From: Solirubrobacter pauli
GTDB taxonomy: Bacteria; Actinomycetota; Thermoleophilia; Solirubrobacterales; Solirubrobacteraceae
Direction: 5' to 3'
Length of the DNA: 64,000 nucleotides
Assembly: GCF_003633755.1 (NCBI RefSeq)
Contig: NZ_RBIL01000001.1
Coordinates: 667,426 to 731,425 of the forward strand
The notes under the pieces were generated by a model. The model was not told the origin of the DNA. It was given only the letters and a program-made list of their open reading frames with translations, and searched no databases. This document shows, piece by piece, positions 1 to 64,000 of the stretch; the first letter of the stretch is position 1, and the number at the start of each line of letters is the position of its first letter. A program made the position numbers and the translations under genes.

Positions 1-2
1 AT

Positions 3-284
3 CCGCGCGTGCGGATTCGAAGCGTGCGGCGCGCCGGACGCCTCGTGCGAGTCTCAGGGATCACGCGGGCAAGGTCCGGGCGCATTAACGTGCGCGTCGA
101 GCGTCGGGTCGGCGGACGCACACTCCGTGTGCAAGGCACGGTCCGCATTCGCGACGGCCGCTGGACTCGCCGGCTCCGTCTGACCACGCGGATGGCTCAG
201 TTCATGCGGCTCAACGCAATCGCTCGATTCGATGCGCAGCAGGGCTACCGTGCAGCGGTGGCTCGCCGCGCCGTCCCGCGGTAG
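3..284 (+). CDS. C-terminal end of a secreted/surface beta-rich protein (partial)
   Basis: Only the last 93 or so codons are inside the window; the reading frame is open to the left edge, so the start is missing. The visible part is rich in Arg and Val in short alternating runs such as RINVRVERRVGG. This looks like beta strands of an Ig-like or beta-sandwich repeat of the kind found at the C-termini of secreted actinobacterial proteins; the tail of the Vps62-like protein near 51.5 kb has a similar style. No catalytic motif is visible and the function is unknown. Confidence 0.5.
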   Translation, partial: PRVRIRSVRRAGRLVRVSGITRARSGRINVRVERRVGGRTLRVQGTVRIRDGRWTRRLRLTTRMAQFMRLNAIARFDAQQGYRAAVARRAVPR

Positions 285-372
285 CGCACGATCGGCGCGG
301 GGGCGATTCGCGATCGCCGCCTTAGATGTAGGGCGGCGTTTTCCTCACTCTCGACCACGCCGCGATATCGCC

Positions 373-939
373 ATGCTTGACCTCGCCCCAGCTCCAACGC
401 GGAGCCGCGCGGGTGCGCGCCCGCGAACCGCCGAAACTCATCTCGAGACCTCTAGGCCCCGAAGCGCCGACGCGACCTGCAGCTGGTGCGACCAGCATCC
501 CGACCAGCACTGTCCTTCGTGCGCGGCACGGCGCAGACACGCCGTCCGCCTCGTGCGTGCCGGTGCGTCGGTCGTTGAGGCGGCTGAGCGGCTTCACCTG
601 CCGATCGCGCGCGTCGAACGCCTTCTTGAGGAGGAAGAGGACCGCCGGGCGCTCGCCGACTTCCCGGTGCCGAGTGTCGACAACGCGATGCTGAGGGAGC
701 TCCTCGCGAAGCAGCAGCGGGCCGAGACCACCCTCACCATCCCGGAGCTCGCAAGGCGCCTCAGTACCTCGCAGGCGCAGGTCGAGCGCTGGCTGGGGCT
801 TCGCGCGACCGCGCCGAAGACGACTCGCGACGGTCGAACCTACCCGGCGCGCTTCCTCCAGCACGTCAGTGCGGATACGGCGGGTCGAATCGCTCGCGCG
901 ATCGGGCTACTGCCCTGCGACGTCGACCGCGCAGCGTGA
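373..939 (+). CDS. Zinc-ribbon / helix-turn-helix DNA-binding-like protein
   Basis: This 188-residue protein has an N-terminal Cys cluster, CSWC-x7-CPSC, that would fit one zinc ion. Two helix-turn-helix-like segments follow: one around VVEAAERLHLPIARVERLL, and one around TIPELARRLSTSQAQVERWL. A DNA-binding role, perhaps as a plasmid regulator, is inferred from these motifs. I chose the ATG at 373; the frame stays open upstream, but there it would overlap the preceding gene and the sequence is low in information. The protein at 36.9 kb has a similar combination of HTH and zinc ribbon in the opposite order. No specific target can be named. Confidence 0.55.
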   Translation: MLDLAPAPTRSRAGARPRTAETHLETSRPRSADATCSWCDQHPDQHCPSCAARRRHAVRLVRAGASVVEAAERLHLPIARVERLLEEEEDRRALADFPVPSVDNAMLRELLAKQQRAETTLTIPELARRLSTSQAQVERWLGLRATAPKTTRDGRTYPARFLQHVSADTAGRIARAIGLLPCDVDRAA

Positions 940-1160
940 GGTTCTTGCGACGCTAACGGTCGATCCCGTCCGATTCACGCAATCTACCAAGCGCAACGCC
1001 GCCAGTAAAATGGCGGGATCGTCGAAGCGGATCCCTCCGGCGAGCAGGGACCCGCACTTATGCGAGGCACCGTAACGCTGTGTCAGTAGCGACTCGACCC
1101 GGAAAGTTAGGCCGGGCACATCGACGGGACTCCTCCCCCGGGCGATACCTCCAATGGGGG

Positions 1161-1391
1161 ATGGTGGCGCGTCAGCGGGTGTGGAACGCTCGGCGCGTGG
1201 ACTGGATCGAGCAGATCGCCGAAGCCGCGGTGACCGTATACCACCGCGGCGAGCTGCCCTATGAAGACGTCGAGCGCGCCGCCGTCGTCGTAGAGGCCTT
1301 GGGCGTCGAAGACGACCTCGAGCGCCGTATCGAAACCGTGGCCAACGCCCTGCGGGACACGAAAGCAACTGCTCAGGGCAGCCCGAGCTAA
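1161..1391 (+). CDS. Small hypothetical protein
   Basis: A 76-residue, mostly helical and acidic protein (for example LPYEDVERAAVVVEALGVED). The ATG was chosen because a GGGGG run lies just upstream and the residues before it look non-coding. A GTG at 1080 would lengthen it by 27 residues. It stands alone between the HTH protein and the converging ATPase gene. No family was recognised and no function is proposed. Confidence 0.4.
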   Translation: MVARQRVWNARRVDWIEQIAEAAVTVYHRGELPYEDVERAAVVVEALGVEDDLERRIETVANALRDTKATAQGSPS

Positions 1392-1740
1392 GCGGTACGG
1401 CGACACTAGGAAAGTCGGCCCCGCATGAAGCGGTCACCGCGTCCAAGCGGAACAGACAAACGAGGTATGACCGGCGCCGTAGCAACGACCGTGATAACCC
1501 GCTTGAGAAGCTGAAGGCGCCGCCGGCGGCGCGATACGGAACCGTCGAAAGGCGCCAGTTCAGTCTGCGGACTTTCGGCTTCCGAGCGTTCTCGCGCAAG
1601 GGTTGCCACGCTCGGCGGCACCGATCGGGCTCGCCGCGCCGGCTATCCCACGGAAGGCCAGTCCTCGCGCTCGGCGGGGTTCAGTCTTCTCGAAGCGGCG
1701 CGCCGCCCGTTCGATCAAGGACGTCGAACCGCCTAGGAAC
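1392..1740. other. Gene-poor interval between convergent genes
   Basis: Short overlapping reading frames exist on both strands, but none has protein-like composition, a convincing ribosome binding site or a recognisable motif. No clear terminator hairpin was seen. Confidence 0.4.
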
Positions 1741-3699
1741 TCAGGATGCTTCCGGCGGGACGTTAGCCGCAACGGTCGGAGGGAGCCGGTCTGCGTACAT
1801 CCTACGGAGATACTCGAAGGACTGCTCCTGCGTAGGCTCGTACTCCAGTTGTTCACGTACGTAGCGCAGCCGGTGTTCGGCGGTGTGGAGGATCTCAGCC
1901 CAAGTCTTGACCCATAGCCTGACCGGGAGATCGTCGTAGGCCTTGACTAGGCCAGTCTCGGGGCCTCGGTTGGTCCTTTCTCGGCGCATCTCTGGTGTGA
2001 TCCCCGTCGATACCGCCCAGAACTCGAACCGCGTGCGGGTGAGGTCAAACTGTTCTTCATCGACAACACCCATCGCATACTTGCGGAGTTGCTCGTACTC
2101 CTTGACGCCGATCGAGACGCTCGGGCGCTTGAGCTCGATGACCAGCATGGTCTTGTGGTCGTCAGCGTTGACCACGCGGCCCGAAAAGAGCAGATCAACG
2201 ATCGCTCTGTGCCCGTCAGAGTCCAAGACCTCCCGATCGATCGCCTCGGCGAGTTCTGGCCTGTCTAGGTACTTCAGGTGCTGCTTGAGCACCTCGGTCA
2301 GTCCTCGGTCGGATGCAGCGAGCGCGTACTCCTCGCCGAATATCCACGGTTCGGCCTCAACGAGCTTGTGTAGCTGTGACCGTTCCAGCAGCCGCTTGCG
2401 ATGCACGTCACGTGACGTCAGGTCGCGAAGCGCTCCGAGAAATTCGAGGCGGCCAGCGATCGCGGACGATGCAGAGATCAGCCGCGACAGAGGGGTATGC
2501 GCCAGCAGCCGATCGAGCCGCGCAACGCTTTCAAGGTCCAGGTCCAGGACCTGCTCAAGAACGCGATGGATCTGACCGGGGTTGTGCTCGAGCGCCTCGC
2601 GGAGAAGCCTGAGAGACAGCTGCCGGGCCTTCCGGCCTCGTACCCCGTCGATCACTGGTGCCGCCTCGACTGCGACAAGGTCGAAGGTCTCGCGAGTGAG
2701 TCGCTCACTCTCCGTCGCGGGCGGGCGATCGTCGAACGGATAGAAGCCTTCACGCTTCCAGTTCTCAATGATTTCCCGCCGGCGAAGGTCGCGTCGGTGA
2801 TCGAGCGCACGCTGAAGCCGCCGGCGTGCCTCGCGGATCATCCGACCCAGAATGCCCGAATCGAGGCTCGCCGCTGGAAGCTGACCGCTGTGCTGCGGCA
2901 TTCGCTTCCATCGCAAATAGGCCGTAAAATGCAGGCCGTGGCCGTCGACGCTGGCGGGCAGCGAGTGCAAGCTGACTCCGTCGGCATCGCACAGGTGCAA
3001 TTCGTCCTCAGGCTTGACCTTGTGCTTCCACTCGAGCAGGGTCAGGACGGCTGACTCGTTGCCTACGTGAACGTCGATGTCCTCCTCGTGAGTAAGGGCA
3101 TCGGCGAGATCGAGCGGACGGCCGGAGAGCTTGATCGCGACGCCCTGAACTCGCATTGAGACGGCGAAGGTCGTGAGCAGCCGTTCATAGGTGACGTCAC
3201 CGTGGATGCCTGTTGGCGGCTGAGCGAAGTTCGAGAGCGTCACGACCGTTCCGGTCGAGCCACTGGTGGGCAATGGGTCGGTGATGTCCGCCTGGGCAAT
3301 CTCGGGGTATCGGACCGTTATCGTCAGCTCTTCGCGCGAGCCGGCGAGCTCGCTGACAGTTCGCCACTGCGCCGTGCCGCCGTATTTGAAGATCGACAAG
3401 CGTCCTTGACCGGCGCGACCATGAAGCGAGCGCGCACCTGTCTTCGACCTCGTCGCCGCGGCCTTCCAGGAATCGCCGAGAAAGCCGAATTCCTTCTCTG
3501 CGGTCACGATGTCGATTCCGTGGCCATCGTCGATGACCTTGATCTCCAGGACTGCGCCGTCGATCTCGATCACGTCCACTTGGACCTGTGTTGCTTCAGC
3601 ATCGATCGCGTTCCACACGAGTTCGATCACGCCGTCGAGGACGCTCTTTGACAAGCTGGCCAGATAGCTTTGGCCGAACTGCAGACGTAGGTGGCGCAC
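1741..3699 (-). CDS. GHKL-type ATPase fused to a PD-(D/E)XK (Shedu/DUF4263-like) nuclease domain
   Basis: The protein is 652 residues. Residues about 1-200 carry the Bergerat-fold ATP-binding motifs: N-box E26..N30..D33, DDGHG at 57-61 and the glycine-rich GRAGQGR at 94-100, as in Hsp90, MutL and MORC ATPases. The middle is helical. The last 200 residues contain FGEEYALA, then VDLLFSG and VIELKRPS, a D...ExK arrangement typical of PD-(D/E)XK nucleases and closest in feel to the DUF4263 domain of Shedu defence proteins. ATP-gated nucleic acid cleavage in antiviral or anti-plasmid defence is inferred. It is transcribed away from the conjugation operon. The ATG start gives the complete N-terminal strand of the ATPase fold. 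Confidence 0.75.
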   Translation of the reverse strand: MRHLRLQFGQSYLASLSKSVLDGVIELVWNAIDAEATQVQVDVIEIDGAVLEIKVIDDGHGIDIVTAEKEFGFLGDSWKAAATRSKTGARSLHGRAGQGRLSIFKYGGTAQWRTVSELAGSREELTITVRYPEIAQADITDPLPTSGSTGTVVTLSNFAQPPTGIHGDVTYERLLTTFAVSMRVQGVAIKLSGRPLDLADALTHEEDIDVHVGNESAVLTLLEWKHKVKPEDELHLCDADGVSLHSLPASVDGHGLHFTAYLRWKRMPQHSGQLPAASLDSGILGRMIREARRRLQRALDHRRDLRRREIIENWKREGFYPFDDRPPATESERLTRETFDLVAVEAAPVIDGVRGRKARQLSLRLLREALEHNPGQIHRVLEQVLDLDLESVARLDRLLAHTPLSRLISASSAIAGRLEFLGALRDLTSRDVHRKRLLERSQLHKLVEAEPWIFGEEYALAASDRGLTEVLKQHLKYLDRPELAEAIDREVLDSDGHRAIVDLLFSGRVVNADDHKTMLVIELKRPSVSIGVKEYEQLRKYAMGVVDEEQFDLTRTRFEFWAVSTGITPEMRRERTNRGPETGLVKAYDDLPVRLWVKTWAEILHTAEHRLRYVREQLEYEPTQEQSFEYLRRMYADRLPPTVAANVPPEAS

Positions 3700-4015
3700 C
3701 CGCGAATCGTGCCAGGCGTGCCGGTCGGCTCGTCGTGCGATCTAGGCAGACGATCGGGCGCCTCGGGTCGTAGCGGACGCCCGCCTCCGCCGCTGTTCGA
3801 GCGCGATCGAAACTAGCGCAACTGTGGACAGACGCATATTTCGACGACTCTCGAACCGGCCTGTGCCGGTCCGTGATCTCCGAAGCGTTGATCGATCGAT
3901 CGCGCCGCCGTGGAGTAAGTCACAGGTCGACGACATAGGCACGACTCTGCGGAATCCCAATGTGGAGTTCAGTCGCGGCTCGGCGCCGCGCGGAACGCAG
4001 CAAAGGGAGACCACC
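3700..4015. promoter_or_regulatory. Divergent intergenic region upstream of the conjugation operon
   Basis: These 316 bases separate the leftward ATPase gene from the rightward secretion operon and must hold the promoters for both. A CGATCGATCG repeat lies near 3888-3904. I could not assign -35/-10 boxes with confidence. An AAGGGAGA ribosome binding site sits at the right end, six bases before the GTG of the first operon gene. Confidence 0.4.
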
Positions 4016-4354
4016 GTGCCGATGAGCAGCCGTCACTCGCAAGCCTCAACTTCGCGGGCAGCGTTCGCATCCATGCTCGTGTTGATCGCCGTCCTGGCCG
4101 CCGGCTGTGGACCGGCTGCAATCGTGCGGCGCGCAGCGTCGATCCCACAGGAGGCAGAAGGGCTCGAAGGCTTCGTCAACGCGGCGAACGCGCTGATCGG
4201 TCCCGCGCTCGTCGCGATGGCGGCCGTCGCACCGATTGGGTGCGTCGTCGGCGCCGGCGCCCTCATGTTCGGCAATCGCCGCGGTCTCGTGATCATCGGG
4301 TCAACACTCGGCACCTTGGTCTTTCTCGGGTCCGTCAAGGGCATCGTCGCGTGA
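4016..4354 (+). CDS. Small membrane protein, probable VirB2/TrbC-like pilin subunit
   Basis: A 112-residue protein with a signal-like N-terminal helix ending in LAAGCG (also a possible lipobox), followed by two hydrophobic helices: around ALIGPALVAMAAVAPIG, and around GLVIIGSTLGTLVFLG. Signal segment plus two membrane helices, directly before a VirB6-like gene and a VirB4 gene, is the usual layout of VirB2/TrbC pilins. The assignment rests on topology and position, not on sequence identity. The GTG start lies six bases after AAGGGAGA; an ATG two codons later is the alternative. It is the first gene of the operon. Confidence 0.55.
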   Translation: MPMSSRHSQASTSRAAFASMLVLIAVLAAGCGPAAIVRRAASIPQEAEGLEGFVNAANALIGPALVAMAAVAPIGCVVGAGALMFGNRRGLVIIGSTLGTLVFLGSVKGIVA

Positions 4355-4363
4355 GGCGACGGG

Positions 4364-6160
4364 GTGCTCGTGCTCGCCTTCCTCAGCCGGCTCCCGCGCT
4401 GGCCGCGACTACTGCTCTTCGCGCTCGTATTGCTCGCGATCGGATCGTCCGGCAGCGGTCCTCAAGACGCACAGGCGCTGCCTCCTATCCCGATCGGAGG
4501 CGGACTCGGCGACATCATCGGCGCGGGCGCAGACGCAGTCACCGGCGGCGTCGGTAGCGCAGCCGTCGAGGGATTCGGCGCGCTCCTCGCGAAGCTCTTC
4601 TCTTGGTCGGCAGAGATCATCAACCGCGAGCTGCTCACCTGGCTGATCTCGGTCCCCAACTACGCGATCTCGCCAGGTTCGAACGTCCCGCTTGAGGCCC
4701 GGAGCAACCTCGCCGAGCTAGCGTCGACGACTTCGGCGATGTCGTTCGCGGCGCTCGCCGCGGTCGGGACCGTAGCCGGGCTTCGGTACTGGGCCGCGGG
4801 CCTTAGCGGTTCCGGCGGCTTCGAGGCGTTGCAGGGTCTCGGGCGCATGCTCGCCGCGGCGTTGTTCGTGGTCGCGTGGCCTTGGCTGTTCCGGACATGC
4901 GCGGACCTCACGAACGCCGCCGCACGCGGCCTGATGGGTAGCGGCACGGTGCTTGACGACACGAGCCGCTTGCTCGGCGTGGCGTTCTCGTCAGCGATCT
5001 CGTTCAACTTCTTGGCGATCGTGATCGCGATCGGCGCGGGGCTGCTGTTCCTTGCGCTGCTGATGTGCAAGATCGTCGCCAGCGCGAGCACGGCGCTGCT
5101 CTACGCCGGCATGCCGTTCGCCGCGATCGCCTGGGTTATCCCCGAAACGGCGTGGCTCGCAGCCGCTGCGATGCGGGCGTTCGCGGTCGTGCTGGTGATC
5201 CCGCTCGCCTGGGCACTCTGCTTTGCGACGTTCGCGGCCGTAGGCATGGACGCCCTGGCAGTCGAAGGAGCCGGGTCCGTCGCGGATGCGCTGATCATGC
5301 CGCTCGTCGCGCTCGCGCTGCTGTGGATCACCGTCTCCTTGCCACGCACGCTGGGCCGGATGGCGCTGCTTGGGGGAATGCACAGTGGCGGCTTCCTCGC
5401 TCGCACAGCCTCGTACGTCACTGCCAGGCGAACGGACGCCCTGATCAGCCAAGCGCTCCCCTCTCCCCTCGGCCGGTCCTCCGGTCAGGCCGCGTCTGGT
5501 GCGTCGTCAGGAACAGGATCCGGCGGTGGCCGGGCAGGCCAGAAGACACGAACCGTCACGACGCTGGCAACCACGGCCGGCATCGCCGCTGCTGGCCCGG
5601 CGGCGCCGGCGGCCGCCGCCGGGACCGGCGCAACCGCCAAGGGCGGTTCCGCCGCCGCCGCCGCGCAACCGGGGCCAGCCGGAGCGGCGAACCCCCGACC
5701 GGCCCCGGCGACGCCGTCCCCGCAGGGACTGCCGTCGCCGTCGTGGCAGGAGATCCGCGACCGCGTCCCCGAGGAGTTGAAGGCAGCGAAGGCAGCCGGT
5801 AGCTCCACCACGAGGTCGGACGTCACCGCCGCCATGAGCGCGCTGAATCCCGACAGCCAACGGGCGGTGCGCACGCTGGCCGAGACCAAGAGCGGACGCA
5901 TCACCGGCGAGATGGTGCACCAGGCCGCACGCAGCGACATCGGTGAGCCTGAGCGCAATGCGTTCCGCGTCCTCGCCGCCGCCACGCCCGAGCTGCGCCG
6001 GCAGGGCATCGACGACTTCTACGCGCCCCAGGAATCCGCTCCTTCGCGCCCGCCCGTTCCAGGCACGGGCGAGGGCGTCATGCCTACGCCACCCGGACCG
6101 CCTCTAAGCCAGCCCCCGACCTCGATTCATGACAACCAGCGACCGAGCGACGCGACGTGA
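4364..6160 (+). CDS. VirB6/TrbL-like polytopic conjugation membrane protein
   Basis: A 598-residue protein with an N-terminal signal-like segment, a Gly-rich stretch and about six to seven membrane helices between residues 120 and 330. It ends in a long Ala/Gly/Pro-rich hydrophilic tail (residues about 370-598). This is the architecture of the VirB6/TrbL family, which forms the inner-membrane platform of type IV secretion systems. The GTG start follows the pilin stop by nine bases. The 3' end overlaps the next gene in a GTGA. The tail may be cytoplasmic and contact the ATPases. The family call is from topology and context. Confidence 0.7.
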   Translation: MLVLAFLSRLPRWPRLLLFALVLLAIGSSGSGPQDAQALPPIPIGGGLGDIIGAGADAVTGGVGSAAVEGFGALLAKLFSWSAEIINRELLTWLISVPNYAISPGSNVPLEARSNLAELASTTSAMSFAALAAVGTVAGLRYWAAGLSGSGGFEALQGLGRMLAAALFVVAWPWLFRTCADLTNAAARGLMGSGTVLDDTSRLLGVAFSSAISFNFLAIVIAIGAGLLFLALLMCKIVASASTALLYAGMPFAAIAWVIPETAWLAAAAMRAFAVVLVIPLAWALCFATFAAVGMDALAVEGAGSVADALIMPLVALALLWITVSLPRTLGRMALLGGMHSGGFLARTASYVTARRTDALISQALPSPLGRSSGQAASGASSGTGSGGGRAGQKTRTVTTLATTAGIAAAGPAAPAAAAGTGATAKGGSAAAAAQPGPAGAANPRPAPATPSPQGLPSPSWQEIRDRVPEELKAAKAAGSSTTRSDVTAAMSALNPDSQRAVRTLAETKSGRITGEMVHQAARSDIGEPERNAFRVLAAATPELRRQGIDDFYAPQESAPSRPPVPGTGEGVMPTPPGPPLSQPPTSIHDNQRPSDAT

Positions 6161-6528
6161 ACAGGGCTTTCAAGCATCTCGAAGCCAAGCTCCGGTTCGC
6201 CGACCTGACCATCGGCCAGTGGGCGGCTGTGATCGCCGGGCTCTTGTTCGGACTCGTCTTCGCCCAGTACCTGAGCCCGATCGGCGGGCTGTGGGGAGCG
6301 GTACTCGGCATCTACCTCGGCGCCCTGCCGGCGAGCGCCGCGTTCTTCGCCAGCCTCAGCGAGTTTGATCTCGGCGGCTTGCTCGTCGCCGCGCTCCGCC
6401 GCCGCCGTGAGCCGGGCCGCTACCTGCCGGGCGCAGGTTCGACGGGCATCGGCTACCGCGTGACCGTCGCCGTGAAGGAGACTCCGACGACGACGGACGA
6501 CCTCGATCTGGTGGCCCTGTGGGATTGA
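6157..6528 (+). CDS. VirB3/PrgI-like membrane protein
   Basis: A 123-residue protein with two adjacent hydrophobic helices (residues about 22-42 and 44-66) and a basic segment, then a short soluble tail. Small two-helix proteins of this kind, located immediately before the VirB4 gene, are VirB3 in Gram-negative and PrgI in Gram-positive conjugation systems and dock the VirB4 ATPase to the membrane. It starts with a GTG that overlaps the VirB6-like stop by four bases, and it overlaps the VirB4 start by ten bases. Tight translational coupling is likely. Confidence 0.65.
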   Translation: MNRAFKHLEAKLRFADLTIGQWAAVIAGLLFGLVFAQYLSPIGGLWGAVLGIYLGALPASAAFFASLSEFDLGGLLVAALRRRREPGRYLPGAGSTGIGYRVTVAVKETPTTTDDLDLVALWD

Positions 6529-9164
6529 CGATCGCAGAGCGCCGTGAGCCTGACGAGCTGCCTGAGGCCGGCGAACTCGTGCCCGTGGAAGCGATCGACC
6601 GCACTGGTCTGATCGTGCGCAGCGACGGAGCGTTCGTCCGCATCCTGCGCGTCACTCCCGCGAACCCGCTCGTGCTGTCGGCTGACGACGCGAGGCGGGC
6701 GGCGACGGGCTTCGCCACGACGCTGGAGAAGCTGCGGGCGGGGCAATCGATGCAGTTCTACGTCGACGCCCGCCCCGTGCACCTCGACGACGTCCTGCTG
6801 CGGCTGCGTGAAGAGGTTGAGGCCGTCGCCGGTCCCGCGCCCACCGCCACCACTTCGGTTGCTGCGGGCTCGCTTTCCCGCTGGCGCCTGTACGCGGCGG
6901 TCGAGCAGTCCCTCCGCATGCACGGTCGGGGACAGTCGGCGATCCAACTCGACGCGTACGCGATCATCCCGTACTTCCCCGCGCGGCGGGGCGCCCGAGC
7001 GGCGCTCAAGCTCGCCTCCTCCGCCCCGTTGGAACGGCCGCTCGCCGAACATCGTCGAGCCGTGCGCGAGAGCCAGGGGCACGTCGACGCAATTCACGCC
7101 GAGCTCGAAGCGGCCGGGCTGCCCACTCGCCAGCTCAACGGATCTGAGGCCCTGACGTTGCTGTGGCAGCGGCTGAACCCGACGACTGCCGACCGGCGGC
7201 GGGATGGCCTCAGCACCGAGATCCTCGGCGAGTGCGACCCCGTACGTGACCGCGAGCAGGCTCGGGGAGCCGCCACCGCTCTCCGGGAGCGCCTCGCTCA
7301 GTCCAGCCTTGATCTCAAGCGCGGGCGCCATCTCGTGGAGGTCGGTCAAGACGTCGAGCAGACGATCTACGTCCACACGACCGCGCAGCAGACCGCGCTT
7401 GGCTGGTTGTTGGAAGCGATGCTCACGCGCCAGCCCTTCGCGTTGAGCGTGCATGTCCGGGCGCTCGACCGGCGCCGTGAGCGGCAACGGTTCAAGCTCG
7501 GCCATCGTCGGCTGTTCGCCATCAACCGCGGAGCGGAGCAACGGGGCCGTGTCCCGGACTTCGATCGCTACGCCCAAGAGGACGAGTACCGCGACCTGCT
7601 GACCGAGATGGCCGGCCGAGAGCGAGCACGGCTGTTCGAGGTCTCGGTCTATCAGGCGTTGCGGGCTCCAGGACCGAAGCCAGACCTCGAAGCACTTGAC
7701 GAGGCCGTCGCGTACTGCGCGGACGCCATGGAGACAGCGGTCGACTGCAAGGTCGGCCGCGGGGAGTTCCGTCAGCGGGAGCTCTGGGCGAGCACGCTGC
7801 CACTCGGCCAAGACGTCGCCCGGCGTGTCCGCAAGTACACGACGACGAACGCCGCGGACACGGTTCCCCTGGTGGGGACGGGCTGCGGCTCACCTCACGG
7901 GTTCCCGTTCGCCTTCGCGGACCCGGGTCGCACGCTTGAGCGCCTCGATCCCTTCGATCGGGAGCACCCCAACCACACCCTGCTGATCTCGGGGCGCAGC
8001 GGCTCGGGCAAGACGATGCTGGCCAACATGATCCTCGCGCGCCTGGTCACGCTGGGCGCGCGCGGGTTCGTGATCGACCGTGCCGGCCATTACCAGCTCC
8101 TCACGCGCATGATCGACGGCGCGCAGCAGATCGAACTCGGCGTTGCGCAGTCGCCGTACGCGATCAATGCGTGGGACGTGCCCGATCCGCGACACGTGCC
8201 GAGTGACAAGGTCGCCTACCTCCTTGCACTGCACCAGCTGATGATGGGTGAAGAGGGACTCACGCGATCGGAGCTCGCCCAGCTCGGCGAGGCCATCCGC
8301 GCCGTGTACGCCCGCTCGGCGACGCTTGAGGACCAGTCGCCGTGTGAGTCGATGTTGCGAGACGAGCTCTTGGCCACCGCGAGCTTCCATCAGCGGGAAG
8401 GGGGTCACGAGCTGGCGTCCGTCGCCCGGAGCCTGGCCACCCGCCTGAGCGAATGGTGCGGCGACGGTAGCTACGCCTACCTGCTCGACCGTCCGACCAC
8501 GGTGCCCCACGACAGCCCGCTGGTGGTCTTCGATACCCGGCGATGCCCGCAGGACGTCCTGCGCCCCGTGATGTTCTCGATCATGGAGTACGTAACGAAC
8601 ACCGTCGAGCGGCACTGGAATGCGTACCACTCGACGGAGCACGCCGGAAGCGAGCCGCGATTCGCGGGCCGGTCGATCATGCTCATCGACGAGGCGTGGC
8701 ATCTCGTCAGCCGGCGCGAGACGGGTGAGTACGCCAACGACCTGGCCTTGCGGGCACGGCACTTCGGGCTCGTGCTCGCCGTCATGTTCCAGCAGCTTTC
8801 GCAGGCCAACACCGAACACGGTCTGGCGCTCCTGCAGAACGCGACGATGCAGCTCCTGCTGGCCCAGCATCCGAGCGAACTCGACTTCACGCAGTCCGCG
8901 CTCATGCTCTCCGACGAGGAGCGCGAGCTCGTCGCCCGCCTGAAGACGGTGAAGGGCAGTCACGCGGAGATGCTGTGGATCAACGGGACGCGCGGTCGGG
9001 GACGCGTTTCGGCTCGAGTCGGCCCGCTGGAGTACTGGGCGTTCACGTCCGATCGCGGTCACGACGTCCCGCAGCGCGAAGCCGCGCTCCGCGTGCATGG
9101 CGGGGACGTGTGGAGCGCGCTTCACTCGCTCGCAAGCAGCGACGCGTCGCCGCCACTCGCATGA
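6519..9164 (+). CDS. virB4: VirB4/TraC-type conjugation ATPase
   Basis: This 881-residue protein has the VirB4 layout: an N-terminal domain of about 450 residues, then a RecA-like ATPase domain. Walker A is ISGRSGSGKT near residue 490 and Walker B is IMLIDEAW near residue 720. Its last segment includes the conserved VirB4-like pattern in which aged or stuck subunits are checked (FQQLSQ near residue 760). VirB4 powers assembly of the secretion channel and pilus. The GTG start lies inside the end of the VirB3-like gene. The stop overlaps the next ATG in an ATGA. Confidence 0.9.
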   Translation: MGLTIAERREPDELPEAGELVPVEAIDRTGLIVRSDGAFVRILRVTPANPLVLSADDARRAATGFATTLEKLRAGQSMQFYVDARPVHLDDVLLRLREEVEAVAGPAPTATTSVAAGSLSRWRLYAAVEQSLRMHGRGQSAIQLDAYAIIPYFPARRGARAALKLASSAPLERPLAEHRRAVRESQGHVDAIHAELEAAGLPTRQLNGSEALTLLWQRLNPTTADRRRDGLSTEILGECDPVRDREQARGAATALRERLAQSSLDLKRGRHLVEVGQDVEQTIYVHTTAQQTALGWLLEAMLTRQPFALSVHVRALDRRRERQRFKLGHRRLFAINRGAEQRGRVPDFDRYAQEDEYRDLLTEMAGRERARLFEVSVYQALRAPGPKPDLEALDEAVAYCADAMETAVDCKVGRGEFRQRELWASTLPLGQDVARRVRKYTTTNAADTVPLVGTGCGSPHGFPFAFADPGRTLERLDPFDREHPNHTLLISGRSGSGKTMLANMILARLVTLGARGFVIDRAGHYQLLTRMIDGAQQIELGVAQSPYAINAWDVPDPRHVPSDKVAYLLALHQLMMGEEGLTRSELAQLGEAIRAVYARSATLEDQSPCESMLRDELLATASFHQREGGHELASVARSLATRLSEWCGDGSYAYLLDRPTTVPHDSPLVVFDTRRCPQDVLRPVMFSIMEYVTNTVERHWNAYHSTEHAGSEPRFAGRSIMLIDEAWHLVSRRETGEYANDLALRARHFGLVLAVMFQQLSQANTEHGLALLQNATMQLLLAQHPSELDFTQSALMLSDEERELVARLKTVKGSHAEMLWINGTRGRGRVSARVGPLEYWAFTSDRGHDVPQREAALRVHGGDVWSALHSLASSDASPPLA

Positions 9165-9931
9165 CTGCCACCGTGCCGGATCGCCAGGAGCAAGCTCGGT
9201 CATCCAGGAGCCGGATCGTGGTGCACGGTCCGCCGATGCGCCGCCCCGCGAGTCCCCTTCTGGCGGTGTGCGGCGTCTGCGGTGGCGCGGGCGCCAGCAC
9301 CGTCAGCGCGGCAGTGGCGCGGTCGGCCGTCGAACTCGGCCACGTCCTCCTGCTGGATACGGGCGGTCTGAACGCGGCGCTCTGCCTCCGGGCAGGTGCG
9401 GAGACGTCGCACTCGGTGCTCGACGTCGCGCATGTGCTTGAGCGGGACGTGGCGCTGGCGCCCAGCGTGTGGTCCGCGCGACAGATCGGCCGTTACGAGC
9501 TGCGGGTCATCGCCGCGAGGCCGTCAATGGACTTGGACGACGGCCCCCTTCTCGACCCGGTACTCGCCGTCCTGCGCGGGACGCTCGAGCAGAGCCTCGT
9601 CGTCGCGGATTGCGGCACGCTCCAGCGCCCCGCTGAGCTCGCCGTCGTCCGTGCCGCATCGCATGTCGCGTGGGTCATGCCGGACACCGGCTACGGACTG
9701 GCTCGCGCGCGGCAGCTCCACGCACTCACGGCTTCGCACGTGTCCGGCCGCGAGCTGGTGCTCGCCCGCCGCGATGTGACTGCCGGGGCGGCGTCGCTCA
9801 GGGCACTCGCCGCCTTCGCCGACGTGTGCCGTGCTCCTCTCGTTCGGCTGCCCGCAATTCCCGAGGGTCAACCCCCCGCCGACGCGATGGAGATCAGCCT
9901 TCAAGCAATCCTTGGGGTCCTGCGGCGATGA
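9161..9931 (+). CDS. CpaE/MinD-like P-loop ATPase of the secretion operon
   Basis: A 256-residue protein of the ParA/MinD superfamily. Its P-loop reads GGAGAST, in which the signature lysine of the deviant Walker A motif (KGGVGKT in the ParA at 18 kb) is absent. This is known in CpaE-like proteins that help place secretion and pilus machines. A later VADCGTL fits the Walker B strand, but its acidic residue context is weak. The ATG overlaps the VirB4 stop (ATGA) and the 3' end overlaps the next gene the same way. It may position or regulate the conjugation apparatus rather than hydrolyse ATP efficiently. Confidence 0.7.
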   Translation: MTATVPDRQEQARSSRSRIVVHGPPMRRPASPLLAVCGVCGGAGASTVSAAVARSAVELGHVLLLDTGGLNAALCLRAGAETSHSVLDVAHVLERDVALAPSVWSARQIGRYELRVIAARPSMDLDDGPLLDPVLAVLRGTLEQSLVVADCGTLQRPAELAVVRAASHVAWVMPDTGYGLARARQLHALTASHVSGRELVLARRDVTAGAASLRALAAFADVCRAPLVRLPAIPEGQPPADAMEISLQAILGVLRR

Positions 9932-10479
9932 GCCGCAACGGCCGGTACACGGTTCGGGCGAGCGGCGTGGCCATGACGCTCGTCGCTGCGACGGCGTTCG
10001 TCGCCGCGGTCGTGCACCTCGCTTTCGCAGGTTCGGCGCGCCAGCTTCTCGACTTCCCGTTCGCGGGCCTCGAACCCGTGCCGGGGACGGCCGCGGCGAT
10101 CCTGGCGACGAACCTGCGGCTGTTGATCGGCGTGATCGCAGCGACGGTGATCGTGCAGTCCCCCTGGTGCGCGAAGCGCCATGAGGCCCGGTCGGGCATC
10201 GGGCTCATCGTCGTGGCAGCGCTCGACACGCTGATCGCGCTCGAGGTCTTCCTGAACGCGCTGGTCGTCGGAGCGAGCCTAGGTGCGTACGGATGGCGGA
10301 TGGTGTTGGCCGTCCTGCCACATGGACCGCTCGAGCTTGCGGCGTTCGCGTCTGCGCTCGCGCTCTACGTGCGGAGCCGAAGCGAGCGAATGCCGGCGCC
10401 ACTGATCGCTCGCGTCGCGTTCGTCGGATTCGGCGCGTTGCTATTGGCGGCCGTCCTCGAGACCTACGTCGCGCTGTGA
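9928..10479 (+). CDS. SpoIIM/DUF95-like integral membrane protein
   Basis: A 183-residue protein with about five membrane helices. The segment VLPHGPLELAAF matches the hallmark LPHGxxEL motif of the SpoIIM (stage II sporulation protein M) family, and conserved Asn residues precede it in ATNLRLLIG and FLNALVVG. In SpoIIM the family works in membrane and cell-wall remodelling. Here a SpoIIM-like protein sits inside a conjugation operon, so a role in opening or organising the envelope at the transfer site is a reasonable inference. It starts and ends with four-base overlaps. Confidence 0.7.
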   Translation: MSRNGRYTVRASGVAMTLVAATAFVAAVVHLAFAGSARQLLDFPFAGLEPVPGTAAAILATNLRLLIGVIAATVIVQSPWCAKRHEARSGIGLIVVAALDTLIALEVFLNALVVGASLGAYGWRMVLAVLPHGPLELAAFASALALYVRSRSERMPAPLIARVAFVGFGALLLAAVLETYVAL

Positions 10480-11744
10480 CACGGCTTCTCTCGTTCCTCG
10501 TGATCGTCGGTGTTGCCATCGCGACGAGCGGGTGGCTGCTCAACCAGTTCCGACGGACGCTTAGCATCGAGGCACCGCCGCCACGACAGGCTCTCTCTGA
10601 CAAGCCGGTCGCCCCGACAGTCGCGCGAGCGGGGGGCGGCCCACAGTTCGCTGGCCTGAGCCTGCCGGTCCTGATCGCGGTGGAGGTCGCCGGCGGTCTC
10701 CTCGGGCTGGCCACCACGGGAGGCGTCCTTGGTGTCCAGCGAGCTCGGGCTCGACGTCACCGCGAATACGCCCGATACGTGCTGCACCTCTCGCAACACG
10801 ATGAGGCCAAACCCCAGGACGTCGAGGACATGATGGAGGCGTTCGGCCACCTCGTCCGCGCCCTCCCGGCAGATCGTGCACGGCACGGGCAGCCGCACCT
10901 GGCGTTCGAGCTCGACCACGCCGTTGGCGAATCCGGAGACCTCGAATGGTCGCTCTCGATGCGATGCCCGCCGCGGGTCGCGGGCGCGCTGGATGGTGCG
11001 CTCAGCGCGGCCTACCCCGATGCTCGTCTTGGTCGCATCGGAGGAGAAGCGCCGCAGCCCGTGCCGTCCCGCTCTTCCGTCCCCGGTCACGTGCTGCGGT
11101 TCCGCAAGCAGCGCGGCTTCCTGTATCCGCTCCTTCCTCCGGCCGATGACCTGGCCTCGCCCCCGCTGGAGGCGATCGCGCACGCTCAGGCCTCCGTGGC
11201 CGTCCCGTCAACGATCCGCTTCACCCTGACGCCCGCGCCGAGCAGCCTCGAAGCGGTCACGCGTCGGCTGTTCCGGCACCAGGAAAACCGGCTCGCGCGT
11301 CAGGAGCGCTGGGGTCTCCCGGAAGGCGGGCTGCGATCGACCCTCAACCGCGCCGAGATGGCCAACGCGAGCCGCGCACAGAACCGCGGGCTGTTCTGGC
11401 TCGAGTGCGTCGTCGCTGCCGGCACCCACGAGACGTGTCTGCAGCTCGCCGCGGCGGTCCAGGCACGGCGGGGTGAGAACCGACTGCATCGCCGGTGGAT
11501 GCCGGTCCGCCAGCAGCTCTACCGCCGCCGGTTTGCAACGGCGATCACACCGCTCGTCCCCTCGCCCCGCTCATTGATCTCCGCCGCCGAAGCAGCCCAC
11601 CTGCTGGCCCTCCCGACCGCTCGCATGAAGGGCGTCCCGGTCCGTCGCATCACGATCCCGCGGATTCCGATGCCGCCGGAGATCTTCCGGTCGCCGGCCG
11701 AGCGCACCGTGCTGGTGCCGATGGATCGTCAGGAGGCGGCGTGA
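10476..11744 (+). CDS. Membrane-anchored coupling-protein partner (N-terminal module of HerA/VirD4-like ATPases)
   Basis: A 422-residue protein with a hydrophobic helix at the extreme N-terminus (LLSFLVIVGVAIATSGWLL) and a second near residues 60-85, then a soluble region of about 330 residues. The soluble part (for example LEWSLSMRCPP and LDGALSAAYPDARLG) resembles the region that precedes the ATPase domain in single-chain actinobacterial conjugation ATPases. Here that ATPase is encoded separately by the next gene, which lacks membrane helices. I infer that the two gene products form a split coupling protein. Both ends are GTGA overlaps. Confidence 0.6.
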   Translation: MTRLLSFLVIVGVAIATSGWLLNQFRRTLSIEAPPPRQALSDKPVAPTVARAGGGPQFAGLSLPVLIAVEVAGGLLGLATTGGVLGVQRARARRHREYARYVLHLSQHDEAKPQDVEDMMEAFGHLVRALPADRARHGQPHLAFELDHAVGESGDLEWSLSMRCPPRVAGALDGALSAAYPDARLGRIGGEAPQPVPSRSSVPGHVLRFRKQRGFLYPLLPPADDLASPPLEAIAHAQASVAVPSTIRFTLTPAPSSLEAVTRRLFRHQENRLARQERWGLPEGGLRSTLNRAEMANASRAQNRGLFWLECVVAAGTHETCLQLAAAVQARRGENRLHRRWMPVRQQLYRRRFATAITPLVPSPRSLISAAEAAHLLALPTARMKGVPVRRITIPRIPMPPEIFRSPAERTVLVPMDRQEAA

Positions 11745-14446
11745 CCGTCCGGCACCGTGCTCTGACGTACCCGACGCTTCCGGTCTTGCGGTCAGCGAAC
11801 GGAGCCGGGCTGATCCACCCGGACGACCGGCGCTACGGTTCGTTGCTCGTTGGCGGCCAGGGCAGCGGCAAGACCGCCGCGATGCTCCGCACCTACCTCA
11901 ACGACATCCGCGACGAGAACGCCGCCGTGGTCGTCCTTGACCCGAAGAGCGAGCTGAGCCGGCTCTGCCTGCAGCTGACTCCGCCCGACACGCCGAAGCG
12001 CGTCTGGTTCCTCGATCTCGGCCACCCCGCGTTCGGGATGAGCCCGTTGCGATTGAGGGACTCGGAGCCACTCCCCCTGCAGGCGACGGCGATCGCCGAC
12101 AACATCGTCGCAGCGCTGCTCGACATCAACGAGAACCAGCTCTTCCAGTCGTCGCGGCGATACCTCTACCACGCGGTGATCGGTTCCCTCGCGCTCGCCG
12201 TCAAGCGAGATCGGCGGGCCCGCTTTGAGGACGTCTACCAGCTCCTCCTGCCCTCCAAAGCGGACCTCCGCACGGTTGTGTACCAAGCGTGCGCGGACAC
12301 GCCCGACCTCGACCAGACCGCCGAGTTCTTCCGCACGGAGCTGCCGCAGGACCTCGGCCTCGCCGGCAGCGCGACCGCCCAGCGCCTGGACGCCCCGCGC
12401 AACAAAGTCAGCGGGCTCACGGGCGTGCCGCCCCTGCGTCGCTTCTTCAACCACACGAGCGACGTCGCGCTCGCCGACATCGTCGAAGCCCGGGACATCC
12501 TCATCGTCGACGCGAACATGGCGGCGATCGGAGCCGAGAACAGCAAGGCGTGCATGCACTTCGTGCTCCGGATGCTGCACACGCAGCTCCAGCGACAAGT
12601 GCGACGGCCGGAGAGCGAGCGGCCGCGCGTGGCGCTGCTCGCCGACGAGGCGCACTACCTCGCGTCCACGGACAACGTCGTCGACCAGATCGCAACGCAC
12701 CGGGCCGCGGGTCTAGATGTCACGTTCGGCCTGCAGTACCTCGCGCAGCTGGGATCGGGCTCCGAGCACCAGGAGAAGATCCGCAAGGGCGTGATCAACC
12801 TCCTGCAGAGCCGGTTCCTATTTAGGCTCGGCGATCACGGAGACGCGGAAGAGGCCGTCCGGATCGCGATGGCCGTGTACTCGACCATGATCCGCGACGA
12901 TCCGGACTCGCGAGCTCGCCTTCGGGTCACGCCCGAGCAGATCCTCAACCTCCCAGTCCACCATTGCCTTGCCTCGTGGATCGCCGGTGGAACCCGCGCT
13001 GCAAGCTTTATCGGCCAGACATTCCCGTTTCCGTCCGGAGCCAACGACACCTGGGCCCGCGTGCATCTCGAGCGCCTCCACACCACCGTCGGCCCGTATC
13101 CGGAAGTCCTGGCCTCGACACTTGGGAGCTCTACGGACCACGAGCGAGCCGCAGTTGTGCAGCGCCCCAGCGTGAAAGCGATCGAGCGCGCGGCTTCCGA
13201 GCCGGACGAACCAGAGCCCACACCATCTCGGCCGGCTCCGCGGGTCGAGCGAGCGGCTTCTGCTCCGGCATCGACGCCGGAGATCAGCCCAGTACTCCGG
13301 GTCGTGGGCCGTGAGCCGTACGACGCGGATCGAGAGCGGCCGACGGAGCCGGCGCCGCAGGCGCTGGCCGAGCTTGCGTTCATCGACCGGATCAACGAAG
13401 TCAAGCCGCCGGAGCACAAACCGCCGTCCGAGCACCTGCCGCGCCTCTACGAGGCGGACTACGCGATCCTCGCACTCCTTGACCGGGTTGGCGTCGCGCT
13501 TCCCTCACTCATCGGTCGCGCGGCAATGCCCGGCAGGGAGCCCAAGAGCGTCCGCCATCGTCTAAACAAGCTCTACGAGCACGGCCTCATCGCTCGCGCG
13601 GCGATCGGCATCAGCGACCGGACCGCCGCTGACGGCCGGCTTCCGTCGCTCTGCTCGCTCACGCGGTTCGGCATGGAAGCCGCGCAGAAGCGGCTGCCGC
13701 CGGCGATCCATCCGCAGCGTGAATGGAGGCAAGGCGAGCAACGCCGCGCGGCGAGCGTCCCGCATGACCTGCACGCGCTCTCCTGGGCGATCGAGTTGCA
13801 CCGCGTCGTGGGGGACTTGGCGACGGACTACTGGCGCACCCCGCGCTACGCCACGGGCCGCTACCCGGTACCGCAGATCGGCAACGGCCACAAGCGGCAC
13901 CCGATCACCGTCGCCGAGCTCGACGTCGCCGAGGGCCACGCCTACCTAGACGTGCCGGAGTTCCGCGAGATCAAGCCGGATCTCTCGCTCGAACTGCGCG
14001 TTCCGTCCACGCGGCTGATCTTCGATCTCCTCGTCGAGCTGGACCTAACGGGCCGTCCTTCCTACAACAAGGACAAGCTGCTCGCGTACGACGCGTTCCT
14101 CACCGGTTGGGCGCTCTCGCATCGCCGCTTCGCGGGGCTCGGTACGCGTCCCGTCGTGCTGTTCGTGTTCCGCGACCTCCGAGCCGCGCTTGCGTGCGCG
14201 CGTGAAGCTGATGCCCTGCTTCGCGGGAGGATTGGTCCGATGGGCCGCCCGGCGATCGAGTGGTCCTTTCCGGGTCGACAGCACCTGTTCTTCGCAGCCG
14301 AGCCGGACGTCTACCACGGGTCTCTGCGGGCGTTTGCGCTCCACTCGGAGAACGGTGACGAGCCAGCGCGAACAGATGACGACCGACTCCCCGTACGCAC
14401 CGTGGAGCTGTTGTCCCGAACCGTCGTGGGCGCCGCCGACCGCTAA
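11741..14446 (+). CDS. VirD4-type coupling ATPase fused to a replication-relaxation-like domain
   Basis: A 901-residue soluble protein. Residues 1-460 form the coupling ATPase, with Walker A GGQGSGKT near residue 40 and Walker B LLADEAH near residue 300; it has no membrane anchor of its own. After a Pro/Ala-rich linker (about 470-560), residues about 565-850 match the replication-relaxation family of plasmid proteins: a winged-helix start (EADYAILALLDRVG, RLNKLYEHGLI, SLTRFGMEA), then HDLHALSWAIEL and the nuclease-like core EIKPDLSLEL...LLVELDLTG. The usual role of coupling ATPases is to feed DNA to the channel. The fused domain probably recognises or processes the plasmid DNA. It is the last gene of the operon. 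Confidence 0.8.
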   Translation: MTVRHRALTYPTLPVLRSANGAGLIHPDDRRYGSLLVGGQGSGKTAAMLRTYLNDIRDENAAVVVLDPKSELSRLCLQLTPPDTPKRVWFLDLGHPAFGMSPLRLRDSEPLPLQATAIADNIVAALLDINENQLFQSSRRYLYHAVIGSLALAVKRDRRARFEDVYQLLLPSKADLRTVVYQACADTPDLDQTAEFFRTELPQDLGLAGSATAQRLDAPRNKVSGLTGVPPLRRFFNHTSDVALADIVEARDILIVDANMAAIGAENSKACMHFVLRMLHTQLQRQVRRPESERPRVALLADEAHYLASTDNVVDQIATHRAAGLDVTFGLQYLAQLGSGSEHQEKIRKGVINLLQSRFLFRLGDHGDAEEAVRIAMAVYSTMIRDDPDSRARLRVTPEQILNLPVHHCLASWIAGGTRAASFIGQTFPFPSGANDTWARVHLERLHTTVGPYPEVLASTLGSSTDHERAAVVQRPSVKAIERAASEPDEPEPTPSRPAPRVERAASAPASTPEISPVLRVVGREPYDADRERPTEPAPQALAELAFIDRINEVKPPEHKPPSEHLPRLYEADYAILALLDRVGVALPSLIGRAAMPGREPKSVRHRLNKLYEHGLIARAAIGISDRTAADGRLPSLCSLTRFGMEAAQKRLPPAIHPQREWRQGEQRRAASVPHDLHALSWAIELHRVVGDLATDYWRTPRYATGRYPVPQIGNGHKRHPITVAELDVAEGHAYLDVPEFREIKPDLSLELRVPSTRLIFDLLVELDLTGRPSYNKDKLLAYDAFLTGWALSHRRFAGLGTRPVVLFVFRDLRAALACAREADALLRGRIGPMGRPAIEWSFPGRQHLFFAAEPDVYHGSLRAFALHSENGDEPARTDDDRLPVRTVELLSRTVVGAADR

Positions 14447-14849
14447 GGAAGAGCCGCGACGCGATCGAGTTCCCTCCGTCTCGCATAGGAGAACCGTCGC
14501 GGCGCTGTTGTCTGCACGCGTAAGCGCTAGCGACTTCGGCCGGACGTTTGCACACGAGCACGACACGGGATGTACCGCTGCCACGAGCGCTGCAGTGGCT
14601 GGTCGCGGGTTCACAGCCTTGACAGGCATCGACTCGAGCTTGCGGTGAGTCTGGCACGAGCGGGCAAGGAGCCTCTCGGCCAGTCCGGCAGTCCTCTGCG
14701 CAATCTGTTGCTCAGAGGTAGCCACGCGCTGGCCAGCATGTTGACGGCAACGCCGTCTCCTTCGACGCCGCCCATGTGCTTCCCGGAGGTTACGGCGCGT
14801 CGTCGGTGACGAGATCTTGGTGTGCGCGAGCGGCGATCCCGGCCCGCTT
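14447..14849. other. Interval between the convergent conjugation operon and the graspetide cluster
   Basis: About 400 bases with no convincing gene: the short frames on either strand lack ribosome binding sites and normal composition. This is the 3' meeting point of the two operons, so a terminator is expected, but I found no long perfect hairpin. Confidence 0.4.
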
Positions 14850-15419
14850 CTACTGCATGAGAAGGGAGCTGAGGAGCCCTAGGTATCCACCCGTTGCGAC
14901 CAGAACGACCGCTTGCCGGAGGACGGTCACGCGAGTTGCGACGGTGTTGGCACCGGTCGACATCATTCCCGCGTACGTCTCTGCGAGCGCGAAGTCGACG
15001 GGCCGGGCGAGTCCGCTCAGAACCGGCGCATGGATCACGCTGAAGTCAGCTCGAACGACCACAATCGCAACAGCGCCTGCCGTGCCCCATCCGAGAAGCA
15101 CTAAAGCCACGAGTCCGAGTACCCAGTGGATAAATGTTGGATCGCCTTTGACTAGCGTCGTGCCGATGGCGGCCGTCACGGCGGCAGCGACCGTGTACAG
15201 CCATTGGGCCCGGGCCTGAACGCGCTCAAAGTCGCGGGCCTGCCGGTCAAGCTCACGCCGCCCCTCCTCGATCATCAGGAAGAGTTCGTAGGGACTCCAG
15301 CCGGCGAGGGAGGCAGCAGCGACTCGATCCGCGGAATGGCTCGGAATCTCACGTCCGGGCGCCAACAGTCCCAGGACGTGCTCCGCGTATATTCGTTGGC
15401 CGCGCCAGAACTCGGGCAT
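14850..15419 (-). CDS. Three-helix membrane protein of the graspetide cluster
   Basis: A 189-residue protein. Residues 1-70 are soluble and end in a charged, coiled-coil-like segment (EEGRRELDRQARDFERVQAR). Membrane helices follow at about 72-90, 97-122 and 166-187. Its ATG abuts the TAA of the ATP-grasp gene with no gap, so the two are almost surely co-translated. It resembles no transporter with an ATP-binding domain and no protease motif is visible. Possible roles are immunity, export support or membrane tethering of the product; this is inference from position only. Confidence 0.65.
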   Translation of the reverse strand: MPEFWRGQRIYAEHVLGLLAPGREIPSHSADRVAAASLAGWSPYELFLMIEEGRRELDRQARDFERVQARAQWLYTVAAAVTAAIGTTLVKGDPTFIHWVLGLVALVLLGWGTAGAVAIVVVRADFSVIHAPVLSGLARPVDFALAETYAGMMSTGANTVATRVTVLRQAVVLVATGGYLGLLSSLLMQ

Positions 15420-16355
15420 TTATTCCTCGTCTCGGCTAGGCGAGCGAAGGAACGCTGCTATAGCCGCAGCGATCCCTTGAGAGACAGGATCGGGTAGAAA
15501 GAGCCACTGGCCTGCGGGGTTGAGGTCGAGGAACACGTGGTTAGCCCCGGTATCGATCCAGTCCTGGCTCGAATATCCCACCCCCAAACTGTTCGCGAGT
15601 GCGATCGCCTGCCGCTCCACTCCCGGTGACGGAGCGATGCGGAATGAGTGATGCGCTTCTCGGACCTCGCGCCAGTCCAAGGGAAGGTCTCGAGCGTCTA
15701 AGGCGCACGTCCAAGCCTGTTTTCCCACGGTCACGACACGCAGATGCCGCTTAGCGGGCACCGCCTGCTGGACAAGGAACGGGGCTCCTGCGAGATCCAC
15801 AAGTCGCGGGTCTGACCGTGCAAGGTCGCGGGCCAACACAACCATGGCCTCGCCATCCTCACGGCGGTACTGCGCCGGCCCGAGTGGCTTGACGACAACG
15901 ATGTCACCCCACCACTTGGGAGCAGCGTCGATGCTCGTCGAGACAACTGTGTCGGGCACTGCGATGTCCAAGCGGGCCGCGTGGCGTGCCTGCAGGAGCT
16001 TGCTTTCGGTGGCGATCATGCGGCTATACGGCGAGACCCATTCGACGTCAGGGTCTTCAGCTACGGAAGTCACTAGCTTGAGCCAGGCGCTTCGAACCGC
16101 GCTCTCGAGCGAACCGGACACCAGGCCGGTTCTCCACTGCGGCGGGGCGAGTCGCCGGATCCACCCGCGAGTTGTTTTGCGAAGAGCAATCGACCTGCCC
16201 TCGAGCGACAACGACGGTCCGTGTAAAACGATCTCGGCCGATTCGAGCACTGCAGTGTTCACGAGCATGGGTACCGAATCACCGAGTTCGGCGACCACGG
16301 CCGCAACATGCTCATCTTCGGTATTCCCGACGATGATGATCTGGGCGTCAGGCAG
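15420..16355 (-). CDS. ATP-grasp peptide ligase (graspetide / microviridin-type maturase)
   Basis: About 311 residues. The family signatures are clear: WVSPYSRMIATESKLLQARHA (substrate-side loop and K/Q), the strand DIVVVKPLG, FLVQQAVPAKRHLRVVTVG, then DWREV and the C-terminal metal and phosphate site VFLDLNPAGQW. These match MvdC/MvdD-like enzymes, which use ATP to join side-chain carboxylates of a precursor to Thr, Ser or Lys. A GTG at 16298 would cut off the first strand, read here as IIIVGNTEDEH. A CTG at 16355, seven bases after GGGGAG, restores it and is preferred. The gene overlaps the end of precursor 1 by eight bases. Confidence 0.85.
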   Translation of the reverse strand: MPDAQIIIVGNTEDEHVAAVVAELGDSVPMLVNTAVLESAEIVLHGPSLSLEGRSIALRKTTRGWIRRLAPPQWRTGLVSGSLESAVRSAWLKLVTSVAEDPDVEWVSPYSRMIATESKLLQARHAARLDIAVPDTVVSTSIDAAPKWWGDIVVVKPLGPAQYRREDGEAMVVLARDLARSDPRLVDLAGAPFLVQQAVPAKRHLRVVTVGKQAWTCALDARDLPLDWREVREAHHSFRIAPSPGVERQAIALANSLGVGYSSQDWIDTGANHVFLDLNPAGQWLFLPDPVSQGIAAAIAAFLRSPSRDEE

Positions 16356-16536
16356 TCTGGGACTCCCCGATTCCGAGTGGTCCGCCGAGATCAGCCGGCT
16401 CGCCCTCGTAGACCGCCTCGACGTCTCGGTCGACGGTCTCCTTCGTTGACGTGTACTGAGTCTCTCCCGCGGGAGTACCGGCAGGGGCCGTCATGGCAAG
16501 GACTTCGTACAGCGATCGCTTAGCGCGTATCGACAT
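16348..16536 (-). CDS. Graspetide precursor peptide 1
   Basis: A 62-residue peptide with a short leader containing LYEVLA and APAG, then a core-like segment GETQYTSTKETVDRDVEA followed by VYEGEP and a tail. The Thr/Ser/Lys residues (26, 29-32, 34) precede Asp/Glu (36, 38, 40, 44, 46), as expected for side-chain ester or amide rings. It is clearly paralogous to the peptide encoded just upstream. The ATG follows AGAAGAGGAG at good spacing, lies within the 3' end of precursor 2 and is followed directly by the ligase gene. Ring pattern and cleavage site cannot be read from sequence. Confidence 0.75.
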   Translation of the reverse strand: MSIRAKRSLYEVLAMTAPAGTPAGETQYTSTKETVDRDVEAVYEGEPADLGGPLGIGESQTA

Positions 16537-16693
16537 GGCGAGTCGGCTCCTCTTCTAACAGCGCCTCGGAGTCGTGGTCGAGCGTCTCTTTGCTCTTGGT
16601 TTCGGTCGTCTCTCCGCGTCCGCCACCGGCAGGGGCGAGGGTCGCCAGGTGCTCGTAAAGGGTGGTCGAAGAACGTACGGAGTCGCGCATCAT
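16520..16693 (-). CDS. Graspetide precursor peptide 2
   Basis: A 57-residue peptide from the first of two adjacent ATG codons. Its leader holds LYEHLA and APAG, and the core-like segment reads GETTETKSKETLDHDSEA followed by LLEEEP. Aligned with precursor 1, the shared pattern is LYExLA-x2-APAG...GET-x2-T-x2-KET-x-D-x-D-x-EA-x2-E-x-EP. The frame is open 27 codons further upstream, but that extension has no counterpart in precursor 1. There is no Shine-Dalgarno sequence before the twin ATG; a promoter-like pair right upstream suggests a leaderless transcript. It is the first gene of the cluster. Confidence 0.7.
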   Translation of the reverse strand: MMRDSVRSSTTLYEHLATLAPAGGGRGETTETKSKETLDHDSEALLEEEPTRHVDTR

Positions 16694-16696
16694 GCG

Positions 16697-16725
16697 AATG
16701 TAACGCCGGTGAACGGCGGACACAA
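16697..16725 (-). promoter_or_regulatory. Candidate promoter of the graspetide cluster
   Basis: On the minus strand TTGTGT (16725-16720) and TACATT (16702-16697) are separated by exactly 17 bases. The -10-like box ends three bases before the twin ATG of precursor 2, so a start site at normal distance would fall on the ATG itself, giving a leaderless mRNA. The boxes match the consensus only partly (3/6 and 4/6). Confidence 0.3.
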
Positions 16726-16818
16726 CGCCCGTGGATGGCCCGGCAGAGCGCGGCTCTGGGGTCCGGGCGGTCATCGGACTTCGGACCGTCGACCTACCAC
16801 ATCGTAGGGGTCTGCGAC

Positions 16819-17045
16819 GTGACGGAGCGATATCAGGCCGTCTGGCTTGAACGGGTGGCGACCGCCGCCCGGCGTCTTGGACAGGCGATGAGCAGGTCGG
16901 CGCTAGAGGTCGCTAACCACACCGATGAGGACGGCCTCGTCGACGCGATGATTGCGCTCGAGTCGCGGCTCCGGGTGATGATTGGGATGCTGAATCGGGG
17001 CTCAAGAACCCGACCGAGCTGGTCGAGCACAAATACACTGGCGGG
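16819..17045 (+). pseudogene. Possible 5' part of the HEPN-like gene in another frame
   Basis: A GTG preceded by TAGGGG at eight bases opens a frame with protein-like sequence (WLERVATAARRLGQAM, DEDGLVDAMIALESRL). Past about 16997 that frame turns low-complexity, while the next frame continues sensibly (GLKNPTELVEHKY) into the gene starting at 17046. A one-base shift at the G run near 16997-17000 would join them into a single protein of about 320 residues. It could be a real frameshift, a sequencing error, or two overlapping genes. Confidence 0.35.
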
Positions 17046-17780
17046 GTGTCGGAACAGCCGCGAAACCCGTGGGAAGGCTTTCTCACTTTCCTCGACCGCG
17101 CCGCCGACTGGGTCAGGGAACACCAGGACGAGATCCGCGCCGCAGGCATCTGGGCCGCCGCTGGGCGAGCCGGCCGTGTCGCACGTCTTTACGTACCCTT
17201 CGATCCCGAAGCCTGGATCCAGATCGAGCAGGCGCAGCGACAGTCTGAGCCTGACGTTGAGCCGGATTACGGCTCGCTCCTCGTCTCTCTTTATGGCCCT
17301 GGCGGGATCGGACATGAGACTTTGCGCGAGGAACTTCGTAACTCGACGTTGCTTCGCGACCGCACAGGTGAGGTGGAGGAGGTACTCGATTCTCTTGCCG
17401 ACCAGAGGTACTTCGTTACGGTCTGCGGCGCGCTGCCCCTGGTCGAATACGTACTAAGCAGCGCCGCCGGGAAGTGGAAGGACCCTCGCAAGCATCTCGA
17501 AGCGCTAGAGGCCCGTCTGGACGAGCCAGCGTCCGCCGTGGACCTTGATCTGCTGCTCGATGCGACGGCGGTCGAGATGGTTCTCGAGGAAGTGCCCGAA
17601 ATCTGGAAGGACGGGCGTCAGGACGTCGGAGCTATCAATGACCGCCTGAACCGGCATCGTGCCCTGCATGGGACAGCGCGCGGCTGGGATGACCTCGCAA
17701 ACGCCACTCGAGCAGTGCTTTTGCTAGCTGCAGTTGCAAGGATTTCGACCCCGCTGCTGGGGCCGCCAAGCGGGCCGTGA
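17046..17780 (+). CDS. Hypothetical protein with a C-terminal HEPN-like R-x4-H motif
   Basis: A 244-residue protein in the frame given. The C-terminal helix pair contains NRHRALHG followed by NATRAVLLLAAVA. This fits the R-x4-H motif and trailing helix of HEPN-type domains, which are often RNases or nucleic-acid-binding domains in defence and toxin proteins. The N-terminal part is helical (NPWEGFLTFLDRAADWV) with no known motif. The GTG start has a weak GGCGGG upstream; the true N-terminus may lie upstream in another frame. It lies between the graspetide cluster and the partition genes, with no partner gene visible. Confidence 0.55.
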   Translation: MSEQPRNPWEGFLTFLDRAADWVREHQDEIRAAGIWAAAGRAGRVARLYVPFDPEAWIQIEQAQRQSEPDVEPDYGSLLVSLYGPGGIGHETLREELRNSTLLRDRTGEVEEVLDSLADQRYFVTVCGALPLVEYVLSSAAGKWKDPRKHLEALEARLDEPASAVDLDLLLDATAVEMVLEEVPEIWKDGRQDVGAINDRLNRHRALHGTARGWDDLANATRAVLLLAAVARISTPLLGPPSGP

Positions 17781-18006
17781 GGTTCGGTCGAGCGATACTC
17801 CCCCACGCGACACTTCGTGCAAGGACCGCGGCGACCCACGTCGGCCGTCGACGTACCGACCGAAGCGACGGACCCACTGCTGCTTTGCGCGAATAGCGGT
17901 CGCGCAGCGAGTCATGACGAGCAGCCACGATCAGGCGGGAATCGCCGGAGGCCAACGTCGGGAACTTCCGTGATCCGCTAGGCGGTACGCACTCAGGTCG
18001 GAAGGG
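17781..18006. other. Intergenic region before the partition operon
   Basis: About 226 bases with no plausible gene. It must contain the promoter of parA and leads into the parS-like site. Confidence 0.4.
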
Positions 18007-18022
18007 TGTTCCACGTAGAACA
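18007..18022. promoter_or_regulatory. parS-like centromere site
   Basis: The 16-mer TGTTCCACGTAGAACA differs from the consensus parS TGTTTCACGTGAAACA at three positions. It keeps both TGTT/AACA arms and the central CACGT. It lies 20 bases before the parA start, the usual place for a partition site that ParB binds. Chromosomal parS sites have the same core, so whether it serves this ParB needs testing. Confidence 0.6.
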
Positions 18023-18041
18023 CCCAGCCTGGGAGGACCGC

Positions 18042-18860
18042 ATGATCACAATCGCCGTGCTGAGCCAGAAGGGTGGCGTCGGAAAGACGCTGACGTCCGC
18101 CAACGTTGCAGCGGCCCTCGCTGACCAGGGCCTGAAAGTGCTTATGGCGGATTTCGATCCCCAGGCTGACCTCTCCGCGAGCTGGGGGCTCGACGATGAT
18201 GACCCCCGGCCACGGATCGAGAACTTCCTCGACTCCTCGGGCCGAGATCTTCGCGACGCGGTCGTGGCCGTGTCGGAGGATCGCGACATCGGCCTGCTGG
18301 CCACCGGCTACGAACGCCTCCGACAGCAGACGTCTCGGCTCCTCGCAGGTGACGGGAGCGAGCTCGCCCGTCTGCTTGCGCCGCTTCACGACGAGGTGGA
18401 CGTAGCCCTGATCGACACGCCGGCGGGAGACACTGTGTTTGGCCGCCAGGCCATCGTCGCCGCGGACGAGGCGATCGTTCCGATGTTGCCGGGATTCCAC
18501 GAGTTGCGCGCGATGACGCGAGCGCTAGACGTGATTGAGGCTCGGGCCGAGCACGAGCGAACGCAGCTGGGGCTGCTGGGCGTGCTGGTCGTGAACGCGG
18601 ATCCGCGATGGCGCTCGACGAAGGAGTACGCGCACCATCTCGCGCAGATGGAACGCGCAAACGAGATTTCGCTGTTCGAGACGGTGATCCCGCGTCATCA
18701 GCCGGTCACGGAACACGCGCGCTTCGGGCTTCCGACCGTCTGGCTGCGTCCGTCGTGCAGCGTCGCCGTCGCGTACCGGCAAGTCGCGGTCGAGGTTCGC
18801 GAGCGACTCGGTCGCCGGGTCCCGGCGGTCATCTCGTCGGCGACGAGCGGTGCGTCGTGA
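18042..18860 (+). CDS. parA: ParA partition ATPase
   Basis: A 272-residue protein starting MITIAVLSQKGGVGKT, the complete deviant Walker A motif at residues 9-16. DFDPQADLS and LIDTPAGDT follow as the A' and Walker B motifs. ParA ATPases bind DNA non-specifically and move ParB-bound plasmid copies. The ATG has GGGAGG five to six bases upstream; an upstream GTG would run the gene across the parS-like site and is rejected. The stop overlaps the parB start in a GTGA. Type Ia versus Ib: there is no long N-terminal HTH, so it is closer to the chromosomal/Ib style. Confidence 0.92.
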   Translation: MITIAVLSQKGGVGKTLTSANVAAALADQGLKVLMADFDPQADLSASWGLDDDDPRPRIENFLDSSGRDLRDAVVAVSEDRDIGLLATGYERLRQQTSRLLAGDGSELARLLAPLHDEVDVALIDTPAGDTVFGRQAIVAADEAIVPMLPGFHELRAMTRALDVIEARAEHERTQLGLLGVLVVNADPRWRSTKEYAHHLAQMERANEISLFETVIPRHQPVTEHARFGLPTVWLRPSCSVAVAYRQVAVEVRERLGRRVPAVISSATSGAS

Positions 18861-19756
18861 CGCGTCCGGTCCCAAGGGAGCTTCCCGGGCGGCGGCGCGA
18901 TCGCCCACCGGCCTCGGAGCACGATGCGTTCGGCAGCGGGATGGCCCTCCCAAGCTCGGCGATGTGCACGCTGGCGATCGATGCCGTCACGCCGAACCCC
19001 GACCAGCCTCGCAAGCACTTCGCCGACGAGGCGCTTGAGGCGCTGGCAACTTCGCTACGCGCGCGTGGCGTTCTGCAGCCGGTCCTTGTGAGGCCGCTCG
19101 GCGACGGCCGATTTGCGCTGATTGCCGGCGAGCGGCGATGGCGCGCGGCACAGCTCGCCGGGCTGACCGAACTCCCAGCGTTCGTCCGTGGCGACACCGA
19201 CGACGCGACGGCCCTCGAGCTCGCCCTGATCGAGAACGCTGCGAGGGAGGATCTGACTCCTGTCGAGGAGGCTCGGACGCTCAGCACGCTGATCAACGAT
19301 CTGGGGTTGACCCAGGGTGCGCTCGGCAAGCGCATCGGGCGCAGCCGCGCCGACGTGGCCAACACGCTCCGGTTGCTCGACTTGCCCGACGAGGTGTTGG
19401 ACCTCATTTCGGAAGGGCGGCTGAGCAAAGGCCACGGGAAGAGCCTGCTGGTCGCGAAGACGGCCGAGCAGCGGATCAACCTCGCGCAGAGGGCCGTCGC
19501 GAAGAACTGGTCCGTGCGCCAGCTGGAACGAGCCATCCAGGGCACGCCGAAGAAGAGCTCCAAGAGGACCGAGACCAACAGGGCCGTCGCAGACGAGCTC
19601 AACGCTCGCGCCGCTCACGCCATCGACCTGCCCGTGAGCGTCCGAGCTCTGAGCGAAGGGTTCGCTGTACGCGTCGTCGCCGCCGACCGAGAAACAGCGG
19701 AGCAGATCCTGGCTCACCTGCGTGACTCAGCGGCGCCGGACACTTCTCAACGCTGA
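18857..19756 (+). CDS. parB: ParB partition protein
   Basis: A 299-residue protein with the ParB N-terminal CTPase motifs NPDQPRKHF, GERRWRAAQLAG and ENAAREDLTPVEEA, and then the helix-turn-helix (LTQGALGKRIGRSRADVANTLRLL) that reads parS. The C-terminal part would form the dimer domain. The GTG overlaps the parA stop, so the pair is translationally coupled. A first segment of about 35 Arg/Pro-rich residues precedes the conserved domain and would contact ParA. The hairpin just downstream probably ends the transcript. Confidence 0.92.
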   Translation: MTRPVPRELPGRRRDRPPASEHDAFGSGMALPSSAMCTLAIDAVTPNPDQPRKHFADEALEALATSLRARGVLQPVLVRPLGDGRFALIAGERRWRAAQLAGLTELPAFVRGDTDDATALELALIENAAREDLTPVEEARTLSTLINDLGLTQGALGKRIGRSRADVANTLRLLDLPDEVLDLISEGRLSKGHGKSLLVAKTAEQRINLAQRAVAKNWSVRQLERAIQGTPKKSSKRTETNRAVADELNARAAHAIDLPVSVRALSEGFAVRVVAADRETAEQILAHLRDSAAPDTSQR

Positions 19757-19773
19757 ACGCGCACGTCGGAACA

Positions 19774-19800
19774 GCTGTGCCGGCAACGGTCCGGCACAGC
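19774..19800 (+). terminator. Hairpin downstream of parB
   Basis: GCTGTGCCGG and CCGGCACAGC form a perfect 10-bp stem around the seven-base loop CAACGGT, 17 bases after the parB stop. There is no T-run, which is common for terminators in GC-rich actinobacteria. Confidence 0.6.
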
Positions 19801-20490
19801 GGCCTCCCGCGCGGGTGCGATGGCAGAGCGGACAACAGATTTCGTCACGCCTCCTCAAAGGGGCCGCGCGGTCCTTGCCGGCCCGACCGTGGACGTCCAC
19901 GTACCAGCACCCGCGCGCGAGCGTGGCAAGTTGCCTCCGCCCAAGCAGGCCCGAACATGACGAACTTGGGCGGAAGGCGACATCCTGGGCTTGGCGGCTC
20001 AGCGCGTCGTTCATCTCGATTTGCAGGCCTTTCCGGTCCTTCAAGACCCAACTTCGATGCGGCGCGGCACGGTGACTTTGATACCCCACCGGGGGTCACT
20101 TCCCGGAACACCCCGCCGCCGTGGCGAGGAGGACGCACAGATCCATCGGCGGCCGGTCCGCCGTCGGCGCTCGCGTCCCACCGCGGAGACGCGCGGCGTC
20201 GTCAAGATCCGGCGGTATGGTCCGTCGCTCCTTGTGAATGGCTCACCTCCGGTGACCTCCTCGCACTGACGAGGCCCCACGAGATACACAACGCGACGTG
20301 AACTGATCGGCGTTCACCGGTCGCCGCCGCGCACGATCGCTGAGAACGCCGCGCCGCTCGCGTTCCCCGCGAAGACGATGCCCCGCCGCCGGCCACCCTG
20401 CGCCAGCGGACGGCACGTTCAGCTTCCAGGCACTCGCGCCTTCAGCTGACCCACATCACTGGGACGTGTAAAGCCGCTCCCAGCACCGAG
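19801..20490. other. Long non-coding region with palindromes (origin or regulatory region?)
   Basis: Nearly 700 bases without a convincing gene. It contains the 10-bp inverted repeat at 19936-19974, a CCCCACCGGGG palindrome near 20082-20092 and nested GTGAC/GTCAC elements around it. Position next to parB and 2 kb before the primase gene makes it a candidate replication origin or transfer origin, but no iterons or AT-rich unwinding tract could be defined. Confidence 0.35.
19936..19974. repeat. Inverted repeat, 10-bp arms, 19-base loop
   Basis: TCCGCCCAAG and CTTGGGCGGA are perfect complements. With one bulged base the stem extends by GCC/GGC. It lies within the non-coding region after parB and could be a protein-binding palindrome or a structured origin element. 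Confidence 0.6.
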
Positions 20491-20530
20491 ACGGCCCGTG
20501 AGCGACTCGGCCAGGAGTCGCCCGGGCCGT
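20491..20530. terminator. Strong imperfect hairpin before the small-gene operon
   Basis: The outer arms ACGGCCC/GGGCCGT and inner arms CGACTC/GAGTCG pair around GGCCAG, with a short internal mismatch. It lies 55 bases upstream of the next ribosome binding site, so it may be a 5' leader structure or a terminator rather than part of a gene. Confidence 0.5.
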
Positions 20531-20585
20531 CCGTCGTTGTCGGCCGCACCCGCGTGGCCGACCAACCTCGACCTCAGGAGTACCC

Positions 20586-20777
20586 ATGCCGAACCCGATC
20601 GCCTCGGGCACCACGACGCGTGCCCAGATCGCGGACACCGACGAAGCGGTGCAGCGCTTCGCCGTGACGCACGTCGGTCCCGACGCCGACGTGCACCCCG
20701 ACGACCTCGCGTGGTGGCTCGCTCGCGAAGAGCAGCTCGAGATCCACGCCGACCTGGCCGCCAGCGGCCTGCTCTGA
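20586..20777 (+). CDS. Small hypothetical protein
   Basis: A 63-residue acidic protein (VGPDADVHPDDLAWWLAREEQ) with an ATG eight bases after AGGAG. It has no membrane segment and no metal-binding cluster. It opens a run of closely spaced plus-strand genes leading to the response regulator. The function is unknown. Confidence 0.6.
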   Translation: MPNPIASGTTTRAQIADTDEAVQRFAVTHVGPDADVHPDDLAWWLAREEQLEIHADLAASGLL

Positions 20778-20802
20778 CTCAAAGACCCAGTGAAGGAGCA
20801 CC

Positions 20803-20997
20803 ATGCCTGCCTCTCTCGATCACTCGATGGCCACCACGACTGTCGTCACCACCTCGCTCGCCGACCGGGACGAGTTCGGCCTCGTCGGACCCGCAGCCGG
20901 CCTGTTCCAGGCGCCGCTCGCCACGTCCGGCCTCGATGCCCGTGAAGACCTCGGCCACGCGCTGTGCGCCTGGTTGCCGCGCGAAGACCTTCTCTGA
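20803..20997 (+). CDS. Small hypothetical protein
   Basis: A 64-residue protein with a clear GAAGGAG ribosome binding site. The middle, DEFGLVGPAAGLFQAPLATSG, is hydrophobic but too short and polar to be a membrane helix. It follows the previous small gene by 25 bases, so the two are probably co-transcribed. No family was recognised. Confidence 0.55.
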   Translation: MPASLDHSMATTTVVTTSLADRDEFGLVGPAAGLFQAPLATSGLDAREDLGHALCAWLPREDLL

Positions 20998-21121
20998 GCG
21001 AGCTGCTCACGTCGCGCGCTCGGCAGGCAGCTGAGCGCGCGCTCAGAAGCGCCGTCCTATGCGGCGACGCGCAATCCACTCCGTCCCAGCCCCTGGGGCG
21101 GCCGACGACTGGAGCGCATCC

Positions 21122-21850
21122 ATGCCATCCACCCATTCGATCCTGCTCGCCGAGGAAGATCCGGTCTGCAGGACGTTCCTCGCCGACAACTTGGCCGCCG
21201 ACGGGTACGACGTCGTCGTCGCCATCGACAAGCGCGACGCGCTGGTCAAGCTCCACCTCAAGCCTGATCTCGTCTTGTGCGACGTCAACGGTGAGACGAT
21301 CGGGCTCGTCGACGCTGTCCGACAGGAGGGCGGCTTCGCCTCTCGCGTCGACCCGCTGACCCCTCTGATCGTCCTCTCCCGCAAGGCGGACGCACTCATG
21401 TGCGTTCGCTTGCTCGAGCACGGATGTGACGACGTGATCCGCAAGCCGTTCAGCTACCGGGAGCTGCTTGCCCGTGTCCAGGCGGTCCTTCGCCGCTCGC
21501 AGGGCCAGCTCCGCACCGCGGAGCGCGTCGTGCAGATCGGGCCGCTCGAGATCGACACCGTGAGCCGGACGGCGCGCATCTCGGGCCAGCTCGTCGAGTT
21601 CGCGACGAAGGAGCTCGCGCTGCTGACCCACATGGCCGGCGACCCGAACCGCGTGTTCACGAAGGACGAGTTGCTTCGCGACGTGTGGGGTTACCGCGCC
21701 CGGGGGCGAACCAGGACGCTCGACGCGCACGCCCTGAAGGTCCGCCACAAGCTGCGGAACCTCGACGAAACCCACTGGATGGAGAACGTGTGGGGTGTCG
21801 GCTACCGACTGCTTCCCTCGAGGCCGTTCGACGAGGCGAGCGCAGCGTGA
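21122..21850 (+). CDS. OmpR/PhoB-family response regulator
   Basis: A 242-residue protein. The receiver domain (residues 1-125) has the acidic pocket EED at 11-13, the phospho-acceptor D54 in LVLCDVNG, S86 and the conserved K108 in IRKPF. The C-terminal winged helix (about 140-235) has the usual ATKELALL and recognition region ARGRTRTLDAHALKVRHKL, then WGVGYRL. Such proteins are switched by a histidine kinase, yet no kinase gene is in the window, so it is an orphan. Its stop overlaps the next gene in a GTGA. Control of plasmid genes is inferred only. Confidence 0.88.
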   Translation: MPSTHSILLAEEDPVCRTFLADNLAADGYDVVVAIDKRDALVKLHLKPDLVLCDVNGETIGLVDAVRQEGGFASRVDPLTPLIVLSRKADALMCVRLLEHGCDDVIRKPFSYRELLARVQAVLRRSQGQLRTAERVVQIGPLEIDTVSRTARISGQLVEFATKELALLTHMAGDPNRVFTKDELLRDVWGYRARGRTRTLDAHALKVRHKLRNLDETHWMENVWGVGYRLLPSRPFDEASAA

Positions 21851-22254
21851 GCAAGCATGGTTCGCTGCGGCGCGACCCGACAACGCGCCGCACACCCTCG
21901 CCACGTGAGCCGACGACCGCCGTCCAACCTGTCACCGTCGCGCGCGTCTCCCGCCGGGACCGGCAGTGGGCCAAGGTGATCGGGAGCGCATGTGTCGTGT
22001 GCCAGAGGACGAGCGGCCTGGTGCCCGCCCACCTCGCGCGCCACGACGTGCGCTGCGAGCACCCGGACTGCGTCGTCCCGATGTGCGTGATGCACCAGCG
22101 CGCGTTCGAGGCCGGGCATCTGGACCTGCTGCGGTACCTGGAGCCGCGTTGGCGCCAGGAGATTGCTCACACCGTCATGCACGTCGGACTGATCACCGCC
22201 TACCGCCGGCTCACCGCCGGCCGGTTTCCCTCGGTCGCGCCGTCGCGCGATTGA
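21847..22254 (+). CDS. HNH-like zinc protein
   Basis: A 135-residue protein whose central part has CVVCQRTSG, AHLARHDVRC, PDCVVPMC and VMHQRAFEAGH. This is an order of Cys and His residues like that of small HNH endonucleases and phage NinB/Ref-type zinc proteins. The first 40 residues are basic and disordered. The GTG start overlaps the response-regulator stop. Whether the catalytic His is present cannot be decided without a structure; a DNA-binding or nicking role is possible. Confidence 0.55.
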   Translation: MSKHGSLRRDPTTRRTPSPREPTTAVQPVTVARVSRRDRQWAKVIGSACVVCQRTSGLVPAHLARHDVRCEHPDCVVPMCVMHQRAFEAGHLDLLRYLEPRWRQEIAHTVMHVGLITAYRRLTAGRFPSVAPSRD

Positions 22255-22315
22255 GCGCGGAGCGGCCGCTCGTGTGCCGCCCTTCTTAAGCAGCGCCTCT
22301 CGAAAGGAGCCTTCC

Positions 22316-22609
22316 ATGACCGGACCTCGCGTCGCGGCGAGCTACCGCGCGCGCGACGGCAACCAGCACGACGTGCTCGTGCTGAGGACGCCCGCAGGTC
22401 GGTGGCGTGTCCTCGATGCGTGCGACCACCGCGTCGTACACGTGGAGACGCTGACCGGCTACGACGATCGCCTCTCGCAGGCATCCGCTCTCGCGGAGGA
22501 CTACGCGAAGGAGGAAGACGCGTATCACTCCGGCGAACGCCTCGATGACCCGTTGCCGCGCCGTCGGCCCGACCCTCCGGACGAGGGCGACGAAACGTGC
22601 GCGGCCTGA
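22316..22609 (+). CDS. Hypothetical protein
   Basis: A 97-residue protein with a perfect GAAAGGAG ribosome binding site before the ATG. The first half looks like a small beta-rich domain (DVLVLRTPAGRWRVLDA); the end is acidic and Pro-rich. It overlaps the start of the primase gene. No family was recognised, but the operon position suggests a plasmid maintenance role. Confidence 0.6.
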   Translation: MTGPRVAASYRARDGNQHDVLVLRTPAGRWRVLDACDHRVVHVETLTGYDDRLSQASALAEDYAKEEDAYHSGERLDDPLPRRRPDPPDEGDETCAA

Positions 22610-23853
22610 TCGCGGCGGCGCACGGAGCAGGCGGCACGCTCCCGACTCCCAATGGTGGTCGTAGGCGCGCCATGCACATCCTCCGGCCGCCCTCACCGCC
22701 CGCCTCCGCCCCGGCGCCCGCCCCCGTCCACCGCGCCGGGGTCGAGGCGGGCCTGCTTCGATGCCGCGTGCGCCTCACCGACGGCCGCGTCTTCACCGGC
22801 GAGCTGCCGGCGGCGCGCCACCGGTCGCTGCAGCTAGGGCTGCTTCACGAAGCGACGAGCGAACTGGTCGAGCTCACGCCTGGAACACGACGCGCGGACG
22901 GTGTCCTGCACGTCGATCGCCGCCGTGATGCCGTGCACTACCTGGCAGGCGGCGGAAGCGGGACGAGCGACTGGCTGCGCGCGCTTCTGGCACACGCGGA
23001 CCGGATCGTGTCCGGTGACTATGCGCGTGCCGGGGCCGGCGAACGGCCCAGTGAAGAGGTGTTCGTAGGCGTCGCACCGCGCACACGACCGACCGGAGCC
23101 CGGGACGCCGTGGACGCGACTCGATGGCTCTGGCTCGACGTCGATCGTCCTGACGCCCTCGGCTCGGTGTGGAGCTTCCTGGCCGAGCGCCCGTGCCATC
23201 TGCTGATTGCCTCGGGGGGATCAGGTGGCGTCCACGCCTACTGGAAGCTCACCGAGCCGCTTCCCGCACACTGGGAGCGGCCCGACGGCGTCGAGACCGA
23301 GCCGATCGAGCGGGCCCATCAGCGCATCATCCACGCCCTCGGCGAAGAGGTGGCCGATCCGCGTTGTGCCGAGCGGTCGAGACTCATGCGGCTCGCGGGC
23401 ACGATCAATCACAAGTCGGGCCGGTGGGCCCACATCCTGGAGGCGGATCTCGCGCTCGAGCCCTACGACGCCGAGGACTTGGTCGGCGACCTTCCCGATT
23501 CACCGGGCTGGACCTCGAAGCCTCCGACCCGTGCGACGGGCGACGGGTCCGGCGATCCGTACAAGCAGATCCCGCCGCCCGAGTACTTCAAGCGACTGGC
23601 CGGACTCGACGTCCCGCGTGGCGGTCTTGTCTCGTGTCCGGTCCCCCAGCACCGCGACCGTCATCCGTCTTGCAAGGTGGGCACGCTCGCGAAGCAGGGC
23701 TGGTGCTGTCACAGCGCGAGCTGCGGAGCCCGAGGCGCGATCTACGACCTGGCGTCCGTGTTGATCGGCGGGCCATGGGGACCGCAGCTGCGCGGCGCCG
23801 CGTTCGCTCGAGCCCGAGCACACGTCATACGGGTCGTCGGACGACTGCCATGA
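22597..23853 (+). CDS. Primase-polymerase (AEP type) with C-terminal CHC2-like zinc motif
   Basis: A 418-residue protein. After about 120 N-terminal residues comes an archaeo-eukaryotic-type primase core: WLWLDVDRP (metal-binding acidic pair), LIASGGSGGVHAYWKL, and a helical tail with RLMRLAGTINHKSG. This is the pattern of plasmid-encoded RepB/prim-pol proteins. The end has CPVPQHRDRHPSC and WCCHSASCG, a CHC2-like zinc ribbon. It probably primes plasmid replication. The GTG start overlaps the previous gene; an ATG at 22672 is the alternative. The stop overlaps the next ATG. Confidence 0.8.
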   Translation: MRGLIAAAHGAGGTLPTPNGGRRRAMHILRPPSPPASAPAPAPVHRAGVEAGLLRCRVRLTDGRVFTGELPAARHRSLQLGLLHEATSELVELTPGTRRADGVLHVDRRRDAVHYLAGGGSGTSDWLRALLAHADRIVSGDYARAGAGERPSEEVFVGVAPRTRPTGARDAVDATRWLWLDVDRPDALGSVWSFLAERPCHLLIASGGSGGVHAYWKLTEPLPAHWERPDGVETEPIERAHQRIIHALGEEVADPRCAERSRLMRLAGTINHKSGRWAHILEADLALEPYDAEDLVGDLPDSPGWTSKPPTRATGDGSGDPYKQIPPPEYFKRLAGLDVPRGGLVSCPVPQHRDRHPSCKVGTLAKQGWCCHSASCGARGAIYDLASVLIGGPWGPQLRGAAFARARAHVIRVVGRLP

Positions 23854-24062
23854 GCCAGTGGGTAGTTCAAGTCCGCGACCTGGTCAATGCCGACGTCGCT
23901 GGACACGCAGGCACGCACTACACCAGCCCACCCCAGACACGCGACGAAGCGATCTCGCTCGTCGCGCTGCTGGTCGGGCCTACGCCCGAGACGGACCGCG
24001 ACCGATGGGCGATCGCCATCGCCGGCGGTCGCCGCGTCGTCGAGCTCGAACCTCGCGCCTGA
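23850..24062 (+). CDS. Small hypothetical protein
   Basis: A 70-residue protein whose ATG overlaps the primase stop (ATGA). It has a short beta-alpha-beta feel (WVVQVRDL, TRDEAISLVALLVG, WAIAIAGGRRVVEL). The tight coupling to the primase suggests a related role, but no family was recognised. Confidence 0.55.
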   Translation: MSQWVVQVRDLVNADVAGHAGTHYTSPPQTRDEAISLVALLVGPTPETDRDRWAIAIAGGRRVVELEPRA

Positions 24063-24100
24063 CCCCGGCGCCACATCCTCGATATCCATGGAGTGATGCC

Positions 24101-26143
24101 ATGACCGCGCTTGACCCGGGCGGCACGCACGAGCGTGCGGCGCGCCCGGGCGCCGACGGCTTGCTTGTCGGGCTCACACCCGAGCAGGTGCAGGCCGTCC
24201 GACACGCCGACGGCCCGCTGCTGATCGTCGCGGGCCCAGGCACCGGCAAGACGCGCACGCTGACGCACCGCGTCGCGCACCTGCTCGCGACCGATGCCGC
24301 CACCCCCGGCGAGATCCTCGCCGTCACCTTCAGCGTGCGAGCGGCCGGTGAGCTGCGACTGCGGCTCGCCGACCTGCTCGGAGAAGTCACCGCCCGCGGC
24401 GTGCTCGCCGCGACGTTCCACTCGGTTTGCGCCCGCATCCTCCGCGAGCACGCCACGGTGTTCGGCCGGACCGACGCATACACGATCTACGACCAAGCCG
24501 ACCTGCAACGCGTCATCGAGACGCTGCTGGCCGACCATCGGCGCGACGCGATCCAACACGCGATCCAGGCGTGGGGACAGCCTCCGCCGGCCGAGCTCGA
24601 GCACGAGATCGCCCTGGCCAAGAGCCGACTGCTACGGCCGTCGGGATACGAGGCCGTCAGCCGCTACTCGGCGGCGCCGCTCGTCTCGGCTCTCTGGGAG
24701 GCGATGGAGCACGAGCTGCGTCTCTGCAACGCCTTCGCGTTCGACGACCTGCTCGCCTTCACGGTCGAGCTACTGCAGGCGCACCCGAGCCGGCTCGCGC
24801 ACCTCAGAGCGCGCTGGCGCTGGCTCGTCGTCGATGAGATGCAGGACACGAACGTGGCGCAAGCTGCGCTCGTGCATCTGCTCGCTGGCAGTGCCGGGAA
24901 CGTCACGGCCGTCGGCGACGACGATCAGGCGATCTACCGGTTCCGCAGCGCCGAGCCGCGCAACATCCTCGAGTTCGGCGCCCGCTACCCGGCGCACCGG
25001 CAGGTGGTCCTCGGACACAACTTCCGCTCGCGGACCGAGATCATCACCGCCGCTGCGACCTGCATCGAGCAGAACAAGCACCGACACCACAAGGATCTCG
25101 TCGCCGCCCGCGGCGTCGGCGGGCGAGTGACAACTCGGGGCTTCGCCCGCGACATCGAGGAAGCGGCGTGGGCGACGTCGGTGATCGCGGACGCGCTCGC
25201 GGCGGGGACGCCTGCGTCGGAGATCCTGGTCCTCGGGCGCACGGCGTTCGCGACGGCGCCGATCCAGGCCGCGCTGGCCGCGGCCGGCATCCCGCACCGC
25301 GTGCTCGGCTCGCTCGGTCTCTACGAGCGCGCCGAAGTCCGGGACGCTCTCGCGTACCTCGCGCTGTTGGCCAACCCCCAGGACGCGCACGCCTTCAGGC
25401 GAGCGATTCAAGCGCCGCGCCGCGGCGTCGGGATGGCCACGATCGGACACGTCGTCGCGGCGGCGCGGGGGTACTTCGCCGGCGATCTGATCACGACCGC
25501 CGTCAACGCAGTGCTGCTCCAGGACGTCCGCTCGGCCGCGGCGCGAGAGGCGCTGAGCACGTTCGGCACGGGACTTGACGCGGTCCGCGAGGACTACCGC
25601 CGCGGACGGTCCGTCGGGCACATCGTCGTCGCCGCGCTCACGCTGCAGGGAGGCGTTGTCGCGTTCCACGAGACCCGCCGCGACCGATCGTCCCGGACCG
25701 ACGAACGCCGTGACGGCGAACGCGTGCTCGAAGACCTGCGCTCGCTCTGTCGCGCCGCGCAGGCCTACGCCGACCAGGTTGGGCCGGCCGCGTCCATCAC
25801 CGGCTTCCTCGAGCACGTGGCGGGGCTGCACGCCGAGGAGATCCGCCCCGGCGAGGACCGCCGGATCACGGTCTCGACGATCCACCGGGCCAAGGGCACG
25901 GAAGCCCAGCTCGTGGTCCTGTTGGGCTGCGAGGAGCAGCTGCTGCCGTCGTGGCGCGCGCTGCAGAGCGCCGACCCGGAGGACCTGGAGGAAGAGCGGC
26001 GGCTGTTTTACGTCGCCGTTACGCGAGCCAAGGACCAGCTCGTGCTCACCCGTTGCCACGTTCGTGGTGGCCGCGCGACCGGCGGACCGTCGCGCTTTCT
26101 GGCCGAGGCCGGCCTGGACACGCGCACACGGGCCGCCGCCTGA
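24101..26143 (+). CDS. UvrD/PcrA-type superfamily 1 helicase
   Basis: A 680-residue protein with the full set of motifs: Walker A AGPGTGKT near residue 45, motif Ia FSVRAAGEL, motif II VVDEMQDTN, motif III GDDDQAIYRFR, motif IV GHNFRS, motif V STIHRAKGTE and motif VI FYVAVTRAKD. It is a 3'-5' DNA helicase; on plasmids PcrA-like enzymes unwind rolling-circle or repair intermediates. The ATG follows a 38-base gap after the small upstream gene. There is no C-terminal nuclease, but a RecB-like nuclease is encoded three genes later. Confidence 0.9.
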   Translation: MTALDPGGTHERAARPGADGLLVGLTPEQVQAVRHADGPLLIVAGPGTGKTRTLTHRVAHLLATDAATPGEILAVTFSVRAAGELRLRLADLLGEVTARGVLAATFHSVCARILREHATVFGRTDAYTIYDQADLQRVIETLLADHRRDAIQHAIQAWGQPPPAELEHEIALAKSRLLRPSGYEAVSRYSAAPLVSALWEAMEHELRLCNAFAFDDLLAFTVELLQAHPSRLAHLRARWRWLVVDEMQDTNVAQAALVHLLAGSAGNVTAVGDDDQAIYRFRSAEPRNILEFGARYPAHRQVVLGHNFRSRTEIITAAATCIEQNKHRHHKDLVAARGVGGRVTTRGFARDIEEAAWATSVIADALAAGTPASEILVLGRTAFATAPIQAALAAAGIPHRVLGSLGLYERAEVRDALAYLALLANPQDAHAFRRAIQAPRRGVGMATIGHVVAAARGYFAGDLITTAVNAVLLQDVRSAAAREALSTFGTGLDAVREDYRRGRSVGHIVVAALTLQGGVVAFHETRRDRSSRTDERRDGERVLEDLRSLCRAAQAYADQVGPAASITGFLEHVAGLHAEEIRPGEDRRITVSTIHRAKGTEAQLVVLLGCEEQLLPSWRALQSADPEDLEEERRLFYVAVTRAKDQLVLTRCHVRGGRATGGPSRFLAEAGLDTRTRAAA

Positions 26144-26167
26144 CCTACATCTCGAAGGGAGATCCAC

Positions 26168-26980
26168 ATGTCGATTCATCCTCCCGCGGGCGCAGAGCCG
26201 CCTGCGCGGACTCATGCCGAGGCCGTCGCGCTGTTTCGCCGGCCGTTCGCCGCGGGCGCGATCGGATTTCGCGCCATGAGCAAGACGCCATGGAACGGCG
26301 ATCCCAGGGGCGGCGCGCAGGTCGCCGCCTACATCGGCGCGCAGTCGGTCGTCCAGCGCCTGAACTGCGTGGTGCCGGGCTGCTGGCGCATGTCGTTCGC
26401 CGCGGTCGACGGCGAGCTGCTCGCGGCCGCCGCCGACGGGCAGACGCGCCGCCGCCTGTACCTCACCTGCCGACTGCACGTCACCCTGCCCGAGCAACTC
26501 AACGGCCCAGCCGTCGAGACCGTCTACGAGGACATCGGCGAATGCGAGGCCGGCTCGCTCGCCGGCCTGAAGGCGCTGTACTCGGACGCGCGTAAGCGTG
26601 CCGGCGTAGCGGCCGGGATCGGCGCCTACCTGTACACGGCGCTGGCCGCGGTCGTGCTCCCGCTCGGGCCCGGGCCGCGCCAGGTCGAGTGCGTGCGCCG
26701 CAGTGGCAAGAGCGACTTGCTACTGCTCTCGCCCGACACCGAGCGCTGGCTGCGTAACGGCTACCGCACGCGCATGGCGTCCGAGACGGTCGTGCAGGAC
26801 CTGGGGCCGATCCTCTCGCACGGCGAGCCCGACGACGAGATGGGCCAGGGCGAGAGCACTGACGCCGCCGCGCACGGCACGGTCGAGGAAGCCGCGCCGC
26901 CGGCCGCCAGCAACGGCCACGGCGATCTCGTCACCGTCGACTTCGGCGGCCTCGGCCCGACGCCGCCACCAGCGGCATGA
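26168..26980 (+). CDS. Rad52/Rad22-like single-strand annealing protein
   Basis: A 270-residue protein whose first 170 residues follow the Rad52/Rad22 pattern: LFRRPFAAGAIGFRAMS, AAYIGAQSVVQRLNCVVPGCW, strands YLTCRLHVTLP and ETVYEDIGECE, and helices GLKALYSDARKRAGVAAGIG. The C-terminal 70 residues are acidic and disordered. Such annealing proteins pair complementary strands during phage or plasmid recombination. The ATG follows a GAAGGGAG ribosome binding site. The stop overlaps the next gene. Confidence 0.7.
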   Translation: MSIHPPAGAEPPARTHAEAVALFRRPFAAGAIGFRAMSKTPWNGDPRGGAQVAAYIGAQSVVQRLNCVVPGCWRMSFAAVDGELLAAAADGQTRRRLYLTCRLHVTLPEQLNGPAVETVYEDIGECEAGSLAGLKALYSDARKRAGVAAGIGAYLYTALAAVVLPLGPGPRQVECVRRSGKSDLLLLSPDTERWLRNGYRTRMASETVVQDLGPILSHGEPDDEMGQGESTDAAAHGTVEEAAPPAASNGHGDLVTVDFGGLGPTPPPAA

Positions 26981-27342
26981 GCCCCGCGCGGGCCCGCCTC
27001 CGCGCCCTCGCCGCGGCCGCCGGCTACGACCGCGAGACGCTGGAGCTGATCGTCGACGCGGCGCTGCCCGCCCACCTGCCCGGCAAGCGGCTCAACGACA
27101 CGTTGATCGGGCACGTCGCCACCGCGGTCGAAGTGCTCGCCCAGTGCGGCTACACGGCCGACGAGCTGGAGCTGATCACCGAGTCCTACCGGCTGCGCTA
27201 CCGCGACGGCCGCTGGCGTGACCGGTTCTGGCACAACCAGCTGTGCGCGGCCACGCTGCGCTTCAACCAGCCGCGCTTCTACGGCCTGTCGCCGTGCGAG
27301 TCCGACCGTGCGCGGCTCGCCGAGTTCGCGCGCGCCGCCTGA
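26977..27342 (+). CDS. Hypothetical protein of the recombination module
   Basis: A 121-residue, mostly helical protein (LELIVDAALPAHLPGKRL, HVATAVEVLAQCGY). The ATG overlaps the stop of the Rad52-like gene, so it is translated with it. A conserved-looking aromatic end (WRDRFWHNQLCAA, RFYGLSP) suggests a protein-protein or DNA contact. No family was recognised; I infer a partner of the annealing protein. Confidence 0.55.
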   Translation: MSPARARLRALAAAAGYDRETLELIVDAALPAHLPGKRLNDTLIGHVATAVEVLAQCGYTADELELITESYRLRYRDGRWRDRFWHNQLCAATLRFNQPRFYGLSPCESDRARLAEFARAA

Positions 27343-27369
27343 CCTTCTCATTCGAAAGGAGCCACATCC

Positions 27370-28323
27370 GTGTCCGCTCTCGCGGCACCGACGCCGGCCG
27401 CTCGGCCGCCGACTGGCGCCGAGCTCGCCGCTCGCATCCAGATCCCGCGCCAGCTCCCGCTGCGCTACGACGGCGAGCGCCTGGGCCATCTGTCGCACTC
27501 GTCTTACACCAAGTTCCTGCTCTGCCCCGACGACTGGCGACGCCACTATCTCAAGGGCGACCGCCCGCCACCGAGTGGGCACATGTTCCTCGGCGCCCGC
27601 GTCGACGACGCCCTTTCCACCTACTACCGCCACCAGCTCGAGCACGGCGAACTGCTCACGCTCGACCAGGTGCACGACGCCTACCGCGATCACTGGACAC
27701 GCGAGCTCGCCGAGGAGGCCGCCAAGCGCGGCGTGCACTTTGACCTCGAGCTCGACGAAGCCCGAGCGTTCACGCTCGGGCTGGAGGCGATCGAGCTGAC
27801 GATGCGAGAGCTCATGCCACGGCTCGGCCGGCCCGTCGCCGTGCAGCGCGAGCTCGCCTACGCGCTCGCGCCCGGACTGAACTGGACGATTCAGGGCTTC
27901 CTGGACCTCGAGACGCTCCGGGCCGACGACGACCGGGCGGACATCGTGCCCGCGATCGTCGACTACAAGGTCAAGAACACGCTGCACTCGCAAGCCAAGG
28001 CCGATCACGACTCGCAGGCCGGCCTGTACCTCGCGGGGCGCTGGCTGACCGGGCAACCGGCCGAGCACTTCTGCTTCGCGCAGATCGGCAAGCCCGGCAA
28101 GCGCCGCAAAACGATGAACACCAGCTTCGTCGTCACACGCCGAACCCCGGCACAGCTCCGAACCACGCTCGTCCGGATCGCCCAGGCCGCCAGCCAGATC
28201 ACCGCGCTCTACGACCGCTACGGCCCGGACGAGCCGTGGGGCTTCGCCGACCCGAGCGGCTGGAAGTGCTCGGCCCGCTACTGCGGCCACTACACCCGCT
28301 GCCCGGGCGGCGGCGGCATCTGA
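27370..28323 (+). CDS. RecB/Cas4-like PD-(D/E)XK nuclease
   Basis: A 317-residue protein. It has the RecB-family start HLSHSSYTKFLLCPDDWRRHYL, then GARVDDAL, and the catalytic cluster IQGFLDLE and IVDYKVK (D, D-x-K). Cys residues near the end (KCSARYC, YTRCPGG), with the early Cys, could hold an iron-sulfur cluster as in AddB and Cas4. It probably trims DNA ends for the annealing protein. The GTG start follows GAAAGGAG. A perfect hairpin sits seven bases after the stop codon. Confidence 0.8.
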   Translation: MSALAAPTPAARPPTGAELAARIQIPRQLPLRYDGERLGHLSHSSYTKFLLCPDDWRRHYLKGDRPPPSGHMFLGARVDDALSTYYRHQLEHGELLTLDQVHDAYRDHWTRELAEEAAKRGVHFDLELDEARAFTLGLEAIELTMRELMPRLGRPVAVQRELAYALAPGLNWTIQGFLDLETLRADDDRADIVPAIVDYKVKNTLHSQAKADHDSQAGLYLAGRWLTGQPAEHFCFAQIGKPGKRRKTMNTSFVVTRRTPAQLRTTLVRIAQAASQITALYDRYGPDEPWGFADPSGWKCSARYCGHYTRCPGGGGI

Positions 28324-28329
28324 GCAACC

Positions 28330-28359
28330 CAGGCGGTGTGGCCCCGGCCACACCGCCTG
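28330..28359 (+). terminator. Perfect GC hairpin between nuclease and helicase genes
   Basis: CAGGCGGTGTGGCC and GGCCACACCGCCTG are perfect complements with only CC between them, so about 12 base pairs with a four- to six-base loop would form. It lies between the nuclease stop and the next ribosome binding site and could stop or attenuate transcription. Confidence 0.65.
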
Positions 28360-28381
28360 TCTCCCATGAAAGGAGTGGCTC

Positions 28382-31381
28382 TTGTCCACCCTCATCGACG
28401 CTTGGGCGCATGCGAGCCCGAGCGAGCGCGAACGCCTCGCCGAACGCGCGCTGGGAACCGACGCGGGACGCCAGCTCGCCCGCTGCTTCGGCAACGCGGG
28501 AGCGCCGATCCAAGACCTCCGCGCCGACGCGCTGTTCGAGCTGGCCGCGAACCGGCCGATCGATCCCAACGACGCATCCGCCTGGATCGACAGTGATGCT
28601 CACGCGGCCGCCGTCCTGTGCCGCCACGGCATCACCGACATCCGCCCGACGCGCTTTCAACTCCACGCGATCCGACAGCTCGCCGCCGGCCAAGCAGAAC
28701 AGGACGTGCGCGCCGGCCTGGACTGGTCACGGGTTCACGTCGATCGGCTCGACGAGCAGCTGCAACAGGCGCACGCGCAGCTGCCGATCGAGCTCGACGA
28801 CCCCGCCGTGTGGGTCTCCCCCGCCGACCGCCGGCGCGCCGTCGCTCGTCGGCTGGGCCTGAACGCTGCCGTCGCCGACGAGCTCTCCCGCTGGGCGCTC
28901 GCGCACCTCGAGCGCTTTGACGCGGCGGATCTCCGTAGTTGGCGCATCGCCTCACCGAGCTGGCTCGCACTGGCCGACGAGCAACTGCCGGCCGTGTCCT
29001 CCGTCGAGCGGCCCGTCGGTGTGTTCCTCGCCCCGGCGCCCGGCGGGAGCTGGGAGCTGACGCCGACGTTCTCGCTGGACGCGATCCGCTCCCTCGCCGC
29101 GCTCGGCGCTGCCGTCGACCGCGACCTGCGCGCGGCCTCCCTACCCACAGACGCGGTCCCCGACCTGATCGCCGGCTGGAACCTGCGCACGCTGCACGCC
29201 GGACCGCGCGAGAACGTCGACTCCGGCAGGGCACTCATCGAAGCGCTCTCCCGCGAGCTCGGCCTGCCGATCACCGCGGCTATCCCGGAACATCCGGTCG
29301 ACCGATGGGGCCGCGTACTCATCCGCCGCGCCAGCCACACCGCCGCCGACGGCAGCGAACTGCAGCTCAGGGTCGTCACGTTCCCAAGCCGCAAGCTCCC
29401 GCGCCGACGAGTCGGGTCGGCCCCGCTGGACGATCACCACGCCATCCACAGCGCGGCCATGGAGCTCGGCGAGGCGGTCCAGACCGCGATCGAGCGCGGG
29501 CTCCCGCTGCTGCTGCCCTCGGAGGCCTCAGGCGAGCTCAAGGACACCGTCCGCGTCGGGCGGATGAAAGGCCGTCCCGGGCTGCTGGCTATCACCACCG
29601 CCGACGGCCCGATCGCCACGACGCGGCGCGTCGTGGCCGAACAGGTCCTGCCCGAGCTGCGCGCGCTCAAGCGCTCCGGCGCGACGGTCACGCTCGACGC
29701 CGGCGCTCGGCAGCTCGCGCGCATGGTCGCTGTCCAGCCGCTCGCCGACGACTCGGTCTTGCTCGGCCGTCAGCGCGAGCTCGCTGCGCTGAAGGTCGTC
29801 GGTTCGGGAGTCGACGCCTCTCAGACCGGCACCGGCAAGACGATTACCAGCGGCCGCGCCCTCGCGCACCGCGCGGCGACCACGGCCCGCTTCCGCGGCA
29901 TGGTCGTCGCCGAAGGCCGGCTGCTCGGCCAGTGGCGCGACGAGCTGCTGTCGGGCGCCCCGGCGCGTGGGCTGGCGCCGCTCGCGCCAAACCTCGACGT
30001 GCTGATCGTCGCCGACCACGGACCGATCGCCGGGCGGTTGCGGCGCTTCGATCGTGAGCTCGGCGAACGGCCTGGCGTCGTCCTCGTGGCCAACGGCGTG
30101 CTCGACCGCCACCCCGGTGAGCTCGCTGCGCTCAACTGGCACCTGCTGATCGCCGACGAGGCTCTGCGCTACGCCAACCCGGCCACCGAGGCGCATCAGG
30201 CCCTCGCGCAGCTGCGGATGGCCTCGGTCGCTGACTGCTGGCTGCTGACCGCGACGCCACGGGGCAAGGACTCCGAGCAGCTCGATGTCCTCGTCGGACT
30301 CGCCCTCGGCGATGAGGCGATGATCCGCGAGCGCCTGAACACCCGCGAAGCCGGCGACCTGCTCGACGAGCTCAACGCCCACCGGCTGCGCGTGAACTAC
30401 GGCCCGCACCTCGTGCGCGTCACCCGCCAGGACATGCAGGCCTGGATGCCCGACGTCCGCCCGGCGCAGCCGTTGACGCTCGAAGCCGATACGGCGCTGA
30501 CCGAGCTGCTGGACGCGATCCGCCAAGGCGGTCGCGAGGCCTATCGACGCCTGCTCGAGCTGCTGCGCGAGCTGCGCGAGCTCGAACCCGGCAGCCCGAT
30601 CTACAAGCAGGCACTCGCGGAGATCGCCCGCGTGCAGGGCGTCGTGCTCGGGAACGTCGGCGTGTACGTCGACGCCTCCGTCGACCCCGAGACCCTGACG
30701 CACTCCAAGGCCGCGCTCGCCCAAGGGTTGTGCCGCCAAGGCCTCGTGGCCGAGGCCATGCGCGGTGGCGGTGACGGGCTACCGCTGCTGCGCGGCGTGA
30801 CCGCCCAGACCTTGGCCGGCATCGCCGGCGAAGAGCAGGTGCTCGTGTTCGCCGAACGCGTCCGCTGCCTGCGCCAGCTGGCCTCGACGCTGCGTAACCG
30901 GCACGGTGTCGAGGCGCACGTCGCCGACGGCTCGCTCACTGGCCGCGACTTCGAGGCGCTCAAGCACCGCTTCACCGGGGGCGAGTTCCCGATCCTGTGC
31001 CTCTCGCGGGTCGGCCAGGAAGGCCACAACCTCCAGAACGCCTCCGTGCTTTGCCACCTCGACCTGCCCTGGCTGCCCTCCGGCCTTGAGCAACGCGTCG
31101 GCCGCGCCGCCCGCCCCGGCGCCGTCCGCGGCTGGGTGCAGACCTACATCCCCTACATCCGCGACGCCGGCATCGCCCACATCGTCTCGATCCTCTCGCC
31201 ACGCGGCGGCGAACACCACCAGGTCCTCGACTCCTACGAGGGCGTCGCCGCAGCGGACTCCACCGTCGCGACCCAGCTCGGCCAGATCACCGGCGAGATC
31301 GCCGAACACAAAGACCAAGCCGGCTACGCCGGCACCGCCGCGAAGCTCCGCGTCGCCGCCAGCGTGTTCGGCGCCGCCTAG
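28382..31381 (+). CDS. SNF2-type superfamily 2 helicase/translocase
   Basis: A 999-residue protein. The N-terminal 450 residues are a large helical accessory region. The ATPase half has SQTGTGKT (Walker A, near residue 480), LLIADEALRY (motif II, DEAL rather than DEAH), LLTATPRGK (motif III), LVFAERVRCL, SRVGQEGHNLQNA (motif V) and LEQRVGRAARPG (motif VI). These are SNF2-family translocase motifs. It starts with TTG seven bases after AAAGGAG. Remodelling of protein-DNA complexes on the plasmid, or defence, are possible roles. Confidence 0.85.
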   Translation: MSTLIDAWAHASPSERERLAERALGTDAGRQLARCFGNAGAPIQDLRADALFELAANRPIDPNDASAWIDSDAHAAAVLCRHGITDIRPTRFQLHAIRQLAAGQAEQDVRAGLDWSRVHVDRLDEQLQQAHAQLPIELDDPAVWVSPADRRRAVARRLGLNAAVADELSRWALAHLERFDAADLRSWRIASPSWLALADEQLPAVSSVERPVGVFLAPAPGGSWELTPTFSLDAIRSLAALGAAVDRDLRAASLPTDAVPDLIAGWNLRTLHAGPRENVDSGRALIEALSRELGLPITAAIPEHPVDRWGRVLIRRASHTAADGSELQLRVVTFPSRKLPRRRVGSAPLDDHHAIHSAAMELGEAVQTAIERGLPLLLPSEASGELKDTVRVGRMKGRPGLLAITTADGPIATTRRVVAEQVLPELRALKRSGATVTLDAGARQLARMVAVQPLADDSVLLGRQRELAALKVVGSGVDASQTGTGKTITSGRALAHRAATTARFRGMVVAEGRLLGQWRDELLSGAPARGLAPLAPNLDVLIVADHGPIAGRLRRFDRELGERPGVVLVANGVLDRHPGELAALNWHLLIADEALRYANPATEAHQALAQLRMASVADCWLLTATPRGKDSEQLDVLVGLALGDEAMIRERLNTREAGDLLDELNAHRLRVNYGPHLVRVTRQDMQAWMPDVRPAQPLTLEADTALTELLDAIRQGGREAYRRLLELLRELRELEPGSPIYKQALAEIARVQGVVLGNVGVYVDASVDPETLTHSKAALAQGLCRQGLVAEAMRGGGDGLPLLRGVTAQTLAGIAGEEQVLVFAERVRCLRQLASTLRNRHGVEAHVADGSLTGRDFEALKHRFTGGEFPILCLSRVGQEGHNLQNASVLCHLDLPWLPSGLEQRVGRAARPGAVRGWVQTYIPYIRDAGIAHIVSILSPRGGEHHQVLDSYEGVAAADSTVATQLGQITGEIAEHKDQAGYAGTAAKLRVAASVFGAA

Positions 31382-31425
31382 ATCGCTTCGAGGCTCACCA
31401 CCTCTATTGCGAAAGGAGACCGCGC

Positions 31426-32472
31426 ATGAGCGCGATCACTGCTGCCCTGCGGCAGCTCGACAACGTCGCCGCCGAAGGCGACCTCGCCCCCGACCCGCTC
31501 CCCGCCGACACGCTCGCGCTCGAAGCAGCGAGCGACCCGATCGTCATGCCGGACGGCAAGCGCATCTACCCGCCGACGCTACACGGCGAGCGCGTCGACG
31601 CGCTCGCCCTCGCCCTGCTGGACATGGACGACCCCGCCCGCTCGAGCTTCCTGCGGCTGGTCGGACCGCCAGGCGCGGGCAAAAGCCAGATCGCCCGCGC
31701 GATCGCCTACCGGCTGTGGACCAGCCGCGGCCGCCCAGTCGAGGACCGCCGCGGCGCGCCGTTCTACGGCTTCGTGGAAATGCAGCCCGGCCCGTCGTCG
31801 GACGAGTTCTTCTTCCGCCACGAGTGGGTGCCGATTGGCGGCTCCGGCGGCCAGGTCTCGCTGGTGGACTCGGCGTTCGTGCAGGCGATGCGCGAGGGCT
31901 GGGTGGTGATGATTGACGAGGTCAACACAGCCCGCGACGTCTGTCTGCTGTCGATCAACGCCACGCTCGACGGCCGCTTGGCGCTGTACCTCTCGGCGAC
32001 CGGCGAGACCGTGATCGCCCATCCCGGGTTCGCCGTCATCCTGGCCTACAACCCGGGCCTCGTTGGCGCGACCGATATCCCCGATGCGTGGCACTCGCGC
32101 TTCCCCGCCACGCTGGAAGTGACCAGCCACTGGGCGGCGCTGGCCGAGCTCGGCGCCCCGGCGGCGCTGGTGCGCGAGGCGGCCGCGCTCGACCGCCAGC
32201 GCATCGCCGGCGAAGACGGCCTCACATGGACACCGCAGTTTCGGGACGTCGAGTCGCTGTGGCGGATGAGCGAGCGCGTCGGCGAGCGCGCCGCGCTGGC
32301 TTTCTTCGCGTCGAACCTGCACGAGCAGGTCCAGGCCGGCAAGCTCCAGGACGCCGAAGCCGCCGCCGCCTGCCGGATGCTCGACCAGGCCGGCTACAGC
32401 AAGTACCGCGTGCGCCCGAGCGGCGGCGTCCCGAACCTGCACGGCTACGCGCGGGCGGTGACCGGCGGATGA
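31426..32472 (+). CDS. MoxR-family AAA+ ATPase
   Basis: A 348-residue protein with Walker A GPPGAGKS near residue 80, Walker B VVMIDEVN near residue 161, sensor 1 ILAYNPG and an arginine in SRFPATLEV. This is the MoxR/CbbQ/GvpN group, which acts with a VWA-domain partner to activate or dismantle other proteins. That partner is encoded by the next gene, which overlaps in an ATGA. The ATG follows GCGAAAGGAG. The substrate on this element is unknown. Confidence 0.88.
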   Translation: MSAITAALRQLDNVAAEGDLAPDPLPADTLALEAASDPIVMPDGKRIYPPTLHGERVDALALALLDMDDPARSSFLRLVGPPGAGKSQIARAIAYRLWTSRGRPVEDRRGAPFYGFVEMQPGPSSDEFFFRHEWVPIGGSGGQVSLVDSAFVQAMREGWVVMIDEVNTARDVCLLSINATLDGRLALYLSATGETVIAHPGFAVILAYNPGLVGATDIPDAWHSRFPATLEVTSHWAALAELGAPAALVREAAALDRQRIAGEDGLTWTPQFRDVESLWRMSERVGERAALAFFASNLHEQVQAGKLQDAEAAAACRMLDQAGYSKYRVRPSGGVPNLHGYARAVTGG

Positions 32473-34223
32473 GCGCGACCCGCTCCGGGCCGGCGCCGTT
32501 CGTACAGCAGCTGCACCGCGCCGCGGCCCAGCGCGGTCGGCTTGAGCCGCTCTACCAGGACCTGTCCGAGCACCTCACCCGCATCCTGCAGCGCCTGTAC
32601 CCCGTGTGGGCGCTGATCGGACCGGGACTCTCGGACCCCGGCCACATCGAACTGCACTCGCGCTGGATCTACCTCGACGCCGACGAGCTGCTCGGCCCGC
32701 GCGAGCAACTGCTCACCGGAACGGTACCCCGGCGCCGGGTGCTCGGGACCTTCGGTGTCGCCCTGCACGAGACGTTCCACGCCAAGCACACCAAGCGCTG
32801 GGCCATGGAGCACGACGTCCAACTCGCCCGGTCCCAGGACCCCGACGAGCGGCAGCTGGCCGCCGACCGCCGGCTGCTGGAAGAGCCACGCATGGAAGCG
32901 CACGGCTGTCGTGATTTCCCGCGCGACTCGATCCGCGGACGCTTCACCCGCCACGCCCTGCGCACCGCGGTCACCGACACGCTCGTGCCGCGCTTCGCGG
33001 CTGAGTTGCTCGCACCGAATCTCGCCGGCGAACCCGTCACGCGGGAGCTTGCCGGCCGAGCCGCCGTCTATCTGCGAGCGCGAACGCTCTATGAAGCCGC
33101 GGACCCGTCCGCGCTGAGCTGGCTGGAGCCGATCTGGACGAGCGTGCTCGGCCCCGACGACCTCACCGCGCTCGACGCGCTGTTCGCCCGGCTGATCTGG
33201 ATCGACGACGGCGACCTTCACGGCCTCGACGACGCCGCCCGCCGCTACCGCGAGATCATCGGCCCGCCCGACGAGGAGCCGGCCGGCGGCACTCGGGCGG
33301 GCGCGCCCGTCGGGGGCACGCTCGCCGAGGCGCTCGAACAGGCCGAGGCGTCCGCGCGATCGGACCAGCTCATGCAACTCGAGCACGACGTCGACCTGCA
33401 GACGCTGCTGGACGACATCGCCCGCAGCGGTGAAAGCACGACGCCCCGTGGCACCGGCGCCCCGTCGGGCCGGATGCCGGACCGCGGCGTCGACCGGCCG
33501 CCGTTGGGCGATGAAGTCGCCCAGGCCCGCCGCTACGCCACGCGCATGCGCCAAGCCATGACGCTCGGCACACGGACGATCGACAAGCGCACGCCGGGCG
33601 GGCGCTTCGACGGGCGCGCCTACGCGCGCGGCCAGGCCCAGCGCACGCACGGGCGGCCGATCAGCACGCACCCCTGGCAGATCACCCGTCAGATCACCGC
33701 GCCGATCCAAGAGCCGCACGTCGCCCTGATAATCGACACCTCCGGCTCGATGGGCGGCTACGAGTACGCGCTCGGCCCCATCGCCTGGATCCTCAGCGAC
33801 GGGTTGCGCCAGATCGGCGGGCGCTGCGCGATCGCGCTGTTCGGCTCCGGCTCGCAGCTGCTGAGCGACGGCGGCGAACGGCTGCGTCAGGTCCCGGGTA
33901 TCCGCACCGGCGGCGGCACCGCGTTCGCCGGCGACGCGATCGTCGCCGCCTCCGACTGCCTGGACATGACCAACCCCCGCCGCCCGCGCTTCGCGTACGT
34001 GCTCAGCGACGGCGGCTGGTACGACACACCCGCGGGCGTCGAGCGCATCCACTGGCTCGCCGACCACGGCGTCCCCACCATTCACATCGCCATCGGCATT
34101 GCGCCACTCTCGGTCGAAGCGGACCACATCGTCGTCATCCCCGACCCGGCCGACGCGCTCGACCAGATCGCCGCCGACACGGTCAAGGCGCTGCGCAGCG
34201 CGACGCCGCGTCGTCCGCAATAG
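32469..34223 (+). CDS. VWA-domain protein with an N-terminal HExxH metallopeptidase-like region
   Basis: A 584-residue protein. The N-terminal part has ALHETFHAKH, with H100-E101-x2-H104 as in zinc metallopeptidases, resembling the putative peptidase region of DUF2201/CobT-like proteins. An acidic linker (residues about 280-380) follows. The C-terminal VWA domain has an intact MIDAS motif DTSGS near residue 423 and TGGGT and SDGG downstream. MoxR-VWA pairs use ATP to load or remodel a target; here the partner may also cut protein. Its ATG overlaps the MoxR stop. Confidence 0.8.
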   Translation: MSATRSGPAPFVQQLHRAAAQRGRLEPLYQDLSEHLTRILQRLYPVWALIGPGLSDPGHIELHSRWIYLDADELLGPREQLLTGTVPRRRVLGTFGVALHETFHAKHTKRWAMEHDVQLARSQDPDERQLAADRRLLEEPRMEAHGCRDFPRDSIRGRFTRHALRTAVTDTLVPRFAAELLAPNLAGEPVTRELAGRAAVYLRARTLYEAADPSALSWLEPIWTSVLGPDDLTALDALFARLIWIDDGDLHGLDDAARRYREIIGPPDEEPAGGTRAGAPVGGTLAEALEQAEASARSDQLMQLEHDVDLQTLLDDIARSGESTTPRGTGAPSGRMPDRGVDRPPLGDEVAQARRYATRMRQAMTLGTRTIDKRTPGGRFDGRAYARGQAQRTHGRPISTHPWQITRQITAPIQEPHVALIIDTSGSMGGYEYALGPIAWILSDGLRQIGGRCAIALFGSGSQLLSDGGERLRQVPGIRTGGGTAFAGDAIVAASDCLDMTNPRRPRFAYVLSDGGWYDTPAGVERIHWLADHGVPTIHIAIGIAPLSVEADHIVVIPDPADALDQIAADTVKALRSATPRRPQ

Positions 34224-34234
34224 CGGCCGCCGAT

Positions 34235-34263
34235 AGCCGCCGGCGCACTCGGCGCCGGCGGCT
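34235..34263 (+). terminator. Perfect hairpin after the VWA gene
   Basis: AGCCGCCGGCGC and GCGCCGGCGGCT form a 12-bp stem around ACTCG, 12 bases after the stop. It is a likely terminator or attenuator; no T-run follows. Confidence 0.65.
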
Positions 34264-34287
34264 CACCCACTACAGAAGGACACCCCC

Positions 34288-36069
34288 ATGCCAGATCTCC
34301 AGGCGCCGCCGACAGCGGCGCCTTCGCTCTTTGACGTCACTACCACCGCGCCGGCCGATCCGGCCGGCACGCTCGTGCGTGTCCCGCTCGACGACATCCG
34401 CCTCGCCCCCAACGCCCGCCACGACATCGCCCCCAACGGTATCGAGCGCCTCGCTCGCATGCTCATGTCGATGGGCCAGCTCGTCCCCGGCATCGGGCAC
34501 CGCCCAGCCGGCCAGCCCGTCGTGCTCTACGCCGGCCAGCGCCGCTTGCTCGCCGCCCGCGCCAGCCACGACCTCGCCGTCAACGGCCTGCAGCCAGTTC
34601 GCAGCCTCATCGTCCTGCTGCTCGACCACGCGCCCTCGCGCGACGAGATCCGCCGCATCCAGGCTCAGGAGAACCAGCGCGAGGATCTCACGCTCGCCGA
34701 CCAACAGGCCCAGTTCGCAGACTGCTGGGCCGCCCGCGCCGGCCTGCACGAAAGCGACCGCATCGGCGCCGTGTGCGCCGACCTCGGCATCGGCCCCGTG
34801 AAGGCGCACAACCTGCGCCGCCAGCTCACGCTTCCGGAGCCCATCCGCGCCCGCGTCGCCGACCGCCCCGGCGAACGACAAATCTCCGTGACGCTCGCCA
34901 ACCGGCTGGCCGACATGCACGAGATCGCGCCCGAGCTCACCGAGGGCGTCGCCCGCCGGATCTCGACCTCCGACCTGCACGACGCCGCCCTGCGCGACCT
35001 TGGCGCCTTCGTGCACCGCACGCTGGTCGAAGACGAGACCACCTACGCGGTCCGCATCGACGACGGCGCCCTGCTCGACGCGCACAGCCAGATCACCCTC
35101 GCCCGCCAACACCTGACCGACGCCGGGCGACGGGCGATCGCGCACGCCTTCAGGTGCGATCTCGACGAGCTCGACAGCGAACTGGACACGCTGCAGACCA
35201 GGGCGAAGAGCACGCACGCCTCACTGCGCGTCGACAGCGCGCTGCGCGAGCGCGCCCGCACCGGCCGCTACGCCTACGTCCACGAGCGCGGGGCCGACTT
35301 CGCCGCCGGCATCTGGGTCATCGACCCCGCGTTCCTGCTCGACGCCGTCCGCCAATCCGTCGCCGACAGCGACGACACACCACCGGTCAGCAACCCGGCG
35401 TACTTCGCCGGCGCGCACCTGGACGCGCCGGACCTGCGCGCTGCGCTCGCCGACGAGAAGGCACGTCGACACGACGAGCGTCAGCGGCACGCCGACGCCG
35501 TCCGCACGAACCTCGGCCTCGGCCACGACCTCCGCGCCGGCCTGATCGACCCCTCCCCCGCCCAGCTCGACGCGTTGCGCACGATCGTCTGCCGGCTGCT
35601 GTCCCGCGAGTACCGCGACGTGCTCGCGTATGGCGCCGGCTGGACCGACCCCGACCGCCAACGCCCGGTCGGCGAAAGCGGCCGCCACGAACCGATGGCC
35701 GTCGACGCGATCGTCGACGCCGAGCTCGGGCGGGCGCTCGCCGAGCCTGACTCGCTGCGCGGCATCGCCGCGCTCGTCGCCCGCTTCGCCGCCGCGTTCG
35801 TCCTAGACCCCGACGGCGTCACCCGCACCAAGGCCCTGGGCCGCGAACGGATGAGCCGCAAGCTCGAGGAGGTCCTGCCCGGCGGCGATGACCCGCTCCG
35901 CGAAGCGCTCTGGGCCTTCCTGCGCCCGATGCTCTCCCCGCGACTGGCCGCGCTGCACCGCGAGACGTTCGTCACCGACCCGACCGAGCGCAGCACCGTC
36001 GACCTGGACGCGCACCGGGCCGACACCAGCCTCGACGAGCTCGAGCTTGACGAACCGTCCGCGGCCTGA
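34288..36069 (+). CDS. Large ParB-like protein
   Basis: A 593-residue protein. Residues about 30-200 are ParB/Srx-like: IRLAPNARHDI, LYAGQRRLLAA in place of the GERR box, AQENQREDLTLADQQ in place of ENxxR, and a helix-turn-helix around IGAVCADLGIGPVKAHNLRRQL. The remaining 390 residues are helical, Arg/Asp-rich and without motif. It is unlike the parB at 18.9 kb, which pairs with parA, and has no ParA beside it. A second DNA-binding, possibly CTP-dependent, role in plasmid maintenance or regulation is inferred. An AGAAGGA ribosome binding site precedes the ATG. Confidence 0.75.
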   Translation: MPDLQAPPTAAPSLFDVTTTAPADPAGTLVRVPLDDIRLAPNARHDIAPNGIERLARMLMSMGQLVPGIGHRPAGQPVVLYAGQRRLLAARASHDLAVNGLQPVRSLIVLLLDHAPSRDEIRRIQAQENQREDLTLADQQAQFADCWAARAGLHESDRIGAVCADLGIGPVKAHNLRRQLTLPEPIRARVADRPGERQISVTLANRLADMHEIAPELTEGVARRISTSDLHDAALRDLGAFVHRTLVEDETTYAVRIDDGALLDAHSQITLARQHLTDAGRRAIAHAFRCDLDELDSELDTLQTRAKSTHASLRVDSALRERARTGRYAYVHERGADFAAGIWVIDPAFLLDAVRQSVADSDDTPPVSNPAYFAGAHLDAPDLRAALADEKARRHDERQRHADAVRTNLGLGHDLRAGLIDPSPAQLDALRTIVCRLLSREYRDVLAYGAGWTDPDRQRPVGESGRHEPMAVDAIVDAELGRALAEPDSLRGIAALVARFAAAFVLDPDGVTRTKALGRERMSRKLEEVLPGGDDPLREALWAFLRPMLSPRLAALHRETFVTDPTERSTVDLDAHRADTSLDELELDEPSAA

Positions 36070-36087
36070 CCCGCGACGGCAGCCTGT

Positions 36088-36114
36088 GCGACCCGCCCAT
36101 CCGCGGCGGGTCGC
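36088..36114 (+). terminator. Terminator after the ParB-like gene
   Basis: GCGACCCGCC and GGCGGGTCGC form a perfect 10-bp stem around CATCCGC, and a TTTCTTT run follows 12 bases later. It is the best terminator candidate in the block and probably ends the transcript starting near 20.5 kb or 34.3 kb. Confidence 0.7.
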
Positions 36115-36189
36115 GCGGCGGCGCCTTTCTTTGGGCGTGTTGCGTTGTCCGACCTGCCGTCGCACGATCGGCCAGGGAGAATGGGCGGG

Positions 36190-36843
36190 ATGGACGGCAA
36201 GATGCCCGACCTATGGCCGCCGGGGACCCTTGAGCGCATCAACGACGTGACGCACTTCGTCGCCGACCACCTCGTGACGCAACGGCAACTCGACCTTGTC
36301 GAGGACCGAGACCTCGCCCAGTGGATTGCGCTCATCAGCGGCCACGTCGGCCGCCCCGCGGAGCTTGTCGCGCGCGTCCCCACCGATGCTGACGCCCTCC
36401 GGGGCGCGGTCGTTTGGCTCGCCTGCGCCAGCGCCGACACCGTCCGCGCCAAGGCGGACTTCGACGGCACCGACCTGTTCGCCGAGCTCAACGAACTCGG
36501 AGGCCAGATCGCCGGTGTGCTGCTGCATGAGCGCCCCCGCCGACCGACCGCCCAGGTCCTGACCGTCGTCCATGCGCTCGGCACCCTCATCGATTACGCG
36601 CAGCCCCTGCTGCACGCCCCGGGGGAGGGCGGCGCCACGAGCTTCACCCGCGGCGTGCTCGAGGCGCTGAAAGCTGAGCGTCCCGAGCTCGCGACTCGGC
36701 CGGCCGATGAGGCCGACGACGACTACGACCTCGTCGAAGACGTCAGCTACGAGCTTCACCACTTGGCCGGCATCGCCGGCACCGCCGCTGTGGTGCTGCA
36801 CCCGGGCGGTGTCGTCAGCATGCCGGAAGCTCTCGACGAATAG
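36190..36843 (+). CDS. Hypothetical helical protein
   Basis: A 217-residue, mostly helical protein (LDLVEDRDLAQWIALIS, DLFAELNELGGQIAGVLL) with an acidic stretch DEADDDYDLVEDV near the end. The ATG follows an AGGGAGA at about 11 bases; upstream GTG/ATG options add up to 15 residues. It is separated from the ParB-like gene by a terminator and begins a new transcript. No family was recognised. Confidence 0.6.
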   Translation: MDGKMPDLWPPGTLERINDVTHFVADHLVTQRQLDLVEDRDLAQWIALISGHVGRPAELVARVPTDADALRGAVVWLACASADTVRAKADFDGTDLFAELNELGGQIAGVLLHERPRRPTAQVLTVVHALGTLIDYAQPLLHAPGEGGATSFTRGVLEALKAERPELATRPADEADDDYDLVEDVSYELHHLAGIAGTAAVVLHPGGVVSMPEALDE

Positions 36844-36875
36844 GCGGCCCGCGTGCGGCTCAGAAGTTCGGCGGC

Positions 36876-37397
36876 ATGCGCTCGCGCACCACCGACCACT
36901 TCACCCGTCGCCGCAACGTCCTGCTCGCCCAACACCACCGTGATCAGGGTTGGAGCATCGCGCAGATCGCGCACCTGCTCAACCGTGCCCCGGCGACCAT
37001 CCGCGGCTACCTGCACGACCCGACCGGAACGAAAGCCAAGGCGCGCAAGGCCGGTTACGCCGGCATCTGCCACAAGTGCGGCGCACCGACCTCCGGAGCC
37101 GACGGCAAGGGCCGAGCCGCGCAGCACTGTCAACGGTGCAAGCCGCAGTCACGTCCGCGCTGGACCCGTGAGACCGTCCGCGGCGCCCATCGCTTCTGGC
37201 GCGAGCGCTTCGGCTTCCCCGCGTCCTCGGTCGACTGGTCCGGCACCCACGCCCGCCGCCGCGGCGGCGATGCGCTCAGCCGCTACCAGTCCGCCCGCTG
37301 GCCCTCGCAATCGGTCATCCGGCGGCTGTACGGCACCCCCGCCGCGGCGGTCGCCGACGCCTTCCCTCCCGAGCACGACGAACACGCGCGCTCGTGA
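36876..37397 (+). CDS. Helix-turn-helix / zinc-ribbon protein (homing-endonuclease-associated type)
   Basis: A 173-residue protein. Residues about 15-50 form a helix-turn-helix (QGWSIAQIAHLLNRAPATIRGYL). A zinc ribbon follows, CHKCGAP...CQRC. The last 70 residues (IRRLYGTPAAAVADAF and upstream aromatic residues) look like the DNA-binding repeat found with homing endonucleases and phage regulators. A site-specific DNA-binding role is likely; no nuclease residues are evident. Its stop overlaps the transglycosylase start in a GTGA, an unusual pairing. Confidence 0.6.
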   Translation: MRSRTTDHFTRRRNVLLAQHHRDQGWSIAQIAHLLNRAPATIRGYLHDPTGTKAKARKAGYAGICHKCGAPTSGADGKGRAAQHCQRCKPQSRPRWTRETVRGAHRFWRERFGFPASSVDWSGTHARRRGGDALSRYQSARWPSQSVIRRLYGTPAAAVADAFPPEHDEHARS

Positions 37398-38545
37398 GCG
37401 GCGTCGTCGCCTCAGGCTCGCGCGCGGCCGGTGCAGCGACCGCGCTCGCGGTCATGGCCGTGCTCGGCCTGGCCGCGATGACGAGTTTGATGCCCGGTCT
37501 GCTCGACGACGAGTGCGCCGGTGCAAGCGCCGCGCCCTCGGAGCACGCGTCGTCGACCATCCCCTCCGAGTACCTCGAGCTCTACCGGCAAGCCGGTAGT
37601 CAGTTCAAGGTCCCCTGGACCGTGCTGGCCGCGATCGGCGCAATCGAGTCTGACCACGGCCGATCCAGCGCCGCCGGCGTTCGCTCCGGCGTCAACGCCT
37701 TCGGCTGCTGCGCCGGACCCATGCAGTTCAACCTCACCGACGGCCCACCTTCCACCTGGCAGGCCTACCGCATCGACGGCGACCAAGACGGCGACACCGA
37801 CCCCTACGACCCCCGCGACGCCATCCCCTCCGCCGCCCGCTACCTCAACGTCCTGCTCGAACGAGCAGGCGGCGAGATCACTGACGCCGTCTTGGGCTAC
37901 AACCACTCGCGTGCCTACGTCGCCGACGTCCTCACGCGGGCACGCACCTACGCGGACGCGCCCGAACACGCCCTCGTGAGCGAGCCCGCCGCCGAGTGCG
38001 CCAGCGGGTCCGAGGGGCCACCGACGGACCTTCGCGAGAGCGCACGCGTCAGCGCGCCCCGGCGCTACGCGATGCTGCCCGCTTGGGCGATGGCCGCCGG
38101 CCGCCCCGCCCAGCTGATCGACGCTCGGCTGCTCGCCAACGCCTTGTGGCTGCTGCGCAGCTACCGCCTACGGGTGACCGCCGCGCGCGAAGGCGGCCAC
38201 CAAACGCACGGCGACGGCACCGCCCTCGACCTGATCCCGGCCGACGCGGTCGACCAGGCCGCCTGGGACAACTCGGCGCTCGCCCTCGCCCGCGACCTCG
38301 GCTGGATCCCCGCCTGCGGCGGCTCCGGCACCCGCCCGGTCTGCCCGCTGATTCCGGCGATGCAGTTCGTCGGCTACGAGGGCTACCCCGGCCACGGCTC
38401 ACCGTGGACCTGCCGCGCCCCCGACTGCGCCGCGCATCTGCACATCTCGTGGGTCTCCCCCTGTTACGGAACCAGCGCACCAACCCCTCCTTGCAGCTGG
38501 GTGGCGGCGATACCGACCGGGACCTCCGTGTCCAGTCACGGATGA
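37394..38545 (+). CDS. Membrane-anchored lytic transglycosylase plus M15-type peptidase (VirB1-like)
   Basis: A 383-residue protein with one N-terminal membrane helix (residues about 12-34). The first domain is lysozyme-like, with the catalytic Glu in AIGAIESDHGR near residue 85, GPMQF and LGYNHS. The second (about 210-360) has GHQTHGDGTALDL and HLHISW, the zinc-ligand pattern of VanY/M15 carboxypeptidases. Cutting both glycan and peptide of the cell wall fits a conjugation-associated VirB1/VirB1-like enzyme that opens the wall for the channel, although it lies 23 kb from the secretion operon. The GTG start overlaps the upstream gene. Confidence 0.82.
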   Translation: MSGVVASGSRAAGAATALAVMAVLGLAAMTSLMPGLLDDECAGASAAPSEHASSTIPSEYLELYRQAGSQFKVPWTVLAAIGAIESDHGRSSAAGVRSGVNAFGCCAGPMQFNLTDGPPSTWQAYRIDGDQDGDTDPYDPRDAIPSAARYLNVLLERAGGEITDAVLGYNHSRAYVADVLTRARTYADAPEHALVSEPAAECASGSEGPPTDLRESARVSAPRRYAMLPAWAMAAGRPAQLIDARLLANALWLLRSYRLRVTAAREGGHQTHGDGTALDLIPADAVDQAAWDNSALALARDLGWIPACGGSGTRPVCPLIPAMQFVGYEGYPGHGSPWTCRAPDCAAHLHISWVSPCYGTSAPTPPCSWVAAIPTGTSVSSHG

Positions 38546-39150
38546 GCTCGTCGCCCCTCGGGGGCGAGTTTCCTCGCCCCGAGCCTAGAGCGAACATGGA
38601 CCACCGCCCCGATCCAACCGGCCTGTATTCCCTCGCCGCAGCCACGCACCCGCACATCGAGTGGGGAGCGCGGCGCCGAGCCGCGATCGTCGCTGGTCGC
38701 GGACGTTGCCTGTCTCCCGAGGAGGAACGCATCGCCGCCACCGACGAACTTCTCGCCCGCTGCATCCCCGAGCTGATTCAGCTCGCCAAGTGCGCGGCGC
38801 TGGCTGGAGTACCGACGCTCACGTGCGACTGCCGGCGGGCGATCGAACACAGCAGCGCCGCGCTCCTCCGACTGCTCGACAGTGCACTGGCGGCTCATGG
38901 CCGGGATCAGCGCTACGACGTCACGCACTGGCGGACGGCAACGGAAGCCCGCGCAGCCGTCGTGGCGGCAGACTTGCTCGACCGACGCGACGACGACCCA
39001 TGGCCTCTACCGGGCGCGATCGACTGCGCCGCTTGCAACATCGCCGACGCACTTCTGGCCTGCCGCCGCGAACGGATGTCAGTGCCGGAAGACATCACAA
39101 GCGCCGCCAGTGAGTTGCTGGTCGTCTACGCCGCCACGGTGGCTCTCTGA
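38542..39150 (+). CDS. Hypothetical protein
   Basis: A 202-residue protein starting with an ATG that overlaps the peptidase stop; a second ATG 18 codons later is the alternative. It has helices and several Cys residues (ARCIPELIQLAKCAA, LTCDCRRA, IDCAACNIADALLACRRE) without a clear metal-site spacing. No function can be assigned. It ends the plus-strand block. Confidence 0.55.
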   Translation: MSSSPLGGEFPRPEPRANMDHRPDPTGLYSLAAATHPHIEWGARRRAAIVAGRGRCLSPEEERIAATDELLARCIPELIQLAKCAALAGVPTLTCDCRRAIEHSSAALLRLLDSALAAHGRDQRYDVTHWRTATEARAAVVAADLLDRRDDDPWPLPGAIDCAACNIADALLACRRERMSVPEDITSAASELLVVYAATVAL

Positions 39151-39473
39151 GCGCGTCGCGGAGCCGGTAGCGAGACGCGCATCCCGACGCCTGCGCTGCT
39201 CAAGTCGATCACCGCCGAATCACGCGAGGCGAAATGGCAACGTCACAACGTCCAAGGAGGGAGCTCGTCGCTACGTTCCTAGCGTGTACTCCGTCGACGG
39301 TATCGCGGGCAATCGCCTCGCCGGCTCGCGGCCCGTCTGGAAGGCTTGATCGGGAGCTCGGCTGCTCGTGGAGGGCTCTCGCCTGCACGCAGCTCGACGC
39401 GCAGCCTCTCGGGCTGCAGCCCGTCGGCGGTCACCCTCGAACCGGACCTGCTCGTGGCAAGCGGTACGGGGCG
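39151..39473. other. Interval between convergent genes
   Basis: About 320 bases with no supported gene; the open frames are shadows. No clear hairpin was found. Confidence 0.4.
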
Positions 39474-39833
39474 CTAGCGCGAGTTGACCTTCACGACGCG
39501 CTCGAGCTCGCGGAACTCGGCTTCGTCGATGCGCCGGAAGTTCCGGCCGGCCACCGGACGCTTCGGCCCGCGCGGAGCGATCAGCAACGGCTCGGTCGGG
39601 ACGGCGTAGCGCCAGCGCTCGGCGTGCTCGGTCTGCTCCTCGCGCTCGAACACCGGGCCGATCACGCGGACCACGGCGGCTACGTGCTTGCCCTCGATGT
39701 TGTAGATGACCAGCTCATCACCCGGCTGCGCGCTCACACGGACATGGCTCGCGAGTTGCGTGAACCCGTAGGTCTCCTCGCGCATCGCCTCGAACCCACC
39801 CGGTTGCTTGAACTTGAACAGCCAGTAGCCCAC
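39474..39833 (-). CDS. EVE-domain protein
   Basis: A 119-residue protein that starts GYWLFKFK and continues PGDELVIYNIEG and AVVRVIG. This matches the EVE (PUA-like) fold that reads modified bases in DNA or RNA. EVE proteins are often found with restriction and other defence genes. The GTG just before GYW was chosen because EVE domains begin there; the frame is open 23 codons further upstream. It is a single gene, with no nuclease fused. Confidence 0.65.
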   Translation of the reverse strand: MGYWLFKFKQPGGFEAMREETYGFTQLASHVRVSAQPGDELVIYNIEGKHVAAVVRVIGPVFEREEQTEHAERWRYAVPTEPLLIAPRGPKRPVAGRNFRRIDEAEFRELERVVKVNSR

Positions 39834-40003
39834 GTGGGCAACGCTAGCGCCGACTAGGCCCCCACAAGCCACCCGACGGTCCAGGCTGCACGCCACCAAC
39901 ACACGCGCGCACGCCAGGCGCGCCGGCCGGCACGACGCCGCTCAGCGGGCCAACTCGAGCCCTTGCCAAACGGCAGGCTCCGACGTTCCCGTTGCTGCCG
40001 CGT

Positions 40004-41577
40004 TCAGTCCACGGCGCGGGCAAAGGCGCTGACCGCGAAGTCCGGGGAGACGGCATACACGTTGCGGGCGTCGGGCGGGACCAGGAGATCTGACGGGGCG
40101 AGCAACCCGCGCGCGATCGCGCAACCGAAGTGGCGGGCGAACGACCAGCAACCGCCCGCCGGGGGACCTGATAGCGCTCCGGTCGCGGGATCGCGCGCGA
40201 GGACAAGCACGCCGTAGGCGCTGAACGTCAGATAGGCGGTGCGACCGGAGGGCGAGATCGCCAAAGCACCGCCGCCGACGTAGCAGCCGCCGGGACATGG
40301 CACCTGGAAGGCGATGCGGGCGTCGGTGATCACCCCCGTTGACGGATCACGTGACCACACGCCAACGGCGCCCCTCCTGGCCCCGAGCATGTAGGCCTGA
40401 CGACTGTCAGACGTGCCACCAGGCGGCCAGCGGACGACGGTCGGGTCTGCGAGCAGCTGGGCAGGCACGGTTGCGAGACGGGTTGCAACGCGCCGCTGCG
40501 CCCATCGCGCGCGAACACCACCGGCGCGGCAAGTCCGTAGACGCTGGAGCTGAAAATGAAGCGGCCGTCGGAACCCTGATCGAGCGCCCCGAACTGCACC
40601 TCGGCGGTGCCACGCCGCGCACACGGCCGCGAGCCGCCCTCCGGGCCCAGCACAACGCAGCCATTGGCCCCGGGACGTTGACGCAGCGCGCCGGTGCGCG
40701 AATCGCGCGCGAAGGCCGTAAACGTCCGCCCCGAGATCGTCAGCGCCTCCGCATACAGATGCCGCCCATCCGCCGTCACCAGCAGCGAGCTGACGTTGCT
40801 CAGGCCCTTCGCGCGCCCGCACCGGTCCCGGCCTGGACGCGCGCGCAGGCAACCCCGCCGCCCGGGCAGCTGGCGGAGCACCCCGGTGCGCGGGCCGCGC
40901 CGGAACACGGCGATGGTGTCGCTCTGGTTCGCGGCGGCGTAGAGCGAACGCCCGTCCGGGGAGACCGCAAGCGCGCTGACGTGACCGATCCCGCGGACAG
41001 CGGCGCAGCCGCCACGCCGGACGGCGGTCATGCACCCTAGGGTGCCGTCCAGTTGCCGCAGCGCTCCGGTCGGCGTGCGGGCAAAAACTTCAATCGCGCT
41101 CGGGCGGCGCGTTCGGGCCGGACCGACAAGCTCGTACTCACCCCGAGTGGCCGTGTAGAGGAAGGCCCCGTCAGGGCTCAGCACGGCCACCGAGGTGCGG
41201 GGCCGCCCGACGAGCACCGTGTCCTGTTCAGATCGGCCACGGACGGCGGTACACCCCTGCCGAGGAACCCCGAGCCGTAGATCGGTCGGTGTCGGTCCTC
41301 CTATGCACGCCGAACGGCCCGGCAGCGGCGTCAGGGCACCCGGCTGCGCCCGAGCAGTCACAGGCAGCGCGGTTATCGCGATCAGGAGCTCGAGCAGCAC
41401 CGATCCCGCTGCAGCGGCTCGCCATCGGACGGGTCGGACCGTGCCAGGCCCGACCGGCTGCGCACGCGATCGGCTTCGGCGCTGCTGAGCTGCCGGAGCG
41501 CCGTCGATCCACCGTTGCGGTCGAAACGGCAACGGGTGAGGCACGACCGAGATCACCACGCGGGACTCATGACGCAT
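40004..41577 (-). pseudogene. Secreted beta-propeller (lactonase-like) protein, frameshifted
   Basis: Two frames together encode about 500 residues. The first has a signal-like segment (VLLELLIAITALPVTARA) and repeated blades of about 50 residues: PDGRSLYAAA, VFRRGPRTGVLRQL, GCxxA. Near 40470 the sense moves to another frame (TSDSRQAYMLGARRGAVGVW, SPSGRTAYLTFSA) until 40004. The family is the seven-bladed lactonase/YVTN propeller, secreted and often adhesive. The start is uncertain: the ATG at 41577 leaves a long basic n-region. The break may be a real mutation or a sequencing error. Confidence 0.6.
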
Positions 41578-41824
41578 CTTTCCCGGGACCACCACGCTCC
41601 CACAGCGGCCGATTGCGTGTCAACCTCAACTTGTCTGCCCGGTGCGGCGACCGCCGCTCACCGTCGCTTGCGCTCCCGCTCACGGCACGCCGCCCAGGCT
41701 GTCGCTCAAGGTCCTGCTGCAACAGCCGTTCGGCTGATGTCCGGGACGACGGTGAGCTCTTCTCGGCGCAACGCGGTCGACGATGCCCCGCACAGATGTC
41801 AGGTTCCGCCGTCCCGTCTCGACC

Positions 41825-42520
41825 ATGAGCCTGATGACCGTCTTCCGGCAGGGCCCTGCCCGTGCACTGATCGCCGTCGCGCTGATGCTCCTCACCGCCG
41901 CCGGCGCAGCGGGCGTCGCGTCCGGCGACCCGCACCCACCCGTCGCCACGGTGGCCGCGGTGTGCGCGGACTTCCCGAACCAGGCCGCCGCGCAGCGAGC
42001 CGCGAACACGGTCGACGCGGACGGCGACGGCCTCTACTGCGAATCGCTGCCGTGCCCATGCCTGAAACCCAGCACGCCGTCACCGACACGCACGCCAGTC
42101 GCGACGGCCACGACGACGCCACCAGCCGACGCCCCACAGCCCACCGGGTGCACGCGGCCGTCGGGCGTGCAATCGATCTCGTTCTCGAAGACCACGTATC
42201 CGACGATCAAGCGCCACGCCGAGCGCGCGATCCGCAAGGGCTGGCCCGAAATCCTCGTGCTCAACCGTCCCGGCGCCGACGCCCGCCGCGAGCGGCTGCT
42301 CGAAGGCCGTCCGACGCGCCCCGGCCGCGACCGAGACGAGTACCCGCCGGCGGTCGGGCGCGGGCGCGGCGCCGGGCTGACCGAGGGCCGCAACCCGCGC
42401 GGCTGGAAAGCGAGCGTCGCGCACGTCCCAAGCGCGGAGAACCGCAGCCACGGCTCCACGCTGGGCACCAAACTGCGTCGCTTCTGCGACGGCACAAAGT
42501 TCAAGTACGTCTTCTACTAG
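41825..42520 (+). CDS. Secreted NucA/NucB-type nuclease with an Excalibur calcium-binding domain
   Basis: A 231-residue protein with an N-terminal signal peptide (LIAVALMLLTAAGAAGVA). Residues about 45-75 form an Excalibur domain, CADFPNQAAAQ then DADGDGLYCE. After a Thr/Pro linker, residues about 115-231 match NucA/NucB extracellular DNases: YPTIKRHAERAI, RDEYPPA, and EN-x2-HGS-x-LG near the end. It probably degrades external DNA. The order Excalibur-linker-NucB is unusual. The first ATG with a plausible signal peptide was used. Confidence 0.7.
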   Translation: MSLMTVFRQGPARALIAVALMLLTAAGAAGVASGDPHPPVATVAAVCADFPNQAAAQRAANTVDADGDGLYCESLPCPCLKPSTPSPTRTPVATATTTPPADAPQPTGCTRPSGVQSISFSKTTYPTIKRHAERAIRKGWPEILVLNRPGADARRERLLEGRPTRPGRDRDEYPPAVGRGRGAGLTEGRNPRGWKASVAHVPSAENRSHGSTLGTKLRRFCDGTKFKYVFY

Positions 42521-42634
42521 ACCCGCTCCGCCGGGGGGGTGTGCGGTCGTCAGGGTCGGCGGGACATCCGGCGAACCGCCAGTCGACTACCGCTCCGCTG
42601 CGGTATCCGCCGGCCCGGCCGATTACTGGCAGTG

Positions 42635-43300
42635 ATGGGCGGTATGAACTGGGATCGCGCGCGCCGCCAGGGCTCAGTCTTGGCGCGCGGAAGTGACCGC
42701 ATCGACGACGACCCCACGTGGGAGCCGCCCGCACCGACGCGCCCCGCGAAGGCGGAACTCGAGCGCGCCGCGTGGCAGCGCCGTGCCACCCGCGATCGCC
42801 GCGCCGAACTCGCCGAGACGATCGAACGCGTGCGCTCGATGGCTCCGGCCGCGCGGGCGGCCCAGGTCAACAGCCTGCGCAACAAGGTTGGACGCCTCAC
42901 TGCGACACGGCTGGAAGCCGACCGGGTGTGGAGCGAACACTTTGCACCCTTGTTCGCGCCGCCGCGCCGTCGCCAGTCCCCGAACAGCCGCGCCGCAGCT
43001 ACGCGTCCAAGCCCGCCACAACCGACGAAGCAGGCGGCGCGTCCGACGAGCCGTCACGCGCAAGTGGAATCGAGCGCGCGAAGCCTCGTGCGCGCCTATC
43101 CGAGGCTGCTCACGCCCGAGACGGCCGCACAAGTCCTGCGCGGCGTCGGCACGCCGCCACGACCGGCGATGCAGCAGAGCCAATGGTGGGGACGGCACGC
43201 CAACGTCAAGAGCAAACAGATCCAGCACGCGGTGCTGCTCGCCGTCGAAGCCGGACGCCTTCGCCGCGGCCGCGATGGCGTGCTGGCGCCCAGCGCCTAA
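42635..43300 (+). CDS. Hypothetical basic protein
   Basis: A 221-residue Arg/Ala-rich protein: a coiled-coil-like first half (ELERAAWQRRATRDRRAEL), a Pro-rich linker and a C-terminal helical region ending RLRRGRDGVLAPSA. The C-terminus resembles a small winged helix. ATG codons at 42635 and 42644 are both possible starts. No family was recognised. Confidence 0.5.
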   Translation: MGGMNWDRARRQGSVLARGSDRIDDDPTWEPPAPTRPAKAELERAAWQRRATRDRRAELAETIERVRSMAPAARAAQVNSLRNKVGRLTATRLEADRVWSEHFAPLFAPPRRRQSPNSRAAATRPSPPQPTKQAARPTSRHAQVESSARSLVRAYPRLLTPETAAQVLRGVGTPPRPAMQQSQWWGRHANVKSKQIQHAVLLAVEAGRLRRGRDGVLAPSA

Positions 43301-43537
43301 TCGGCCGGGCCTGCGCCGCACGAGCCCTATCAAGCCTGCGGACCGCCAGCGTCCCGACCTCGTGTAACTCTGCATCGGCCATCTTTCGGCGATAGCGACT
43401 GCCACCACTTCGGTCGCGGAGAAGGACAAGCCGACCTGCGCGTAGTCCGATTGGTGCGGCGCACCTGGGGTTCGGGCCGTGAAGCCCACGGCGAACGCAT
43501 CGCGAGGGGCACGCCCCGATGACGCGAACCTGATCGC

Positions 43538-43840
43538 TCACTCACCCGGCTTGGACGTGAACGGGTAGTCGTCGCCAACGTCCGCTGAGACGCCGAGGCC
43601 AACCAGCAGCAGTCCGGCGTGAGCGTTGCGGGCCAGAGCGTTCACCAAATCGCACTTTGGTGCGATCGCCACTGGCGTTTCACTGGCTCCGCGCCTCCAC
43701 AAGCGCACACAGCGCGTCGCCCTCGCCGTCTCATCGCTGGCACCGGCCCCAGCGCAACCTGCCAAGACCATCACCGCGAGCCACGCGGTCGCTATCGACC
43801 GCCGAACAACATTCCGCGCATGGCTCAGGAAGTAGCTCAA
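43538..43840 (-). CDS. Small putative lipoprotein
   Basis: About 100 residues with a basic n-region (RNVVRRS), a hydrophobic stretch and the lipobox LAGC. The mature part has two Cys and no known domain. A TTG at 43840 is the nearest usable start; the frame is open further upstream but that region encodes Pro/Gly-rich nonsense across the tandem repeats. Modest support only. Confidence 0.35.
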   Translation of the reverse strand: MSYFLSHARNVVRRSIATAWLAVMVLAGCAGAGASDETARATRCVRLWRRGASETPVAIAPKCDLVNALARNAHAGLLLVGLGVSADVGDDYPFTSKPGE

Positions 43841-43857
43841 TGGGTCGCTGAACCGCT

Positions 43858-43972
43858 CTCCGCCCGACCAGACCGCCGGGCGCGGCAGGCGGTCTCTCCG
43901 CCCGACCCGACCGCCGGGCGCGGCAGGCGGTCGCTCCGCCGGACCAGAACCGTCAGGCGCGGCAGGCCGTGC
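43858..43972. repeat. Three tandem copies of a 38-bp unit
   Basis: Units begin CTCCGCC at 43858, 43896 and 43934. The first two are nearly identical; the third is degenerate and one base longer. Each of the first two holds a hairpin, GACCGCC/GGCGGTC around GGGCGCGGCA. It may be a set of terminators, a REP-like element or a protein-binding array. The lipoprotein gene reads away from it on the left. Confidence 0.7.
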
Positions 43973-44091
43973 TACCCCAAGTGCCCTGGCATGCACACGT
44001 CCGCGAGCGCTTCGGAAACCGGCGGTCGTCGCGCTGACGGAGACCGCCGTCGCGTTCAAGCTCGCTCGGACGGAACGATAGGTTGCGCGCC

Positions 44092-44574
44092 ATGTCCAAC
44101 GACAGGGTCGCGCACGCCGACGCGATACTCACCGAGGCCAAGAAGACGCTTCCCGCGGGCGGTAACCGCGATACCGCGATTGCGGGCGTGATTGCGCTGC
44201 AGGGCATCGGACGGGCACTGCTCGCGATCGAGGAGCGCCTGGCCAGCATCGACGAGACGCTCAAGGCGCAGGGCGATCGGGTTAGCTCCCCCGCGTCCGC
44301 GGACGAGCCGTTTGAGTGGGAATCGATCGAGGATTACCGCGAGATCACGGGGATCGTGCCGATCGATAAGGCGCTCGGGTATGACGCGCCCGAACAACTG
44401 CTGCCTGACTACCTGCAGCGGCGCGAGCGTCGCAGCGGCCGGGACGCCGTCATCGCCGATCTGACCGCGATCGTCGACGCCACACCTGCCGGCAGCCCGG
44501 CGCACGACGGCTTCGCTGGCTGGCTCAAGCGCTACCGGGCTGGCGCCACCATCGACGAGCTCAAGAACGGGTAA
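44092..44574 (+). CDS. Hypothetical helical protein
   Basis: A 160-residue protein with a coiled-coil-like region (LLAIEERLASIDETLKAQG) and a helical C-terminus (FAGWLKRYRAGATIDEL). The ATG was chosen; an upstream start adds three residues. It is not linked to a neighbour by overlap. No function is suggested. Confidence 0.5.
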   Translation: MSNDRVAHADAILTEAKKTLPAGGNRDTAIAGVIALQGIGRALLAIEERLASIDETLKAQGDRVSSPASADEPFEWESIEDYREITGIVPIDKALGYDAPEQLLPDYLQRRERRSGRDAVIADLTAIVDATPAGSPAHDGFAGWLKRYRAGATIDELKNG

Positions 44575-44641
44575 ACCGCGGACGCGGGGGCGCCCGCGAA
44601 ACGTTCACCTTCACACGCCCATGGCGTCCGGTTCGCGACCG

Positions 44642-45493
44642 TCAGCTCGGCAAGTGCGGTCGCACCCGGACGGCCAAGTCGGTCTCGCTCCAGCCACGCT
44701 CGCGCAACGCCCGCAGGAACGGCTCAACCGCCGCGGAGGTCAGCCGCGGGGCCGTGCCTTCGATCCACGCCTGGGTGACGCGGGGCGGAAGCGTCACCGA
44801 CGCAAGATCGCCGCCGGTAACGGGTGACGCTGGCGTCGCTTCCGGCGTTGGCCACCGGATCACCGATCCCACGCCCGATATTCGCACCGCGCGCAGCTCG
44901 TAGTCGTCGGCGACAGCACTTGCGGTGACCGTCTGTACGGCGAGTGTCGGATGGGCGCGCAGCGGACGGTTGCCGTGCGCGCCAATGACCAGGTCCTCTC
45001 CGACCGTCGCGCCGTAGTTCGGGCCGCGGCGGGGAACGAGCGCGCGGTTCCAGGCCTCGAGCGTGTCGACCTCACCCGTGCGGAACAAGTCCGCGCTCTC
45101 GGAGTTCGACCACTGACCGCGCGAGGCGCCCGTGACCAGATACAGCGCGTCATATCCGTGGGCCGGGCCGAGCAGCGCGAGCTTGAGCGCATCCCACAGA
45201 CCTTCGAAGATCTTGGCGGGAGCGCCATGGGCCCATTTGAGCTCGATCAGGGCTCGAGGACGTTCGAGCACGACATCCACGGGTCCGAGCCGCGGGAAGT
45301 CTTTCGACCGAAGGGTGCGCGCCACCGGTCGTGCGCCGAGATGACGCTCGCATTCGGCCTTGAAGAACGGGTCCAGATGGCCGCGTTCGCGCAGGTCATC
45401 GCCCTGAATCTCGCTCAGCGACATTCGTCCTGCGACGGCGTGCGTGACCCGGTCCACGAGCACATCCACTGGTCGTTGGTCAGGGCGAGCCAT
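44642..45493 (-). CDS. PD-(D/E)XK nuclease-like protein
   Basis: A 283-residue protein. Near residue 75 it reads PVDVVLERPRALIELKW, a D...E-x-K core with the right spacing, preceded by the helix DPFFKAECERHL. The rest has a central ALKLALLGPAHGYDALYLVTG strand-helix unit. The family is not identified; it is one of several stand-alone nuclease-like proteins in this region. A restriction or defence role is inferred. Confidence 0.55.
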   Translation of the reverse strand: MARPDQRPVDVLVDRVTHAVAGRMSLSEIQGDDLRERGHLDPFFKAECERHLGARPVARTLRSKDFPRLGPVDVVLERPRALIELKWAHGAPAKIFEGLWDALKLALLGPAHGYDALYLVTGASRGQWSNSESADLFRTGEVDTLEAWNRALVPRRGPNYGATVGEDLVIGAHGNRPLRAHPTLAVQTVTASAVADDYELRAVRISGVGSVIRWPTPEATPASPVTGGDLASVTLPPRVTQAWIEGTAPRLTSAAVEPFLRALRERGWSETDLAVRVRPHLPS

Positions 45494-45796
45494 GGTCAGA
45501 CGAGCGTAGTTCTCGGCCCCGTTGACGGCAGGAGGATCCGGCTGCCTTCAGCCCGGCAGCGAGCGACAGCTGAGTCGTCTGGACAAAAAATACGGGTAGC
45601 GGCGTGCTGACGACTCTCCCGTCCACGGCGGGCGCCAGGCCGATCAGCTGGGGTCACCGACGACGCCGACGGCGCGCAAGTCGTCCGGGCGGCCCCGCCG
45701 GTAGTGGACAGCATGTGCGCACCCGGACGGATCTGACCTCTGACCTGACCGCACGGCTAGGTCAGTCCGGCCGACCAGCCGATTACGGTGGCCGTC

Positions 45797-47728
45797 ATGG
45801 CCGTTCAGCAGCCTGCGAACGATCGACGTCTCTTCTCCGGACTCGCAGAGCTCGACGACGCGCTCGGGCGAATCCCGCGCGTCCCCGCTGCTCCAGCCGT
45901 CTCACGCCTCGCGCCACCGAGCACGCGCGACTGGATGGCCGCGCTGCGTGCGCGGGGCGTACCCGCGGTTATGCGGGGCGACGCCGTCCACGTCGCGTCC
46001 ATCGGGACGGTGAAACTTCCGCCGGCGAGCGAGCGACCCAGCGACGCCGCCAAACGCCTGGTCGGCCAGTGGACCACGACGAGCGCACCTCATCTCCTCA
46101 AACGCATCCGAGCCTCCATCGACACGCACGACCCGCGCGTGACCGTCGTGCACCGCAAGGGCCGGATCGCCATCCGGGTCGCCGACAAGCACGTGGTCGC
46201 GGTGACGCGGTTCGCGGTGACGGGCGAAGGGATCACGACGGTCCACGGCGACCTCACGCAAGCCAGCGGGCCGATCAGCCCCGTCGCCACGGCAATCGAA
46301 CGCGCCCTAACGCGGGCTCCCTCGCGGCACCTCGCGGAGCCCAGTCCGGCGCTTCTGGAGGCCGTGTACATCGCGCTCGAGAAGCGCACCGGCACGACGT
46401 TAGGCGCACTCGCGGCAGCAATGAGCGCCGACCGAGACGCCGTCGCCGCTTCTCTCATTCGCCTCATCGCGGCCAAGCGTGCCGTCCGTGTGCCCCTGCC
46501 GAGCGGCCACGCCGGGTATCGCGTCAACCAACCACGGCCGACAACGTCCACGATCGCCTCGCCCGATCGCTTGCCAGCCGAACCGGCGAGCCCGCCTCCG
46601 CACGATCTCGCGTTCGACGGCCCGCTCGGCGAGCTCGCGGAGTTCCTCGCCGCTTCGGGCGAGCGGGTTTCCGTCCTTGCAGGAGGGCGGCTGCAGGTGG
46701 GTGGCGTGGTCGCGAAACCTCCGGCCGCTGTCCTGCTGCAGGATGAAGCGCGCGCCGGCTGGCTCGACGGATTCGTCGGCGAACACCTTCTCGGCCGACT
46801 GGCCAACGCCGCAGCGACGTACCTCCCCGGCCTTCGGGTTCGGATCGATGACAGCGACCTGAGCCTGTTCGACACGCGGGCACGACGGGTCGCGGGCGTT
46901 GCGGCCACCCACGCCACGCTCCCAGGCGGCGAGCGGGTCGCCGGGAACTTCCTCGCGGCCGGCGAGCACTGGATTCGTTTGACGGAATCCCTCGCCGACG
47001 ACGACTCAGCGGAGCCGGTAGCCGGTCCGGGACTGCACCGGACCTTTCCGCCGGACGCGAACGAGACCTGGGTTCAGGACGCCGAACAGGCCAGTCGTCG
47101 CCTGCGCCTGGACCGCACACTCGTGTTCGCGCACACGTTGCGCGTCGATGTGCGCGACGTGTCGGTGGTCTTCGAGCCGCTCACGGGCACGCCGCTCGAA
47201 GTGCCGTTCGCGCTCGAGCGCGGACGCGATCGGTTCGCCGGCGCGCTGCGGATCGCATCCCTGGAGGTGCCGATCCCGTGCCGCTGGGAGCGGAGCACCG
47301 ATGTCGAGACGTTCGCGCTCGCGTGGTCGCTCGCGTTGACCGCCTATGCCGAGCTGACCTGCGTTCCCGTCCGAGCGAGCGAGCCGCACCAGAACCGACG
47401 CGCGTCCACGAGCGGATCGCGCTCGACCACGGCGTCACACGCACGCTCCGCCTCGCGGTCGCAGAGCGGCGGGCTTCCCACCGGCTTCACCACACGCGGG
47501 CACACGGCCCAGTACCTCGCGTCGTACGTCGCGGGACACCGACGGCGGCTGCAGCCACACCAGAGCCACAGCGCCGAAGCCGCCGCGAACGCGGCCGCGG
47601 TCGGCATCCGGCTTCGACCCAACGAGACCTGGGTCCAGCCGCACGTGCGCGGACTGCCCGCTGACGCCGTGCTGCACTTCGCATGGCGCGGCCCCGCCTG
47701 GCTCATCGAACGCGACACGCACGCGTGA
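45797..47728 (+). CDS. Large hypothetical protein
   Basis: A 643-residue protein from the ATG; a GTG three codons earlier is possible. A winged-helix-like segment lies near residues 200-240 (LLEAVYIALEKRTGTTLGAL). The motif NETWVQ appears twice, near residues 420 and 615, suggesting an internal repeat. The last 60 residues are His/Ala-rich and polar. No known domain was recognised; base composition is like its neighbours. Confidence 0.5.
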   Translation: MAVQQPANDRRLFSGLAELDDALGRIPRVPAAPAVSRLAPPSTRDWMAALRARGVPAVMRGDAVHVASIGTVKLPPASERPSDAAKRLVGQWTTTSAPHLLKRIRASIDTHDPRVTVVHRKGRIAIRVADKHVVAVTRFAVTGEGITTVHGDLTQASGPISPVATAIERALTRAPSRHLAEPSPALLEAVYIALEKRTGTTLGALAAAMSADRDAVAASLIRLIAAKRAVRVPLPSGHAGYRVNQPRPTTSTIASPDRLPAEPASPPPHDLAFDGPLGELAEFLAASGERVSVLAGGRLQVGGVVAKPPAAVLLQDEARAGWLDGFVGEHLLGRLANAAATYLPGLRVRIDDSDLSLFDTRARRVAGVAATHATLPGGERVAGNFLAAGEHWIRLTESLADDDSAEPVAGPGLHRTFPPDANETWVQDAEQASRRLRLDRTLVFAHTLRVDVRDVSVVFEPLTGTPLEVPFALERGRDRFAGALRIASLEVPIPCRWERSTDVETFALAWSLALTAYAELTCVPVRASEPHQNRRASTSGSRSTTASHARSASRSQSGGLPTGFTTRGHTAQYLASYVAGHRRRLQPHQSHSAEAAANAAAVGIRLRPNETWVQPHVRGLPADAVLHFAWRGPAWLIERDTHA

Positions 47729-48173
47729 CCAGTCCGCCCCGCCGGGCGATCGGAAGGACACCTAGCGGGAAGCGGAATACGTCCCACGGAGGTTGACCAC
47801 CTCGTAGCAACTGTCGCTCGGTCCAGGGCGGCACGAAGGTGCGACGCATCCAGAGACGGTCCGCCGACATCACGCGTGTCTTCGCTGCGCCCCAGCGCGT
47901 TGGTCGTCCACACGGTCGCCGCCGCGTGCGCGGCGGTCGGTTCACACCCTTGGCGACCAGCGGAAGGCTCGCCGCGACCCCGACGGCGATCGGACGGCCA
48001 CCGAACCGGTCAGTCGACAACAGCCCTGACTCGCCGATGACCGGCTCGGGAGATTGGTCGGTCGGGCACGCCCGAATGCGTTCGCAAAATTTCGTCGTGC
48101 GTTGTCCGTGGATGTCTCCGGAGGTCCTATTCCCGAGAGACGGAGCACCGCCGAGACGACCTGGGGATTGCCG
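47729..48173. other. Interval between convergent genes
   Basis: About 445 bases. Open frames on both strands have poor composition and no ribosome binding site, and I see no repeats or strong hairpin. Confidence 0.4.
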
Positions 48174-49325
48174 CTACGGCCTCAGGCTCGGTGGCGTGAC
48201 CGCCTCTGCGACCGCTCGCTTGAACGCCGCGAGTGCATGATCTGAAGCGAGCACTTCCTCGGGCTGCAGGTTGCCGATCATTCGGAACTCGCGGGCCTCG
48301 ACATCCGCGAGCGCAGGCTTTGTCCCGGGGACCTCGCGCAGCAGTTCCAGCCATCGCTGGAGCTCAGCCGGTGTGCGCTTCTCGCGCACGAAGCGGAACT
48401 CGATCGCGATACAGCTCGTGCCGTGCGGATACAGGGCAATCGCGATCGGGTTCGCCCGCGCCGGGTCGGGGTCCTCGCCGAGCCAGATCGTCACACTCGG
48501 GTCCGCGCCGGTGCCGAACGACGGCCGCGCGCCCTGCTCGCGCAGGAACTCGTACAGCGCGATCGTCCGCCGCGCGATTTCCGGGGCCTGCGCCCCGCGG
48601 ATCGCGTCCAGCACATCGGCTTCGCCCCATCGGCGTTTTGGGCGCGACGGCGTCGCGCCTTTGGCCTGCCGGGCCGCTTCGGTCGCGCCGATCAGCCGCG
48701 GGACCAGTGTGAGGCGATCGCCGCCGCGTTCGACGTACTGACGGACTTCGAGCGCGAGCACCTCGGTGCGGTCCATCTGCTCGTTGAGGAACTCGACGAT
48801 CCGCCGCAGCTCCGGCGGGATCACGTCGGCGACGAAAATCAGCCGCAGCCGGCCAGCGTGCAGATTGACCCCGACGGAGGTCCAGAACCGGTCCGGGTCG
48901 ACGTCCTCGCCCAGAAGGGTCGCAAGCTGATCGTCGGCCGCAGCGCCCGCGCGGCCCTCGAAGGCGGCCCGGAGCTTGTCGACGCCCCAGAACGCGGACG
49001 CGTTCGCGGCGTAGTCGAGCAGCTGCCCGACGACTTCCCGTCGCAGACGTGTGTCGGAACTGCGCTTGACCTCGACGAGCGTCGGCACGCCCTCTTCGTC
49101 GAGGAACAGCTGGTCGATGCTCCAACGGTCGGCGCCGTGCTCCTCGCCGGCGATGCCGAGTTCTCGCTGTACGAGCAGCCAGCGTCGCCGTGGCTCAGCG
49201 TCATCGTCGCCCGCCAGTAGGTTCGGATAGTCGGCCAGTAGCCGCTGCAGGACCGCCTCCGCCTCGTACGGCTGCTCGACCATCTCCACGAGGTCGTCAC
49301 CGTGCTTGAGGTAGATCGCGCACAC
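48174..49325 (-). CDS. NucS-like PD-(D/E)XK protein
   Basis: About 383 residues from the GTG, where the start sequence CAIYLKHGDDLVEMVEQPYE looks natural; a GTG 15 codons upstream is the alternative. The nuclease core is IDQLFLDEEG...LVEVKRSSD followed by REVVGQLLDYAANA, the D...E-x-K plus helix arrangement of NucS/DUF91-like proteins. The C-terminal 200 residues are an unknown beta-rich domain. A restriction or repair role is inferred. Confidence 0.7.
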   Translation of the reverse strand: MCAIYLKHGDDLVEMVEQPYEAEAVLQRLLADYPNLLAGDDDAEPRRRWLLVQRELGIAGEEHGADRWSIDQLFLDEEGVPTLVEVKRSSDTRLRREVVGQLLDYAANASAFWGVDKLRAAFEGRAGAAADDQLATLLGEDVDPDRFWTSVGVNLHAGRLRLIFVADVIPPELRRIVEFLNEQMDRTEVLALEVRQYVERGGDRLTLVPRLIGATEAARQAKGATPSRPKRRWGEADVLDAIRGAQAPEIARRTIALYEFLREQGARPSFGTGADPSVTIWLGEDPDPARANPIAIALYPHGTSCIAIEFRFVREKRTPAELQRWLELLREVPGTKPALADVEAREFRMIGNLQPEEVLASDHALAAFKRAVAEAVTPPSLRP

Positions 49326-49473
49326 GGCGCGATCGTACGCGGACGTCCGCGCGAACGCGTCAGCGGCCACGGCGAGAATGTCAGGTCACCGCAGGTCGGG
49401 CGGCCACGGACAGCGCGACGTACGCACTCGTCGCGGCGTCAGCGTTGCGCCGGGACACCAAGGTCGGCCGCGG

Positions 49474-49875
49474 TCACGTGCTCGTGTGGTCAGCGGTCGC
49501 GGCGTCGAACTCGGTCGGAGGCAAGGAATACCCGGCGGTTCCGTTCGGCAGGGTCCGCTTGACCACCTCGCCGCGCTCCTCCAGCTGACTGAGCAGCGCG
49601 TAGAGCACGGGGCACTTGACGCCCGATACCGAAGACAACTCCCCGACGCTCACGCCGGGTCGCTCGCCCAGGACGCGCAGCGCCGCAGCGCGGTTCGTGC
49701 CGCGCGGGGCACGGGCCGACGGCTTCGTGGCCCGGCGCGGCTGTTGCTTCGTGGTCCGGGCCGGCCGCTTCGGCGGCGTCGCCGCGGGGGCGCTGCTCTC
49801 CGTCTCGCCACCGAGGGCAGCCAGCACCGCCGCCAAGGTCCGCGTCTCCTCGACGGCGGCCTCGCAGACGGTCAT
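49474..49875 (-). CDS. Winged-helix protein with a basic linker (nucleoid-associated type)
   Basis: A 133-residue protein: an N-terminal helix, an Arg/Lys/Pro-rich linker (KRPARTTKQQPRRATKPSAR) like an AT-hook or histone tail, and a C-terminal winged helix (AALRVLGERPGVSVGELSSV, LSQLEERGEVVKR). Such proteins are common in high-GC actinobacteria and probably bind DNA as nucleoid-associated proteins or repressors. Its ATG stands alone; no effector domain is seen. Confidence 0.6.
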   Translation of the reverse strand: MTVCEAAVEETRTLAAVLAALGGETESSAPAATPPKRPARTTKQQPRRATKPSARAPRGTNRAAALRVLGERPGVSVGELSSVSGVKCPVLYALLSQLEERGEVVKRTLPNGTAGYSLPPTEFDAATADHTST

Positions 49876-50025
49876 TCGTTCGCGGATCTGCCACGGATAC
49901 GGTCCAACAGTTCAGACAGCGTGCTCCCCTACGCGGTGGAGCGTCGAGGCTACCGGCCAGCCGCCGTTGCTGTCCCGAGCGTCGGTGCGTCACTGAACGA
50001 CCGTGTCTACTCCGGACGGCGAGTG

Positions 50026-50343
50026 TTATTCCATGCAGCTGATCGTGCGCTTGGACGCGATGAAGCCGCGGCCGCGCTCGCGCAACGTGAGGTTGCCGAA
50101 GCACTGCCCACCCTCGCTGGTGACACCGCACCACCAGCGTCCCTTGCCGCGCCGCTCGCAGTCGACGTCCCAGGCCCGATACCCGAACGAGATCCCGTAG
50201 CGGCGTCGGTGAAGCGGTCGGCTGCGCGCGCCGCTGCCCCGTTCGGCCGCGCCTCGCGACGCGCCGTCGGCTGACGCGGTGCTCAGCGACCCGATCGTCG
50301 CCGTGGTCAGCACCGCCACGGTGACTTGTCTGTAGATGGTCAG
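50026..50343 (-). CDS. Small secreted four-cysteine protein
   Basis: A protein of about 105 residues with a signal peptide (VTVAVLTTATIGSLSTASA) and four Cys in the mature C-terminal part (VDCERRGKGRWWCG, GQCFGN, TISCME). The disulfide pattern suggests an extracellular protein. The best start is a CTG that overlaps the stop of the upstream nuclease gene (CTGA) with GAGGAAG seven bases before. This would be a rare start codon. Confidence 0.45.
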   Translation of the reverse strand: MTIYRQVTVAVLTTATIGSLSTASADGASRGAAERGSGARSRPLHRRRYGISFGYRAWDVDCERRGKGRWWCGVTSEGGQCFGNLTLRERGRGFIASKRTISCME

Positions 50344-51425
50344 GCCTGAACGCTTCCTCGCGGTTCTGTGTCTGCGGTCCGATCGTCGTTTCGCGACTCG
50401 TCGATCGCGGTGTGCAACTCGGGGACGGCTGGGCCGCGCTCCGGAGCTCGTGCCCACACCAAAGCCACGTTGCTGGAGACCAGATCCGCTTCCGCGTCTC
50501 TCCGTGCGGCCGCCCAGGCGAGAATCGCCAGCAACACGGCGCGATCCCCGCCGCGGCCAAGCACTCGGTCGCGTAGATCTGTCCAGTGCTTCGGCTTAGC
50601 GGCACGCAAGCCCTCGTCTCCGAAGAGGGCGCTCAGGACGCGCCGTGGCGTCATCACACCGCCGCGTTGCACCTCCCGCAATCCGGGCGGTACGTGCATG
50701 CCAGCGGCTTCGAAAGCCGCGATCACGCGCTCCGTGTCGGCCTTGCACCCGTCCGCGGCCACATGCTCGGGCCCGCCCGGCCCGTACAGCGCCACGCATC
50801 GCCGGCGCAGGCGCGCGAGATCGACGCCGGCGGTCATCGCCGCGAACGCCGTGGGGGTCGGCGGCGCTTCCACGGGCACAGCCTCGACCGGATCGGCCGC
50901 CGGCACCGCCGGATTGAGCTCCACCAGGCCTTCGCCTTCGAGCACCGCAGCCAGCGCGACGAGCGTCGCGGCCGACTCCCGGTCGAGTTCGCGCGCCAGC
51001 CACCCGCCGACCCGGGCCCAGGTCGTGAGCGCGAGGCCCGGACCTGTTCCGGTCGACCAACCCTCGCCCGGGACCGACAGCGCCCAGTGGCGGGCGTGGC
51101 GAACCAGCTGCGCGCGCTCGCAACGACCGCGCACCTTGACCTCGATGAGCACCGCTACGTCCCCGGCGATCACGGCGTCCACGATGCTGCCGGGCGTGGT
51201 CTTGGTGTCGGCGTCCGCGAGCCCGGGCAGCGGGGCCAGCCCGGCGACGATCGCCTGGGTGTGCCCGAGCGGTTCCCAGCCGGCCTGCAGCCGGTAGCGC
51301 AGCGGTGATCCCCGCTTGACTTCGACCCCGAAGACCTCGAGCAGGAAGCGCGCCGCGACCGCGTCGCCGGACGCCTGCAGCGCGTTGACCAGCGCCTCGG
51401 TAACCGCGTTCTCGTGCATCGTCAC
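50340..51425 (-). CDS. PD-(D/E)XK nuclease-like protein
   Basis: A 361-residue protein. N-terminal helices (ENAVTEALVNALQ, VAARFLLEVFG) lead to the core SIVDAVIAGDVAVLIEVKV, a D...E-x-K arrangement. Helices follow, then a C-terminal region without motif. A GTG after AGGGAGG or an ATG two codons later is the start. It could be a restriction-like or defence nuclease; no modification gene is next to it. Confidence 0.65.
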   Translation of the reverse strand: MTMHENAVTEALVNALQASGDAVAARFLLEVFGVEVKRGSPLRYRLQAGWEPLGHTQAIVAGLAPLPGLADADTKTTPGSIVDAVIAGDVAVLIEVKVRGRCERAQLVRHARHWALSVPGEGWSTGTGPGLALTTWARVGGWLARELDRESAATLVALAAVLEGEGLVELNPAVPAADPVEAVPVEAPPTPTAFAAMTAGVDLARLRRRCVALYGPGGPEHVAADGCKADTERVIAAFEAAGMHVPPGLREVQRGGVMTPRRVLSALFGDEGLRAAKPKHWTDLRDRVLGRGGDRAVLLAILAWAAARRDAEADLVSSNVALVWARAPERGPAVPELHTAIDESRNDDRTADTEPRGSVQA

Positions 51426-51498
51426 GACGCCTCCCTGTTCCGTGCGACCTTCAACCTCGTCTTCGGCTGGGTAGCGCCAGCCGTTGCGCTTTGACTAC

Positions 51499-53512
51499 TC
51501 ACCCGCGCATCCGCACGACGAGCGGACGGGAGGGCACGCCCGCGGGGCCCAACGCCACAACGCTCACGTAACGGGCACGACGCGACGCGGGCACGCTGAC
51601 GGTCCCCCGTCGTCCGGGCCGCACCGTGTAGGTGGTCGCCGACAGAGCACCGCCGACGCGTCGTCGCTGCGGCTGGATCGCGACCTGTCCGGTCCGCGCC
51701 GTGAACGTCACGCGGATGCGGCCGCCGCGCCGGCGCGCCTGGACGCGCGACGGACGAGCCGGCCGGCGCGTCAGCTCGCGGGTCTGCTCAGCAGCGCGCA
51801 GTACACGTCCCGTCTCGTCGACGGCGCGCAGCGCAACGCCGGCTCGCTCGGCGATGGCCGTCACGGTGACCACGCCACCGTCCGCGAGCCCGAGATCGTC
51901 GTAGCGGGCGTGCACGATCCCGCCCGCGTCCTGCGCGCGCACGAGCAACGCGCTCGGGCCCGTCGCCGTGCCGTCCACGCGCAGCGACTGCCCGGGCGCA
52001 AGCACGTCGCCGACGGCCTGCGCGAGCCCAGGGACGCTCGCCGACGCCGCCCCGTCGGCCGTGATCCGCACGGCGCCCGCCGCCCCCAGCGTGCCCGTGC
52101 GCAGCGCCTCACGCAGCGCCGCCGGGTCGCACACCGTCGCCGCGGTGAACGGCCCGAACCACGCCGCGCACCCCTCGCCCCCGGCCTGGCTGGCGGACGC
52201 CCTTTCACACTCGGCCAGCGACCAGCGGGTGGTGCAGTGCACCTGCCACGGCGCTCGGTGGCGTCCTTGGCGAGCCGGACTGTTCACGCGCGGCGTGGCC
52301 TGCGAGTTCCAGTTGCCGCCCCAGGCCTCCCAGCCGGGTCCGAACGGCTTCAGCGCCGCCGGGTCGTCGTTCGCGCCCCACGCTCGCCGGCCGTCGAAGC
52401 CCTTCTCGGGCAGCGGCATGCCGGTCTGGCGGCAGTACACGAACGCGAGCTTCCGGCAGCCGCGCGGGTAGCCGGCGTGCGTGCCGTCGGCGACGAACAC
52501 CTTCGGGCGCTGCGGCCCGCCGGCCGTGCATCCCGTCTCGCCGCCCGACGCCGGGTCGTGGCAGATCACCGCGTCGCGCAAGTAGCGGTACACACCCTCG
52601 TGCGCGGCGATCGCGACGAAATCGAACGCGCTCGGATCCGCGGTGGCGGGCACCGCGACGGTCATCCCTTCCCAGTCACCCTCGTGCTCGCCGTAGTAGA
52701 GCTTGGTGAAGGGCGCGTGGTTGAAGCAGAAACCACCAGTAGTCCAGGTAGCGGTAGCCCTCGTGGACGACGTCGTGCACGTACATCGCCGTGTCCGGGC
52801 CGCCGTCGCAGTCCAGCAGCCCGTTCACGCGGCACTCCGCGATCGGCGACCGGTAGGAGTCAGCGTCGGTCTGCTCTCCGGCCAGGTCGAGCCGAGCTCG
52901 TGCGCCGAGCCCCAAGGCGACGAGGTAGGCCGACGACGGCGCCGGATGGCACCCGATCCCGCACAGTCTCGGCGTCTCACGCGCGAGGAAGCGGTCAATC
53001 TCCAGCGGCCGCCAGACTTCGCTCGAGTCGAAGGCCAACACCGGCCGGAACCGTTGCGCCAGGGTCAGATCGGGGGCGGGCGTGCCGGGCGCCACCACGC
53101 GGGTCGTCGCCGCGTTGGCCGTCAACGTTCGGCCGACCACGCTCGCGTCGACGTCCGCAAGCTGGCCGACCTCCCACGGGCGCCGCCTGCAGTTGTCTTT
53201 GCCCGCGCAGGCCTCGAAGGACTCGGGCCAGGAAAACGTCACCGTCGCCCGTCCTACGGCGTCGGTCGCCACATCGTCGGCGACCTGCATGCCGCAGCAG
53301 TTGCCGCCGCCGCTCGGGCGCGCGTAGACGTCGACGAATGCGGCCGGTGGGAACTGCTCGAGCGTCACCGTCACCGACGCGCCCACGCTCACTTGCACGG
53401 GCGCGACGGCCAGCGGACCCGCCTGCGCCGTGGCCGCCGTCCCCACACACAGCGTGAGCGCGAGCGGCACGACGGATAGCCCCCGACCGAAAGCGCGGGC
53501 CGCCAGCGGCAC
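51499..53512 (-). pseudogene. Secreted Vps62/DUF946-like protein, frameshifted
   Basis: Two frames form one protein of about 670 residues. It has a signal peptide (SVVPLALTLCVGTAATAQA), a Cys-rich beta domain (GNCCGMQVAD) and a Vps62-like core that breaks near 52730. There the frame encoding YLDYWWF ends in nonsense, while the next frame continues FNHAPFTKLYYGEHEGDWEGM. The last 100 residues are Arg-rich beta repeats. It is probably extracellular. The break may be real decay or a one-base assembly error. Confidence 0.65.
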
Positions 53513-53902
53513 GGTCCGACGGCAGTACGCCAGCGTTGTGAGACCGCGTCTGCTGCTCGACTGGCCGCTGCCGGAAACCACCGCCGCGACCCTACCTGCA
53601 CCCACTCCCGGTCTGTCAACTGCTCCTGGACCGCTGATCAGTGTCCGTGATCTCGCGCCGGCTGCGGCGAAACGTTCGAGTACGCGCGCACGGCAAGAGC
53701 GCGAAGTGTCGGCATAGCCCTTGTAGGCGCCCGACCAGGTTTCTCTCCCCCCCGGTTCCAACCGGCGAAACAGCACGCTCTGGAGCCGGACCGCCCCGAC
53801 GTCGCCCGCCTTGAACCCGGTCGGCGCCACGGCGCCGCGCGCTATAGGCGGGCGCATCGCCCGGGCGGGACGCCGTACGCGCCGCGCCGGGCACCGGTGC
53901 AC

Positions 53903-54046
53903 CTAGTCGTCGCTTGCCTCCAGGCAGTCCGGATGGCACCACATCGCCGTCCCGTCGTCGAACTGGACCACGAGACCGTGGCCCACGCAAGGAGCGCCGC
54001 ACGCGCAACCCACAACCAGCGCTGGACGGCCGTCGACCTCCTGCAT
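53903..54046 (-). CDS. Very small zinc-knuckle protein
   Basis: A 47-residue protein with the Cys pattern VGCACGAPCVG and later MWCHPDCLEA, enough to bind one zinc ion. The ATG is followed by a sensible sequence (QEVDGRPALVV); a GTG two codons upstream is also possible. Downstream it ends before the Vps62-like gene. Support is moderate because of the short length. Confidence 0.45.
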   Translation of the reverse strand: MQEVDGRPALVVGCACGAPCVGHGLVVQFDDGTAMWCHPDCLEASDD

Positions 54047-54243
54047 CCACACCGGGAGAAACGTCACCGCCGGCGTTCGAGAAGACGACGAAGCTTCCGA
54101 GCCGAACGCGAGAAGAACCCGGACCTGGACATGGCAGCCACGCTACTCCGCGCCGCGGACCCACTCGCAGCGCCGTCGGCCGGGCGACTGCACCGCACAA
54201 GGGGCACTGTCAGCTTTACTGCGCCCCAAGCGACCCCGTCATC

Positions 54244-55308
54244 GTGCACCCTCCGCTGCGCTTCCGGCCGCCCACCGCCGCGGCCGTCCCGCTCCCCGGC
54301 CTGCCGCCGAAGACGACGTTCGGCGGCCCGGCGTCTCCCGAGGGCCGGCGCATCAGCGCCTACACGCAACAGATCGCGCCCCTGCTCGCCCCGTGGCGCG
54401 GAGCGGACGGCCCGCCGCTCGGCCTCGCCCTCGAGATCGGCCTGCCGGCCGGCACCGATCCCCTGGTGCAACATGACCTCGACAACTTCCTCGAGCCACT
54501 CGCCACCGAACTGGCGTCGCCGCGCCTGTGCTTCGTCAGGGCTACCAAAACCGTCGGTGGGCCGTCACGGCTGACGATCGGCCCGGTCGAGCCCGGCGAA
54601 CCCGACCACATCGCTCCCCACCGTGCTTGCGGGCGCTGCGAGCGCGTGTCCGCGCCCGGCCGACGCGTACTCGGCCGGACTGTGGCGGCGCAGGCCGCAC
54701 CGCTGCCCTGGGGACCGGTGGCGCTCGACCTCGCGCTCCGCGTTGACACCAGCCGCAACTGGGTCGGGGCCTGGAAGCCGGTCATCGACTCCCTCGTGGC
54801 CATCCTGGGCCGCCGCCCCAACGCGAGCGAGTTCGACATCGAGGACGGGCGGATCGTCGAGCTCACGCTGCACCGGGAGCTCGACGGGGCGCTAGGGCAC
54901 GCCGTCGAAGTCGACGCGCGCTGGCGATTGCTCGAGCCGCGCCCCGGCGGACCCCAACTCACCTACGACGTGCTCGACGCGCCACCGGCGGCGGCCCGCA
55001 CGCCAGGATCCCATGCCGCGACGGGACCAGCAGTCGCCTCGCGAGCAATCGACGACCTCGAGCCGATCGTGACCGTCGACCGGCTGCACGCGATCCAGGC
55101 CGCCCGTGACGGGTACGTGGTCATCACCGACTCCGCGAACTCGCCGCGGCTGCACCGCGCCGGCTGCCCCGGCATCCAGGAAGCGAACTTCGTCACCAAG
55201 GTCATCACCAACGGCGCCCGCAACGGCACGTACCTGTGGACGGCACGACCCGAGACCGCGCGCGAGCGCTGGGCTCGGCTGCGCGAGCACGACTGCGTGA
55301 ACCAGTAG
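54244..55308 (+). CDS. Hypothetical protein of about 354 residues
   Basis: From the GTG, where the sequence HPPLRFRPP begins, the protein is 354 residues. It includes LVQHDLDNFLEPLATEL and DDLEPIVTVDRL, and ends with a small domain containing SPRLHRAGCPG and a C-terminal HDCVN. The first 220 residues look like a compact alpha/beta domain that may bind nucleic acid (RusA-like resolvases have comparable DLDN motifs). It is followed after eight bases by the DUF429-like gene. Confidence 0.5.
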   Translation: MHPPLRFRPPTAAAVPLPGLPPKTTFGGPASPEGRRISAYTQQIAPLLAPWRGADGPPLGLALEIGLPAGTDPLVQHDLDNFLEPLATELASPRLCFVRATKTVGGPSRLTIGPVEPGEPDHIAPHRACGRCERVSAPGRRVLGRTVAAQAAPLPWGPVALDLALRVDTSRNWVGAWKPVIDSLVAILGRRPNASEFDIEDGRIVELTLHRELDGALGHAVEVDARWRLLEPRPGGPQLTYDVLDAPPAAARTPGSHAATGPAVASRAIDDLEPIVTVDRLHAIQAARDGYVVITDSANSPRLHRAGCPGIQEANFVTKVITNGARNGTYLWTARPETARERWARLREHDCVNQ

Positions 55309-55315
55309 GAGAACC

Positions 55316-56159
55316 ATGGACACGACCTTCGGCATCGATCTCGCCTCCCAGCCCACGAACACCGCGCTGTGCGTGATCGGCTGGGATCGTGAGAGCGGAC
55401 AGGCGCGGGCGCTCGCGCGCGGGCACTGGAACGGCACGCCGCTGCACGACAAGCTGCTGTCGACCGCGATCCAGGGCCTGTCCGCCTTCGACGAGAGCGG
55501 CTGGGGCGAACGCGGCCACCGGTCAAGACCGCGATCGACACGCCGTTCGGCTGGCCCAGGCCGTTCACCGAGGCACTCGCCGCCCACGGCCGGCTCGAGC
55601 CGTGGCCCGAGCTCATCGACAACCGCCGCGAGCACTTCGAGCGGCGCACCACCGACTTCTTCGTGCGCGACCAAGGCTGCAAGCTCCCCCTCTCGGTCTC
55701 GACCGACCGGATCGCCTACTGCGCGATGCGCTGCGCCGTCATCCTCGGCGACCTCGCCCACGGCCTCCCACCTGCCGAGCTCGCCCGCGACGGCAGCGGC
55801 CGCGTCGCCGAGGCCTACCCCGACGCCGCCCTCCGGCGCTGGCTTCCCGACTTGTGGCCGGCGCCCCCAAGGACTCCTACAAGGGCAACAGTCAGACCGC
55901 ACACGATCGTCGCGAGCACCTGCTCGCGGGACTGCTCACCGGGCTCGGGTCAGCGTTCGCCATCTCGCCCGACCAGCGACAGGCGTGCATCGACTCCGAC
56001 GACTGCCTCGACGCACTGGTGTGCGCGTTGCTGGCCCGCGCCGTGCAGCAGCACGACACGCTCCAGCCCGAGCCGGGCGAGCAACACCACCTCGCCCAGA
56101 CCGAGGGCTGGATTCACCTGCCGACCGGCGCGCACCTCGACCGGCTCGTGGCAGGCTGA
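55316..56159 (+). pseudogene. DUF429-like (RNase H-fold) protein, two frameshifts
   Basis: The start TTFGIDLASQPTNTALCVI is the first strand of the RNase H-like fold. The sense then passes to a second frame near 55505 (VKTAIDTPFGWPRPF, YCAMRCAV) and to a third near 55862 (APKDSYKGN, DSDDCLDALVCALLA). Each break can be mended by one or two bases. In DUF429 proteins these pieces form one protein of about 280 residues of unknown function. An ATG with a close AGGAG starts it. Confidence 0.6.
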
Positions 56160-56163
56160 CGCG

Positions 56164-56589
56164 ATGCTCGGCTGGCACCTCTCCGTCTACCGGCTCGGCG
56201 GCGTCGAGCGCGCACCGGCCGGCGACGTGCGGGCCGGTCGCCGGCTCACACGCGTCCTCAACGACGCCGCTGACGCGGAAGACGGGCGCACTCGCATCGC
56301 CGTCTGGCAGGTCGGCGCGCACGGGCTCGACTGGCTCGATGCGCTCGTGAAGCAGCGTGAGGCCGTCAGCCTCGGCGGGAACGGCTACCCGACCCGCTAC
56401 GCCGGGCCAGCTCGTTCAGTGCTGCCCGTGCTGACCGACGACCCGCCCGCCGCCCGCCGTGCCTGGGCGTCAGATTCAGGCGACATCCTGCTGCCGCAAT
56501 GGGACGGCAAGACGACGGTCGATCGCGAGGCCGCAGCCGCCTGCCATCCCGACGAGTGGCTGCTCGTCGAAGCGTGGGATGAGAGCTGA
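56164..56589 (+). CDS. Hypothetical protein
   Basis: A 141-residue protein with a start four bases after the previous stop. It has a beta/alpha style (WHLSVYRLGG, RIAVWQVGAHGLDWL) and an acidic end. It seems to be translated together with the DUF429-like gene. No family was recognised. Confidence 0.5.
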   Translation: MLGWHLSVYRLGGVERAPAGDVRAGRRLTRVLNDAADAEDGRTRIAVWQVGAHGLDWLDALVKQREAVSLGGNGYPTRYAGPARSVLPVLTDDPPAARRAWASDSGDILLPQWDGKTTVDREAAAACHPDEWLLVEAWDES

Positions 56590-56643
56590 AGCCGCGCGGC
56601 CGCGTCGAACGGCGCGTGACGTGAGCAACCGGAGGGCCCGACA

Positions 56644-57750
56644 ATGAGCTTTCGAACCCACGAGGATCGCGCAGACGACGGCGAGGCACTTCGCCGCCGC
56701 CAGGCAGCCGCCGTCCTGACGCTCGCCGGCCTGGCCGCCGGCGACGCCCGCGCCAACCACGGGCGTGCCGGGGAGCTTACCCAACTCGCGTTGGCCACCG
56801 CGGAGGCCGGCCTGCGCGGCTACATCCGCTTCCGCGGCGGCAAGCAGCCGAGCTGGCCGGAACAGGTCCTGCACGCCTACCTGCGCTGGGCGGCCGTCCA
56901 AGGCGTCCCGCTGCGCGCGGAGGTTCGAGACGCCACGGCGGTGCAGGCGTGGCTGTCGGCGCAGCCGATCATGCGCGAAGTGCGCCCGCAGGGCAACACG
57001 ACCCGCGGCGCACTGAGCGCCGCACTTCACGGGCCGTCGGGGCCGCCGAACACGAGCAAGGGGGCCGCGTGCGTGCCTCGCGCGGCCGCGTGCGCCGCGC
57101 TGTCGCCCGTCCTCGGGTTCGACGGCCCTCGCGGACTGGCCAGCGTCGCGATCGACACGGCCGCGGTCACGCACGGACATCCGATCGCCCACGCCGCCAC
57201 CGCGGGCTTCGTCGTCCTGCTGCACCACATCGGCCAAGGGCACGAACTCATTGGCGCCACGCAACGCACGATCGGACTGCTCACCGACTCGGACCCGATC
57301 ACCGACGCTGGTGCGTGCGCGACCGTCGCCCAGCACCTCCAGGCGGCGCTCGACCGCAGCTTGGGCGGCGGTGCGTACACGCACGCGAAGCAGTTTGGCT
57401 GGGCCGGACACGTCGCTGAGGAGGCGCTCGCAATCGGCGTCTGGGCCGCCGCACACGACGATCTCGCTACCGCACTCGCCCGCGCTGGCGACCACGGCGG
57501 CGAGCGTCACGCTACCCAGGCGATCGCCGGCGCGATCTGGGGTGCGCTCGCCGCCCAGCGCTACTCGCAGCGAGGCGACCACGATCCGCTCGAGGCGGTC
57601 GCACAGCCGCTCGAAGAGATCCCGGACGCGCTGCTACCGCCCGCGGGCCAGAGCGCGGTGATCGAACGGGTCGCTGACGACCTCGTGCGGCTGTGCCGCC
57701 CCGGGTCGGTGATCACCGGGCTCGACGAACGCCGCTGGCCTGGATCGTGA
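56644..57750 (+). CDS. ADP-ribosylglycohydrolase-fold protein, active site altered
   Basis: A 368-residue all-helical protein with the ADP-ribosylglycohydrolase/DraG outline: LAGLAAGDAR, GAACVPRAAACA, THGHP, AEEALAIGVWAA and ATQAIAGAIWGALAA. In active enzymes the segment before the last one is GDTDT-like and the early one is DDT-like, giving Mg-binding aspartates. Here they read GGERHAT and GELTQL, so the metal site is probably lost. It may bind ADP-ribose without cleaving it, or be in decay. It follows the hypothetical gene by 54 bases. Confidence 0.65.
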   Translation: MSFRTHEDRADDGEALRRRQAAAVLTLAGLAAGDARANHGRAGELTQLALATAEAGLRGYIRFRGGKQPSWPEQVLHAYLRWAAVQGVPLRAEVRDATAVQAWLSAQPIMREVRPQGNTTRGALSAALHGPSGPPNTSKGAACVPRAAACAALSPVLGFDGPRGLASVAIDTAAVTHGHPIAHAATAGFVVLLHHIGQGHELIGATQRTIGLLTDSDPITDAGACATVAQHLQAALDRSLGGGAYTHAKQFGWAGHVAEEALAIGVWAAAHDDLATALARAGDHGGERHATQAIAGAIWGALAAQRYSQRGDHDPLEAVAQPLEEIPDALLPPAGQSAVIERVADDLVRLCRPGSVITGLDERRWPGS

Positions 57751-58053
57751 CACCGCAATGGCGATCCGGTCCTGAGCGCGAAACGTGCCGGCCACGGCAT
57801 CGCGCTCGACGCTGAGCCGCGTCGCGGGCCACCGGGGGTCACCGGTCCCCGAGACCCGGCGAGGGTGGCCCGACCGAGGTCCTCGCCGCCGTCCTGGAAC
57901 ACCCGGCACGGACTCGCACGCCACATTCGTCGCAGGCTCATTGCTCATCGCCACCACCGCCGCCACATCTGACCGCTTCACGGACCTCGTGGCGCTTGAG
58001 TCTGCCGGAGCACGCGGCGCGCGCTCCCCGTACGATGCGCGACGGACAGCCCT
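57751..58053. other. Intergenic region before the DUF262 gene
   Basis: About 300 bases with no supported gene. It should contain the promoter of the restriction-like gene. Confidence 0.4.
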
Positions 58054-59931
58054 ATGGAGATCATCCCGGACAAACGGCCCATCGTCGGCCTCGTCGAGCA
58101 GGCGCATGTCGGCAAGATCTGCCTGCCGAACTTCCAACGCGACTTCGTGTGGACGCGCGAGGAGGTCGCCGATCTCGTTCGGTCGATCGCGCGCGGCTAT
58201 TTCATCGGATCGCTTCTGCTGCTCCGGTGCGATCCGGCGAACCCGCCCTTCGCCCCGGTGGCAGTCCGCGGTGCAGAGCCGACCCACACCCCGCTGAGAC
58301 CCGAGCATTTGATTCTCGACGGACAGCAGCGTCTCTCCTCGCTGCTGTACGCGCTGACGGCGCCTGACCGGTCACTCAAAGACTCCAGCAAGCGCCGTTG
58401 GTTCTTTCTGGATCTGGCGTTGCTCGCTGACGACCCCGACGACGACGAGATCGTGTTCAGCCGCACCAAACGCGATCTGCGGGACCTGGACAAGCGCGAG
58501 GTCCAGTTCGAGCAGCGTATTCTCCCGTGCACGGCGCTGTTGGACACCCACAGTTTCTACAGCTGGCGTGACGGCTTTGAGGACTGGCTGCGGGAACGTC
58601 ACCCCGATCAACTCGAGGCATACCGTGCGGCCGGCGGGGCGCGGCAGACCTGGACCGACGCGGTCGGCCAGTTCCAGCGCTTTGAAGTGCCGCTCGTCGA
58701 GTTGCCCCGCGTCGATGAAGGCCAGCCGGACGCCATTGGCCGGGTCTGCGCAATCTTCGAGAAGCTGAACTCGACCGGGGTCGACCTGTCGGTCTACGAC
58801 CTGCTGACCGCTCGGCTGTACCGCTCCGGGATCCGCCTTCATGATCTCTGGGATCAAGCCTGCCACGATCACCAGCACCTTCTCGCTTGGTCGGGCGGTA
58901 AGGCCGACCAGCACAAGTTCGGCGTGCTGGCCCTTCGCACCCTGGCGCTGCTGCGCGGACTGGATCCGAAGCCACGGATTCTGATCGACCTGGAGCCGGA
59001 TCAGTTCGAGGCCGACTGGCGCCGGGCGGCGGCCGCAATGGATCGTGCGATCGAGCTCGTTACGCACGTCGGACAGGACGGCTTCGGCGTCTTCGACAAG
59101 AAGTGGCTGCCGGGGTTCGGCCTGCTGCCGGTGCTCGCCGCGCTGCGTGCGGAACTCGAGTCGCACGGGCTCGGCGCCGACGCTCGTCGCGATCTCCGCC
59201 AGTGGTACTGGTGCAATGTATTCACCGAACGCTACTCGAGCGCCGTGGAGACCAAGTCGCGGCGAGACTACGCCGAGATGACCGCCTACTGGTTCAAAGG
59301 TGGCCCCGAGCCATCAAGTCTGTCCGGCGCACGTCAGACGATCAGCGCACCGACGTTCCGCATCCGCAGCTCGGCCAGCTACGCGAGCGCGGTCTACAGC
59401 GGGGTCTTTTGTTTGCTCGCGATTCGGGGCGCGCGTGACTGGCAGGTCGATGAGCACATCGAACTCCAGAAGCTGCAGGACCATCATATCTTCCCGCAGG
59501 CTTACCTCAAACGCCACGGCCTCACCAAGAAGCCCGAGATCAACACGATCGTCAACCGGACACTCATCAGCGACAAGACCAACCAGAAGATCAAGGACAA
59601 AGCCCCCGCCGTCTACGTCGACAGCGCGCAGGTCTTCGCCGACGGCGATCCGTCGCAGCTGCTCGAGCTGCACTACTGCCCGCCGTCCGTCGCCGACCTG
59701 TTGCGCGCGGCCGCAGAGACGCCCACCAACGAGTCCGTGCCCGAGCTCTACGCCCGGTTCCTCGACGCGCGCGAGCAGCAGATTCTCGAGGAGATTCGTG
59801 CCGTCTGCGGCGCGCACGCCGCACAACCCGGTGACCGCGACGCGATCACGTCCGTGATCGACGACGAGGTCGCCGCGGACTTCGCAGCCGAGGATGCGGT
59901 CGACGACGAGCCGGACGCCCTCGCTGCGTGA
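58054..59931 (+). CDS. GmrSD-like DUF262/DUF1524 endonuclease
   Basis: A 625-residue protein. The N-terminal DUF262 domain has LPNFQRDFVW, GYFIGSLLL and the signature LDGQQRL near residue 90. The C-terminal DUF1524 domain has DHHIFPQAYLKRHG near residue 475 and NRTLIS-x4-N, the His-Asn pattern of HNH nucleases. Together these define type IV restriction enzymes of the GmrSD/Brex-like group, which cut modified phage DNA. It has its own promoter region and no partner methylase. It is intact and full length. Confidence 0.85.
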   Translation: MEIIPDKRPIVGLVEQAHVGKICLPNFQRDFVWTREEVADLVRSIARGYFIGSLLLLRCDPANPPFAPVAVRGAEPTHTPLRPEHLILDGQQRLSSLLYALTAPDRSLKDSSKRRWFFLDLALLADDPDDDEIVFSRTKRDLRDLDKREVQFEQRILPCTALLDTHSFYSWRDGFEDWLRERHPDQLEAYRAAGGARQTWTDAVGQFQRFEVPLVELPRVDEGQPDAIGRVCAIFEKLNSTGVDLSVYDLLTARLYRSGIRLHDLWDQACHDHQHLLAWSGGKADQHKFGVLALRTLALLRGLDPKPRILIDLEPDQFEADWRRAAAAMDRAIELVTHVGQDGFGVFDKKWLPGFGLLPVLAALRAELESHGLGADARRDLRQWYWCNVFTERYSSAVETKSRRDYAEMTAYWFKGGPEPSSLSGARQTISAPTFRIRSSASYASAVYSGVFCLLAIRGARDWQVDEHIELQKLQDHHIFPQAYLKRHGLTKKPEINTIVNRTLISDKTNQKIKDKAPAVYVDSAQVFADGDPSQLLELHYCPPSVADLLRAAAETPTNESVPELYARFLDAREQQILEEIRAVCGAHAAQPGDRDAITSVIDDEVAADFAAEDAVDDEPDALAA

Positions 59932-60182
59932 TTTCGTGTGGCTGCCCCGCGCTGCATCGGTCAGCGGAGCGACGCTGTTGCTCGGCTGCATCGCCCTCCG
60001 CCGCCCTACAGCGTCGGGACACCCGCATCGTCCCGTAACGTCGCAGTTCGGCGGCTGCCGAGCCGCGTGGCCAATCACAACCATCGAAGCCGCGATGGCC
60101 CCCGCCCAGCGAACACGGATGCGGCCGCGCAGCACGGGCTCACGCGTGGCAGCTACAACCACGGTCGCACGACGGCTGTGTT
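59932..60182. other. Interval between convergent genes
   Basis: About 250 bases. No gene or clear terminator hairpin was identified here. Confidence 0.4.
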
Positions 60183-61316
60183 CTACACGCGCAGAGACAT
60201 AGACGATGAAACGAAAGTACCGTCCGTCATTCGGTCGACGGGGACGTTGAAGTGCTTGCAGACCTTCTCGATCGTGGTGGCGTCGCTGAGCTTGCAGGCG
60301 CTGTTCTGGTTCCCGAACAGCCCTGACTCGCTGTAGGCCTGCGAGATCGGGACCGTCGAGTACCAATTGACGCGCACCACCGTCTCGCCCTTGTCGTGAT
60401 CACCGGGGTGATGATGCATCGCTGGAGCGTTGAGGTCGGCGTCCAGCAGCGGGGTGAGGACGCCATCGGGTCCAGGAACCTGCACGTCCTCGACGAGACG
60501 AGCGGGTTGGGTTACGACCCCGACACCGATGTACCCCTGCCCTGGCGCGCGCACGAACACGCGGTGTCCCGGCTCCAGGTTGTGAAGCGTCTTCGTATAC
60601 CAACGTCCCCACCCGGCTGAGACGAAGCCGAGACGCCGTGCGTCCTCCCAGTCACGGTGCTCGTCGGACGCGAAGGAGACGTAGTAGTCGGTTCCGTTCC
60701 ATGGCCCGTAGTTCCGTTTCCGCGCGCTGGACTTGGATGTCGTCGCGTCGATGTCCTCGGGGTCGCGCAGCCACGTCCGTGCCAGCAGCCCGTCGTCACC
60801 GTCGTCGAAGTAGCGGAAGAACACCGCGTTGATCGGCACGTTGAAGCCCGCGAGGTAGTTGACGATCCGCTCGGTCTCGGCGTCCATGCTCGCCGCGACG
60901 ATCAGCAGCTTGTGCTCGCCAACTTCCTCGGGGAGATCCGTTCCGAAATAGTCGGTGAAGTCGATGTCGAGATTCCGGCCCGGATGCTGAGACTCGTACA
61001 TCTCGAGCAGGTCGTCTCGGGTCAGCGTCTGCACGTAGGAGCCGTAATCAAGAGCTTGAACGACGACCTCACGTTCCGTCTGACCTCGCTTGAGCTCGAT
61101 GACCGTGAGCGAGCCGTCGCCGGCGACGGCAAGGAGGTCGAGCCGCTTGCCGTTCGGCGTGATGAACTGACGTCCCAACACGAGCAAGCCGCTGTCAAGA
61201 ATCGAGATGTCTGCGGCGAGGACGTCCTCTAACAAACGTTCGCTCGGCATCCTCCCCTGGACCACTTCGGTCGCTTGGCCGCCCTTCAGTCTCCACAACC
61301 CGACTTCAACGCTCAT
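60183..61316 (-). CDS. NucS/DUF91-like nuclease with an extra C-terminal domain
   Basis: A 377-residue protein. Residues about 30-110 are the nuclease core: LDLLAVAGDGSLTVIELKRG then REVVVQALDYGSYV, the D...E-x-K plus helix pattern of NucS (EndoMS). The C-terminal 180 residues (GWGRWYTKTLHNLEPGHRVFV, GYIGVGVV) look like an EVE/PUA-like beta domain. A nuclease plus base-reading domain suggests a modification-sensitive restriction role. The ATG or GTG at the given start precedes SVEVGLW. Confidence 0.7.
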   Translation of the reverse strand: MSVEVGLWRLKGGQATEVVQGRMPSERLLEDVLAADISILDSGLLVLGRQFITPNGKRLDLLAVAGDGSLTVIELKRGQTEREVVVQALDYGSYVQTLTRDDLLEMYESQHPGRNLDIDFTDYFGTDLPEEVGEHKLLIVAASMDAETERIVNYLAGFNVPINAVFFRYFDDGDDGLLARTWLRDPEDIDATTSKSSARKRNYGPWNGTDYYVSFASDEHRDWEDARRLGFVSAGWGRWYTKTLHNLEPGHRVFVRAPGQGYIGVGVVTQPARLVEDVQVPGPDGVLTPLLDADLNAPAMHHHPGDHDKGETVVRVNWYSTVPISQAYSESGLFGNQNSACKLSDATTIEKVCKHFNVPVDRMTDGTFVSSSMSLRV

Positions 61317-61481
61317 GGCGCCACCGTAAAGCGTTCATGGGCGCGCCGCGCCATGCGCCGTGGGTCACAGCGGCACGTCATGTGCCGGCGGTGCGTCGTT
61401 GGCTGCGCGCCTGTGATGTCCGGCAAACCCCGCCGACTGGTGCCGCGCACTGCCGCCGGATCGTGCACGATGCGAACTCGC

Positions 61482-61721
61482 ATGAGCTTCAACGACGCCC
61501 TAGCCGACGCATGTTGCGCGTGGCAGGACAACCGCGATGCCGGCTCGACGCCGATCCGGGCGGCCGCACACCGCGCCCTGGGCGTGCCTCACTACTTCAC
61601 CGCCGACTGGCTGCACGTAGTAGAGAATCAAGCCGCGTCTGACGCAAGAACAATGAAACGAGCCCGGGTGCTCATGCAGGCACTTGCGGACTCGCAACCG
61701 ACCGACGCCGCGGGATGGTAA
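61482..61721 (+). CDS. Small hypothetical protein
   Basis: A 79-residue helical protein (NDALADACCAWQD, AAHRALGVPHYF). The ATG is the first sensible start after a region of poor composition. It is followed by the next gene after 27 bases, so the two may be co-transcribed. No family was recognised. Confidence 0.45.
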   Translation: MSFNDALADACCAWQDNRDAGSTPIRAAAHRALGVPHYFTADWLHVVENQAASDARTMKRARVLMQALADSQPTDAAGW

Positions 61722-61748
61722 TAGCGAGCCGGCGTCCCCGGCGCGTTC

Positions 61749-62177
61749 GTGGGCCGAGGGCTGAAGCCGAAGCCGGAGGACGAGCAGATCTTAAAGTCCG
61801 TGCGCGGCGGGTCGCTCTCGATGCCCCTGTGGGGCGTGTCGCTGTCGGAAGACTTTGCGCGTGCGCACGGCGAGCAGTGGTTGTTCGTCACACAAGGCGC
61901 CTTCCACGGCGTTCCGGCCTGGCAGCACTCGGGCATCAAGCAGGGCGAGCGCGAACTGATCGTCGGCGGTGTTTACGAGGTGCTCGATGCGGCGCGCATC
62001 ACAACTGTGCCGTCCGTGGTGCGGCTTCGTGAAATCGGGAGCCTGTGGCCGCCGGCCCAGCACACGCCCGGCACCTGGTCGGTCGAGGAACGATGGGACT
62101 GCGGCGCGCTGAATCGTCCACCCGTAACGTACACGAATGACGACGGAGCGGACGCGGGCGCGGCGGCAGCGAATTAG
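61749..62177 (+). CDS. Hypothetical protein
   Basis: A 142-residue protein with a beta-rich middle (QWLFVTQGAFHGVPAW, ELIVGGVYEVLDA) and an acidic end. The start (GTG) lies shortly after the upstream gene. No motif for metal or nucleotide binding is seen. Confidence 0.5.
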   Translation: MGRGLKPKPEDEQILKSVRGGSLSMPLWGVSLSEDFARAHGEQWLFVTQGAFHGVPAWQHSGIKQGERELIVGGVYEVLDAARITTVPSVVRLREIGSLWPPAQHTPGTWSVEERWDCGALNRPPVTYTNDDGADAGAAAAN

Positions 62178-62307
62178 CTCTCCCTCCTCGCCCGTGCCTT
62201 TGATGCTCCATACCGTACATCGGAGGTCCAAGCGTTCACGTGGGCTCGGGCCTCGCGGCGACGAGCGGGCACCGGCGGTGTCGCCTGCCGGACGACTCGG
62301 GTGGTGG

Positions 62308-62862
62308 TCAGGGACGCTCGGCGATCCACTGCTCGAGCCGTGACCGGTCCAGCCGCTCGAGCGCCGGGTAAAGGTCCGAGGAGACCGTGACGAAGCGGCG
62401 CAGTTCCTCCCGATGGTCGCTGTCGCTATAGACCCGGGTGGGATGTCCGACGCCGTGCAGCTCACCGTCAACGGTCGTCTCGTCCAGGATCTTCAGGAGC
62501 TCGCCGAGAGTCGGTAGCTCAGCGAGCTCTGCGATCGGCGATCTGAACGGGATCTCGTCGTCGTTGGTGACCACGATGCGGAAGCGACCGTCGGTCGTCG
62601 GCACCGCGTACACCGATGAGATCCCTCCCCCGCCCGGACGACCGGCGTCGGTCTCCACGTCGGCGAGCTCATACGCAGGCACGTCGATGTCGCCGTGGGG
62701 GTCGGGCTCGACGCCGGCCGGCAACGCGACCCAGCCCGGGAGTTGCTGGTCGTTCCCGGCCAACGCCCACCCCGGCACTGTGCTCGTAGGCGAGCTCGAT
62801 TGCCGGCGCCACGCAAGCAGTTCGTCGGAGGGGGGCCAGGTAGCGTCGGTCGGTGCAGACAT
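62308..62862 (-). CDS. Hypothetical protein (SUKH/SMI1-like outline)
   Basis: A 184-residue acidic protein. WPPSDELLAWRR and later IYAVPTT-like and GELLKILDE segments recall immunity-type SMI1/KNR4 (SUKH) proteins, but the match is weak. The ATG has GCAGGA upstream and was preferred to a longer frame that overlaps a Pro/Arg-rich region. It is divergent from the gene at the right edge. Confidence 0.45.
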   Translation of the reverse strand: MSAPTDATWPPSDELLAWRRQSSSPTSTVPGWALAGNDQQLPGWVALPAGVEPDPHGDIDVPAYELADVETDAGRPGGGGISSVYAVPTTDGRFRIVVTNDDEIPFRSPIAELAELPTLGELLKILDETTVDGELHGVGHPTRVYSDSDHREELRRFVTVSSDLYPALERLDRSRLEQWIAERP

Positions 62863-63005
62863 CGCCGCATCCTGCCAGCCCTTGATCATCGGCGGCGCCA
62901 GTGAAGCGCCACCGGGACGGCCCGTCCGAGGTGTGGCCGCGGCTGGTGTCGCACGTCGCCGCGACACCCGTCAGGATTTCCTCCCGTCAAGCGACCTTGG
63001 ATGCG

Positions 63006-64000
63006 ATGACGCGAATCTACATCCCGTCTCACGGCGCGCAGGACTGGCGCTGGCTGTTGGCCAAACCCCGCCTGCACTGGCGCCACGGCGCGTCCGCGAA
63101 AGCGCTCGCCGACAGCTGGGAAGCCGGCGACCCGTGGCCGGCCGAGATCCGGTCCGCGCTGGCGGCCAGCGGCTTCGGCGAACTCGAGTTGTTGTTCGCC
63201 GCCCCGGAGCACGAGACGCCGCTGCCCGGGGGTTCACGCGCATCACAGACCGACCTGCTGGTGCTCGCCCGACGCCCGGCAGGCGACCAGATCGTGTTCG
63301 CGGTCGAGGGCAAGGTCAACGAGCCGTTCGGCGACCACGCTGTCGATCAGTGGCGGGTCCAGAGCGACAGCCAGGGCCGCAAGGACCGGCTGGCGTTCCT
63401 GCTTGACCGGCTGGGTCTTGCCGACGACGCTTCGGTGGCGAGCCTGCGCTACCAGCTGCTGCACCGCACGGTCGCCGCGCTGCTCGAAGCCGAGCGCTTC
63501 GGGGCGCCTGAGGCCGTGATGCTCGTGCACTCGTTCAGTGCAACCGCCGAATGGCGTGACGACTACGTGAGCTTCGCGCGCGCCCTCGGCGCCGACCCCG
63601 ACGAGCAGCCGATCGTGCCCGCGCAGGTGCCGGGCGACGTGACCCTGCATCTCGGCTGGGTCACCGGGCCCGTTGAGCCTGACGTCCCAGGTCAGCGGCT
63701 CGGCGCGCGCTTTGACCGGGCCGTGCGGCTCGCCCGCGAGCTCCACGCGGCGCAACAGCGAAAGGGCACGCAGATCCCGTACCTCGCGCACCTGCTGGGC
63801 GTCGCATCGCTGGTGCTCGAGGACGGCGGATCAGAGGACGAGGCGATCGCGGGGCTGCTGCACGACGCCGTCGAGGACCAGGGGGGCGCCCGGACGCTGC
63901 GCGAGATCGAGCAGCTCTTCGGACGCGAAGTCGCCCACATCGTCGCCGCCTGCTCGGACACCGACGTGGTCCCCAAGCCGCCGTGGCGTGAGCGCAAGGA
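63006..64000 (+). CDS. PD-(D/E)XK-like (DUF6946-like) domain fused to a RelA/SpoT-type HD domain (partial)
   Basis: The frame is open to the right edge, giving at least 331 residues. The first 200 residues have TDLLVLARRPAGD and VFAVEGKVNEPFG (D...E-x-K), then LRYQLLHRTVAALLEA and MLVHSFS, the outline of a PD-(D/E)XK-like DUF6946 domain. From about residue 235 follow YLAHLLGVASLVL and GLLHDAVED near residue 284, then FGREVAHIVAACSD: the HD domain of ppGpp hydrolases. The fusion suggests control of nucleotide alarmones or cleavage as part of a defence or stress system. The start ATG is clear. Confidence 0.7.
   Translation, partial: MTRIYIPSHGAQDWRWLLAKPRLHWRHGASAKALADSWEAGDPWPAEIRSALAASGFGELELLFAAPEHETPLPGGSRASQTDLLVLARRPAGDQIVFAVEGKVNEPFGDHAVDQWRVQSDSQGRKDRLAFLLDRLGLADDASVASLRYQLLHRTVAALLEAERFGAPEAVMLVHSFSATAEWRDDYVSFARALGADPDEQPIVPAQVPGDVTLHLGWVTGPVEPDVPGQRLGARFDRAVRLARELHAAQQRKGTQIPYLAHLLGVASLVLEDGGSEDEAIAGLLHDAVEDQGGARTLREIEQLFGREVAHIVAACSDTDVVPKPPWRERK

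Follow-up and report, generated by a model that had tools for sequence, protein, structure and literature searches.

A graspetide-type operon on an integrative conjugative element pairs its ATP-grasp ligase with a membrane protein of probable PycTM-like descent

The 64-kb window (the whole stretch of DNA analysed) carries a four-gene minus-strand operon encoding two precursor peptides, an ATP-grasp ligase and a three-helix membrane protein, hereafter 3TM. Judged by sequence, this is a graspetide-type cluster, with a ligase of the graspetide-synthetase superfamily and adjacent precursors that bear a leader motif and an ordered Thr/Ser...Glu/Asp core. We propose, with somewhat better than even confidence, that the operon represents a subgroup of graspetides for which a cognate PycTM-like membrane protein is either the target of the peptides or the means by which they are tolerated. 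The proposal draws on the genes and their conserved motifs, their co-occurrence, their mobile context and a remote profile similarity. The relevant features of the window are the following.

6519–9164, plus strand: VirB4/TraC-like ATPase of the conjugation operon, with a TraG P-loop domain
11495–14446, plus strand: conjugative coupling-protein/relaxation-like protein (TrwB_AAD_bind, Replic_Relax)
14850–15419, minus strand: 3TM, three-helix membrane protein; start codon immediately 3' of the ligase stop
15420–16355 (5' end approximate), minus strand: graspetide-type ATP-grasp ligase, probable CTG start
16348–16536, minus strand: precursor peptide 2, 62 aa; leader SLYEVL, core TQYTSTKETVDRD
16520–16690, minus strand: precursor peptide 1, 57 aa from the ATG at 16690 (listed ORF start 16774); leader TLYEHL, core TTETKSKETLDHD
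17046–17780, plus strand: hypothetical protein of 244 aa, encoded between the cluster and parAB, without a significant family match
18006–18860: ParA-like frame, named from inspection of the sequence alone
18608–19756, plus strand: ParB of the element

The preliminary description had reported four minus-strand genes (two precursors, the ligase and the membrane protein) fitting within 2 kb between the conjugation and partition genes of a conjugative element, and all four were found at this locus, with a conjugation gene on one side and parAB on the other. Two genomes from the same taxonomic family repeat this gene order, at identities of 47–49% for the ligase and 48–55% for 3TM. The ligase ORF as listed is GTG-initiated and spans 15420–16298. 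It is longer than this, because the conserved N-terminus IIIVG..DEHV falls upstream of the GTG at 16298. No ATG, GTG or TTG lies between the in-frame stop and the conserved N-terminus, and the start is likely the CTG at 16355–16353, which overlaps the stop of precursor 2.

The mobile setting could be defined more closely. The host element is about 161 kb long, integrated, and bounded by a 57-bp repeat of the tRNA-Leu end, with the att-like direct repeats at C1:657257 and C1:818271 and a tyrosine integrase adjoining the tRNA-Leu. With direct repeats at a tRNA end, an adjacent integrase and conjugation genes, it is an integrative conjugative element. The match of the 17046–17780 protein to nSTAND1, at E 0.0085, is below the cut-off. 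Six proteins of the window element had no match (E 1e-5) in 18 loci of the ligase family, so the operon is not tied to one backbone.

The two precursors are paralogous, as first described, and share an LYxxL leader motif and an ordered core that matches TxxTxxxExxDxD exactly in both. Across the six frames of the window, L[YF]xxL combined with [TS]xxTxxxE[TS]xDx[DE] selects these two ORFs only, and neither the combined pattern nor TxxTxxxExxDxD alone occurs in 40 Markov-1 resamplings of 64 kb. The T, E and D positions are invariant in all 27 aligned family precursors. By hand count, [TS]xxTxxxExxDx[DE] is matched by 17 of these and not exactly by the other 10; ring connectivity may vary because of these deviations. 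On inspection, a Gly-Gly stretch separates leader motif and core in precursor 1 (PAGGGRGE), and none was seen in precursor 2.

As in known graspetides, a precursor is paired with one ATP-grasp ligase, and nucleophilic Thr residues stand ahead of acidic Glu/Asp. We take TxxTxxxExxDxD to be the core motif of the thuringinin group, and the window cores are an exact match to it. According to PMC12291112, thuringinin is trivalent, with two esters per unit. Its cores are tandem repeats, whereas the family loci studied here hold one to three precursor genes with a single core per short precursor. PMC8939145 describes a membrane protein of uncharacterised function in thuringinin loci (its cluster 18) and proposes that it has a role in transport.

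The ligase itself is placed in the graspetide-synthetase superfamily by its profile matches and motifs. Its best NCBIfam model is TIGR04187 (115.6 bits, E 2.5e-33, against a curated cut-off of 350 bits); it also matches MvdC (87.2 bits, E 1e-24, far below the curated cut-off) and MvdD (E 2.1e-17). TIGR04187, TIGR04185 and TIGR04184 each match 16 of 16 aligned family ligases, and the KP, HxR, DWR and DxNPxGQW motifs are kept, which bears out the MvdC/D-like motifs originally noted; grouping with non-peptide ATP-grasp enzymes, the outcome that would have spoken against this assignment, was not seen. Solved relatives include AMdnB, CdnC and chains of 5ig8 and 5ig9, deposited as 'ATP grasp ligase', which we take to be MdnB and MdnC. 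The AF2 model of the ligase has a pLDDT of 91.9. In a 46-row tree, the 16 family ligases (the window's and 15 relatives) fall on one side of a branch with 100/100 support. Searched in 396 genomes of the phylum with a limit of E 1e-20, the family ligase profile scores 422–423 bits in the window's own genome and in G038; the remaining 19 genomes that pass do not exceed 117 bits. Clusters of the TIGR04187 type (tgmB/SAV_5884), which include the graspimiditides, resemble the window operon in their best ligase model and phylum, but the window ligase falls well under the model's cut-off and tgmB lies outside the family clade. The group 13 graspimiditides differ further in their association with an isoaspartyl methyltransferase (PIMT): the direct neighbours of the window cluster (the coupling-protein gene and the 244-aa hypothetical gene) gave no methyltransferase family match, PIMT included.

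The ligase is closely tied to 3TM. In every one of 18 genomic loci (the window, G049 and L021–L036), which represent about 12 lineages of Actinomycetota, the ligase gene is followed directly by the 3TM gene, the two overlapping by up to 8 nt or standing at most 10 nt apart. Strong 3TM matches were found in three of 232 genomes of the order, all ligase-bearing, and, among the 396 phylum genomes, only in the two with the ligase. The partner is not universal, because a Streptomyces plasmid member (L051) has a ligase of 41% identity, annotated merely as 'hypothetical protein', and one precursor, with no 3TM gene beside the ligase. In all, 31 plasmid records matched the ligase; among the matches listed, one stood at 41% and 19 at 30% or less, and no 3TM match was found among plasmids. 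Viral contigs yielded no ligase relative (12 stretches fitted a pattern, 0 confirmed) and no relative of the L083 protein (5 pattern stretches, 0 confirmed). In the scan of genome contigs, a single ligase query led to confirmation of 0 of 96 stretches, and a three-row alignment query to 16 of 442.

The family of the membrane protein had initially gone unrecognised. This holds for Pfam, where 16 3TM members match 14 families at E up to 1 and the PycTM model is none of them; it no longer holds beyond Pfam, since 3TM belongs to a conserved, ligase-tied family with remote similarity to PycTM. From this profile similarity, the 3TM family is probably of PycTM-like descent. PycTM is an effector of Pycsar anti-phage defence, described as forming a membrane-spanning pore (PMC11224242). 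A single hhalign comparison of the 3TM family with PycTM gave 89.4% (E 2e-6), with 138 columns in order; the reference comprised nine PF18967 proteins over the Pfam cut-off, leaving out L101 and L102 (under the cut-off) and L100 (no usable frame). Trimming the PycTM alignment to 165 well-filled columns gave 84.8%. Hydropathy-keeping column shuffles reached maxima of 40.5% and 48.4% in 60 and 100 runs, and 33 reversed-and-rotated versions stayed at or below 0.6%. With the untrimmed PycTM alignment, at least 6 of 55 rotations scored 91–92%, equal to the true order, in our reading because its long gappy end left the core whole. Rotations of the trimmed core gave 63–84% when cut at column 80 or beyond and 5–32% when cut at columns 35–70; the signal therefore resides mainly in the cytosolic helix and TM1–TM2, with TM3 contributing little. 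Against the nine-sequence PycTM profile, 7 of 16 3TM members pass the HMMER inclusion line (best 14.3 bits); the window 3TM scores -0.2 bits and reversed sequences up to 2.8. The seven Micrococcales 3TM rows alone gave 1.7%.

Both families are predicted to share a long cytosolic helix, two TM helices, a cytosolic stretch and a third TM helix. In a joint alignment the two families also line up at a basic-[AT] pair ahead of TM1 and, for the majority of rows, at an Arg ahead of TM3. They differ in their partners, which for 3TM are a peptide ligase and precursors; no pyrimidine cyclase gene lies directly beside the window cluster.

Several other comparisons of 3TM were set aside or gave no relative. 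An earlier hhalign value of 96.5% against PycTM was discarded as circular, two of its three rows having been picked by the 3TM profile. The window 3TM has weak single-sequence matches to 8xMP (E 0.016) and SLATT_4 (E 0.059), and profile comparison with SLATT_1, SLATT_4 and 8xMP gave less than 1% each (control profiles of only 2–4 sequences). With the 3TM model as query, Foldseek and VIA-align returned helical bundles of several unrelated kinds, none standing out as a structural relative, and a PDB sequence search gave nothing meaningful.

Our scheme takes the compact graspetide (omega-ester RiPP) operon as cargo of the integrative conjugative element and infers the ring chemistry, the number of rings, the part played by the leader and the interaction of the peptide with 3TM. 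One ATP-grasp ligase would bind both precursors through the N-terminal LYxxL motif, activate Glu/Asp side chains of the core and join them to Thr (or Ser), most likely closing each precursor into two ester rings at a cost of 18 Da apiece, -36 Da in all. We propose that 3TM would be the receptor that the cell itself provides for the cyclised peptide. As such it may provide self-protection or release for a peptide used in competition or, somewhat less likely, may be a membrane effector switched by the peptide. The secreted-graspetide and defence-module readings that follow correspond to these two cases.

A conventional secreted graspetide, acting as a protease inhibitor or antagonist, has a chance only a little short of even. 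3TM would then be an immunity protein or an export/maturation partner, and its PycTM likeness incidental. The mean pairwise identity of 3TM is 29% against 41% for the ligase, and lower in 51 of 55 pairs; this faster divergence is as expected of immunity proteins. Apart from 3TM as a candidate, no exporter gene adjoins the window operon, and the first account's absence of a transporter or methyltransferase stands for the genes directly around the cluster, the scope that was checked. PMC8939145 adds the transport role proposed for the cluster 18 protein and describes all graspetides characterised at that time as protease inhibitors. However, no leader peptidase gene lies directly beside the window cluster, the Gly-Gly stretch occurs in one precursor of the two, and an exporter of three helices with no ATPase would be small; nor is any transporter prominent among the solved relatives of 3TM, by sequence or fold.

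The remote similarity to PycTM, with its described pore, and the gene neighbours speak for a defence or addiction module, in which an intracellular graspetide ligand would restrain or trigger a membrane-disrupting, PycTM-like effector on infection. We regard this as possible but unlikely. In seven mobile-element loci that are close relatives of one another, Thoeris ThsA/ThsB genes are found at a distance of 0.5 kb, and in Agromyces they follow directly downstream. Neighbours elsewhere are a PifA-like KAP protein (L010), the PDC-S28 system (L025) and, in L033, an OLD-type ATPase. A set of 87 neighbour ORFs out of 157 picked, drawn from 15 loci, matched 168 PADLOC models (1e-8) and 87 Pfam families (1e-6); this view covers the 25 commonest of each, and exporters, peptidases and further defence genes may be present among these neighbours. 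Yet these are raw neighbour occurrences, and the cargo of mobile elements lies together with defence genes in any case. Seven of ten singly scanned neighbours, including the window's 17046–17780 protein, had no or a marginal PADLOC match; the Thoeris link may be a single event, because L027 and L031 sit in the same six-row subclade; and the plasmid member does without a 3TM gene. The fuller version, in which a ribosomal, ester-cyclised peptide rather than a cyclic nucleotide controls the PycTM-like effector, and the module moves on Actinomycetota conjugative elements and has its place in defence islands, is more doubtful still.

It is improbable, in our estimate, that 3TM is not a receptor but instead assists the ligase in biosynthesis, as a partner or as its membrane scaffold. 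Start–stop coupling of the two genes would fit such a role, partner-dependent graspetide synthetases exist (MirB/MirC, PMC13097080), and a microviridin membrane scaffold is named in a reference title of PMC8939145, but the plasmid ligase and precursor have no adjacent 3TM, and PycTM similarity would be unexpected for a scaffold. A RimK-like activity of the ligase towards some other protein or a small molecule, with the small ORFs arising by chance, is very improbable: the RimK family model matches 11 of 16 family ligases (best E 1e-9), but maturase models score far higher, RimK is not matched at E 0.01 by the ligase of the window, and the inspected loci show the precursor motifs, absent from the resamplings, conserved immediately ahead of the ligase gene.

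No description of the ligase–3TM pair was found in the literature consulted on graspetides and Pycsar. The family may nevertheless be included among published groupings: clusters 18 and 40 of PMC8939145 are both families labelled 'uncharacterized membrane protein', and PMC13097080 describes groups 25, 31, 34, 38, 42 and 43 with DUFs or proteins lacking an HMM match.

The role of membrane proteins in graspetide loci is mostly unexplained. The ligase–3TM family, in which a single ligase and a single membrane protein accompany one to three short precursors, is a minimal system that allows this role to be tested directly. It also offers exact mass predictions, with each precursor expected to gain two rings, for a ligase clade whose window member falls outside the reach of the curated models. 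If the PycTM kinship is true, it would link RiPP chemistry to the membrane effectors of phage defence, and the peptide could be an intracellular signal or antitoxin.

The four-gene minus-strand set with two precursors claimed in the preliminary description is present in full, in the order precursor 1, precursor 2, ATP-grasp ligase and membrane protein, and is tightly packed. The set and its flanks are as follows.

16520-16690, minus strand: precursor 1, overlapping the precursor 2 gene
16348-16536, minus strand: precursor 2, overlapping the precursor 1 gene
14850-15419, minus strand: three-helix membrane protein (3TM), starting immediately 3' of the ligase stop
11495-14446: coupling-protein/relaxation-like gene, flank on one side
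Flank on the other side: a 244-aa hypothetical gene and parAB (ParB by Pfam, ParA by inspection)

The ligase frame contains no ATG, GTG or TTG 5' of the conserved N-terminus, and its start is likely the CTG at 16355-16353, which overlaps the precursor 2 stop. Across six frames of the whole window, the leader-plus-core motif is confined to the two precursor ORFs, and it occurred in none of 40 Markov-1 resamplings. Identification of the set as a graspetide operon is well supported at the level of sequence.

The ligase has the MvdC/D-like character first ascribed to it. NCBIfam maturase models match the window protein (TIGR04187 at 115.6 bits, MvdC at 87.2 and MvdD at 63.3) below their curated cut-offs of 350-475, and the three models match 16 of 16 aligned family ligases. 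A profile of 16 ligases found eight solved sequences, with AMdnB (7m4s), 5ig8 and 5ig9 (chains named 'ATP grasp ligase') and CdnC (7mgv) at the top and RimK-type ligases last. Invariant residues include K155-P156, H203, R205, D226-W227-R228 and D276-x-N278-P279-x-G281-Q282-W283, of which the DxNP is metal-binding. Structure prediction for the ligase reached a confident pLDDT of 91.9. In a 46-row tree, midpoint-rooted for drawing only and leaving out the thuringinin and plesiocin ligases, the 16 family rows, including a Streptomyces plasmid relative, lie on one side of a branch with support 100/100. MvdC, MvdD, tgmB, gwsG and 26 other ligases fall outside it.

In two genomes of the same family, three precursors, a ligase and a membrane protein follow one another as in the window. 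A profile scan of genome contigs gave 16 loci, one of which (L021) shares its contig with G038, one of these two genomes. The loci come from Solirubrobacteraceae, Acidimicrobiaceae, Nocardioides (two), Asanoa, Actinomadura, Microbacterium, other Microbacteriaceae, Leucobacter, Actinotalea, Agromyces, Gulosibacter and Rarobacter. Directly 3' of the ligase, an ORF whose product has three or four hydrophobic segments (three predicted helices in the window protein) is found in 18 of 18 loci, comprising the window, genome G049 and the scan loci, at spacings from an 8-nt overlap to a 10-nt gap for the chosen starts. The membrane ORFs of L033 and L034, non-significant with the first three-sequence profile (E 0.51 and 0.19), were admitted by position and shape and are alignable along their length; the near-copies L029 and L035 were excluded from alignments. 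Seven loci (L027-L030, L032, L034 and L035) were collapsed into a single lineage; the six besides L027 match it at 84-99.7% identity across 6.6-11.7 kb. Collapsing leaves 12 lineages, with L024 and L025 also close to each other. The exception is the Streptomyces plasmid (L051), which has a ligase of 41% identity and a single precursor but no membrane gene adjoining the ligase. A few kb from this ligase, the plasmid encodes a protein that looks cyclase-like on inspection, and a Crp/Fnr regulator (363-1034 and 4322-5038).

When 396 genomes of the phylum were searched with the ligase profile, two scored 422-423 bits and the 19 others over the limit no more than 117 bits; the membrane profile matched strongly in the same two and weakly in two others (E 1.6e-7 and 9.3e-4). 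Distant graspetide-type ligases occur at L011-L015 and L086-L089 (genomes G032, G005, G056, G620, G469, G237 and G193), and the stretches around them gave no significant 3TM match.

Graspetides lose 18 Da per Thr/Ser-to-Glu/Asp ester. Over 27 aligned precursors, T, E and D are invariant, and [TS]xxTxxxExxDx[DE] fits 17; of the ten misfits, L003 contributes one and L023 two, and the remaining seven are among the eight rows that come from L027, L031, L033 and L034. The presence of two conserved Thr positions points to two rings per precursor. An additional 59-aa graspetide-like precursor frame (L024:6922-7101 and L025:9574-9753) begins within the membrane gene end, in another frame.

The AlphaFold2 model of the window 3TM (pLDDT 86.0) has long helices at 43-91, 96-121 and 141-188. 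Hydropathy is clear at about 92-137 and 164-189; the first segment (73-92) stays below 1.4, so the predicted third transmembrane helix rests on the model and the relatives. The family had been described as unrecognised, and Pfam, NCBIfam and PADLOC indeed returned weak matches only: 8xMP (0.016), SLATT_4 (0.059), PDC-M22A (0.0056), 2TM effector (matched by two family members, the better at 0.009) and DUF2157 (0.0073, one member). Elsewhere, in a same-family genome, an 8xMP membrane protein adjoins a TIR-like ORF (TIR by inspection; L092:1480-2515).

Weak whole-genome matches pointed to the stand-alone small membrane proteins L083-L085, which a PADLOC PycTM model matches at 2.8e-7 (L083), 0.0025 (L085) and 0.04 (L084). 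According to PMC11224242, cyclic pyrimidines activate PycTM, which forms a pore across the membrane. The 3TM profile also picks up the L083 protein (4898-5404, 168 aa); inspection of the ORFs listed around it brought out no cyclase. Aligned by hhalign with nine PF18967 proteins over the Pfam cut-off, the 3TM family scored 89.4% (E 2e-6, single comparison; 138 columns in order); with the alignment trimmed to its 165 well-filled columns, the score was 84.8%. Shuffles permuting columns within blocks of seven, with the hydropathy profile kept, reached at most 40.5% (mean 4.2, n=60) and 48.4% (mean 8.5, n=100), reversed-and-rotated controls 0.6% (n=33), and SLATT_1, SLATT_4 and 8xMP, as profiles of 2-4 sequences, below 1% each.

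Rotating the untrimmed alignment gave up to 91.9%. Rotation of the trimmed core gave 84-91% for cuts at columns 5-20, 63-84% at 80 or beyond and 5-32% at 35-70. This pattern places the PycTM signal mainly in the cytosolic helix and TM1-TM2, the third helix contributing little. The trimmed-core control confirms similarity above chance but restricts it to the protein's first part, and it leaves the odds of the competing readings of 3TM unchanged. The seven Micrococcales rows alone scored 1.7%. Scored with the PycTM profile, the window's own 3TM gave -0.2 bits and 7 of 16 members passed the inclusion threshold, the best at 14.3 bits; reversed sequences reached no more than 2.8. Kinship of the 3TM family with PycTM is likely, not proven.

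The window (G000:C1:667426-731425) falls between two copies of a 57-bp exact repeat, C1:657257-657313 and 818271-818327, consisting of the last 56 bases of tRNA-Leu(GAG) plus one base; copies were sought in the window itself and in nine more stretches lying within C1:645000-869700. After the tRNA gene (C1:657228-657312), next to the left end, 658033-658566 matches a tyrosine integrase. We take the repeats for attL and attR, bounding an integrated conjugative element of ~161 kb. It carries coupling-protein genes as well as VirB4-like and, below the Pfam cut-off, TrbL-like ones. The conjugative element of the preliminary description is borne out by the att-like repeats, the integrase and the VirB4-like and coupling-protein genes. 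A second integrase match within it, at C1:734104, makes a composite structure possible. The element also encodes, at window positions, a GmrSD-type restriction protein (58054-59931), an EVE-domain protein (below cut-off, 39474-39902) and a HATPase_c_3 protein (1741-3699); ARAGORN reported a tRNA-Pro(GGG) at 5586-5667, within the TrbL-like ORF (4364-6160).

In the L027 lineage, a TrwC relaxase lies upstream in 5 of 7 loci and a Thoeris pair 0.5 kb downstream in all seven (in L027, ThsA macro 6.5e-58, ThsB TIR 8.8e-10), on a closely similar element across several Micrococcales genera. In the Agromyces locus L031, a separate TIR-macro pair lies 0.2 kb downstream in the same orientation. These are two arrangements beside the graspetide operon:

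L027:10120-11565: Thoeris macro/TIR gene pair
L031:9792-11254: Thoeris macro/TIR gene pair

Ten neighbours were scanned singly: matches were a PifA-like KAP protein (L010, 225 bits), PDC-S28 (L025, 983 bits) and an OLD-type ATPase (L033, 46 models, best 62 bits), with one marginal (L036) and six without a match at 1e-5. Together with the Thoeris pairs, these neighbours are no more than suggestive of a defence-gene setting.

An obligatory biosynthetic role of 3TM is argued against by the plasmid member that lacks it. We favour 3TM as a putative cognate receptor of the peptide, with immunity or release ranked ahead of effector control. 3TM evolves faster than the ligase, with mean identities of 29% and 41% (55 pairs, 3TM lower in 51). 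Membrane or unnamed protein families are catalogued in PMC8939145 and PMC13097080 and may include the 3TM family. The chemistry class, graspetide, is already known; what would be new is a membrane protein, possibly PycTM-like, that is strictly paired with the ligase, together with the ligase clade and the mobile and defence setting.
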